DNA from: a virus
Reading direction: 5' to 3' (one strand)
IMG/VR virus record: IMGVR_UViG_3300028844_004383
Span: 1-26,907 of that record
DNA: 26,907 nucleotides
Each line of letters opens with the position of its first letter. Within the stretch, counting starts at the first letter, position 1. The notes beneath the pieces were generated by a model. The model worked only from the letters and a program-made list of their open reading frames with translations. It searched no databases and had not been told where the DNA came from. Made by a program: the position numbers and the translations under genes. This document shows positions 1-26,907 of the stretch, piece after piece.

Positions 1-69
1 GAAAAAGAAGAAATTCTTAGAAGAGAGCTTAAAGTAAATACACGTAAACTTAAGAAACAGGGAGCATAG
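1..69 (+). CDS. C-terminal end of a truncated upstream gene
   Basis: The frame is open from the first base and ends at TAG (67-69), giving 22 residues rich in Lys, Arg and Glu (starts EKEEILRRELK, ends KKQGA). It is the tail of a gene that begins outside the window. The next gene starts two bases after the stop, and its Shine-Dalgarno GGAG (61-64) lies inside this tail, which fits co-transcription. The charged composition suggests a helical C-terminus; no function can be assigned. Confidence 0.6.
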   Translation, partial: EKEEILRRELKVNTRKLKKQGA

Positions 70-71
70 TA

Positions 72-452
72 ATGAAAACATACAAAACAATGCTTAACGA
101 GATTGCTCCCTTTGCAGTAACTCCAATGACTGCTGTTTTGGGTGTTGGTGCAGTTGCAGGTGCTTTCTTGGCCGTAAAGGAAATTGTTTCCGATACAATT
201 AAGGCTGGTGTTAGATTTGTTGTTAAGAATCCTGTTCCTGTTGCCGTTGCTTCTATTGCGTTTGATCAATACTTTAATGAAGGTAAGGGTACTAAGCTTA
301 TCTTTAGATACTTCCAAAGATCATTTCCGGGTCAGGCAAGAGCATTCTATCAGGGCATGACTGATATTGTAGTGACAAAACAAATCACACCTGATAAAGT
401 TGCAGACATGGCAGGTAAAATTATTTCTGAGTTTGATAAAATGAAAGACTAA
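72..452 (+). CDS. Small hydrophobic protein of unknown function
   Basis: This 126-residue protein is not recognised. The ATG is supported by GGAG seven bases upstream. Residues about 15-40 form a Val/Ala/Gly-rich hydrophobic segment and residues about 48-66 a second, weaker one. The C-terminal half is polar and probably helical (FPGQARAFYQGMTD). Two membrane-associated segments in a small phage protein could mean an inner-membrane protein or a hydrophobic virion component; the sequence does not decide. It lies directly upstream of the sulfotransferase/glycosyltransferase block, one base before the next ATG, so it is probably co-translated with it. Confidence 0.7.
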   Translation: MKTYKTMLNEIAPFAVTPMTAVLGVGAVAGAFLAVKEIVSDTIKAGVRFVVKNPVPVAVASIAFDQYFNEGKGTKLIFRYFQRSFPGQARAFYQGMTDIVVTKQITPDKVADMAGKIISEFDKMKD

Positions 453-453
453 A

Positions 454-1119
454 ATGTTTGCATTGAAAAATAGCTCTGATGAGCTTTTGGTTTTTTACGA
501 TGTTCCAAAAAATGCCAGCACAACAATTAAAAAACTTTTTATTGATCACTTAGGAATGGGTGATCAATTTGGTTTTTATGGGGAAGAATATATAGACCCA
601 GAAACTGGTAAAAGAGTGAGCAATATCGAAAAATCTGCTGAGTATAAGCAGCAGGTAGGTACTAAAAAAAATAAAGATTTCCACGACTTCGCTGAAAATA
701 GACCCTTTAGTTCAATAGGTTCTGAAATATCTTGTAAAAAGGTATGTGTAGTAAGAAAACCTATGGAGAGATTCATTTCTTGCTACAATCATCTTGTAGT
801 TGTTAATAAAGAGTTTGATGCAACGCCAGATGAAATTCTTGATCAAATAATCGATGGATCAATTCGTAACAATCATTTCTTTCCACAATCATTCTTCTTG
901 GGAAAGAACGTAGATTATTATGACAAAATTTACAATACTAAGCAGCTTGATATTCTAGAAAGAGATATGAACACGTTTTTTGGTAAGAAGAACAAAGTTT
1001 ATCAGTACCAAACATCAGGTAGTTCTGTAGTGTTCCCTAGAGATTTGGACGAATCATTCAGAATTAAACTACACAAAGCATATAAATCTGATTATGAAAC
1101 CTTTGGAGACTTTTTTTAA
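454..1119 (+). CDS. Sulfotransferase-like protein (PAPS-dependent fold)
   Basis: This 221-residue protein looks like a sulfotransferase of the carbohydrate type, which moves sulfate from PAPS to a glycan hydroxyl. The N-terminal loop PKNASTT (residues 18-24) follows a beta strand (LLVFYDV) and matches the 5'-phosphosulfate-binding loop. VVRKPMERFISCY (about 99-111) matches the 3'-phosphate-binding strand and helix with its Arg and Ser. The length is typical of the short phage/bacterial members. It starts the block 454-3351 of two sulfotransferase-like proteins and two glycosyltransferases, so the likely target is a sugar on the virion or host surface (inference). A weak AT-rich hairpin (541-568) lies in its 5' coding part. 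Confidence 0.75.
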   Translation: MFALKNSSDELLVFYDVPKNASTTIKKLFIDHLGMGDQFGFYGEEYIDPETGKRVSNIEKSAEYKQQVGTKKNKDFHDFAENRPFSSIGSEISCKKVCVVRKPMERFISCYNHLVVVNKEFDATPDEILDQIIDGSIRNNHFFPQSFFLGKNVDYYDKIYNTKQLDILERDMNTFFGKKNKVYQYQTSGSSVVFPRDLDESFRIKLHKAYKSDYETFGDFF

Positions 1120-2052
1120 ATGAAAATTTGTTATGTTGCTCATAGGTACTACCCATTCCCCGGAGGGACTGAGTACTACGTACAAAATCTTGCTGAAGAG
1201 ACACTTTCTCAGGGTCATGATGTTACAGTATTAGCGGCTCAGCACAAAGGTAATCAAAACGGTGTTAAAGTTACTGACGACGTTCAGACTTTAATTCGTG
1301 AAAAGTTTGATCTTGTAGTAGTGCATGGTTCTGGTGTTGGAATGCAGGACACTGTTCTCTTAAACGCAAGACAAATTCCTTCTCCTATTATGTTCATGAT
1401 TATTCGTCCTGAAGAATCAAAACAGATTTTTCCTGCTATGGAAAATTCAGACTTTGTTGCATGTTCGACCCCTACAGACTGGAGATTCGTTCAAAAGTAT
1501 CGGCAGGATCATAAGTCTGTTCAGGTTAATCATAGTATTAGTATCAAAGACGTTGCTGAACAGACAAACAAGTCTATAGGATCATTATTTGAGCCTTATG
1601 CTATTTCTGTTGGCGGGTTTTGGTCTCATAAGGGGCATAAAGAGTTATCTAAAGGATGGACCGTAGATAAGAGACTGTTCATGACCGGATACAATAATGA
1701 CCAAAATTGGGTTCCCGATGTATCTAATAAACCAAACCAACACATATTGTTTTTAGACAACAAGGAAGATGTTCTTCGTCATATTAGAGACGCAGAATTA
1801 CTTGTTCTTAACAGTCAATATGAAGGTTTCGGTCTAGTTCTTCTAGAAGCAATGTTGAACGATACACCTTGGGCTTCTACACCTGTAGCTGGAGCAGAGG
1901 TTCTTGAAAATCAAGGGTTTGTTTACAACTCTCTTCCCGAACTTATGGAATATGTCAAAAAGGGTGAATATATCAAAGGCGATAAGCAATTCGTTATTGA
2001 TAACCACTTAACAGACACAACAGTTAAACAGATATTGGATGTTGTGAAATGA
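1120..2052 (+). CDS. GT4-like glycosyltransferase (GT-B fold)
   Basis: A 310-residue retaining glycosyltransferase of the GT-B fold. The N-terminus MKICYVAHRYYPFPGGTEYY is the typical family-1/GT4 opening with the glycine-rich acceptor-side loop. The C-terminal domain carries the donor-binding E-x7-E motif (E235 and E243 in EGFGLVLLEAM), followed by the TPVAGAEVL stretch expected after it. About 310 residues is at the short end for GT4. It starts immediately after the sulfotransferase gene stop and overlaps the next gene by ATGA, which indicates coupled translation. The sugar donor and acceptor cannot be inferred. A TATAAATC sequence 32 bases before the ATG resembles a late promoter but occurs elsewhere in coding DNA too. 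Confidence 0.85.
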   Translation: MKICYVAHRYYPFPGGTEYYVQNLAEETLSQGHDVTVLAAQHKGNQNGVKVTDDVQTLIREKFDLVVVHGSGVGMQDTVLLNARQIPSPIMFMIIRPEESKQIFPAMENSDFVACSTPTDWRFVQKYRQDHKSVQVNHSISIKDVAEQTNKSIGSLFEPYAISVGGFWSHKGHKELSKGWTVDKRLFMTGYNNDQNWVPDVSNKPNQHILFLDNKEDVLRHIRDAELLVLNSQYEGFGLVLLEAMLNDTPWASTPVAGAEVLENQGFVYNSLPELMEYVKKGEYIKGDKQFVIDNHLTDTTVKQILDVVK

Positions 2053-2765
2053 AATTAGTAATTTACTCAGATGATGAGAAAGCTCGTAGTCCTATTGTTC
2101 AGTCGGCCCTCAAGTACGGTTTTGACCTTCACGTAGCAACGGGAAAGTACCGTTGGTACAAAGACTTAGAAACAAGAACACATAAAACTCTAGAAGTTTT
2201 AGAGACCTTTGATCCCAAAGAATTGGTAGTTGTTACTGATGGACATGATGTTTTTGTGAATAATTATGCAAAAGAATTTAGAGAAATATACGAAGAGCAT
2301 TATAATGGTAAAATTGTCTTTCAATCGGAACATCAAAATTGGCCGGATCCTAGACTGGAGAAAAAATGTCTTGAGAAGTTTAGTGACCCTGATGGCTATA
2401 GTTTTCTTTGCTTTGGGATGCATGTTGGTACTGCTGAACAGCTTATAGAACTTTATCGTAAAGGTTTGTGGTTGGGTCACGTTGATGATGAATTGAAACA
2501 AATAAATCCAAATCTTAAGTGGTCTTTTGATGATCAGTTATTCTCTGTGATTCAATATCTTGAGAGGGACGATATTGTTCTGGATGGTAATTGCTATCTT
2601 TGTCAGTCGATGCAAGGACCAGCCCTTCAGAGTGGTGATATTGCGTTTACACCTGATTTTATTTTAAATATTAAGAAGAACACTAGGCCGGTTTTTGTGC
2701 ATGGTCATGGAAATGTTCAAATCAAAGAAATATACGATCAGATAGTGAGACGTTATGGATATTAA
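2049..2765 (+). CDS. PLOD/procollagen-type glycosyltransferase domain protein
   Basis: A 238-residue protein that resembles the glycosyltransferase domain of PLOD/procollagen galactosyl-glucosyltransferases (GT-A fold). The metal-binding D-x-x-D lies in VVVTDGHDVFV (D64, D67). Further landmarks are FGMHVGTAEQL (about 121-131), where the family has its nucleotide-sugar strand, the catalytic-region FDDQLF (159-164), and the C-terminal VHGHGN (216-221) that supplies metal-binding His. It overlaps both neighbours (ATGA upstream, 11 bases downstream), so it is translated with the block. Known eukaryotic relatives glycosylate hydroxylysine. Here a protein, glycan or modified-base acceptor is possible; no lysyl hydroxylase gene is visible in the window. 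Confidence 0.75.
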   Translation: MKLVIYSDDEKARSPIVQSALKYGFDLHVATGKYRWYKDLETRTHKTLEVLETFDPKELVVVTDGHDVFVNNYAKEFREIYEEHYNGKIVFQSEHQNWPDPRLEKKCLEKFSDPDGYSFLCFGMHVGTAEQLIELYRKGLWLGHVDDELKQINPNLKWSFDDQLFSVIQYLERDDIVLDGNCYLCQSMQGPALQSGDIAFTPDFILNIKKNTRPVFVHGHGNVQIKEIYDQIVRRYGY

Positions 2766-3351
2766 AAAAACATTTTTTGTTTTTGGTCTTCAAAAGTCTG
2801 GAACAAAATACCTTAAAACCCTTATTGAGACAAACACAGATCTTGACTTTCATAAAGATTACGCATGGAAGCACGACATGGATACGTCTGTTTATCAGAA
2901 TGATGATGTTATTAAGTTTTGGATTACAAAATCACCTTACAACTGGATCAAGTCTGTCGTTTACAGACATCGTGTAGATATTCTAGGAAAGTACAGAAAA
3001 TATAAACTGAAATCTAAAGATACTATGGTCGTCCGAGATTTAAACATTCAAGCCTTGATGAATGTTTATAATGACTATCATAAATCTTGGATAGATTCAG
3101 GAGCCGAAAACGTTAAGTACGAAGAATTGCTTAACGATTGTTTTTGGTTTTTTAAGCAACAATACAAGTTAGGCGAATATAAAGTTAGTATTCCTCCTAT
3201 TAAGAACGTCAATACTTCTAAGTTTTATATTAAGGCTGAAGTAAAGGAAGAATATCTTTCTGTTCCACGTCATAATGATCCACTTGTTCTTGAGATAAAT
3301 AGATATGTAGATAAAGATCTTCTAAGAAAGCTCAAGTACGAGGTAGCATAA
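2755..3351 (+). CDS. Second sulfotransferase-like protein
   Basis: 198 residues with a P-loop-like sulfotransferase start: the strand FFVFGLQ is followed by KSGTKYL (14-20), the 5'-phosphosulfate-binding loop, in which Lys and Thr contact PAPS. FWITKSPYNWIKSVVYR (55-71) fits the 3'-phosphate-binding strand-helix. NVKYEELL later in the chain is the usual YEDLL-like strand. It shares only fold-level features with the sulfotransferase-like gene at 454, so the two are not recent duplicates. It starts inside the end of the glycosyltransferase gene and its TAA overlaps the next ATG. The substrate is unknown; a glycan or tyrosine acceptor is possible. Confidence 0.72.
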   Translation: MDIKKTFFVFGLQKSGTKYLKTLIETNTDLDFHKDYAWKHDMDTSVYQNDDVIKFWITKSPYNWIKSVVYRHRVDILGKYRKYKLKSKDTMVVRDLNIQALMNVYNDYHKSWIDSGAENVKYEELLNDCFWFFKQQYKLGEYKVSIPPIKNVNTSKFYIKAEVKEEYLSVPRHNDPLVLEINRYVDKDLLRKLKYEVA

Positions 3352-4697
3352 TGTCTAAAAAGAAAGAGTCGAAAAAGGTTAATCCAAAAGTCTTAGAAAA
3401 AATTAAGGCTATGTTGACCCCTTCTGGAAATCCTAAAGATATTATCGATACAAAACCTGAGTATAAGCTGAGACTTGATGATCCTAACTCCAATACGGTG
3501 GTAACTGAAGCTTATACTACTCCTACAATGTCATCAATCGAATCTGGCAATGCTGGAAGAATGGTTCTTTCAAGAGGTGCATCCAAACGTAAAGCAGCTT
3601 TAGCTAGGGCTTCTGCGCACGCAAAGATTGCCAACCCAACGTCTAAAGAAAATGATGATGAAGCCGAAGGTCGGGCTATGGGCGCTGTTATGATGGATGT
3701 CGCAAAGGAAGCTGGTGTCAAAGATCCACAATCTATGACTGATTCTGAATATGAATATGTAATGAACGTTACTATGCAAAAGCAAGACTCTATAAGACAA
3801 TATAAAGACAAAGCGCTCAGAGCAATTCTTGACCGCCAGAATGACCGTGGTGGCCTTAACTCTAGTTTCGATCCTTTAGCTGCTTTGGCTGGTGATGTTC
3901 TTTTTGAGAAAACTGAGGTTGAACAAGATCCTGACGTTAAGGATAGGCCGGGTACACAGCCAAAGAAATACTACAAAGGTGTAAAAGACAAAGAAGCACG
4001 GGCCAAGCAATTCAGAAAAGGCTCTAAGTCTAAAGATGATGATAAAGATGCATACAAGAAAGCACCCGGTGACAAAGGCGCTAAGACGAAAGAAAGCGAG
4101 CACACTAAAAAGTATAAAGAAAGATTCGAGTCTACAGAAATTGTAGAAGTCTTTAACAAAGGCGTTCGTAAAAAGTCTAAAGAGACAGGAATTCCATACT
4201 CTATCCTGAATCAAGTGTTTAAACGGGGTAAGGCAGCATGGAAGACAGGTCATAGACCCGGAACAACACCTGATCAGTGGGCGTTTGCACGTATTAACTC
4301 CTTTGCTACAGGCGGTAAAACAAGAACTACCGCAGATAAGGATCTTTGGAAAAAGTACCAAGAGTATAAAAAGAAAAAGAAAAAGAAGACAAAGAGTGAA
4401 GAGAACCTGCAAGAGGCAACTTATCAGGGTAAGACTGTGAAGCTCGGAGACCCTATCAGGAACTCCTCTGGCAGCAAGAAGAAGTTCCGTGTGTACGTGA
4501 CCCACCCAAAAACAGGAAACGTTGTTAAAGTAGAATTTGGCGACCCTAATATGGAGATTAAACGGGATGACCCGAAAAGGAGAGCATCCTTTAGAGCCAG
4601 ACACGGTTGTGATGCCGTAACATACGAAGATGACCGTCACACACCTAAATATTGGTCATGTTACCAATGGAGATCAGACGCAAAGGTAGATAGCTAA
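3351..4697 (+). CDS. Composite protein with DUF5824-like and marine-phage C-terminal domains
   Basis: A 448-residue, very Lys-rich protein made of recognisable pieces. Residues about 1-180 are unassigned. About 190-265 contain DRPGTQPKKYY and later APGDKGAKTKESEHTKKYK, a stretch I know beside phage head/protease proteins. About 266-345 match the DUF5824-like pattern (SKETGIPYSILNQVFKRG, then AAWKTGHRPGTTPDQWAFAR). About 353-448 hold the marine-virus C-terminal domain with VEFGDPNMEIKRDDP, FRARHGCD and YWSC, whose Cys/His spacing could bind a metal. A run of eight Lys (about 345) links the last two. The function is unknown; a virion, scaffold or DNA-contacting role is conceivable. TAATG overlaps couple it to both neighbours. 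Confidence 0.8.
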   Translation: MSKKKESKKVNPKVLEKIKAMLTPSGNPKDIIDTKPEYKLRLDDPNSNTVVTEAYTTPTMSSIESGNAGRMVLSRGASKRKAALARASAHAKIANPTSKENDDEAEGRAMGAVMMDVAKEAGVKDPQSMTDSEYEYVMNVTMQKQDSIRQYKDKALRAILDRQNDRGGLNSSFDPLAALAGDVLFEKTEVEQDPDVKDRPGTQPKKYYKGVKDKEARAKQFRKGSKSKDDDKDAYKKAPGDKGAKTKESEHTKKYKERFESTEIVEVFNKGVRKKSKETGIPYSILNQVFKRGKAAWKTGHRPGTTPDQWAFARINSFATGGKTRTTADKDLWKKYQEYKKKKKKKTKSEENLQEATYQGKTVKLGDPIRNSSGSKKKFRVYVTHPKTGNVVKVEFGDPNMEIKRDDPKRRASFRARHGCDAVTYEDDRHTPKYWSCYQWRSDAKVDS

Positions 4698-4891
4698 TGT
4701 CAACAAGAATGACTTTTGGGAACCAAAAAAGCGGCGAGCAAAATTTGCTTAAAACAAGTTTATCACTAGTTAAAAATCCAAAAACGGCTGTTCTTGGGTT
4801 AACGGGTTTGGGCGCTCTTTACTTGATTCCAAAAGGAAGGCGCTATCTTGAAAGAAAAGCTAGTGAAACCTTAGATAAACTCAGACCGTAA
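4697..4891 (+). CDS. Small single-membrane-segment protein
   Basis: 64 residues. The polar N-terminus is followed by a hydrophobic stretch around residues 30-46 (TAVLGLTGLGALYLIP) and a basic C-terminus (KGRRYLERKASETLDKLR), the usual layout of a one-pass membrane protein with a cytoplasmic basic tail. It starts in a TAATG overlap with the composite protein gene. The late promoter for the next gene begins four bases after its stop, so this is probably the last gene of its transcript. It is not recognised. Confidence 0.65.
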   Translation: MSTRMTFGNQKSGEQNLLKTSLSLVKNPKTAVLGLTGLGALYLIPKGRRYLERKASETLDKLRP

Positions 4892-4894
4892 AAA

Positions 4895-4902
4895 TATAAA
4901 TA
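4895..4902 (+). promoter_or_regulatory. T4-type late promoter box TATAAATA
   Basis: An exact match to the T4 late promoter consensus (TATAAATA), which is read by host RNA polymerase carrying gp55 with coactivator gp33. It sits in the 39-base gap between 4891 and the ATG at 4931, at the distance from the start codon usual for late genes, and precedes the AGGAG ribosome-binding site. A gp33-like gene is present at 24118. With the terminator at 5356 it frames a short, single-gene late transcript. Confidence 0.85.
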
Positions 4903-4930
4903 GTAAAAGAATTTTTAACAGGAGATTAAA

Positions 4931-5332
4931 ATGCCTTTATGGGGAAGAAACGATCAAGCAAGCAATGCTCCGTCTAATCAGATCATTTCTGGTAACGCTG
5001 CCAATGGCTATGTAATGTTTGCTAACACCACAGCAAACTCTTTTATTTACAACCACACTTCTGATGGTGTTAATCCAGCACAATCCAATGTTGCAATTGG
5101 CGTGTTTGGCGTTTCCGAAGCAGAGGCACAGGTAACGTCTAACTCTACTATCACTACTCCAGATCATGCTGGTTGGGTGACAAGAAAGACATACACCGAC
5201 ACACACGGCAATACTAGGGTTAAGAATGAAGTTTTAGTTGCAATGAGTTCTGTCGCAAATGATGCAACTGGATTTACTACTGCGGCTAATACTACTGGTT
5301 CTCTGGATGATAGCATTTTACCGGATAGTTAA
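4931..5332 (+). CDS. Virion-type protein conserved in marine myoviruses
   Basis: 133 residues starting MPLWGRNDQASNAP, an opening I associate with abundant small structural proteins of marine T4-like phages. The chain is rich in Asn, Thr, Ser and Ala. A conserved middle segment runs HAGWVTRKTYTDTHGNTRV followed by NEVLVAM, and the C-terminus is acidic (DDSILPDS). Low hydrophobicity and beta-rich composition fit a head decoration or similar virion protein, but the role is not established. It has its own late promoter (4895), an AGGAG site, and a strong terminator 24 bases past its stop. It therefore forms a single-gene late unit, as expected for a protein made in bulk. Confidence 0.75.
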   Translation: MPLWGRNDQASNAPSNQIISGNAANGYVMFANTTANSFIYNHTSDGVNPAQSNVAIGVFGVSEAEAQVTSNSTITTPDHAGWVTRKTYTDTHGNTRVKNEVLVAMSSVANDATGFTTAANTTGSLDDSILPDS

Positions 5333-5733
5333 TGAACGATAAAATTGATGAATCTAACGTGCTGCTCTATGCAGCACGTTTTTATGATAATCCCAATTGT
5401 TATGATACTGTTGAATTTTATGATGATCTTAAAAGAGTTTCTTACATAAAACGTCTTTTCAACAAGTACAAAGAAACAGGAGAACTGAAGGATAGGCTTG
5501 TTTTAAACCATCTTTTAGTTCTCTTTAACGTTTTTGGTGAGTTTTCTAATAAAATTCTTTTTTTAAAATTATCAAATTATTTGGATATTCTTGTTCCATT
5601 TTTGATTTGTATTAACAGATGTCCAAAAGAAATTAAAAATATAGGAATTGAAAATAAGACTGTACACACTTCGTCCATAAATATGGATAATTACGTAATT
5701 GAACTGTTAAGAAAAAAGCATGATAGATCCTAA
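5332..5733 (+). CDS. DUF7207-like conserved phage protein
   Basis: 133 residues with VLLYAARFYDNPNCYDTVEF near the start, then DLKRVSYIKRLFNKY and LVLNHLLVLFNVFG, a pattern I associate with a small family (DUF7207-like) in marine T4-like phages. The second half has hydrophobic helices (LFLKLSNYLDILVPFLI). The function is unknown. The ATG overlaps the previous stop (TAATG). Its codons for residues about 9-17 form the perfect hairpin and T-run at 5356-5383, so transcripts from upstream are likely stopped inside this gene. No promoter is evident between the terminator and the rest of the gene. Translation through the hairpin could antagonise termination. Confidence 0.75.
   Translation: MNDKIDESNVLLYAARFYDNPNCYDTVEFYDDLKRVSYIKRLFNKYKETGELKDRLVLNHLLVLFNVFGEFSNKILFLKLSNYLDILVPFLICINRCPKEIKNIGIENKTVHTSSINMDNYVIELLRKKHDRS
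5356..5383 (+). terminator. Intrinsic terminator inside the start of the next gene
   Basis: The perfect 10-bp inverted repeat AACGTGCTGC / GCAGCACGTT (5356-5365 and 5371-5380), loop TCTAT, runs into five T bases (5379-5383). This is a textbook rho-independent terminator shape. It lies 24 bases inside the open frame 5332-5733, just after the stop of the late virion-type gene. It would end the late transcript while also encoding part of a conserved protein. Confidence 0.75.
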
Positions 5734-6013
5734 ACAGAACATCAGAAGATACTTTCTTAAAGAAGAAGCGCCTACTGTATCTGCAGGGTCCGGAGCAGTT
5801 GCAGGTATTGGTGTTGGTCCTGATGGTGAACCCGGTGTAACACCAGCATCAGCTAAAAAGTACAAATACAGTAACAACATAATGGACTATCTTCTCGATA
5901 AAGACGAGGAAGAAGACGAGGATCCTATCGAACTTAAAAGAAGTGATAAGTTCCATAACCTCACACAAGCAGACCAGCAAAAATTAATCATGATGAAAAT
6001 GACTAGGAGATAG
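5720..6013 (+). CDS. Small acidic phage protein
   Basis: 97 residues, starting inside the end of the previous gene (14-base overlap). The N-terminal half is Gly/Ala/Pro-rich (SAGSGAVAGIGVGPDGEPG). A strongly acidic stretch (LLDKDEEEDEDPIEL, about 58-72) follows, and the C-terminus is helical and Met/Lys-rich (LTQADQQKLIMMKMTRR). It is probably soluble and partly disordered. I do not recognise a function. The position between a DUF7207-like gene and the holin-like gene offers little guidance. The AGGAG of the following gene lies inside its last codons. Confidence 0.65.
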   Translation: MIDPKQNIRRYFLKEEAPTVSAGSGAVAGIGVGPDGEPGVTPASAKKYKYSNNIMDYLLDKDEEEDEDPIELKRSDKFHNLTQADQQKLIMMKMTRR

Positions 6014-6016
6014 CTC

Positions 6017-7114
6017 ATGATTATGACTCTGGTTGGTACTCTCGGCGGATCCTTAGTAAATTCGATACCCACTCTTATCGGTCTCGCTAAAAATTCCCAA
6101 GACAATAAAGCTAAAGAGTTAGAGCATAAGCTATCTTTAGAAAAGCTTCAGTTGCAGCAAACTATGCAACTTGAAGCAATGAAGATTGGAAAGCAAATTG
6201 ACGCCACTATTGAAGACACTAGAGCTACTATTTCAGAGGGACAATCTCTTCGTGATCATGATCTTAAGCTTAACACTGGTGGCATCCTCGGAGCATTCAA
6301 GTCTGCTGTCAGACCTTTTATCACCTATGTTTTCTTTCTTACCTTTATAGGAATTAAGGCTTATGCATTCTGGTACGCTTTAAGTACGGGAATGGATGTA
6401 ACCATAGCGTTACAATTTATTTGGGATGAAAACACTCAAGCTATTTTTGGAGCCATTATGGGCTTTTGGTTTGGTGCAAGAACAATAGAAAAATTCTCAA
6501 AGAAGGCTGCATTTTTTGGTAAAAGAATGCCTAAAAAGCCGACTGTTATGCCGGGAACCCCTATGTTTTCCCGGAAAGTAGTTAGAAGAATGGATGATTA
6601 CGCTAGAGAAAAATACGGCGAATCGATACTTGGAAATTTTACTACACCTGATGCCGGAGAATTTAGACCAGACCCGAATGATTTTGTATCAGGCGCTGAC
6701 CGTAAAGCTGCTCAAAATAGAGAAAAGATCGAGGATATAAAAAGATACAGACTCAACCCTATGGTTACTCCTGTGTTTAAAGACAACCCATTTATTCCAA
6801 ACCCGGAAGCTGCTACGGATAGATATAAATCTGGAATACATATTTCCTCTTCTCCATTTGGGTATTCTAACAATATGGCACCAGATATGATTCACGGCAA
6901 CAAACTTAAGTATTCTCAAAGATTAAAGAGAAATTACAATGATCCCGGAGTTGGAGGGGCTGCTGGAGCTATCGATTCTTTAACTAGAAAGGTAGATAGA
7001 AATCCAAACATCAAACCGGGAACTGCTTTAAATCCATTAGATATGCAGAAAGCTAAAGGATCAACAGCTTTAATTAGAAAAACCTTTAAATCTCTCAATA
7101 AGATGCAATTCTAA
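6017..7114 (+). CDS. Holin-like membrane protein with long C-terminal extension
   Basis: 365 residues. A hydrophobic N-terminal segment (3-24) leads to a coiled-coil region (about 30-75). Two membrane segments follow, about 100-121 (FITYVFFLTFIGIKAYAFWY) and 141-156 (AIFGAIMGFWFGARTIEKF). The order and the closing GFWFGARTIEK resemble the three-segment GTA-type holin family. Residues 170-365 are an unrelated basic, Pro/Asn-rich soluble extension, more than half the protein, which ordinary holins lack. AGGAG stands seven bases before the ATG. The next gene, XhlA-like with a C-terminal membrane helix, begins in a TAATG overlap. A lysis or membrane-anchored virion role is plausible; no endolysin is visible in the window. 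Confidence 0.6.
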   Translation: MIMTLVGTLGGSLVNSIPTLIGLAKNSQDNKAKELEHKLSLEKLQLQQTMQLEAMKIGKQIDATIEDTRATISEGQSLRDHDLKLNTGGILGAFKSAVRPFITYVFFLTFIGIKAYAFWYALSTGMDVTIALQFIWDENTQAIFGAIMGFWFGARTIEKFSKKAAFFGKRMPKKPTVMPGTPMFSRKVVRRMDDYAREKYGESILGNFTTPDAGEFRPDPNDFVSGADRKAAQNREKIEDIKRYRLNPMVTPVFKDNPFIPNPEAATDRYKSGIHISSSPFGYSNNMAPDMIHGNKLKYSQRLKRNYNDPGVGGAAGAIDSLTRKVDRNPNIKPGTALNPLDMQKAKGSTALIRKTFKSLNKMQF

Positions 7115-7479
7115 TGGATCCTGAATATAAGCTGGCCGTTTTAGAGCAGCAAGTAAATAACTTCTCACGGTATTTCGAAAAGATGGATGCTACATTAGAC
7201 AAGCTCACAGAGTTGTCGGCATCTATCGAGAAAATTGTTGCTGTCCACGATCAGAGATTAAACGTACAGGAAGACGCTAAGGAGACCCTTACAGAGGGTC
7301 AAAAGCTTGTTCATCGTAGGATTGATAGGCTGAAGGAAGATATTAATTTAAAACTAGATTCTTTTGATAGTAAACTTGATGGAATAGAAAGGTGGAGATG
7401 GATCTTTCTAGGAGCAATGACAGGTATAATGTTTGTCATAACAAACATGGAAACTATAGCTAAGTTTTTAATGGGTTGA
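7114..7479 (+). CDS. XhlA-like coiled-coil protein with C-terminal membrane helix
   Basis: 121 residues. Residues about 5-92 have heptad-like spacing of Leu/Ile/Val with many charged residues, as in a long coiled coil (MDATLDKLTELSASIEKIV; RIDRLKEDINLKLDSFDSKL). ERWRWIFLGAMTGIMFVI at about 92-109 is a single membrane segment preceded by Trp and Arg, the arrangement seen in haemolysin XhlA/holin-associated proteins. It is translationally coupled to the holin-like gene by TAATG, suggesting partner membrane proteins. The stop codon overlaps the -35 of the promoter for the primase gene, so a new transcription unit begins here. Confidence 0.6.
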   Translation: MDPEYKLAVLEQQVNNFSRYFEKMDATLDKLTELSASIEKIVAVHDQRLNVQEDAKETLTEGQKLVHRRIDRLKEDINLKLDSFDSKLDGIERWRWIFLGAMTGIMFVITNMETIAKFLMG

Positions 7480-7503
7480 CGGTTCTAAAAGCCTCTGTAT
7501 AAT
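7476..7503 (+). promoter_or_regulatory. Sigma70-type promoter before the primase gene
   Basis: TTGACG (7476-7481) and a perfect TATAAT (7498-7503) are 16 bases apart, upstream of the GGAGG and ATG of the primase gene. This would be an early promoter served by unmodified host RNA polymerase. Initiation about seven bases after the -10 would leave a leader of only about ten bases beginning at or near the GGAGG. Confidence 0.7.
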
Positions 7504-7519
7504 CCCTTGTGGAGGTTTT

Positions 7520-8542
7520 ATGAAAAACAATTTCTTAATAGAAGCTAAGTACATTAGTCTTCTCTCTAACACCTTAACTCTCTTCAAAAATAAAGGTAAT
7601 AATACCTATAACTTTAGATGTCCTATTTGTGGTGATTCAAAGAAGGATAAGCTAAAGACTAGAGGTTATCTTATCCATAAAGAGGGTACTCACTTCTTCA
7701 AATGTCATAACTGCTCTTCAAGTATGCACTTTGATAACTTTCTAAAAGAAGTTAATTCTCTTCTTTATGGAGAGTTTATATTAGAAAGTATTTCAGGTAG
7801 GGAACCTGCTGAAGAGAAACAGCGATTCAAAACTGATATCACTAAGTTTTCTAAGAGAAGGAATGATAAGTTTGTTCCGCTTAAAGAACTAAAAAAGATA
7901 TCACAATTGCGTTATGACCATAAAGCTAAAATTTATGTGGACAAACGTAAGATAGAGAACAAGTTTCATCATAAGCTCTATTACGTACCTAAGTTTAAGG
8001 AGTGGGTGAACAAACATGTTCCGGGTAAATTTGCAAATACAACTCATGATGAAGGTAGGTTACTCATACCTTTTTTCGATGAGAACGGCTATGTCTTTGC
8101 AGTACAAGGAAGATCTCTTAAACCGGACTCAAAGTTACGGTATATTACGATAATGTTTAAGGAACAGGATAAAATCTTTGGTTTAGAAAGGCTGAATTCT
8201 AACCGGACATTTTATATCTGTGAGGGGCCGATTGATTCGTTCTTTCTTGGTAATTGTGTCGCTATGGCTGGCGCAGACACTTCCTCTAAATATTCCACCA
8301 ACTCAAATGCGGTCTTCATCTATGACAACGAACCTCGGAATACTGAGATCGTTAAGAAGATGGAGAAATGTATTTCTGAAGATAAAAAGATTGTCATCTG
8401 GCCTGAATATATTGTCGAAAAAGACATGAATGATATGGTTCTGGGCGGAATTGACAGTAATGACCTGAAGTTTATAATCAAAAGTCACACCTTTTCAGGG
8501 TTAAAGGCTAAACTGGAGTTTACAAAATGGAAAAAGAGCTAA
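7520..8542 (+). CDS. 61: DNA primase, T4 gp61 type
   Basis: 340 residues, the length of T4 gp61. The N-terminal zinc-binding module has CPIC (C34, C37) and CHNC (C62, C65), preceded by NFRC and followed by the short linker usual for phage primases. The TOPRIM core is visible as YICEGPIDSFFL (catalytic Glu, about residue 237) and FIYDNEPRN (metal-binding Asp, about 268-270), with the later VEKDMNDMVL. In T4 the enzyme makes RNA pentamers for lagging-strand synthesis with helicase gp41; gp59 and gp32 are encoded at the other end of the window. GGAGG stands five bases before the ATG, and a sigma70-type promoter lies just upstream. A hairpin covering the ribosome-binding site could silence readthrough transcripts. 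Confidence 0.88.
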   Translation: MKNNFLIEAKYISLLSNTLTLFKNKGNNTYNFRCPICGDSKKDKLKTRGYLIHKEGTHFFKCHNCSSSMHFDNFLKEVNSLLYGEFILESISGREPAEEKQRFKTDITKFSKRRNDKFVPLKELKKISQLRYDHKAKIYVDKRKIENKFHHKLYYVPKFKEWVNKHVPGKFANTTHDEGRLLIPFFDENGYVFAVQGRSLKPDSKLRYITIMFKEQDKIFGLERLNSNRTFYICEGPIDSFFLGNCVAMAGADTSSKYSTNSNAVFIYDNEPRNTEIVKKMEKCISEDKKIVIWPEYIVEKDMNDMVLGGIDSNDLKFIIKSHTFSGLKAKLEFTKWKKS

Positions 8543-8721
8543 AGCAGCATATGGGTATGGTAGTAGAAGAAGGTGGTCAGATTTTGATCGCATTCAGACC
8601 CGAGACAATCAAATTTATATCGGACACGTTAGACATAAACGAGGGCGATGTTGTGATGATTGAGGGAGGTAAGGATGCAGAATCAAATGAACCAAACATC
8701 TTTATCAATAAACTAAAGTAA
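8527..8721 (+). CDS. Small protein of unknown function
   Basis: 64 residues, overlapping the primase end by 16 bases, with GGAG nine bases upstream of the ATG. The sequence alternates hydrophobic and polar residues (GQILIAFRPETIKFISDTL, then EGDVVMIEGG), suggesting a small beta-rich domain. I do not recognise it. Its place between primase and ribonucleotide reductase suggests an early nucleotide or replication context, but that is inference only. Confidence 0.65.
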   Translation: MEKELKQHMGMVVEEGGQILIAFRPETIKFISDTLDINEGDVVMIEGGKDAESNEPNIFINKLK

Positions 8722-8738
8722 AAATAGGAGTCTCTTAG

Positions 8739-10655
8739 ATGAGTAATTACCTGCCTACTCTGTATCAGCAGTATATACACCTGTCCCGTTATTCCAGATG
8801 GCTTTACGAAGAGAACCGTAGAGAGACTTGGGAAGAAACTGTGTCTCGATATTTTGATTTTTTTGAACAGCACCTCAAAGAGAATAACGGGTATATTTTA
8901 CAAAAAGATCTTCGTGATGAGCTTGAGCAAGCTGTTCTGGGTCTGGATGTAATGCCTTCGATGAGAGCTATGATGACTGCAGGTGAGGCTCTTAGAAAAG
9001 ATAACATTGCAGGTTATAACTGTGCTTTCTTGTCTATCGACAAAGCTGTTTCTTTTGATGAAGCTATGTACATTCTTATGAATGGTACGGGTGTAGGTTT
9101 CTCTGTAGAAGAAGAGTTTACTAACAAACTTGGCGTAGTGGCAGATGAGTTTAACGATACAGACACTACCATTGTTGTTGCTGATTCTAAGTTAGGTTGG
9201 GCAAAGGCTCTAAAAGAGCTTGTTGGTATGTTGTATGTCGGACAAATTCCAAAGTGGGATGTTACAAAGGTAAGACCAGCAGGTATGCCACTAAAAACAT
9301 TTGGTGGTCGTGCTTCTGGTCCAGAACCTTTAGAGGATTTGTTTAGATTCTGCGTACATATTTTCCGCCATGCTGCAGGTAGAAAGCTTACCACGCTAGA
9401 GTGTCACGATATCATGTGTAAGATCGCTGAGATCGTCGTTGTAGGCGGTGTAAGACGATCTGCACTGATTTCCCTGTCGGATCTTTTTGATGACCGTATG
9501 CGGTCTGCTAAGTCCGGTGAGTGGTATAAACATGACCTTCAAAGAGCTTTGGCTAATAATTCTGCTGCTTACAAGGAAAAGCCAGACATTGGTATCTTTA
9601 TGGATGAGTGGAAGTCTCTTTACGATTCCAAGTCTGGTGAACGGGGTATCTTTAGCAGACAGGCTGCTAAGAAGATTGTTGAGAAGAATGGTCGTAGAGA
9701 TCCAAATTATGAATTTGGCACAAATCCATGCTCAGAGATCATTTTACGATCAAGAGAATTTTGTAATCTCTCTGAGGTTGTAGTAAGACCACACGATAAT
9801 GAAGAGACCTTGGCAAAGAAAGTTCGTTTGGCGACAATCCTTGGTACTTTTCAGTCCACTTTGACGAACTTTAAATACATTTCGAAAGAGTGGAAGAAAA
9901 ACTGTGAAGAAGAAAGACTTCTCGGTGTTTCTTTGACAGGCATTGTAGATAATCCTATGATGACTCATAAGAACGATAACTTAGGAGAATTTCTTGAAGG
10001 TCTTAAAGGGGTTGCTGTACAAGTTAATGAAAAGTATTCAAGTGATATTGGCATCAATCGTTCTGCTGCTATTACTTGTGTTAAACCTTCTGGTACTGTG
10101 TCTCAGTTGGTTGATTCTGCATCTGGTATTCATGCCCGTCATAATCCTTATTACATTCGTACAGTACGTGGTGACAAGAAAGACCCGTTAACCAAGATGA
10201 TGGTTGAAGCAGGATTTCATGTTGAAGATGATGTGACAAAACCAGATTCTACATCTGTATTTTCTTTCCCTATTAAGTGTAGTGCAGATTCTGTTTTCAG
10301 AACCGATATGACTGCAATTGAACAGTTGGAACTTTGGAAAACGTATCAGGAACATTGGTGCGAACACAAGCCTTCAGTTACTATTTCTGTTAAAGAACAT
10401 GAATGGTTAGAAGTAGGTTCTTGGGTCTATGAAAACTTTGACACTATGTCTGGCGTTTCATTCCTTCCATTCTCGGACTTTGTATACAAGCAAGCTCCTT
10501 ATCAGGATTGTTCTAAAGAAGAATATGAAGAGCTTTTGGCTAAAATGCCGAAAGATGTTGACTGGAAAAGACTTTCAGAGTATGAAAAAGATGATCATAC
10601 AGTAGGCTCACAGGAGCTTGCTTGTAGTGGATCGTCAGGATGTGAGATAATCTAG
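8739..10655 (+). CDS. nrdJ: Adenosylcobalamin-dependent ribonucleoside-triphosphate reductase (class II)
   Basis: 638 residues of the monomeric class II reductase type (Lactobacillus leichmannii RTPR-like), which reduces NTPs to dNTPs with coenzyme B12 and needs no oxygen. The opening YSRWLYEENRRETWEETV is characteristic. The redox and thiyl-radical cysteines are present: C95 in GYNCAFLS, and C331 and C342 in TNPCSEIILRSREFC, the same 11-residue spacing as C408/C419 of RTPR, with N329 and E333 of the catalytic N-x-C-x-E. The C-terminal CSGSSGC is the shuttle cysteine pair. It is about 100 residues shorter than the Lactobacillus enzyme. AGGAG lies eight bases before the ATG. The glutaredoxin at 20957 is a possible electron donor. 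Use of this class implies B12 in the infected cell. Confidence 0.93.
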   Translation: MSNYLPTLYQQYIHLSRYSRWLYEENRRETWEETVSRYFDFFEQHLKENNGYILQKDLRDELEQAVLGLDVMPSMRAMMTAGEALRKDNIAGYNCAFLSIDKAVSFDEAMYILMNGTGVGFSVEEEFTNKLGVVADEFNDTDTTIVVADSKLGWAKALKELVGMLYVGQIPKWDVTKVRPAGMPLKTFGGRASGPEPLEDLFRFCVHIFRHAAGRKLTTLECHDIMCKIAEIVVVGGVRRSALISLSDLFDDRMRSAKSGEWYKHDLQRALANNSAAYKEKPDIGIFMDEWKSLYDSKSGERGIFSRQAAKKIVEKNGRRDPNYEFGTNPCSEIILRSREFCNLSEVVVRPHDNEETLAKKVRLATILGTFQSTLTNFKYISKEWKKNCEEERLLGVSLTGIVDNPMMTHKNDNLGEFLEGLKGVAVQVNEKYSSDIGINRSAAITCVKPSGTVSQLVDSASGIHARHNPYYIRTVRGDKKDPLTKMMVEAGFHVEDDVTKPDSTSVFSFPIKCSADSVFRTDMTAIEQLELWKTYQEHWCEHKPSVTISVKEHEWLEVGSWVYENFDTMSGVSFLPFSDFVYKQAPYQDCSKEEYEELLAKMPKDVDWKRLSEYEKDDHTVGSQELACSGSSGCEII

Positions 10656-10669
10656 CATAAGGGAATAAA

Positions 10670-10864
10670 ATGGATCTTAGTCTTAATTTGAAAATTTCTA
10701 AAGATTTTAGAAAGCTTCTTGGTAAAGTTAGAAAATGGAGAAAGAATAAAAATCCTTCTATCACTGTTCCGACATCGGATCCAAGCAAACCGTTTAGAAA
10801 GGTGAAGATGAATGAGGTTTGGGGAAAGCCAACCTCATTCATTATGAAGAAGAATGATAGTTGA
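10670..10864 (+). CDS. Small basic protein containing a large hairpin at its 3' end
   Basis: 64 residues, strongly basic (KDFRKLLGKVRKWRKNKN). An AAGGGA site precedes the ATG, and it fills the gap between the reductase and the GT25 gene. The function is unknown; the basic character would allow nucleic-acid binding. Its last third encodes a 12-bp perfect inverted repeat (10808-10842), and it overlaps the next gene by 11 bases. The amino acids over the repeat (MNEVWGKPTSFIM) give no clue to protein function, so RNA structure may be what is selected there. Confidence 0.6.
   Translation: MDLSLNLKISKDFRKLLGKVRKWRKNKNPSITVPTSDPSKPFRKVKMNEVWGKPTSFIMKKNDS
10808..10842 (+). other. 12-bp perfect inverted repeat (RNA hairpin candidate)
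   Basis: ATGAATGAGGTT (10808-10819) and AACCTCATTCAT (10831-10842) are perfectly complementary with an 11-base loop. No T-run follows, so it is not a standard terminator. It ends two bases before the purine-rich GAAGAAG that should serve as ribosome-binding site for the gene starting at 10854. A role in mRNA processing, stability or translational control of the GT25 gene is possible. Confidence 0.6.
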
Positions 10865-11612
10865 AAAGTGCTTAATCATTCGCCGTGAAGGGAATCAGCT
10901 TAGTCAAGAGTATGCTAAAGTCTGTGCTGATTCCGTTGAACGGTGTAATATGCAGTCTGAGTATATTAAAGCCGTTGAGAATCTTGGTGTTGAAGATGCT
11001 GCCGAATCTGTTGGTATGAAGGTTGATTGGGAGATGGCCGAGACTCTAGACAACACCATTACTGATCATAAAGAATGTCAGGAAATGGGAAATGCTTGTT
11101 GTACGGCTAGTCATATCAAAGCAATGAGACGTGTTGTTGAGATTGACAAGCCGTGTGCGATTCTGGAGCATGATGCATATGTTATGAGAAACTTTAGGAA
11201 TTTTGAGATTCCTGATGATTATCTTGTATTTCTTGGTCCTAGAATGAGAGACAATAAAACGTATATTCCTAAGTCTAGAGTTAGAAGACTTCTCACAATT
11301 CCACAGGCAATTGGAACACATGCTTATGCTTTAACACCAGATACTGCAAAAAAGATGTTAAGTCATCTTGATGATGTTGGTTTGGTTTACGGTATCGATC
11401 ATTATCTGTTTATGAACAATGAGTCTAAAGTTCCGATTGTTGCGGCGGATCCTTATCCTACTATCTGTTGGTCTAGAAGAAGTACGATGAATGATGTTAA
11501 AGAAGAAGTTGATGGTCCAAGAGGTGTCTGGGGAGGAGAGAACGATAAAAACGTTGTTGGTATTACGACACCGGGTCTTTTAGAAGGACTTGGTTGTCCA
11601 ATTTATGTCTAG
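10854..11612 (+). CDS. GT25-family glycosyltransferase
   Basis: 252 residues. ACCTASHIKAMRRVVEIDKP, followed by CAILEHDAYV, matches the GT25 (LPS biosynthesis/procollagen galactosyltransferase-like) core, where SH-x-K and ILEDD bind the nucleotide sugar; here the acidic motif reads E105-H106-D107. IGTHAYALTPDTAKKML (about 153-169) is the second family hallmark. GIDHYLF further on fits the D-x-x-L strand near the C-terminus. GT25 enzymes usually add galactose to LPS or protein acceptors. The Cys-rich N-terminal part is unusual. It overlaps the preceding small gene and the following nuclease gene. It is a separate locus from the glycosyltransferase block at 1120-2765. Confidence 0.8.
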   Translation: MIVEKCLIIRREGNQLSQEYAKVCADSVERCNMQSEYIKAVENLGVEDAAESVGMKVDWEMAETLDNTITDHKECQEMGNACCTASHIKAMRRVVEIDKPCAILEHDAYVMRNFRNFEIPDDYLVFLGPRMRDNKTYIPKSRVRRLLTIPQAIGTHAYALTPDTAKKMLSHLDDVGLVYGIDHYLFMNNESKVPIVAADPYPTICWSRRSTMNDVKEEVDGPRGVWGGENDKNVVGITTPGLLEGLGCPIYV

Positions 11613-12084
11613 TGGTGGTTCAGCTTCAAAACGAAAAGGTTCTTCTTTCGAAAGAGAGATTGCAAATGACCTAACTAAAAGATTAGGGGAGACGTTTATT
11701 CGTGTCCCTTATTCTGGTGCCTTTATTGGTGGTTCTAATTCTAAGAAGAAAGAAATTCTTCACGAAGGACAGATTAGAACATTTAAAGGGGATATAATTC
11801 CCGGTCCTTCCTATTCCAAATGGAACGTTGAATGCAAGTCGTACAAAGAATTTGCATTTCATAGATTGTTTCTAAACACAAAGATACCACAACTGGATCA
11901 GTGGATAGAACAACTTCTCGATGTTGCAGATGAAGGAGATGTTAATCTTCTTTTTATGAAGTTCAATCGTAAAGGCAGGTTTGTTTTACACAACCTTAAG
12001 GACTTCGATTGTTTCGGTATTACCTACAACGGTGTTTGGAATTTCACTTCTTACGACTTATTTTTAGAGGTTCTTTGCAAATAG
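11605..12084 (+). CDS. PD-(D/E)XK nuclease, Holliday-resolvase-like
   Basis: 159 residues from the ATG at 11605, which overlaps the previous stop; an upstream TTG start is possible but has no better ribosome-binding site. KRKGSSFEREIANDL carries the N-terminal acidic residue (E16/E18), and KGDII (D63) and VECKSYK (E76, K78) complete the PD-(D/E)XK catalytic centre. The RVPYSGAFIGG segment is typical of Hjc/resolvase-like phage nucleases. It could process branched recombination or packaging intermediates, or act as a repair or restriction-type nuclease; the sequence does not separate these. A short hairpin (12073-12091) at its 3' end lacks a strong T-run. Confidence 0.78.
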   Translation: MSSGGSASKRKGSSFEREIANDLTKRLGETFIRVPYSGAFIGGSNSKKKEILHEGQIRTFKGDIIPGPSYSKWNVECKSYKEFAFHRLFLNTKIPQLDQWIEQLLDVADEGDVNLLFMKFNRKGRFVLHNLKDFDCFGITYNGVWNFTSYDLFLEVLCK

Positions 12085-12104
12085 CGCAAAGGTTATTCCT
12101 TAAT

Positions 12105-12135
12105 CTGACACTGTAAATACAACCCTTTGTATACT
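12105..12135 (+). promoter_or_regulatory. Candidate sigma70-type promoter
   Basis: CTGACA (12105-12110) and TATACT (12130-12135) each match five of six consensus bases but are 19 bases apart, which is longer than ideal. The site lies in the 80-base gap before the small gene at 12165. A start near 12142 would fall inside the loop of the dyad at 12124-12156. Confidence 0.4.
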
Positions 12136-12156
12136 AAGTAATAACGTATTCAAAGG
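12124..12156 (+). promoter_or_regulatory. Interrupted 11-bp dyad covering the ribosome-binding site
   Basis: CCTTTGTATAC (12124-12134) pairs with GTATTCAAAGG (12146-12156) with one T-T mismatch and an 11-base loop. The right arm contains the AAAGG of the Shine-Dalgarno AAAGGAG for the gene at 12165; the left arm contains most of the candidate -10. RNA reading in from upstream would hide the ribosome-binding site. RNA started at the local promoter would lack the left arm and leave it free. As DNA it could equally be a repressor operator. Confidence 0.55.
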
Positions 12157-12164
12157 AGATTGAC

Positions 12165-12329
12165 ATGTTCGGATTCATAAAAACAATTAAAAATAAGATC
12201 CACAACAAAGATAATGTTTTTGATCATTTTCTTAGAGTGGAATACAAAAACGATATTCAAGCTATCAAGAAAATGGGTTTGTCTGATAATCAGGCAGTTG
12301 AAGAAATTAGGAGAAGAATGGGTGTTTAA
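12165..12329 (+). CDS. 54-residue basic protein
   Basis: The short frame opens with ATG nine bases after a perfect AAAGGAG, so the start is well supported. The product is basic at the N-terminus (FGFIKTIKNKIHNKDN) and ends in a UBA-like helix pattern (IQAIKKMGLSDNQAVEEIRRRMGV), in which a KMGL turn separates two helices. No family is recognised. Its last codons contain the AGGAG and GTG start of the next small gene. Expression may be controlled by the dyad just upstream. Confidence 0.65.
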   Translation: MFGFIKTIKNKIHNKDNVFDHFLRVEYKNDIQAIKKMGLSDNQAVEEIRRRMGV

Positions 12330-12492
12330 ATCTATTAGTAACAAGCTAAAAGATATTAGAGAAAGAATGTCTATGTCGGATGAGGAATACTACCTATCAA
12401 AAAGCACAGATCTTGTAGACTGTGAACACAGACAAAGACAGATTATGTACGGTAAATTTAGAAGAGATGGTTTCCTTCACAGCAGGTATTAG
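12322..12492 (+). CDS. DUF3563-like small protein
   Basis: 56 residues from GTG at 12322, chosen because AGGAG (12309-12313) stands eight bases upstream and because a longer upstream reading of the frame would overlap the previous gene almost completely. The segment EEYYLSKSTDLVDCEHRQRQ resembles the short DUF3563 family (a conserved Y-L-x-x-S-x-D-L-x-D-x-E-x-R pattern), which is common in proteobacteria and their viruses and has no known function. It overlaps the preceding gene's TAA by GTG/TAA interleaving, so translation is coupled. Confidence 0.6.
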   Translation: MFKSISNKLKDIRERMSMSDEEYYLSKSTDLVDCEHRQRQIMYGKFRRDGFLHSRY

Positions 12493-12535
12493 AATATTCT
12501 GCATATTACTTTCAATGTTACAAGGAGCAAAACCT

Positions 12536-12694
12536 GTGCGAGGTTTTAATGAGTGGGCAGAACGGCGTGGACGTTCAGCTATCATCAGAGAATGGGGCAT
12601 GATTAGTCCTGATTCTAAGAATAACATCATTGACATGTGGGTTGATAATGGTAGTATCTCGAAATCCGAAGCAAAAAGCCTTCGGAAGAGATAA
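12536..12694 (+). CDS. 52-residue small protein ending at the tRNA
   Basis: The frame could begin earlier (ATG at 12467 or 12515), but only GTG at 12536 has a good ribosome-binding site (AAGGAG at 12522-12527, eight bases away) and avoids overlap with the preceding gene. From there the product is RGFNEWAERRGRSAIIREWG followed by a short acidic helix and a basic end (SEAKSLRKR). It is probably a small helical soluble protein and is not recognised. The TAA at 12692-12694 directly abuts the first base of tRNA-Arg, so the tRNA must be cut out of an mRNA that also carries this gene. Confidence 0.5.
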   Translation: MRGFNEWAERRGRSAIIREWGMISPDSKNNIIDMWVDNGSISKSEAKSLRKR

Positions 12695-12771
12695 CCACCC
12701 TTAGCTCAACTGGATAGAGCAATCGCCTTCTAAGCGATAGGTTTCAGGTTCGAGTCCTGAAGGGTGGGCCA
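12695..12771 (+). tRNA. tRNA-Arg (UCU)
   Basis: A full cloverleaf can be drawn. Acceptor CCACCCT/AGGGTGG, D-stem GCTC/GAGC, anticodon stem ATCGC/GCGAT with loop CTTCTAA (anticodon TCT at 12729-12731), five-base variable loop, T-stem TCAGG/CCTGA with TTCGAGT loop, discriminator G. The 3' CCA (12769-12771) is encoded. All stems are fully paired. It reads AGA, which looks like a frequent Arg codon in the surrounding phage genes. Confidence 0.95.
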
Positions 12772-12807
12772 TTCCCTTAGATTTGACAAATGAATAATAT
12801 TCAAGTA

Positions 12808-12815
12808 AATAAATA
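12808..12815 (+). promoter_or_regulatory. Late-promoter-like box AATAAATA
   Basis: Seven of eight bases match TATAAATA. It lies 28 bases before the ATG at 12843, the same distance as the exact box at 4895 from its gene, and downstream of tRNA-Arg. A TTGACA (12783-12788) also lies upstream but has no convincing -10 at the right spacing. It would drive the 12843-13762 pair as late genes. Confidence 0.45.
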
Positions 12816-12842
12816 CAATTGATGTATTTTTAGGAGACTTGA

Positions 12843-13262
12843 ATGATACTTGGTTTGTCTGTTGGTGTTGCTGCCCTTGTTACAGGATATTCAATGTGGC
12901 GTGTGTATGATATCTTTTTTAGTGATAAGGAAGAAGAAGAAGTACCGTCCATTACTTATCTTCACGATTCAGAAATTTTTCAAGATCCTCAGATGGGGAT
13001 TGATTATAGAATCGAAGACACTCAAGGCGTCGATGCTGATAAAACACTAGAAGCAATTAATGAATGGATTCAGGAAGACGAACCTAATCTAATCACTGGT
13101 GATTACGATATTAAAGTATCCACACTTAGTAACATTGCTCTAGTAGAAATTTCTGGTGATGCCTCTTCACTATTGCTAGATTCATATAACGACGTAGAAA
13201 TCCCTTACGTTGATGGTGAGAATAATCTCGAATGGGTTAAGGTAGATATGGATTTCACATGA
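12843..13262 (+). CDS. Membrane-anchored acidic protein of unknown function
   Basis: 139 residues. The N-terminal hydrophobic segment (LGLSVGVAALVTGYSMWRVY, about 3-22) looks like an uncleaved anchor. It is followed by the acidic stretch SDKEEEEVPSI and a soluble domain with alternating strands (IKVSTLSNIALVEISGDASS). AGGAG stands six bases before the ATG. It overlaps the glycine-zipper gene by ATGA and shares its candidate late promoter, so the two probably work together at the membrane. No family is recognised. Confidence 0.7.
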   Translation: MILGLSVGVAALVTGYSMWRVYDIFFSDKEEEEVPSITYLHDSEIFQDPQMGIDYRIEDTQGVDADKTLEAINEWIQEDEPNLITGDYDIKVSTLSNIALVEISGDASSLLLDSYNDVEIPYVDGENNLEWVKVDMDFT

Positions 13263-13762
13263 TTAAGAATTTGTTAATCGGTTCTGTTTTTTTGCTTACA
13301 CCCATTAGTGCTGTAGCTGATACAGCTATGGCTACGGTAACAAACGTAATTCCTAATTGGGTAGAGGTGGTATCTTCTACTCCACAAAACGTATGTACCC
13401 TTCAAAAGGTTCCTGTTTACCAAGAAGTTCGTAAAGATGGTGCAACAGGACTTGAAGTTCTTGGTGGTGCTTTGCTTGGAGGATTTCTAGGAAAGGCAGT
13501 TACCAAAAAGGATGAAGGTGCAATCGTTGGTGGTGTTCTTGGTGGTGTTGCTGTAGCTGAAGCAAACAGAGGAACGAAAACTAGGATTATTGGCTATAAA
13601 GATGAAAAAGTTTGCAATATAGCTTACGTTGATCGTGTCAATTCTGTTATTAGCGACTACACAATTTACTACGAGTGGAATGGTTATTACGGTTCTTCTG
13701 TTGTAGGTGGTATCTATGACGTTGGTGATAATATTAAAGTTAATGTAACTTTAAGTCATTGA
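13259..13762 (+). CDS. Exported glycine-zipper protein
   Basis: 167 residues. A Sec signal peptide is clear (MIKNLLIGSVFLLTPISAVA, with cleavage likely after AVA). Residues about 68-102 form a glycine-zipper hairpin (LGGALLGGFLGKAV, GAIVGGVLGGVAVAEA), as in the 17-kDa surface antigen/SlyB-like outer-membrane families. Flanking Cys residues (QNVCTLQ, KVCNIAY) could form a disulfide. There is no lipobox, so it is probably not a lipoprotein. A phage-encoded outer-membrane or periplasmic zipper could alter envelope permeability or block superinfection (inference). Confidence 0.75.
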   Translation: MIKNLLIGSVFLLTPISAVADTAMATVTNVIPNWVEVVSSTPQNVCTLQKVPVYQEVRKDGATGLEVLGGALLGGFLGKAVTKKDEGAIVGGVLGGVAVAEANRGTKTRIIGYKDEKVCNIAYVDRVNSVISDYTIYYEWNGYYGSSVVGGIYDVGDNIKVNVTLSH

Positions 13763-13777
13763 CCTAATCAAAATAGT

Positions 13778-13853
<76 letters not shown>

Positions 13854-13860
13854 TTTCTTG

Positions 13861-13868
13861 TATAAATA
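13861..13868 (+). promoter_or_regulatory. T4-type late promoter box TATAAATA
   Basis: An exact consensus match, between tRNA-Thr and the gene starting at 13888, 20 bases before the ATG. It should drive the three virion-type genes 13888-15148. Confidence 0.85.
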
Positions 13869-13887
13869 AGGGAAAATGGAGGCTTCT

Positions 13888-14151
13888 ATGTCAAAAGTAA
13901 TTAAACCGTTATCTACTGAACTTGCTCTTAGTGCTACTGTAGGAAATACTGTCAGTACAGCTACAATGGTAAGAGTAGTAAATCTTTCTGCTGGTGATCT
14001 TACAATTACAAGATCAAATTCTTCAAATACTAAGATTGGCACCTTTAGCATGTTTGCTGACGGTGAAGCATTTGTAAGAAAAGATTCTACTGATATTTTG
14101 TTTGCATCTGGTGCAGGTGCAAATGCAACGAGCATTGCGATTTTAGACTAA
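13888..14151 (+). CDS. Small virion-type protein
   Basis: 87 residues from ATG 13888. An earlier in-frame ATG at 13876 exists, but the GGAGG (13878-13882) falls between the two and serves the second. The sequence is beta-rich and Thr/Ser/Ala-rich (TMVRVVNLSAGDLTITRS, then GTFSMFADGEAFVRKDSTD), a pattern I associate with small marine-phage structural proteins in which VRVVN and a late EAFV-K segment recur. An exact late promoter stands 20 bases upstream, and the next gene begins in a TAATG overlap. The position in the virion is unknown. Confidence 0.75.
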   Translation: MSKVIKPLSTELALSATVGNTVSTATMVRVVNLSAGDLTITRSNSSNTKIGTFSMFADGEAFVRKDSTDILFASGAGANATSIAILD

Positions 14152-14888
14152 TGGTTGAATCTTTATTTTATCCAACTGATGATACCAAACTCAACATAGC
14201 AAGAGGGCTTGTTAGAAAGACTGTATCTCTCTTTAAGTTTGGGTTTAACGATACTGTTGGAACGGCATACGAAACAATATGGGATGGTGGCGGAACATAT
14301 ACCTATCCCACAGTAGCCAATACTGTTGTAGTTACATCAGATGGTGCAGCTAACGATTCTGGTGTCAAAGTAACTGTAAGTGGATTAGATGCTAACTATG
14401 CTGATCTCTCAGAAGAAGTAACGTTAAATGCTTCTGGTACAGCTACAACAGGAAACACCTTTATTAGAGTGTTTAGATCCTTTAATAGTGGCAGCACAGA
14501 AATGAATTCCGATTCTGATGACATGGTTCTCACTCATAGTGGAACTACAGTAGCGCAATTAAAAGGCGAACATAACCAAACTCTTATGGCTGTGTATACA
14601 GTACCTGCTGGCAAGACATTTTACATGAAAAAGTTTATGGCCTCAAGTCATGTAGGAACAGGTAATATTTTTAATACAATAAAAATAGTAGCTAAGAAGC
14701 CTGATGGTGTGTTTAGAACTCAGTTTATTTTTGGCATGAAAGATGAATTTGATGTCAATGAGTTTGACGTGCCTTTAAAGTTTACAGAAAAAACAGATAT
14801 AGAAATTAGAGCTAAGACCTCTGCTGGAGATACAGATGTGTCTGCTTCTTTTGAAGGTGTCATCTACGATGATCCGGAGTACACGTAA
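14151..14888 (+). CDS. Virion structural protein, marine-phage family
   Basis: 245 residues, without Cys and rich in Thr, Ser, Val and Gly. The YETIWDGGGTYTYP segment, then VTVSGLDANYADLSEEVTLN, TFIRVFRSF and QTLMAVYTVPAGKTFYM, form the conserved backbone of a protein family repeatedly seen in marine phage genomes and annotated only as structural. The repeated strand-turn pattern suggests a beta-sandwich fibre, tail or capsid accessory protein. It is translationally coupled to both neighbours by TAATG and transcribed from the late promoter at 13861. Confidence 0.78.
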   Translation: MVESLFYPTDDTKLNIARGLVRKTVSLFKFGFNDTVGTAYETIWDGGGTYTYPTVANTVVVTSDGAANDSGVKVTVSGLDANYADLSEEVTLNASGTATTGNTFIRVFRSFNSGSTEMNSDSDDMVLTHSGTTVAQLKGEHNQTLMAVYTVPAGKTFYMKKFMASSHVGTGNIFNTIKIVAKKPDGVFRTQFIFGMKDEFDVNEFDVPLKFTEKTDIEIRAKTSAGDTDVSASFEGVIYDDPEYT

Positions 14889-15148
14889 TGGCAGACGATT
14901 TTTTTGATTTTGGTTTTTCGGCAGTTGATGAGTCTGAGTTAGAATCTTTTCAGAAGGTAACAGCAGAAGCTGAAGAAGCTTCAGCAAGTGCCTCGACGTA
15001 TGAAGAAAAGCTAAACAAATTATACAACGCTATATCTCCTTTACTTTCTAATCTAAAAAAGAATCCTGAAAAAGATTATATCTATTGGCCTGATAGATTA
15101 GATAAAGTGGAGAAGTTCGAAGATCATATTAATAAGATTATTAGTTAG
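14888..15148 (+). CDS. Small conserved T4-like phage protein
   Basis: 86 residues: an acidic start (MADDFFDFGFSAVDESELES), a helical Ala/Glu-rich middle, and the conserved C-terminal NPEKDYIYWPDRLDKVEKF. The last motif recurs in small proteins of cyano- and pelagi-type T4-like phages. It is probably a virion or assembly component because it is the third gene of a late unit. Its stop overlaps the end of the convergent gene on the other strand by eight bases. Confidence 0.75.
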   Translation: MADDFFDFGFSAVDESELESFQKVTAEAEEASASASTYEEKLNKLYNAISPLLSNLKKNPEKDYIYWPDRLDKVEKFEDHINKIIS

Positions 15149-15692
15149 AAAGTGGATTGTCTAACGATATCTGTATTTTATCGTTCATTCTTCTTTCTAA
15201 TTCTCTCATCTCTCTATCTGTGTCTTGATATAACTGATCTCGTTTATTGTCGAATCTTTGATCAGCCAAGTCGATCATTTCTCTAATTTCTTTTTCGGAC
15301 GATCTAACATCATCTTTGAGACGGTCAACTAAGTCTTCTACTCTGATAACATCGCCCTTTAAATCGTTTCTAATATCTCTGGCGTAGTCAGTAGCCTGAA
15401 GAACTGCATCTTCAGTTGCATTCATTTGTTCTTGAATAACAGAAAGCTGCTCTTCGATACCTGAAAGATCTGGTGCAACATATGTTGTTATCATATCTTT
15501 CATATCCATGTAATCGTTGTAAACAGTGAATGCACCATAAAGACCACCAATAACAGTACTGAGAACACCAAATGCTGCACCCGCAGTAATTGCAGTGATC
15601 TTTATTCCGAGAATCTTAAACTGTTTGTTTTTAAGATTCTCAATACCATCTTCTAATTTTTCTAATTCATCGCCTAAATCTTTTTCTGCCAT
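15141..15692 (-). CDS. Membrane protein with long coiled coil
   Basis: 183 residues. Residues about 28-57 form a long hydrophobic segment (ITAITAGAAFGVLSTVIGGL and onward). The rest is a charged coiled coil (about 70-175; NDLKGDVIRVEDLVDRLKDD, EKEIREMIDLADQRFDNKRD). AGGAG lies ten bases before the ATG. It is the last gene of the leftward operon and overlaps its upstream neighbour by 19 bases. The layout (N-terminal anchor, long rod) is like spanin/holin-accessory or tail-sheath-anchoring proteins, but no family is recognised. A 12-bp perfect inverted repeat lies in its first 84 coding bases. Confidence 0.65.
   Translation of the reverse strand: MAEKDLGDELEKLEDGIENLKNKQFKILGIKITAITAGAAFGVLSTVIGGLYGAFTVYNDYMDMKDMITTYVAPDLSGIEEQLSVIQEQMNATEDAVLQATDYARDIRNDLKGDVIRVEDLVDRLKDDVRSSEKEIREMIDLADQRFDNKRDQLYQDTDREMRELERRMNDKIQISLDNPLSN
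15609..15641 (-). other. 12-bp perfect inverted repeat in 5' coding region
   Basis: GAGAATCTTAAA (15609-15620) and TTTAAGATTCTC (15630-15641) are perfect complements with a nine-base loop. It lies 52-84 bases into the leftward gene that starts at 15692. No T-run follows in the direction of transcription, so it is not a standard terminator. It could be a translation-pausing, RNA-processing or protein-binding hairpin. Confidence 0.55.
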
Positions 15693-16297
15693 TTCACAAA
15701 TGCTCCTATTCTATCATGAATGTCAGGATCTTCTATGTACTCATACCCATTTGGAGGAGACTTTTGTTGTTCTTTCCATACAGGAATAAACTCTGAGATG
15801 TTTTTGCGAAAATCAGGATTAGATCTAAAATGTACCTCAATTAGTTTTCCACCAATAAATTCGCAGTTTATTTTGGGCTTATCTTTAAACTCTTCTAATA
15901 GTTCAGGAAAGGGTACTTGATCGTCTGTTTTTACCCATCGGTCCCATTTAACAAACGTATCTTCTGACTTAATTCCTTCAACACAAAGAGACTGTTGGCC
16001 GTATTCATAATCTACTGATAGATGCCTACCCTCAAACCACTCACACCAAAAGTGACCAACATTTAGGTTTAACGTATACTTTTCAATCCAAAGTTTTTTA
16101 GCACCAAGACCAAGGCCGAGTGCGTTAACACATGGTCTAACAATATAATGATTTGGCTCTGGAACATCAGTTCCTACCGGACCACAGATGTAACCAAGTT
16201 TACGTGATAGGATAAGTTTATCCACCACCCACAGTTCATCTGGGTCCGCAGTTTTCCAATATAGATCTTCTTCTGTATCTTCGTAAATTGAAATCAT
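15674..16297 (-). CDS. Conserved marine-phage protein of unknown function
   Basis: 207 residues. DKLILSRKLGYICGPVGTDV, then NHYIVRPCVNALGLGLGAKK, form a Gly-rich strand-loop region reminiscent of nucleotide-binding folds (possibly ATP-grasp-like). FWCEWFEGRHLSVDYEYGQQ follows. The C-terminal part is Trp/Pro-rich (PVWKEQQKSPPNGYEYIEDP). The pattern is one I have seen in T4-like marine phage proteins without assigned function. No signal peptide or membrane segment is seen, unlike its neighbours. The ATG overlaps the previous stop (ATGA) and lacks its own ribosome-binding site, so it depends on translational coupling. Confidence 0.7.
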   Translation of the reverse strand: MISIYEDTEEDLYWKTADPDELWVVDKLILSRKLGYICGPVGTDVPEPNHYIVRPCVNALGLGLGAKKLWIEKYTLNLNVGHFWCEWFEGRHLSVDYEYGQQSLCVEGIKSEDTFVKWDRWVKTDDQVPFPELLEEFKDKPKINCEFIGGKLIEVHFRSNPDFRKNISEFIPVWKEQQKSPPNGYEYIEDPDIHDRIGAFVKWQKKI

Positions 16298-16623
16298 TTT
16301 TTGTTTGCTGTTAAAGCCTCTTTACCATAGAAAGCTGCAACAATAGCTGCAACAGATACAAAGTAGGTAGGTGCAATATCTTTTAAAAGACCAGATGCAC
16401 CTTCAAATCCAAGGACACTGGCTAGGATAATTGCAAATGGATAAAGTAACATTCCACCTAACGCAAACCATGCCATGTTCCTTTGTGCGTCTTGTCTCTT
16501 ATCTTCATTCTCAATCTGAATAAGCTTCTCACCTCTAGCCATTTCTTCATCGGTTAGTACACCATCACCATCAACATCGAATTGATTATATATCGAATCT
16601 TGCTGTAATGTTTTACCAGCCAT
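16294..16623 (-). CDS. EF-hand protein with two membrane segments (holin-like)
   Basis: 109 residues. A canonical calcium-binding EF-hand loop DVDGDGVLTDEE lies at residues 16-27 with all ligand positions (1, 3, 5, 12) and Gly at 6. A charged helix (EKLIQIENEDKRQDAQRN) follows, then two hydrophobic segments, about 50-70 (WFALGGMLLYPFAIILASVL) and 86-100 (YFVSVAAIVAAFYG). The short C-terminus is basic. AGGAGG stands five bases before the ATG. Small size and two membrane helices suggest a holin or membrane channel. A calcium sensor in front of it would be a way to gate activity; that is inference. Confidence 0.75.
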   Translation of the reverse strand: MAGKTLQQDSIYNQFDVDGDGVLTDEEMARGEKLIQIENEDKRQDAQRNMAWFALGGMLLYPFAIILASVLGFEGASGLLKDIAPTYFVSVAAIVAAFYGKEALTANKK

Positions 16624-16624
16624 A

Positions 16625-16855
16625 CTAGCCTCCTAAGCCTGTGCTACTAAAGGCAGAAGTGAGTTGTGGACCAAATGCTGCTGCTGCCCAAAGCATTGCA
16701 CCAATAGCACCGACTCCGATAATAACCCATTTCATTTTCATATCATCGACAGACATCTTGATGCCGATTAGTTCATTACTCAGAACTCTGAGCGAAAGCT
16801 CCATCTTGCCTTCTGGCATATCGATAGGCTGTTGAATTTCTTTCTTATTTTCCAT
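16625..16855 (-). CDS. Small membrane protein with one C-terminal helix
   Basis: 76 residues. A polar helical N-terminus (KMELSLRVLSNELIGIKMSVDDMKMK) is followed by a membrane segment at about 43-63 (WVIIGVGAIGAMLWAAAAFG) and a short Gly/Ser tail. The AAGGAG site is good. It sits between the thermonuclease and EF-hand protein genes with one-base spacing. The helix-plus-anchor layout is like a small XhlA-type holin partner and echoes the gene at 7114, but the sequences do not look related. Confidence 0.65.
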   Translation of the reverse strand: MENKKEIQQPIDMPEGKMELSLRVLSNELIGIKMSVDDMKMKWVIIGVGAIGAMLWAAAAFGPQLTSAFSSTGLGG

Positions 16856-17298
16856 TATTTTTCTCCTTCAAGAGTTATTTTACCTTCGTTTATTAGACGC
16901 TCTCTATTAGCCATATGCTGTGCATGAACGTCATCCTTGCTCTGACCATGATAAGGAACGGCATGACCCTCTTCGATAAGGATTTCTGTAGCTCTTTTTT
17001 CTTCAATCAAAAAGTCGCCAAGTATACGACCAAACTTACCTTTTGCGTCTTCTCCACTTCTATCAATTTCAGTTTTTAGAATTTGAGAAGATCCAATAGG
17101 AAGAATTTCTTTTAGTCTATCTTTACTAGCTAGGCCAAATTGTTTTTCTACTAAGTCTCTTGTTCTAGATTCTGGGGTATCAATGCCCATCATTCTAACT
17201 CTTTCTTTGTGCATCCAAACACCAAATCCAAGATCTATATCAATATCTACAGTATCACCGTCAACCACTTTAAGAATTTTGCATTTATATTCGTACAT
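16855..17298 (-). CDS. Thermonuclease (staphylococcal nuclease fold)
   Basis: 147 residues from ATG 17298, preferred because a GGAG stands six bases upstream. The ATG at 17310, which overlaps the previous stop, is the alternative. KVVDGDTVDIDIDLGF gives the first metal-binding Asp. RVRMMGIDTPESR supplies Arg35, Asp40, Thr41 and Glu43 equivalents, and GKFGRILGDF the Arg87 equivalent, so the active site is complete. The enzyme cleaves DNA or RNA with calcium. Unlike bacterial secreted homologues it has no signal peptide and should stay in the cytoplasm, even though the five genes before it encode exported proteins. Roles in host DNA breakdown or attack on competing phages are possible. Confidence 0.88.
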   Translation of the reverse strand: MYEYKCKILKVVDGDTVDIDIDLGFGVWMHKERVRMMGIDTPESRTRDLVEKQFGLASKDRLKEILPIGSSQILKTEIDRSGEDAKGKFGRILGDFLIEEKRATEILIEEGHAVPYHGQSKDDVHAQHMANRERLINEGKITLEGEK

Positions 17299-17309
17299 AG
17301 TTATCTCCA

Positions 17310-17744
17310 TTAGCCCTGAAATTGTAAGGCTCTAAGTTGTTGAATTTCTTGTTCTAGTCTCATTACTTCAAGCTGCTTTTTTCGCAGTTCAAGTTCATAT
17401 AGCCTGTTACAATCCACTCTAGACTTAGGTTTTTTGCCTAAAGGAATAATAATTCGAGCAAAGACACCAACGTCACCTACCCGTGAGTCAACGTAACCAT
17501 TCAGAGGATCTGTATATCCTCTACCAATAATTCCTGTTACGCCAAATTCTAAATTAGTAGCAGAGCCAATTGCGTTAGTGCAGTCTAGATCACCAGCTTT
17601 AAATCTGTCTGATTGGTAACTTCCCGGAGCAGTCGGTATCGATAGATTTAAAGAACTACTTGATTGTCCGAATGAGACAGAAGACCAAAACAAAATAATT
17701 ACTAGAGACAATAAAATTAGTTTAATAGAATTATATCTGTTCAT
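17310..17744 (-). CDS. Sec-exported protein of unknown function
   Basis: 144 residues from the ATG at 17744, chosen because AAGGTG lies just upstream; a start 18 bases earlier is weaker. A strong signal peptide (IKLILLSLVIILFWSSVSFG, cleavage after SFG) is followed by a Ser-rich start. The rest is a beta-rich core (LEFGVTGIIGRGYTDPLNGY, VGVFARIIIPLG) with Cys in DLDCTNAIG and VDCNRLYEL, and a C-terminal coiled coil (KKQLEVMRLEQEIQQLRAL). The pattern suggests a periplasmic or outer-membrane beta protein with an oligomerising tail. It belongs to a run of five adjacent exported-protein genes. Confidence 0.72.
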   Translation of the reverse strand: MNRYNSIKLILLSLVIILFWSSVSFGQSSSSLNLSIPTAPGSYQSDRFKAGDLDCTNAIGSATNLEFGVTGIIGRGYTDPLNGYVDSRVGDVGVFARIIIPLGKKPKSRVDCNRLYELELRKKQLEVMRLEQEIQQLRALQFQG

Positions 17745-17746
17745 AA

Positions 17747-18121
17747 CTACACCTTTGAACATATTCTAGAATCAATTCCAGATGAAACGCTGTCTTCTAA
17801 AACTCTTTTAGAAGACGTACATATGTATTCAATACGATCACAATCTATCTCTCTTAAGTAAATTTTAATAGTTTTACGACTTAAGTACGGGACGTTCACT
17901 ATTTTATAATTTGTTGCAAAAGGAATTGTTTTCCAGTCTTTGTCAAATACAGAAACCTCATAATAATCTATGTCTTTTCTTTTATTAAAAAGAGTCATAG
18001 TTGTTGTAACCACACCTTCTAGGAAGGATGGACTAAATTTAGGATAAGTGGGTGTCCATTCATGGGCATTAGCGGTAGTAGACATCAATAATGTCACTAC
18101 TGCTACAATGAAGGTCTTCAT
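17747..18121 (-). CDS. Exported PapD-chaperone-like protein
   Basis: 124 residues from ATG 18121, which overlaps the previous stop; longer readings of the frame would run into the upstream gene and hide the signal peptide. The signal peptide is MKTFIVAVVTLLMSTTANA. The mature part looks like a single immunoglobulin-like domain: TTTMTLFNKRKDIDYYEVSV, then FDKDWKTIPF, and VPYLSRKTIKIYLRE, similar to the first domain of periplasmic pilus chaperones. C-terminal Cys residues (DCDRIEYICTSS, SRICSKV) could form disulfides. It follows directly after the pilin-like gene, the usual subunit-chaperone order. The assignment rests on fold-like patterns only. Its signal-peptide coding region and its 3' part each contain a large hairpin. 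Confidence 0.6.
   Translation of the reverse strand: MKTFIVAVVTLLMSTTANAHEWTPTYPKFSPSFLEGVVTTTMTLFNKRKDIDYYEVSVFDKDWKTIPFATNYKIVNVPYLSRKTIKIYLREIDCDRIEYICTSSKRVLEDSVSSGIDSRICSKV
17792..17816 (-). other. 11-bp perfect inverted repeat with 3-base loop
   Basis: GTCTTCTAAAA (17792-17802) and TTTTAGAAGAC (17806-17816) are perfect complements around a three-base loop. It lies in the 3' part of the chaperone-like gene, 48 bases before the next start on the leftward strand. No T-run follows. An RNA processing or stabilising element between two exported-protein genes is possible. Confidence 0.55.
18071..18104 (-). other. Long imperfect hairpin within signal-peptide codons
   Basis: Positions 18071-18085 and 18091-18104 pair over 13 bases with one bulge and one mismatch around the loop CAATA. 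On the leftward transcript it begins 17 bases after the start codon at 18121. A stem this close to the start can slow early translation or be a target of regulation. Confidence 0.4.
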
Positions 18122-18618
18122 TACTTTGCAATACACTCTGCGGTTATATTTGCAGAGTACTGACCGCCCGGAAAAGACTTTCCTGCACCGTAGGATACTT
18201 CCGAATCGATCTGAAACCATACAGCACCAGACTGCGTTAGATCATATTCAGTTACGTTTTCGTATTCAACTTTATCAGTTTCGTAACCAGATTGTGCTGC
18301 ATTAGATGTCTGTGATACTGTTACTTCTCCGTCCCAATTAAGAGCATCAGTTAAAGTTGGGGAAGACGCAAACGATTGTGGCCAAGATACTTTAGCTTTA
18401 TAATAGTCTGCTGATGTAACGTCGAAACGAACGACAGGGAATATTCCTCCATCTACAGGATCTGTGCTTAACGAATCGGGAGTTGGGTTTCCATATACGC
18501 CAGCAGTATCCGTGTAAATGCTACATTTTGAGGACACGTTTCCTGTAATCGGAACATTTTCTGCACTAGAAATACCTGCTATAAAAATAGCAGATAGCAT
18601 GAAAGTAGTTCTTAACAT
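18121..18618 (-). CDS. Exported pilin-like/beta-sandwich protein
   Basis: 165 residues with signal peptide MLRTTFMLSAIFIAGISSA. The mature protein has Cys near each end (SSKCSIYTDTAGVYGNP; ITAECIAK), as in pilins and spore-coat-U-like proteins with one conserved disulfide. A beta-rich, Ser/Thr/Val-rich body lies between (FPVVRFDVTSADYYKAKVSW; GAVWFQIDSEVSYGAG), ending in FPGGQYSANITAE. GGAG lies upstream of the ATG. The adjoining downstream gene encodes a PapD-like chaperone candidate. No usher gene is visible, so if a surface fibre is made it must use host machinery or be a monomeric surface protein. The family is not firmly identified. Confidence 0.65.
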   Translation of the reverse strand: MLRTTFMLSAIFIAGISSAENVPITGNVSSKCSIYTDTAGVYGNPTPDSLSTDPVDGGIFPVVRFDVTSADYYKAKVSWPQSFASSPTLTDALNWDGEVTVSQTSNAAQSGYETDKVEYENVTEYDLTQSGAVWFQIDSEVSYGAGKSFPGGQYSANITAECIAK

Positions 18619-18621
18619 TTT

Positions 18622-19536
18622 TTATTCTCCGGTTAATTCTTCTCTATCATATTGAGAGCGTACCATAGAATAATATTTGGCACTTCGTGCCAGTTGCCTC
18701 AACGCCCTGTTATTATCAGGTAATTGTTCATCTTCGATTTCATATTTATCAGAATATTCATTACTATCAAACTCAACATCATAATATGGATTAATTAGAG
18801 TAATATTAGAAAGTTCTTTAAAGGTGTTATTCTGTTGTTTTAGGTCAATCAATCCACCAACAGAAGGGTCTGTCATTAAAAGTCTTTGAAGTTCATCGTT
18901 CGATTCTTCTAAAACAACTAAGTTTTCACTTTCGTTTTTAATACTATTTTCTTCTTGTAATTCTATCCAGTATTCGTAAAGGTCATTGTCAGAGTTTAAC
19001 TCAGTAATACTGTTTAGGTATTTATAAACAGCATCCAAAAAACCGGGACATGATGGATTTGAAAGAGGATTAATACATATTAATGAATCTTCTGCGATAT
19101 CCATTCTGTAAGAATACGTCATAGAAGGATCAGTGACAGTTCCATCACCTTCTACAGTAATGCTACCCTGACCCCATTGCTCGCCCGGTATTCCAGTAAA
19201 CCTAAAATTCTTTTGAATTGAGTTGCTTGGTAATCCTGACCAATCATCAACCTCTTCAAAAATGTAGCCACCGTTGACCGTATCTACGTTACGCACGTAG
19301 ACCTTAGCATCATCATTTGTTTCTTTTGTCATAACGTAGTAGTAGACAACACCGTTTACTTGCAATGTAACTGTTGGTGCTGAAAAGTCTGGTAGCACTC
19401 CAGTCATTGACCAAGAAAGTGCATTTTGTGCGGCGTTGTTTGTTACACCATATATACTATCCGCCCAAGAGCAACGCCAAGATGCCAACAACAACAGCAC
19501 TGCCGATGAGAGTAGTACGAGTGTCCGGGTCAACAT
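18622..19536 (-). CDS. Large exported protein overlapping the upstream gene by 80 bases
   Basis: 304 residues from ATG 19536, chosen for GGAGG five bases upstream and because it places a signal peptide (MLTRTLVLLSSAVLLLLASW, cleavage near SWA) at the N-terminus. A longer reading would add 27 residues read out of frame from the upstream gene. The mature part has beta-rich segments (TVTLQVNGVVYYYVMTKE, YIFEEVDDWSGLP, WGQGSITVEGDG), a Cys-containing CINPLSNPSCPGFLDAVYKY and an acidic C-terminal half. Its first 80 coding bases also encode the C-terminal membrane helix of the upstream gene in another frame. No function is known. Confidence 0.72.
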   Translation of the reverse strand: MLTRTLVLLSSAVLLLLASWRCSWADSIYGVTNNAAQNALSWSMTGVLPDFSAPTVTLQVNGVVYYYVMTKETNDDAKVYVRNVDTVNGGYIFEEVDDWSGLPSNSIQKNFRFTGIPGEQWGQGSITVEGDGTVTDPSMTYSYRMDIAEDSLICINPLSNPSCPGFLDAVYKYLNSITELNSDNDLYEYWIELQEENSIKNESENLVVLEESNDELQRLLMTDPSVGGLIDLKQQNNTFKELSNITLINPYYDVEFDSNEYSDKYEIEDEQLPDNNRALRQLARSAKYYSMVRSQYDREELTGE

Positions 19537-20023
19537 TAATGCCTCCACTATTTCGTGCGTCTGGTCTACGTTCTTGGTTAATGGGCTTATCCCATTCAGT
19601 TTTTGCCTGTTCGCCAATCATTCCATCGATAGGGCATGGTGTACCTGCATCCATCATAGCTGTAAAAATTCTAGGATCTTGGCACATTACTGATACTGCT
19701 GCCACCTTCATTCCCATATCATATAGTGTCTTAGCATTTTTAAGCTTTTCACAGTTCATGTCTCTGATGGTGGATCCAGCAGATATGCCAAGGATCTGCG
19801 TTTGTACAGCCCCCGAAATTCCGATTGTACATAAGTCTGAATTTGAAGAATTTATGCTTGGTGAAATAGCAGAAGGTGGTGCTGAAATTATAGTCGATGT
19901 AGATTCTGATGTTGTATCAACAGTACTTTCTGTGTAATTTTCAGTTACTATTGGATCAGTTTGTGAAAATGCAATGTTAGGAAACATGAAGAACGCTATT
20001 ACAAATAGAATCTTTTTAATCAT
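19457..20023 (-). CDS. Exported protein with C-terminal membrane helix
   Basis: 188 residues. Signal peptide MIKKILFVIAFFMFPNIAFS, then a Ser/Thr-rich low-complexity linker (about 28-65). The conserved-looking core is TIRDMNCEKLKNAKTLYDMG, followed by KVAAVSVMCQDPRIFTAM and TPCPIDGMIGEQAK, with four Cys. The protein ends in the membrane segment LIGSAVVVGILALLLGG. Two topogenic signals imply a periplasmic domain tethered to the inner membrane. The core pattern recurs in marine phages, as far as I recall, without known function. GAGG stands just before the ATG. The last 80 bases overlap the signal peptide of the next gene. Confidence 0.72.
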   Translation of the reverse strand: MIKKILFVIAFFMFPNIAFSQTDPIVTENYTESTVDTTSESTSTIISAPPSAISPSINSSNSDLCTIGISGAVQTQILGISAGSTIRDMNCEKLKNAKTLYDMGMKVAAVSVMCQDPRIFTAMMDAGTPCPIDGMIGEQAKTEWDKPINQERRPDARNSGGINVDPDTRTTLIGSAVVVGILALLLGG

Positions 20024-20032
20024 TTTATATCC

Positions 20033-20896
20033 TCAAATATCAAAAAGTTTGCGTGAGGAAATAACTTCGAAAAATGTCTTACTTTTCTGATTATTAAGAG
20101 TGTTATAATTCTTAAGGGTTATTTCAGAATAAGTTGGGCGATAATGAAGGGTTCTTTCTTTAGGAATACACAGCAATTGACCTGTAGTCTTCATTGCCTT
20201 TCTTTTTTCATCCACACGAATAGGGTTCATCTGAGGATCTTTTTCGGGTCTGGAAGAAAGCACTTGTAGCATGTCTTCTGGTGTCTTGATCGATTTTAAT
20301 TGTTTTAAGACAATTGCCATACGAGTTTCCGAAGACTTACGAGAAGCTTTTTCGTGCGGATTATCTTTATTGTTCTGATAACCAGCCCAAGGCATATCGA
20401 TACCATGATTGGTTCTTACGATACCGTCTGTCTTTTTTAGTTTTTTGAAGGTGTACTCATACTTCTTATTTGTTGTGTGATAATCTTTAAATGCTCCTTC
20501 AAGAATATAGCATTCGTTATCATCCGCAATAAGTGTGTTGCCGGGAATCTGTAGTTTAATGAGAGTATTCAACGCCGATTTTGCGGTCTTTCTAAAGAGA
20601 GCGGTTCTTATTCTGATGCCATCGGGCGCATAATATGTTCTTTCTGATTGATCGTCAGAGCCAGCAGCAACACCTTCTTTCTCATCCTTCTTGACCATGA
20701 TAGATGCAGAAAGAATAGCTACGCCATATTCATTTACACCTTCAGTATAACGTGTTTTATCGTCTTGCATATACAGTCTTTGTATACCGTTTCTATTGGA
20801 TTGTTTAATAGAAACAACAGGCTTGTAGTTACGATCTCTGTTTTTAGCAAGAACCCAACCATATTTAGGAAGATATTTTGCAACGACAACACACAT
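20033..20896 (-). CDS. N-terminal-nucleophile (Ntn) hydrolase, C45/choloylglycine-hydrolase-like
   Basis: 287 residues. Removing the initiator Met exposes Cys2 (MCVVVAKYLPKYGWVLAKNR), the nucleophile position of cysteine Ntn hydrolases. KNRDRNY brings the conserved Arg/Asp. GVNEYGVAILSASIM matches the substrate-loop Asn-Glu-Gly region, GNTLIADDNECYILEG the strand pair before the second conserved Asn, and IVRTNHGID the R-T-N-H motif. SSETRMAIVLKQL follows. Related enzymes hydrolyse acyl-amide bonds (bile salts, penicillins, acyl-homoserine lactones, isopenicillin N). There is no signal peptide, so it is probably cytoplasmic. AGGAG five bases upstream fixes the start, and a CATAAATA late-type box lies 35 bases upstream. 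It is the first gene of the leftward operon. Confidence 0.72.
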   Translation of the reverse strand: MCVVVAKYLPKYGWVLAKNRDRNYKPVVSIKQSNRNGIQRLYMQDDKTRYTEGVNEYGVAILSASIMVKKDEKEGVAAGSDDQSERTYYAPDGIRIRTALFRKTAKSALNTLIKLQIPGNTLIADDNECYILEGAFKDYHTTNKKYEYTFKKLKKTDGIVRTNHGIDMPWAGYQNNKDNPHEKASRKSSETRMAIVLKQLKSIKTPEDMLQVLSSRPEKDPQMNPIRVDEKRKAMKTTGQLLCIPKERTLHYRPTYSEITLKNYNTLNNQKSKTFFEVISSRKLFDI

Positions 20897-20910
20897 GTTG
20901 ACTCCTGTTG

Positions 20911-20930
20911 ACAGTAAATAAGATTACTGT
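20911..20930. repeat. Inverted repeat between divergent genes
   Basis: ACAGTAA (20911-20917) and TTACTGT (20924-20930) are a perfect 7-bp inverted repeat separated by six bases. It sits in the 60-base gap between the leftward Ntn hydrolase gene and the rightward glutaredoxin gene, next to a TTGACA (20908-20913). The size and position suit an operator for a dimeric regulator serving both directions. As RNA it is a weak hairpin. Confidence 0.45.
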
Positions 20931-20938
20931 TATTTATG
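20931..20938 (-). promoter_or_regulatory. Late-promoter-like box CATAAATA for the leftward operon
   Basis: On the leftward strand this reads CATAAATA, seven of eight bases of the T4 late consensus, 35 bases before the Ntn hydrolase ATG. It is the only recognisable promoter-like element in front of the eleven leftward genes, although CATAAATA also occurs inside genes at 5676 and 24824. Confidence 0.4.
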
Positions 20939-20956
20939 ATAAAGAAGGAGTTAAAG

Positions 20957-21199
20957 ATGAATAACTACGTAATTTACACTCAGGACAACTGTTCATATTG
21001 CGTGAAGGCAAAGGATCTTATTAAAGATAAAGGGCATACGTATACTGAGTATGTTTTAGGAAGAGACATTACCAAGACAGATCTTTTTGAAATGTTTCCG
21101 GGCGTGAAGACTGTTCCTATTGTTGTACTGGATGGTGAAAAACTTGGTGGTTATCAAGAATTAACTGAATCCGTAAATAGAATGTTGCTTAAGGGATAG
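20957..21199 (+). CDS. grx: Glutaredoxin
   Basis: 80 residues from ATG 20957. An in-frame ATG at 20936 exists, but AAGGAG (20945-20950) lies between the two and serves the second. The dithiol active site is CSYC (C12-C15) after VIYTQDN. The cis-proline loop is KTVPIVV, and GGYQEL is the glutathione-binding turn. The length and motif order match small phage glutaredoxins such as T4 NrdC. It could deliver electrons to ribonucleotide reductase, although class II enzymes normally use thioredoxin. The next gene starts one base after its stop. Confidence 0.92.
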   Translation: MNNYVIYTQDNCSYCVKAKDLIKDKGHTYTEYVLGRDITKTDLFEMFPGVKTVPIVVLDGEKLGGYQELTESVNRMLLKG

Positions 21200-21200
21200 A

Positions 21201-22160
21201 ATGGTAGAAATTGAAAGAAACGAACTGAGTCAGAATGCTATGGGTGGGACAGAACTCATGGCAACTGCTCTAGCTGAGAGACTTGATTCAGAATTGGCGG
21301 ACAAGTTTCAGATTATATGTTCAAGGGTCAGGGATCTTGATGAGAACAAGATCCCTGTTTTATGGCTACACGATCTTCCAAATGATCCTGAATCTCAGCA
21401 TTTGGCTGATAAAGAAAGTAGAGATAGATTTGCTAAGTTTGTTTTTGTGTCAAACTGGCAGATGAACGAGTACATTCATACGTATGGTCTGGATTGGGAT
21501 GATTGTTATGTTATTAAAAATGCAATTGAACCAATAGAACTTAAGGAAAAGCCCAAGGATGGAATTGTTAGAATGATTTATCATTCAACACCACATCGTG
21601 GCCTTGAGTTGCTAATTCCATCTTTTGAATATCTTGCAGAAAAGCATGATAATATTGAGCTTGATGTGTATTCAAGTTTTAATTTGTATGGATGGCCAGA
21701 AAGAGATAAGCCATACGAAGATCTTTTTGATAGATGCAGACAGCATCCAAAAATTCATTATCACGGATCTCAACCCAATTCTATAGTAAGAGAAGCCTTA
21801 GCAAAGGCTGATATTTTTGCTTATCCAAACATTTGGCCTGAAACGTCGTGTCTTTGTGCTATTGAAGCTTTAGATGCTGGTTGTTTGATGCTGGCACCCA
21901 ATTATGCAGCACTGCAAGAGACTGCAGCTTCTTGGGGCATTACTTATCAGTGGACACCTGATAACAACAAACACGCAAACATGTTTACATCTATTTTGGA
22001 TAATATGGTAAAAACTTTGTCCGAAAGCAAAGATGAAGCAGAAAATATGATTTCTCAGCAGAAGCTTTACTATGACAATTTTTATTCGTGGAATGTTAGA
22101 ACGCAAGAATGGAATCAGCTATTGAATAATATTTTATGGGAAAAAAATGAACTCAAATAA
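21201..22160 (+). CDS. GT4-like glycosyltransferase
   Basis: 319 residues. ERNELSQNAMGGTELMATAL carries the Gly-Gly-Thr-Glu loop of GT-B enzymes. IPVLWLHDLPNDPES and FAKFVFVSNWQMNEYI are acceptor-domain strands. MIYHSTPHRGLELLIPSFEY starts the donor domain, and the E-x7-E motif is E214 and E222 (ETSCLCAIEAL). The N-terminus is shorter than in classical members, but the motif order is complete. A perfect hairpin with T-run (21329-21361) lies 128 bases inside the gene, in codons for RDLDENKIPV. Its 3' end overlaps the next gene by 14 bases. Confidence 0.85.
   Translation: MVEIERNELSQNAMGGTELMATALAERLDSELADKFQIICSRVRDLDENKIPVLWLHDLPNDPESQHLADKESRDRFAKFVFVSNWQMNEYIHTYGLDWDDCYVIKNAIEPIELKEKPKDGIVRMIYHSTPHRGLELLIPSFEYLAEKHDNIELDVYSSFNLYGWPERDKPYEDLFDRCRQHPKIHYHGSQPNSIVREALAKADIFAYPNIWPETSCLCAIEALDAGCLMLAPNYAALQETAASWGITYQWTPDNNKHANMFTSILDNMVKTLSESKDEAENMISQQKLYYDNFYSWNVRTQEWNQLLNNILWEKNELK
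21329..21361 (+). terminator. Intrinsic terminator-like hairpin inside the glycosyltransferase gene
   Basis: CAGGGATCTTG (21329-21339) and CAAGATCCCTG (21347-21357), with a seven-base loop, form a perfect 11-bp stem followed by TTTT (21358-21361). The stem is fairly GC-rich, so termination is plausible. It would end a glutaredoxin transcript about 130 bases after that gene, inside the glycosyltransferase coding sequence. Confidence 0.65.
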
Positions 22161-22578
22161 TGTAATTAGTTTTGGCAAAGACCCAAAAAAAACTGAAGAT
22201 AAAAAAGATATCGATAAAGACTTATTGAGTCTTAAGTCTTCTTATTGTGATGAAATGTCAAACGAAATCTTTGGCATTGTTATGAGAATTATTGAAAGAA
22301 GTGGTCATATGGACCACGTTGATACAGAAGACGAAGGGTTTTTTGAAGAACTTCAGCCTAGATTGGCAATGATCAAAGAGTCTCTTTTTGCTGTGTTTTG
22401 TCTTCTTGAAGATGTTGATTATGATCTTTCTCCTATATTTGATAATTTGTATGAGCCGATTGGGTTTACGGAGGATGGCATAAACACTCATCTCTTCGTT
22501 TCTGTGAATAATAAATATAGAGATAAACTAATTGATATGACTAAAGAATATTTGGAAAACAAGGATAACAATGGTTAG
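22147..22578 (+). CDS. Acidic protein of unknown function
   Basis: 143 residues. A Lys/Asp-rich N-terminal tail (KDPKKTEDKKDIDKDLLSLK) is followed by an all-helical domain with hydrophobic helices (MSNEIFGIVMRIIERSGHMD; LAMIKESLFAVFCLLEDVDY) and an acidic end. It resembles small conserved T4-like phage proteins of unknown role; I do not recognise a family. It starts within the end of the glycosyltransferase gene and overlaps the next gene by eight bases, so it is part of the 20957-25904 co-translated series. Confidence 0.68.
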   Translation: MNSNNVISFGKDPKKTEDKKDIDKDLLSLKSSYCDEMSNEIFGIVMRIIERSGHMDHVDTEDEGFFEELQPRLAMIKESLFAVFCLLEDVDYDLSPIFDNLYEPIGFTEDGINTHLFVSVNNKYRDKLIDMTKEYLENKDNNG

Positions 22579-22990
22579 AAAAAGTGTTTCTGAGATCTTG
22601 CACGAAATAGGCGAACAAGCTTCTTTCCAAGATCGTGTTAAAGTTATGAGAAGCTATAGAGGCAATAATCCTCTTAGAGCTATTTTAAAATATGCATTTG
22701 ATCCGAGAATTAAGTTTCTTCTACCTGAAGGAACGCCTCCATATAAAGAGAATGATTTTCCGGATCAGCAGGGGAATTTGTATTACCACTTCAAAAAGCT
22801 ATACTTGTACATCGAAGGCGGCAACACAAACATTAATGATTTAAAAAGAGAAAGTCTTTTTATTGGTATGTTAGAAACTGTCGATAAAGACGATGCTAAA
22901 ATTTTAATTGGAATGAAAGACAAAGATATTCCGGTTAAAAACGTAACCCAGAAACTAACAGAAAGAGCCTTCCCGGACCTATTCCAATGA
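22571..22990 (+). CDS. DUF6433-like conserved phage protein
   Basis: 139 residues. SVSEILHEIGEQASFQDRVK, then NPLRAILKYAFDPRIKFLLPEGTPP, YLYIEGGNTNINDLKRESLF and KDDAKILIGMKDKDIPVKNV are the successive blocks of a family (DUF6433-like) I associate with T4-like marine phages. The C-terminus TERAFPDLF fits too. The family has no established activity. Its regular place near gp33/gp59/gp32 suggests a replication or recombination accessory role (inference). It overlaps both neighbours by a few bases. Confidence 0.78.
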   Translation: MVRKSVSEILHEIGEQASFQDRVKVMRSYRGNNPLRAILKYAFDPRIKFLLPEGTPPYKENDFPDQQGNLYYHFKKLYLYIEGGNTNINDLKRESLFIGMLETVDKDDAKILIGMKDKDIPVKNVTQKLTERAFPDLFQ

Positions 22991-23142
22991 AAAGACGATC
23001 TAATAAAAAATCAGATGTAATCGAAGACCAGTACTATGATGAATTTGAAGATATTAGTTTTCAAAAACATAAAAGGCAAAAGAATCTGAGTAGGAAAAAG
23101 AATGATCCTTACGTGGATGATTACAGGGATGAGTGGAACTAA
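22987..23142 (+). CDS. Small highly charged protein
   Basis: 51 residues between two well-supported genes, with ATGA overlap upstream and TAATG downstream. The product is almost entirely charged or polar (MKRRSNKKSDVIEDQYYDEF; HKRQKNLSRKKNDPYVDDYR), alternating basic and acidic blocks. It is likely disordered and might bind nucleic acid or a protein partner. No family is recognised. The overlap structure on both sides is the main evidence that it is a gene. Confidence 0.65.
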   Translation: MKRRSNKKSDVIEDQYYDEFEDISFQKHKRQKNLSRKKNDPYVDDYRDEWN

Positions 23143-23375
23143 TGCCATTATACACGTTTAAAGATAAAGACACAGGTGAAGTTTCGACAGAAATTATGTC
23201 TTTCTCGGATAGAGAAAAATATCTAGAGGAGAATAAAAATCTTCAGCTTTGTCTTGCTACCCCCGGTTTTGCGGACCCCCATACAATGGGAAGAATAAAA
23301 CCGGATGATAATTTTAGAGATCTGTTAAGAGAAACTAAAAAAGCCCACAAAGGTAGCACAGTTAATACATTTTAG
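23142..23375 (+). CDS. FmdB-like protein without zinc-ribbon cysteines
   Basis: 77 residues from ATG 23142 (overlapping the previous TAA); a GTG nine bases earlier is not needed. MPLYTFKDKDTGEVSTEIMS is the opening of FmdB-type zinc-ribbon proteins (a beta hairpin followed by a dipeptide spacer), and DREKYLEENKNLQLCLATPG fits the phage variant. The two Cys pairs that bind zinc in true FmdB proteins are missing; only one Cys remains. The C-terminus (DDNFRDLLRETKKAHKGSTV) is shared with T4-like phage members. It is probably a small regulator or structural fold without metal. Confidence 0.7.
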   Translation: MPLYTFKDKDTGEVSTEIMSFSDREKYLEENKNLQLCLATPGFADPHTMGRIKPDDNFRDLLRETKKAHKGSTVNTF

Positions 23376-23383
23376 GATTTTGA

Positions 23384-24109
23384 ATGGCTAGAAAAATTAA
23401 ACAAAAAAACGCCAATTATATTAAAGAACAGAAAAGACAAACTTTTGAAAATTCATTAATTATAGATAACGTTAGACCAAAGACTGAAAACCAGAAAAAG
23501 ATTTTCAGTAATTATTTTCAAAAGAAAAATGTGTTGGTTCATGGTCTTCCCGGAACAGGTAAGACATTTATTAGTCTGTATCTGGCACTTAAAGATCTTT
23601 TATCAGAATCAAAGATTGAAAAGGTTCTTATTGTTAGAAGTGCCGTATCTGCAAGAGAACTAGGGTTTATGCCCGGTTCTGCCAGAGATAAGATGCGAGC
23701 ATACGAAGAACCTTATTATGAAATTTGTTCCAAGTTGTTTGATAGGGACGACGCATATATGCAGCTTAAGATGAGAGGTATGGTAGAGTTTTCTCCTACA
23801 TCTTTTCTTAGAGGGGTGACTTGGGAAAATCACGTTGTGATTATTGATGAGGTTCAAAATTTAAATGATCATGAAATATCAACAGTGATTACCCGTATGG
23901 GTCAAGGATCTAGAATTATGTTTTGTGGCGATTTCAGGCAGTCTGACTTTGTTACTAAAGGTCAGGAAGAAAGCGGAATTAATAATCTATTTAAAACAAT
24001 TCGTTTGATGCCATCTTTTACACATGTTGAGATGGGTATTAACGATGTTGTCAGAAGTGGACTCGTTAAGGAGTATCTTGAGGCAAGAATTGAATTGGGT
24101 CTCATTTAA
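23384..24109 (+). CDS. phoH: PhoH-like ATPase
   Basis: 241 residues. VLVHGLPGTGKTFISLYLAL carries the Walker A motif (G54-T61) and HVVIIDEVQNLNDHE the Walker B (about 150-164). LIVRSAVSARELGFMPGSAR and DKMRAYEEPYYE are the PhoH-specific motifs downstream of Walker A. MFCGDFRQSDF is the sensor-type strand. PhoH-like proteins are very common in marine phages, and their activity (RNA-linked ATPase/helicase-like) is still debated. The gene lies in the replication block just before gp33. The ATG has only a weak ribosome-binding site, AGGAT. Confidence 0.92.
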   Translation: MARKIKQKNANYIKEQKRQTFENSLIIDNVRPKTENQKKIFSNYFQKKNVLVHGLPGTGKTFISLYLALKDLLSESKIEKVLIVRSAVSARELGFMPGSARDKMRAYEEPYYEICSKLFDRDDAYMQLKMRGMVEFSPTSFLRGVTWENHVVIIDEVQNLNDHEISTVITRMGQGSRIMFCGDFRQSDFVTKGQEESGINNLFKTIRLMPSFTHVEMGINDVVRSGLVKEYLEARIELGLI

Positions 24110-24117
24110 AATAATAT

Positions 24118-24351
24118 ATGAAAAATACTATAGAAACGTACAGAAAATTTGGACTTGCGGTTGAGAACATGGTACTTGACTCTGACATAACCTACATGGA
24201 AGCTATCATGGAGATTATGAAACGTGAAAACTTGGAAGAAGAGATTATATATAAGATGATCAAGAAGAGTCCTGTTTTGAAAATAAAGCTAGAACTTGAA
24301 AGTCGAAAGTTTAACCTTCTCCAAAGAGATGCAAATACGGCGATATTGTGA
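24118..24351 (+). CDS. 33: Late transcription coactivator gp33-like
   Basis: 77 residues, shorter than T4 gp33 (112) but in the exact T4 position, directly before gp59 and gp32. DITYMEAIMEIMKRENLEEE is the typical helical start of marine T4-like gp33 proteins. IIYKMIKKSPVLKIKLELES, then FNLLQRDANTAIL, form the second helix and the C-terminal tail that, in T4, binds the sliding clamp. In T4, gp33 bridges clamp and RNA polymerase to activate late promoters; TATAAATA boxes occur at 4895 and 13861. The ribosome-binding site is poor (AT-rich leader). Confidence 0.75.
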   Translation: MKNTIETYRKFGLAVENMVLDSDITYMEAIMEIMKRENLEEEIIYKMIKKSPVLKIKLELESRKFNLLQRDANTAIL

Positions 24352-24917
24352 CACCATTCAAATGTTATAAGCTCTACTTAGCCCTGAAACAACACTTCAA
24401 AACGGAGTCTTATGATTTTTTTAAATACAACGGAAAGGTAAATGCAAATGAAGATTCTTTCACAAAACGTAAAGATTATTATCTCTTTACTAAAATGGCC
24501 TCTAGACAAAGTATACAAACTTTGCTTGTATCTGTATTGTCAGATGACCCTAATTTTTACGTCACGGACATCATCTCTGAACGAGGTGAAAAAATCCACA
24601 AAAGGTGGCAAAAGTACCAGCAAAGCTTCGACTACAGCTTTAAAGAAGAAATCAAGCAGTACGAAAACTTCGACCAAGCGATCATCGTCAAAGAAGGCTA
24701 CCCCGAAATAATTTCAGATTACTTTTCGGGTAAGATATCCCTTGACACGCTGTCGGTAGTCGATAAACTCATTGACGGCTGTAAGTATTGGGGCAATCAT
24801 CTCAAGGATCCTCTTTGGGATGACATAAATATGAAGTTGATGAAGTATAGACCCTTCATCAACATTCGTACTGAAATATACAAAAACTATATCTATGATA
24901 TTTACAGTGGACAATAA
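24348..24917 (+). CDS. 59: Replicative helicase loader gp59-like
   Basis: 189 residues beginning at GTG 24348, which interleaves with the TGA of gp33 (GTGA). MTPFKCYKLYLALKQHF is the N-terminal helix of the gp59 family. YDFFKYNGKVNANEDSFTKR contains the family's FKYNGK motif, and KDYYLFTKMASRQSI follows. The C-terminal half is helical with conserved aromatics (GCKYWGNHLKDPLWDDINMK). T4 gp59 (217 residues) loads helicase gp41 onto gp32-coated fork DNA. The gene order 33-59-32 is that of T4. The remaining 45 bases before gp32 contain a triple repeat. Confidence 0.85.
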   Translation: MTPFKCYKLYLALKQHFKTESYDFFKYNGKVNANEDSFTKRKDYYLFTKMASRQSIQTLLVSVLSDDPNFYVTDIISERGEKIHKRWQKYQQSFDYSFKEEIKQYENFDQAIIVKEGYPEIISDYFSGKISLDTLSVVDKLIDGCKYWGNHLKDPLWDDINMKLMKYRPFINIRTEIYKNYIYDIYSGQ

Positions 24918-24919
24918 CT

Positions 24920-24949
24920 CTACAAGACACTACAAGACACTACAAGACA
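24920..24949 (+). repeat. Three tandem CTACAAGACA repeats in the gp32 leader
   Basis: The ten-base unit CTACAAGACA occurs three times without a gap (24920-24929, 24930-24939, 24940-24949), starting just after the gp59 stop and ending beside the AGGAAA ribosome-binding site of gp32. The unit is A/C-rich and cannot fold on itself. In T4 the gp32 protein represses its own mRNA by binding unstructured leader repeats. This array sits in the same place and could be the operator here (inference). Confidence 0.8.
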
Positions 24950-24962
24950 AATAGGAAAGACA

Positions 24963-25904
24963 ATGAGCTTACAAGAACTCAAATCAAAACGTAAATCCAG
25001 TATGGAAAACCTCCTCAAAAAGATGGATACTGTCAATGAAGGTGGTTACTCTGATGATCAAGAGAAATACTGGAAACCTTCAGTTGGAAAAGATGGTAAT
25101 GGACAATTTATCATTCGGTTTCTTCCAGAACCGAGCGGTGAAGAAACACCAGTTGTTCAACTTTTCAGCCACTTCTTTCGGGGTCCGGGTGGGTACTACG
25201 TAGAAAACTCTCTTACAACTTTGGGAAGAGGAACTGCTGATCCTTGCTCAGAGTACAATTCTATGCTTTGGAATTCTACGGACAGTGACAATCATCCCAA
25301 CAGACAACAAGCAAGACAGCAAAAAAGAAATTTGAATTACTATTCGAATATCTATGTCATCAAAGATCCTGCCAATCCAGCAAACGAGGGGAAGGTTTTT
25401 CTCTTTAAGTATGGTAAAAAAATCCATGACATGATTGCGAAGAAGCTTAAGCCTGTCTACGATGACGAAGAAAAAGTTAATGTTTTTGATATGTGGGATG
25501 GTGCTAATTTCCGTATGAGAATTAGCACGGTTAAAGGTTCTGATGGCAGAAGCTATTGGAACTATGATGATTCTACTTTTGACTCACCGTCTGCACTCTT
25601 TGACGATGATGACAAGTTGGAAGAAATTTACAATCAACAGAATTCTTTGGCGGACATTGTATCGCCTGATAAATTCAAGTCTTATGACGAACTCAAAGAA
25701 AAGCTCAACAAGGTTCTTGGTGTTGACGAATCCAGTGCGGTAAAACAAAAGCCAAAGTCTGAGCCAAAACCAGATCCTGTAAAACAGACCTCATCTTCAG
25801 AATTTCTGGATGACGACATTCCTTTTGATGTCGAGTCAAAGGCTTCAGTGGATGACGATGACGATGATCTTTCAGTCTTTAAATCCTTGATGGATGATGA
25901 CTAA
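24963..25904 (+). CDS. 32: Single-stranded DNA-binding protein gp32
   Basis: 313 residues, close to T4 gp32 (301). The cooperativity (LAST) motif KRKSS is at 9-13. EKYWKPSVGKDGNGQFIIRF, then LPEPSGEETPVVQLFSHFF, open the OB-fold core, which continues with YSNIYVIKDPANPANEGKVF and LFKYGKKIHDMI. The C-terminal tail is strongly acidic (SVDDDDDDLSVFKSLMDDD), as needed for contacts with gp59 and polymerase. The zinc site of T4 gp32 (His64, Cys77, Cys87, Cys90) is not intact: the His in FSHFF is kept, but only one Cys (ADPCSEY) remains, shifted. A tandem repeat precedes the ATG, and a strong terminator follows. Confidence 0.93.
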   Translation: MSLQELKSKRKSSMENLLKKMDTVNEGGYSDDQEKYWKPSVGKDGNGQFIIRFLPEPSGEETPVVQLFSHFFRGPGGYYVENSLTTLGRGTADPCSEYNSMLWNSTDSDNHPNRQQARQQKRNLNYYSNIYVIKDPANPANEGKVFLFKYGKKIHDMIAKKLKPVYDDEEKVNVFDMWDGANFRMRISTVKGSDGRSYWNYDDSTFDSPSALFDDDDKLEEIYNQQNSLADIVSPDKFKSYDELKEKLNKVLGVDESSAVKQKPKSEPKPDPVKQTSSSEFLDDDIPFDVESKASVDDDDDDLSVFKSLMDDD

Positions 25905-25910
25905 AATAAA

Positions 25911-25934
25911 AAGGGGGCTTCTGCCCCCTTTTTT
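25911..25934. terminator. Bidirectional intrinsic terminator
   Basis: GGGGGC (25913-25918), loop TTCT, GCCCCC (25923-25928), flanked by AAAAA on the left and TTTTTT (25929-25934) on the right. The stem can extend through the A/T runs. It ends gp32 transcription rightward. Read leftward it also has the stem and a T-run, and so closes the convergent gene that ends at 25939. Confidence 0.92.
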
Positions 25935-25938
25935 GTAA

Positions 25939-26907
25939 TTATATTCCTGCCTTTGCACCCATTCCAGTTCTTCCAAAATCTTGATAATTCGGATATGCCA
26001 GCATATGAAACATACTCGCTTGTGATTCAATTGCAGGGTTTCCGGGATTTTGTGCTTGTTGTCCAGAAGGTGCTGTCGGTGTTGTTTGTTGGGTTGAAGC
26101 GTCACCATTACCCACAGCAGCAGAGTCCGATGATACTTGTGTATCTTGACCAACTTCGGTTGAAAGCGTTTCAATTATAGTAGATGTTTTCCCCATTAAT
26201 GTATCAATATTTGTTGCAGCTAAAATTCCAGCAGCAGATGAGAGGTTTCCAGAAATCGCAGCTAAACCAGCTAAAGGGTTTTCACGTCCTAGATCTAAAG
26301 TTCCTTTTAGAAAGGAACCGATTCCTTCTATATCAGCAAGACCACTCTCTTCTAAAAATCCACTAGCCATGTCAAAAACTGGTGCTGCAGCTTGTTTCAT
26401 CATCCCTGTGAATTCATTAAAGCCCTCTTCACCCAGAAGAAGTCTTGCCCCAGCAATACCACCAGCACCTGCTGCAAACCCTCCTAAAGCTCCACCACCC
26501 AAAAGACTAGACAAACCTGCCATAGCACCAGCAGAACCAAGCAGAGTGATTAGTTCTTTGTTCTCTGAGAACCATTGAACGATACCTGCAAGAGTTGGAT
26601 TTGATTCGATGAAATTGTCTAGAGCCATACCTCCAATTGTTTGTCTCATTTTTTTAGCTTCTTCTTCTGTACCACCAGCAAGAAGTGTTTGAGAGGTGTT
26701 CCTGTCTATAGCTCCATCAGTTTCTTTAGAAATTATATCACCAGCAAATCGTGTCAACGCAGTTTCAATTGCTTCAGGTCTTCGTGCAGTAAGAATTCTT
26801 TCGGGCAAATTACCAAGCTGTTCTGTTACGAGTGGTGTTTTTGCAATATCTTCTAAAGATCCAGAAAGAAGTGTTGGTATCGATTCTTCAAGACCGGGAA
26901 TATCAGG
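25939..26907 (-). CDS. C-terminal part of a Gly/Ala-rich virion-type protein (5' end outside window)
   Basis: The frame is open to the window edge, giving 322 residues of C-terminal sequence; its start is not in the window. Residues from the edge inward are acidic-helical (LEDIAKTPLVTEQLG, ARRPEAIETALTRFAGDIIS). Next comes a long hydrophobic Gly/Ala-rich stretch (ELITLLGSAGAMAGLSSLLG, then GALGGFAAGAGGIAGA) able to span membranes. The end is a Ser/Thr/Gln-rich low-complexity tail (DASTQQTTPTAPSGQQAQNP) and a Tyr-rich finish. A large protein with an internal Gly/Ala hydrophobic region is typical of phage internal virion or membrane-penetrating structural proteins, but no family is recognised. 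It is convergent with gp32 and shares its terminator. Confidence 0.7.
   Translation of the reverse strand, partial: PDIPGLEESIPTLLSGSLEDIAKTPLVTEQLGNLPERILTARRPEAIETALTRFAGDIISKETDGAIDRNTSQTLLAGGTEEEAKKMRQTIGGMALDNFIESNPTLAGIVQWFSENKELITLLGSAGAMAGLSSLLGGGALGGFAAGAGGIAGARLLLGEEGFNEFTGMMKQAAAPVFDMASGFLEESGLADIEGIGSFLKGTLDLGRENPLAGLAAISGNLSSAAGILAATNIDTLMGKTSTIIETLSTEVGQDTQVSSDSAAVGNGDASTQQTTPTAPSGQQAQNPGNPAIESQASMFHMLAYPNYQDFGRTGMGAKAGI

Follow-up and report, generated by a model that had tools for sequence, protein, structure and literature searches.

Stable hairpins that serve the 3' end of one message from within the coding sequence of the next gene are of a kind already known in Escherichia coli and in an engineered construct. 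In E. coli, hairpins protect the upstream mRNA from 3'-to-5' decay (differential mRNA decay); 17 of 26 such protective hairpins lie inside the downstream coding sequence, at a mean of 107 ± 56 nt into it; they have no U-tract, and their wobble positions are conserved (PMC5927463). A terminator that lies less than 100 bp into a coding region is also efficient, as determined in E. coli with the terminator tR2, since the polymerase stays ahead of a ribosome that has just initiated, and termination is full when more than 27 nt separate the upstream stop codon from the hairpin (PMC4824070). Selective RNA processing and stabilization of the cellulosome operon has been described in Clostridium, with mapped processing sites (PMC4423207). 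In phages, a comparison of T4-like cyanophages published in 2010 accepted promoters and terminators only where they were intergenic or lay no more than 10 bp from the end of an ORF (PMC3037559), a rule that excludes intragenic terminators, so that elements embedded in a coding sequence would by construction be missed. Terminators in phage annotation are normally sought only between genes. In T7, the annotated position of the terminator Tphi, which acts on the phage polymerase, is the gap that separates genes 10 and 11 (24210; CDS end 24162, next start 24228). Our literature search, which covered open-licence papers only, found no phage description of the arrangement reported here, which is weak evidence of absence.

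The locus lies in a stretch of viral DNA of 26,907 nt (IMG/VR record IMGVR_UViG_3300028844_004383), the whole of which is referred to as the window. Its neighbouring genes include those for primase, ribonucleotide reductase, PhoH, a helicase loader, and an ssDNA-binding protein, which mark the phage, an uncultured one, as T4-like. The features relevant to the analysis, all predicted from the sequence, are as follows.

4895 to 4902, + strand: late promoter of T4 type, TATAAATA, serving the head gene and lying 36 nt 5' of its ATG
4920 to 4925, + strand: ribosome-binding site AGGAGA of the head gene, as read in the sequence
4931 to 5332, + strand: late head protein gene, phrog_26159/3086/613-like, whose stop overlaps the next start (TAATG)
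5332 to 5733, + strand: phrog_407 / DUF7207 gene, function unknown, with the hairpin in its first codons
5356 to 5380, + strand: RNA hairpin with a perfect 10-bp stem and a 5-nt loop, over codons 9-17 of the phrog_407 gene
5379 to 5383, + strand: U-tract T5, with 6 T among the 8 nt past the last G-C pair
5720 to 7479, + strand: genes 5720-6013, 6017-7114, and 7114-7479, from the ORF list

Read directly from the sequence, the hairpin consists of AACGTGCTGC-TCTAT-GCAGCACGTT followed by TTT, with stem arms at 5356-5365 and 5371-5380. The stem of 10 bp (6 GC) closes a loop of 5 at about -17 kcal/mol, and TTTTTAT stands past the last G-C pair, two T of the T5 pairing within the stem. Both hallmarks of an intrinsic terminator, a stem of about 5-14 bp that contains G-C pairs and closes a short loop, and a U-tract directly 3' of it, are thus present, as an earlier note on this DNA had described (a 10-bp perfect stem with a T run), and its reading of the segment as dual coding is likewise borne out, the hairpin spanning codons 9-17 of the 5332-5733 gene. 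The stem begins 24 nt inside the ATG at 5332 (span +24..+48), and 23 nt separate it from the TAA of the 4931-5332 gene. The local fold reached -18.3 kcal/mol (z = -5.2), which none of 200 shuffles equalled, and the site ranked as the top terminator-like one of positions 1-20000. On the + strand of the window, three sites combined at least 10 pairs, at least 6 GC, and a U-tract, compared with none in 60 order-2 Markov sequences. Rfam covariance models gave no match at E<=1 against 4600-6100, and a DNA similarity search of the same region against annotated phages found none.

The upstream gene matched phrog_26159 and phrog_3086 as well as the head protein family phrog_613. By itself, TATAAATA is near chance level in the window (3 found, 1.8 expected), and the copy at 4895-4902 is backed by its position, since a match recurs upstream of homologous head genes: within 100 nt upstream, the exact motif was found in 27 of 65 homologues and a version with one mismatch in 33 more, mostly near -36, against 8 exact and 52 one-mismatch occurrences in 670 random 100-nt stretches. 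No exact late promoter was found in the 100 nt past the head-gene stop in any of 67 homologues. This agrees with the earlier proposal of a late virion gene with its own promoter, and the head unit, as judged from its sequence, comprises a late gene, the promoter of that gene, a good ribosome-binding site, and a trailing hairpin. The phrog_407 gene has homologues in 476 phage records, and a search of genome contigs from bacteria and archaea found no relative. Further along the + strand, a good sigma-70-like site next occurs at 7476-7503, ahead of the primase gene; barring an overlooked promoter, transcription of the genes from 5332 to 7479 would therefore require read-through.

The stem could in principle be a by-product of the protein that it encodes, and our comparison of codons argues against this. 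When all codings of NVLLYAARFY were enumerated with the codon usage of the window, the probability of a stem of at least 10 bp was 0.0009, and codon shuffles of the phrog_407 start gave no hairpin as strong as the native one in 200 draws. The stem is built from locally rare codons, GTG, CTG, and CTC accounting for 0.11, 0.09, and 0.10 of their respective families. The earlier note had regarded VLLYAARF as a conserved segment, a view that does not hold for the family, whose consensus over the segment is FLLYAAKH; the stem is specific to the window clade. Positions 10, 16, and 17 are mostly F, K, and H in homologues (58, 59, and 43 of 76), and V10, R16, and F17 occur in only 6, 5, and 0 of the 76; the codons of these three residues form the outer stem and U-tract of the hairpin. 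We looked for relatives that keep the amino acids without the stem, and all five that encode VLLYAARF (L002, L003, L004, L045, and L088) retained both stem and U-tract. In the first four (92% amino acid identity), the stem is kept through a GCA -> GCG change that creates a G.U pair, and one loop codon is changed. The stem of L088 (76% amino acid identity) is identical to that of the window; this locus was located by a search with the hairpin sequence, so that its perfect conservation is a biased sample. An independent scan based on the peptide found no further relative with the VLLYAARF residues. By itself, codon identity between the window and L088 is weak (8/9 versus 54/88), a difference in the right direction with too few codons.

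Two other hairpins of the window served as controls. A second strong hairpin in the phrog_407 gene (5478-5525, + strand; 16 pairs with G.U, loop of 16) fell from -17.0 in the window to -0.8 in L002/L004/L045 and -4.6 in L088, and is probably accidental, as it is lost in relatives of 92% identity. A terminator-like 11-bp hairpin with TTTT inside the glycosyltransferase gene 21201-22160 (21329-21357, + strand; -16.9 in the window) is gone from the 83%-identical homologue of L088's genome and is probably accidental for that reason. Taken at the level of sequence, selection on the 5356-5380 stem goes beyond the amino acids.

In T4-like phages, strong hairpins also recur behind homologous head genes, at 20-100 nt past the stop. 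About 25 of 67 deduplicated head-gene homologues, among which related loci are not independent, were followed within 160 nt of the stop by a hairpin with a perfect stem and an energy of about -13 kcal/mol or lower, beginning about 19-85 nt past the head stop and nearly always within the next coding sequence. Hairpins were scored by perfect stem; energy scanning with a general local folder returned genuine stems together with long imperfect ones. The loci were collected through the window's own proteins and in part through the hairpin itself (L088), and where contigs are unannotated, the gene starts are those of ORF calls. With 200 codon-shuffle draws per gene, the first 110 nt of the next gene reached the floor of p=0.005 in 20 of 64 cases and p<=0.01 in 24, compared with 3 and 4 of 64 for the control stretch +110..+220. 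The genes that carry these hairpins are unrelated to one another, comprising phrog_407, a MADxKKVSEL family, and genes beginning MNFGGF.., MSSEVV.., MFNFKAY.., and MAGGIKAS... Even within the MADxKKVSEL group, the hairpin is laid over different codons in each lineage (TTLSANDRVV, ALTGPVAEDLLV, DRVLVLRDP, and TSVGGSD). Among 10 distinct sequences of the TTLSANDRVV hairpin, two-sided changes were found at four pairs, with alternation of U-A, C-G, and G-C at two wobble positions; 91% of cells were paired, 12 cells were double-changed, and none of 500 shuffles was as high in double-change count and covariation score. More than one-third of the 67 homologues, including most cyanophage-type loci, had weak hairpins only, and most hairpins behind the head genes of other phages lacked a U-tract.

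Because homologous head genes have hairpins in unrelated next genes, the element appears to follow the upstream head gene and not phrog_407. The assignment of the hairpin to phrog_407 was rejected in this wider comparison, most phrog_407 homologues of 50-60% identity (with AATTTTTTATTA... codons) having no hairpin there. Some phrog_407 genes of other phages carry hairpins of their own. The cultured Rhizobium phage RHph_I1_18 has hairpins at 51529-51552 and 51798-51820. The latter, a terminator-like GCAGCGTCA-CATTA-TGACGCTGT-TTTT, lies at +39 of the phrog_407 gene (L109 3040-3062); it is unrelated to that of the window, and the preceding gene has another hairpin at +72. Perfect 12- and 14-bp hairpins without a U-tract, at about +32..+74 of phrog_407, were seen in two phages not close to the window (L036 7257-7294 and L093).

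Start-proximal coding hairpins were also found elsewhere in T4-like phages; codon-shuffle nulls for these surveys of tight junctions rest on 6-20 draws. In RHph_I1_18, hairpins of -13 kcal/mol or stronger occurred at +30..+90 in 7.9% of genes starting within 15 nt of an upstream stop (null 0.43%) and in 2.5% of other genes, and the enrichment was absent past about +150. The corresponding values were 2.6% versus 0.19% for 529 other tight-junction genes of the collected loci, and 20% versus 1.25% for genes immediately behind the head gene, with the enrichment highest at +30..+120. In T4, 8 of 109 tight-junction genes had a hairpin at <=-12 (null 1.1%), compared with 0 of 86 at +170..+270. Cr30 showed little start-proximal excess, and in DLP_6 the excess extended deeper inside genes as well. 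U tails were no richer in near-start hairpins than in hairpins deep in genes, so that start-proximal hairpins as a class are not intrinsic terminators, and the idea that all of them terminate transcription was rejected. Individual cases include T4 (NC_000866.4) 96235-96257, 89912-89933, and 92168-92186, near the starts of late genes 16, 11, and wac, which have no U-tract and stand behind tightly packed upstream genes; the gene 16 hairpin was assigned from annotation, and genes 11 and wac, recognised by sequence, are presumably the other carriers. Strong coding hairpins also lie near the start of the gene annotated as sliding clamp in RHph_I1_18 (45598-45624) and of helicase genes. The apparent sliding clamp counterpart in L088's contig has a different strong coding hairpin (L119 about 6594-6624; contig 65094-65124), the two lying at +39 and +66. 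A short gene (MLPEEQDLNDLKLDIGLLTKDVEQTNRL..) with a hairpin at about +41 occurs in two phages (L095 near 2124, L099 near 3948), between which an apparent compensatory change from C-G to T-A was seen.

In our judgment, the hairpin at 5356-5380 is probably a 3'-end element of the late head mRNA that sits within the next coding sequence because there is no intergenic space, and in the window clade it would act as an intrinsic terminator of partial efficiency. Most transcripts that start at the 4895 late promoter would end near 5383, yielding a head-protein message of about 0.5 kb, and phrog_407 and the genes beyond it would be supplied at a reduced level through read-through. On longer transcripts cleaved downstream, the stem would additionally stop 3'-to-5' exonucleases. 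In other clades, a hairpin without a U-tract would act mostly as a protector of the head mRNA. Since most hairpins of the other phages have no U-tract, the function that they share need not be termination; it can be to give the head mRNA a 3' end that is either protected or terminated. Termination, its efficiency, protection, and the ratios of gene products are what we infer from this arrangement.

The placement of the element resembles the engineered tR2 construct, in which a stem and U-tract likewise lie about 30 nt past a start codon, with the stop codon of an upstream gene before them (PMC4824070), although the stem of the window is a natural phage element that also codes for conserved protein. 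The distance of 23 nt from stop to stem counts against a terminator, falling just below the >27 nt of full termination in E. coli (PMC4824070), and by analogy the ribosome finishing the upstream gene, at 23 nt, is the one that could weaken termination. The earlier suggestion that translation of the downstream gene controls the hairpin through ribosome loading found no support and is made less likely by the finding that terminators early in a coding sequence work, a new ribosome arriving too late (PMC4824070). As with the protective hairpins of E. coli, a stable hairpin lies about 20-110 nt inside the downstream gene (+24..+48 in the window), usually without a U-tract, its structure is conserved through codon choice (codon shuffles, MADxKKVSEL covariation, and retention in the clade), and the upstream gene is expected to be abundant (PMC5927463). 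The phage case differs in that the window clade adds an intrinsic-terminator tail (T5), which most other phages lack; it concerns a late head gene of T4-like phages with its own late promoter, whose mRNA would be protected, and the hairpin sequence and even the carrier gene vary by lineage. Like the Clostridium stem-loops, the hairpins would stand behind abundant-subunit genes and set transcript ratios for a protein complex, whereas those of the cellulosome operon are intergenic, with mapped processing (PMC4423207). With T7 Tphi, the element shares a position right behind a virion head gene (major capsid gene 10 in T7) and ahead of less needed structural genes; it differs in lying inside the next coding sequence and in that it would act on the host polymerase.

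A related explanation holds that the hairpin is a protective 3' structure and not a terminator, a longer polycistronic late RNA being cut in phrog_407 and trimmed by exonucleases as far as the hairpin, with selective stabilisation of the head mRNA. One mechanism would then cover the entire hairpin family, most analogous hairpins have no U-tract, and hairpins in downstream coding sequences have their precedent in E. coli (PMC5927463). For the window clade, however, we consider it rather unlikely, because T5 is kept in five of five relatives and a protector needs none. That the hairpin controls the downstream gene, by attenuating or timing phrog_407 translation or by coupling it to translation of the head gene, would fit the finding that coding hairpins close to the start are also enriched at tight junctions after genes other than the head gene, among them sliding clamp and helicase genes; it is nevertheless improbable, as the stem begins 24 nt past the ATG and thus beyond the initiating ribosome, the head gene is followed by hairpins regardless of the next gene, and phrog_407 genes in most other loci have none there.

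The two equally strong window hairpins that appear accidental (5478-5525 and 21329-21357) suggest that a chance coding palindrome, maintained by protein constraint, can arise in this genome, and both were lost in relatives. An accident of this type at 5356-5380 is very improbable in view of the enumerated codings and codon shuffles, the retention of the stem in all five relatives, a G.U change included, and the reappearance of such hairpins after homologous head genes. Still less credible, and close to negligible in our estimation, is a palindrome acting at the DNA level, for example as a site for a dyad-symmetric protein. Perfect Watson-Crick stems are possible on both strands, and the sense-strand excess is modest (6.0% versus 4.0% at <=-10 in +30..+90), but each lineage has a wholly different stem sequence, the sense strand contains G.U pairs (the L004 stem, and pair 15-27 of the MADxKKVSEL hairpin), and the U-tract is one-sided.

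A wider generalization, which is possible and which we advance only tentatively, is that virion and replication genes of T4-like phages systematically have their 3'-end hairpins encoded 30-120 nt into the overlapping gene that comes next; such hairpins would go with the upstream gene, be reinvented for each coding sequence, switch between protective and terminator form, and thereby set virion protein ratios. If correct, it would offer compact genomes without intergenic space a simple way to set virion protein ratios, as well as a natural dual-coding set for studying terminators and RNA protection in translated regions. Recoding of phage genes could unknowingly destroy such embedded signals. 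As T4 has the same start-proximal hairpin excess, the proposal is testable in a standard laboratory phage. Elsewhere in the window, a bidirectional terminator-like hairpin, AAAAAGGGGGC-TTCT-GCCCCCTTTTT, lies between convergent genes at 25906-25936 and is a candidate for an ordinary intergenic terminator.

Follow-up and report, generated by a model that had tools for sequence, protein, structure and literature searches.

The described systems closest to the locus reported here are chaperone-usher pili (PapD/FimC, CfaA/CfaB, CsuC-CsuA/B), CanA cannulae, the curli (type VIII secretion) modules of pelagiphages and two-component spanins (Rz/Rz1). Like chaperone-usher pili, the locus sets a predicted PapD-type chaperone fold beside a probably pilin-like Ig subunit with a donor-strand-like N-terminus, and conserved Cys pairs are present. 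However, its cassette lacks an usher match, its chaperone has one domain instead of two, Pfam and NCBIfam give the cassette no match above cut-off, and the partner protein, Beta, belongs to no named family. CanA is a donor-strand fibre whose Ig-like subunit polymerises without an usher, and it appears in both the Foldseek and VIA lists of our pilin-like protein; cannulae differ in being archaeal, without an outer membrane and without a PapD-like chaperone. Curli modules are the parallel case of surface-fibre genes carried by marine myo- and podophages. Two papers describe curli surface-fibre genes in pelagiphages (PMC9599517, PMC7029224), and in HTVC008M the curli module lies within ~8 kb of gp59 and gp32 (PMC9599517, PMC7029224, PMC9004378). 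In contrast to curli, our cassette codes for Ig-type beta proteins and not for amyloid repeats, and CsgG, CsgF and curlin had no Pfam matches in the 10 products scanned.

The window is the whole stretch of marine phage DNA that we analysed, 26,907 nucleotides long (positions 1-26,907 of virus record IMGVR_UViG_3300028844_004383). As the initial annotation had described, eleven leftward genes are closely packed on the minus strand from 20896 to 15141, and all are present in the ORF list. Six of them, which we call A, B, Pil, Chap, Beta and TMCC, form a conserved cassette. We read this cassette as a late, phage-carried, usher-less chaperone/pilin system that may build an envelope fibre or scaffold, with Beta as candidate outer-membrane partner, and we give this reading a probability of roughly 0.45.

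Among the matches listed, all six genes occur in the order A-B-Pil-Chap-Beta-TMCC in 74 of 85 non-redundant viral contigs, chosen by the presence of Beta or Chap. The search for conserved co-occurrence suggested in the initial annotation thus finds a conserved neighbourhood for these six genes. The remaining 11 contigs hold part of the cassette, none of the 85 shows another order, and A precedes B in all 82 contigs holding both (order count, matches listed). Contigs were de-duplicated via shared k-mers, and order was counted from the best plus-strand copy per family, with the cultured-phage loci L033, L034 and L039 excluded. The IMG/VR sets were the best 80 of 261 matches for Beta, the best 80 of 161 for Chap and the best 80 of at least 600 for A, so the counts lean towards close relatives. 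Another 63 loci were found via A, and 46 of these carry A-B-Pil-Chap-Beta, 45 of them with TMCC as well. Four A loci (L275, L307, L311, L315) are a point against the cassette model: they have A and TMCC without a detected Pil-Chap-Beta triplet, and three of them also hold B. It also counts against the model that a tblastn search of 50,697 phage records at E 0.1 found no relative of Pil, Chap or B.

A T4-type late promoter motif stands ahead of the cassette in most relatives. In the window, the late-promoter-like box CATAAATA (minus strand, 20938-20931) precedes the leftward operon and differs by one mismatch from the T4 late consensus. Exact TATAAATA, scored between 150 bp ahead of the ORF start of A and 30 bp past it, is present in 56 of 81 viral loci among the matches listed, against a chance expectation of ~0.02 per locus from overall motif density; in 37 of the 56 it lies 21-50 bp ahead of the start.

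By reading, each of the five starts to which the initial annotation had assigned Sec signal peptides (20023, 19536, 18618, 18121, 17744) has a Sec-type signal sequence. We also applied a crude, loose signal-peptide rule, which does not tell signal peptides and transmembrane segments apart, to relatives in the 82 viral loci that have both A and Chap. It was positive for A in 80/82, B in 76/82, Pil in 79/82, Chap in 78/82 and Beta in 77/80 relatives, for TM76 in 30/31, EF in 21/32, TMCC in 53/74 and Ntn in 7/9, and for SNase (0/25) and the phrog_3577 protein (0/8) in none; background ORFs were positive in 452 of 1500 cases. Computation thus shows Pil, Chap and Beta as a conserved group that looks exported. 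Compared with a single relative, L010, dN/dS is 0.035 for Beta, the lowest of the nine genes computed, 0.088 for Pil, 0.115 for Chap, 0.10 for A, 0.25 for B and 0.069 for TMCC, all of them approximate, since synonymous sites are close to saturated with differences. Taken together, the ORFs, signal sequences, late motif and dN/dS lead us to conclude that the genes are real and under selection.

Five secreted products could also serve superinfection exclusion or receptor masking by coating or remodelling the surface and so blocking the binding of other phages, and in some loci OMP-like and porin-like genes (by reading) or a PagP-like gene (PHROG 1.7e-9) are found near the cassette. We hold this to be improbable: exclusion genes are usually early, whereas the late motif stands ahead of A. 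The lack of a PADLOC-DB match for A, B, Pil, Chap and Beta is a weak point against exclusion because that library covers bacterial defence; on the same null result, a known anti-phage defence system was rejected.

Chap (124 aa including the signal peptide; 17747-18121, minus strand) is a predicted single-domain periplasmic chaperone. Its AF2 model (pLDDT 90.8) computationally shows a PapD-type chaperone fold: Foldseek ranks 1-5 are all PapD-family chaperones (TM 0.54-0.62), among them DraB (2.7e-4, TM 0.62), and VIA gives Z 11.0 to FimC and DraB over 96-98 residues at 2.3-2.8 Å. Points against are the CsxA Ig domain, which ties with these VIA rows (10.7), and MSP domains, which come near (10.1). 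The single domain aligns to residues 1-113 of FimC. Cys101 and Cys121 are invariant, and position 123, which by aligned ends, without a residue-level alignment, is near FimC 112, is K or R in 65/65 viral and 14/15 bacterial rows. In the chaperone-usher pathway the cleft residues of the chaperone are Arg8 and Lys112; position 26 of Chap is Tyr in 62/65 viral rows and Arg in 10/15 bacterial rows (65 of 66 viral rows counted, L180 left out). Profiles of Chap, Pil and Beta had no significant match among PDB sequences; an antibody light chain ranked highest, at E 0.039, and a match of T5 Llp to Chap (E 1.1) was taken as chance. Chap-like genes from Klebsiella jumbo-phage DNA and from a Vibrio phage match as a three-sequence profile (96.1%).

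Pil (165 aa; 18121-18618, minus strand) has an Ig-like, probably pilin-like fold, as judged from its AF2 model (pLDDT 91.9). The best Foldseek match is the CFA/I pilin CfaB, at E 5.4e-4 but with TM 0.39 and 12.9 Å rmsd, and further rows include the PapG pilin domain, a FimD-tip-complex subunit and CsuA/B; the low TM-score to CfaB and the SdrE adhesin at rank 3 make these matches weak. VIA scores peak at Z 7.7, for Ig adhesin domains of staphylococci, with CanA at 6.1; scores of this size may reflect no more than a common arrangement. In a BFVD fold search the top row, at 1.3e-3, missed the 1e-3 threshold. Thus, of the chaperone/pilin pair in the initial annotation, the chaperone-like fold is supported, and the Ig/pilin-like fold is kept with moderate to weak support.

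Cys32 and Cys162 are invariant in the viral Pil rows. The mature N-terminus displays a conserved, donor-strand-like alternating pattern with a glycine: position 24 is hydrophobic in 59/59 viral and 16/16 bacterial rows, Gly26 is present in 59/59 and 15/16, and position 28 is hydrophobic in all (59 of 60 viral rows counted, L180 left out). We treat the donor strand as pattern evidence only, because the AF2 model shows residues 20-31 as coil and just 61% of viral rows have a hydrophobic residue at position 22. Klebsiella jumbo-phage Pil-like genes are suggested by position only, with no match to the Pil profile (7%), another point against the model.

The other cassette members are less readily placed in known families. 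Beta (144 aa, secreted; 17310-17744, minus strand) has two invariant Cys and two amphipathic strands followed by a C-terminal amphipathic helix; it matches phrog_37374 (3.5e-5), and in the comparison with Klebsiella jumbo-phage and Vibrio-phage genes Beta matches as well. A (188 aa; 19457-20023, minus strand) is a secreted 4-Cys domain with a hydrophobic C-terminus that matches phrog_20531 (7.4e-15), likewise a PHROG family without assigned function; relatives of A occur in 11 phage records and, among viral contigs, in at least 600 stretches. B (304 aa, secreted; 18622-19536, minus strand) overlaps A and has 24 relatives in viral contigs; five B-type proteins of podo- or myophages give one weak CBM match (PF02018, 0.0089). 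TMCC (183 aa; 15141-15692, minus strand), with an N-terminal transmembrane segment and a coiled coil by reading, is present in 74/82 viral loci among the matches listed and has relatives in HTVC115P gp49 and CRP-207 gp73.

By reading, TMCC is shaped like an inner-membrane coiled-coil spanin, though with no spanin PHROG match at E 1, and several podophages have sets of the A-B-TMCC type close to lysis or terminase genes. In Baldr and HTVC202P the large terminase gene comes right after such a set, and in S28-C10 two small genes separate them. The sets adjoin an M15 peptidase in HTVC023P and (by reading) a holin-like protein in Mosig, and are near a lysozyme in HTVC033P; of the cassette, Mosig and HTVC033P have only A, B-type and TMCC-type genes. 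Given this recurrent placement outside the relatives of our cassette, a lysis-phase envelope-disruption module, absent from the candidate functions of the initial annotation (superinfection exclusion, host-surface remodelling, cell-cell contact), is a serious, if somewhat unlikely, rival: A, B and TMCC would be an alternative or extra spanin-like complex, and a Pil, Chap and Beta scaffold would weaken or reshape the outer membrane. The late motif ahead of A fits this too, and among the matches listed relatives of a Hydrolase_2 endolysin are near the cassette in 23/82 loci, those of a class 3 lipase in 10/82, and Rz-like and Rz1-like genes together beside it in 5/82. The same five loci (L029, L054, L138, L155, L177; PHROG matches checked for L138 and L177 only) also speak against lysis, as they already have an Rz-like/Rz1-like pair beside the cassette, and we therefore rejected a spanin as the whole answer. 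Two-component spanins differ further in having a lipoprotein partner: none is visible in the cassette, and reading A and B revealed no lipobox. Also against lysis, the Pil-Chap-Beta triplet is chromosomal in bacteria, and we know of no lysis role for a PapD-like chaperone or pilin.

Of 68 bacterial loci, most of them from Mesorhizobium, 62 have Pil, Chap and Beta together; in Mesorhizobium the triplet has a fixed chromosomal place. A Chap relative abuts Beta in 66/68 loci, with Pil upstream as well in 62 (68 of 69 loci counted; L242, without a Beta label, left out). One Chap profile was made after removal of the bacterial gap ORFs of L186 and L243. Another, made only of seven Chap sequences from bacteria, picks up viral loci with E values as low as 1.5e-8, and the five viral matches shown are Chap ORFs. 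Comparison of phage with bacterial profiles by hhalign gives 95.8% (E 6.6e-9) for Chap and 79% (1.6e-5) for Pil, against 0.4, 2.1 and 0.3% in mismatched controls. No usher was seen by reading within ~5.5 kb of four bacterial loci, and PF00577 is above cut-off in three of nine bacterial genomes, at coordinates away from the locus. In Photobacterium (L182), Pil-like and Chap-like genes were recognised by reading; the Chap-like one had a score of just 0.095, and the bacterial profile did not find it. The fixed place in Mesorhizobium, like the signal peptides on five products and the PapD-like chaperone, speaks against ordinary virion or tail parts, a reading we find highly improbable even with the late motif and the triplet-like genes near head-tail genes in a Vibrio siphophage on its side.

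In the preferred reading of an usher-less fibre or scaffold, Chap would bind Pil in the periplasm, and the alternating N-terminus of mature Pil would act as the donor strand completing the next Pil, so that Pil would polymerise into a fibre or lattice. The remaining roles are the least certain: Beta, an amphipathic hairpin plus helix, might oligomerise in or under the outer membrane and replace the usher as candidate exit pore or anchor, B could be an adhesin or cap, and A with TMCC might anchor the set at the inner membrane and the cell wall. By analogy with pelagiphage curli modules, the product would most likely be a fibre that infected cells carry late in infection, on their surface or in their envelope. 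The missing usher noted in the initial annotation is upheld by zero Pfam usher matches in 10 of the 11 products (TM76 was outside the scan), a result that counts against the fibre model. A more ambitious version, which we consider unlikely, is that phages and bacteria share an undescribed usher-less pilus pathway made up of Pil-Chap-Beta, with Beta oligomers as outer-membrane exit or anchor, and that its phage form, which adds A, B and TMCC, builds pre-lysis fibres on infected cells, capturing neighbours or holding progeny. The accessible open-licence PMC literature yielded no description of a phage-coded pilin/chaperone set, in line with the initial annotation, which names no described function for the set; in what was found there, the fibre genes reported for such phages are of the curli type only. 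If true, our reading would place an usher-independent chaperone/pilin set in lytic marine phages and give a role to several families without function in the libraries searched. The bacterial triplet, in culturable species, makes usher-less exit of pilin-like subunits from the periplasm directly testable.

The remaining five genes, all on the minus strand, vary between relatives, and because of this we rejected the view that the eleven genes form a single system. An Ntn-hydrolase-like protein (287 aa; 20033-20896) has relatives in 9/82 viral loci among the matches listed; the assignment made earlier retains a Pfam AAT hint at E 0.011, which is below cut-off. The phrog_3577 protein (15674-16297; E 5.3e-49), from a PHROG family without assigned function, has relatives in 8/82 loci (matches listed), and TM76 (76 aa, one transmembrane segment by reading; 16625-16855) in 31/82 (matches listed). 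SNase (16855-17310) is staphylococcal-nuclease-like (PF00565, 3.7e-11), and the absence of a signal peptide, with none of its relatives positive above, agrees with the cytoplasmic thermonuclease proposed earlier; it has relatives in 25/82 loci among the matches listed. PADLOC matches SNase to an SNc+LTD model (1.2e-7) and TMCC weakly (0.005-0.009). EF (109 aa; 16294-16623), with an EF-hand-like loop and two transmembrane segments by reading, has EF-hand matches near 0.003, below the Pfam cut-off, relatives in 32/82 loci (matches listed) and 62% identity to CRP-207 gp72.

The 26,907-base virus record has genes for ribonucleotide reductase, a single-strand DNA binding protein, a helicase loader and proteins resembling DNA primase and PhoH, a content that suggests a T4-like phage. 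It also carries eleven ORFs packed head-to-tail on the minus strand from 20896 to 15141, named here Ntn, A, B, Pil, Chap, Beta, SNase, TM76, EF, p3577 and TMCC. The initial annotation had described this leftward gene set, and we confirm its observation; the description is correct apart from two softenings, which concern the Ntn gene and the late-type box. By reading, the N-termini of A, B, Pil (pilin-like), Chap (chaperone-like) and Beta carry Sec-type signal sequences. The product of Ntn, previously called an Ntn hydrolase, retains a hint of that identity in a Pfam AAT match, but at E 0.011 the match is under Pfam's cut-off. The accessory gene EF (16294-16623) encodes, by reading, an EF-hand-like loop followed by two transmembrane segments, with 62% identity to a roseophage protein; a calcium-sensing holin would be unusual. 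Outside the operon, the product of 13259-13762 is secreted and, by reading, contains a stretch resembling a glycine zipper; it has relatives in 7 of the 82 viral loci holding both A and Chap, and genes for tRNA-Arg (tct) and tRNA-Thr (tgt) lie at 12695-12771 and 13778-13853.

We examined the conservation of the cassette formed by A, B, Pil, Chap, Beta and the membrane coiled-coil protein TMCC. The best 80 of 261 viral matches to Beta, the best 80 of 161 to Chap and a search with B, which found 24 viral loci, contributed to 251 sequences that de-duplication reduced to 172, the window and bacterial loci among them. The resulting 85 viral contigs with Beta or Chap carry the complete order A, B, Pil, Chap, Beta, TMCC in 74 cases; TMCC is missing in six, Beta and TMCC in two, and one to three left-end genes in three, and a different gene order was found in none of the 85. 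With A as query, 63 additional non-redundant loci were found among the matches listed, 46 with A-B-Pil-Chap-Beta (45 of these also with TMCC), 13 with shorter runs of A, B, Pil and Chap, and four (L275, L307, L311, L315) with A and TMCC without the Pil-Chap-Beta triplet. Accessory genes vary across the 82 loci (SNase in 25, TM76 in 31, EF in 32, p3577 in 8, Ntn in 9). Flanks of the window type surround the cassette in L007-L012, L024, L027 and L030 and different flanks elsewhere in that set; the genomic backgrounds of the cassette differ between loci. Of 81 loci, 56 have an exact copy of TATAAATA, the T4 late promoter consensus, between 150 bp before and 30 bp after the A ORF start (in 37 it stands 21-50 bp before the start), against a chance expectation of about 0.02 per locus. 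The late-type box noted earlier in the window does stand before Ntn, as CATAAATA, albeit with one mismatch to this consensus. Compared with one viral relative (L010), the core genes give dN/dS values of 0.035 to 0.25, which are rough and near saturation.

The AlphaFold2 model of Chap (pLDDT 90.8, pTM 0.77) is all beta, and PapD-family chaperones occupy Foldseek ranks 1-5 (E from 2.7e-4, TM 0.54-0.62). VIA gives Z 11.0 both to FimC (98 residues, 2.8 A) and to DraB (96 residues, 2.3 A), with a CsxA Ig domain at Z 10.7 and MSP domains from 10.1. The model thus supports the earlier chaperone-like guess and clearly places Chap in the PapD/MSP class of the Ig fold; the narrower assignment to PapD itself draws on rank in the fold lists and on the pilin-like neighbour gene. 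Cys101 and Cys121 are invariant in the 80 rows counted, and position 123, which falls near FimC residue 112 as judged from the aligned ends, is K or R in 65/65 viral and 14/15 bacterial rows.

The Pil model (pLDDT 91.9, pTM 0.79) can be called Ig-like with confidence. Its first Foldseek match is CfaB of CFA/I pili (E 5.4e-4), but with TM 0.39 and rmsd 12.9 A, followed by staphylococcal SdrE, the PapG pilin domain and CsuA/B; the highest VIA scores are to the Ig adhesin domains of FnBPA and SdrD (Z 7.7), with CanA at 6.1. The proposal that Pil is pilin-like is plausible, with moderate to weak support. The donor strand of chaperone-usher pilins typically consists of alternating hydrophobics and a glycine. 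Between its signal peptide and Cys32, Pil mostly reads V-x-I/F-x-G-x-V: position 24 is hydrophobic in 59/59 viral (counted without L180) and 16/16 bacterial rows, Gly26 is present in 59/59 and 15/16, position 28 is hydrophobic in every row, and position 22 in 61% of viral and all bacterial rows. The residues of this donor-strand-like pattern are coil in the model.

In the Beta sequences compared (83 viral, 68 bacterial), hydrophobic positions alternate along two strands, 71-75 and about 98-108, and hydrophobicity follows a repeating pattern where the C-terminal helix lies; Beta may form a pore. Phage records gave 23 Beta matches, from Klebsiella-type jumbo phages and Vibrio phages, and the genes next to them match Chap at 96.1%. 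The Vibrio phage Pil match is close to the limit (E 0.0011), and no Pil match was found in the Klebsiella-type jumbo phages. Beta also has relatives in 69 bacterial loci; 55 carry Mesorhizobium in the title, and the others include Photobacterium, Hellea, Pontixanthobacter and Qipengyuania. Among the 68 with a labelled Beta, 63 have an upstream Pil and 58 a following second Pil; by a Chap profile built from seven of these loci, 66 have a Chap relative that ends at Beta, and Pil-Chap-Beta is complete in 62. This seven-sequence bacterial profile also reached 34 non-bacterial loci at <=1e-5 (lowest 1.5e-8), and the five matches printed are all Chap ORFs. Conversely, phage-only profiles found the bacterial proteins at 8e-20 (Beta), 3.1e-6 (Pil) and 1.4e-4 (Chap), and hhalign paired phage with bacterial profiles at 95.8% (E 6.6e-9) for Chap and 79% (1.6e-5) for Pil, against 0.4, 2.1 and 0.3% for mismatched pairs. 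Both Mesorhizobium flanks (Ada-like and ribokinase-like by reading) are present in 55 of the 69 loci, indicating that the triplet occupies a fixed chromosomal place in that genus. No usher was seen near the triplet by reading in four bacterial loci, and 3 of 9 bacterial genomes searched have an usher above cut-off at coordinates other than the triplet locus. In Photobacterium (L182), the triplet-like genes are joined by two further products, by reading a secreted protein of 313 aa (7668-8609) and an EAL-type protein (9402-10169).

Relatives of A occur in 11 phage records, six of them pelagiphages including the myophage Mosig, where, by reading, A is followed by another protein of 187 to 611 aa, secreted in most cases, and then by a TM-coiled-coil protein. 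B gave no tblastn match against these records, so its counterpart there is recognized by where it sits, by its signal peptide and by a C-terminus of similar appearance. The surroundings of these sets make a lysis-phase role a serious rival, in which A, B and TMCC would form a spanin-like complex with Pil, Chap and Beta as an envelope-weakening scaffold. We retain it because A-type sets directly precede the large terminase gene in two phages (Baldr, HTVC202P), are separated from it by two small genes in S28-C10, adjoin an M15 peptidase in HTVC023P and lie near a lysozyme in HTVC033P, and because relatives of a cell-wall hydrolase (23 of 82 loci), an OMP-like protein (17, by reading), a lipase (10) and an Rz-like/Rz1-like pair (5) recur around the full cassette. 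The class 3 lipase gene is exemplified by L147:6022-6744 (PF01764, 5.9e-24), with relatives about 0.9 kb past the cassette, and two outer-membrane-like phage proteins near it (L102:10390-10734, L076:823-1617) comprise one PagP-like (PHROG 1.7e-9) and one porin-like by reading. Several existing annotations differ from our assignments: CRP-207 gp73 (L004:3292-3873) and CRP-810 gp51 (L031:7156-7578) are annotated as lysozyme, yet either match TMCC or have the appearance of TM plus coiled-coil proteins, and CRP-810 gp53, annotated 'OmpA family', is an A-type protein. In ctXG6705, an unannotated A-type ORF (L003:7767-8273) precedes a gene annotated 'transport protein tonB', and HTVC115P gp46 (L005:13131-13580), encoded roughly 5 kb away from A, bears the annotation toxin-activating lysine-acyltransferase.

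Our data show a kept gene order, a late promoter motif, export signals, the modelled Chap fold and a bacterial triplet. The reading with the best support, at somewhat below even odds (about 0.45), is a late chaperone/pilin system that works without an usher. In such a system, Chap would escort Pil, Pil units would link through donor strands, and Beta would take the usher's place or anchor the fibre; B could be a cap or adhesin, and A and TMCC might hold the set at the inner envelope. The closest published parallel is the pelagiphage curli module, for which the proposed roles are sibling capture, protection from superinfection, or lysis control (PMC7029224, PMC9599517, PMC9004378). In HTVC008M the distance from that module to gp59 and gp32 is at most about 8 kb, and in the window the counterparts of these two genes are some 3.5-4 kb away from the cassette.
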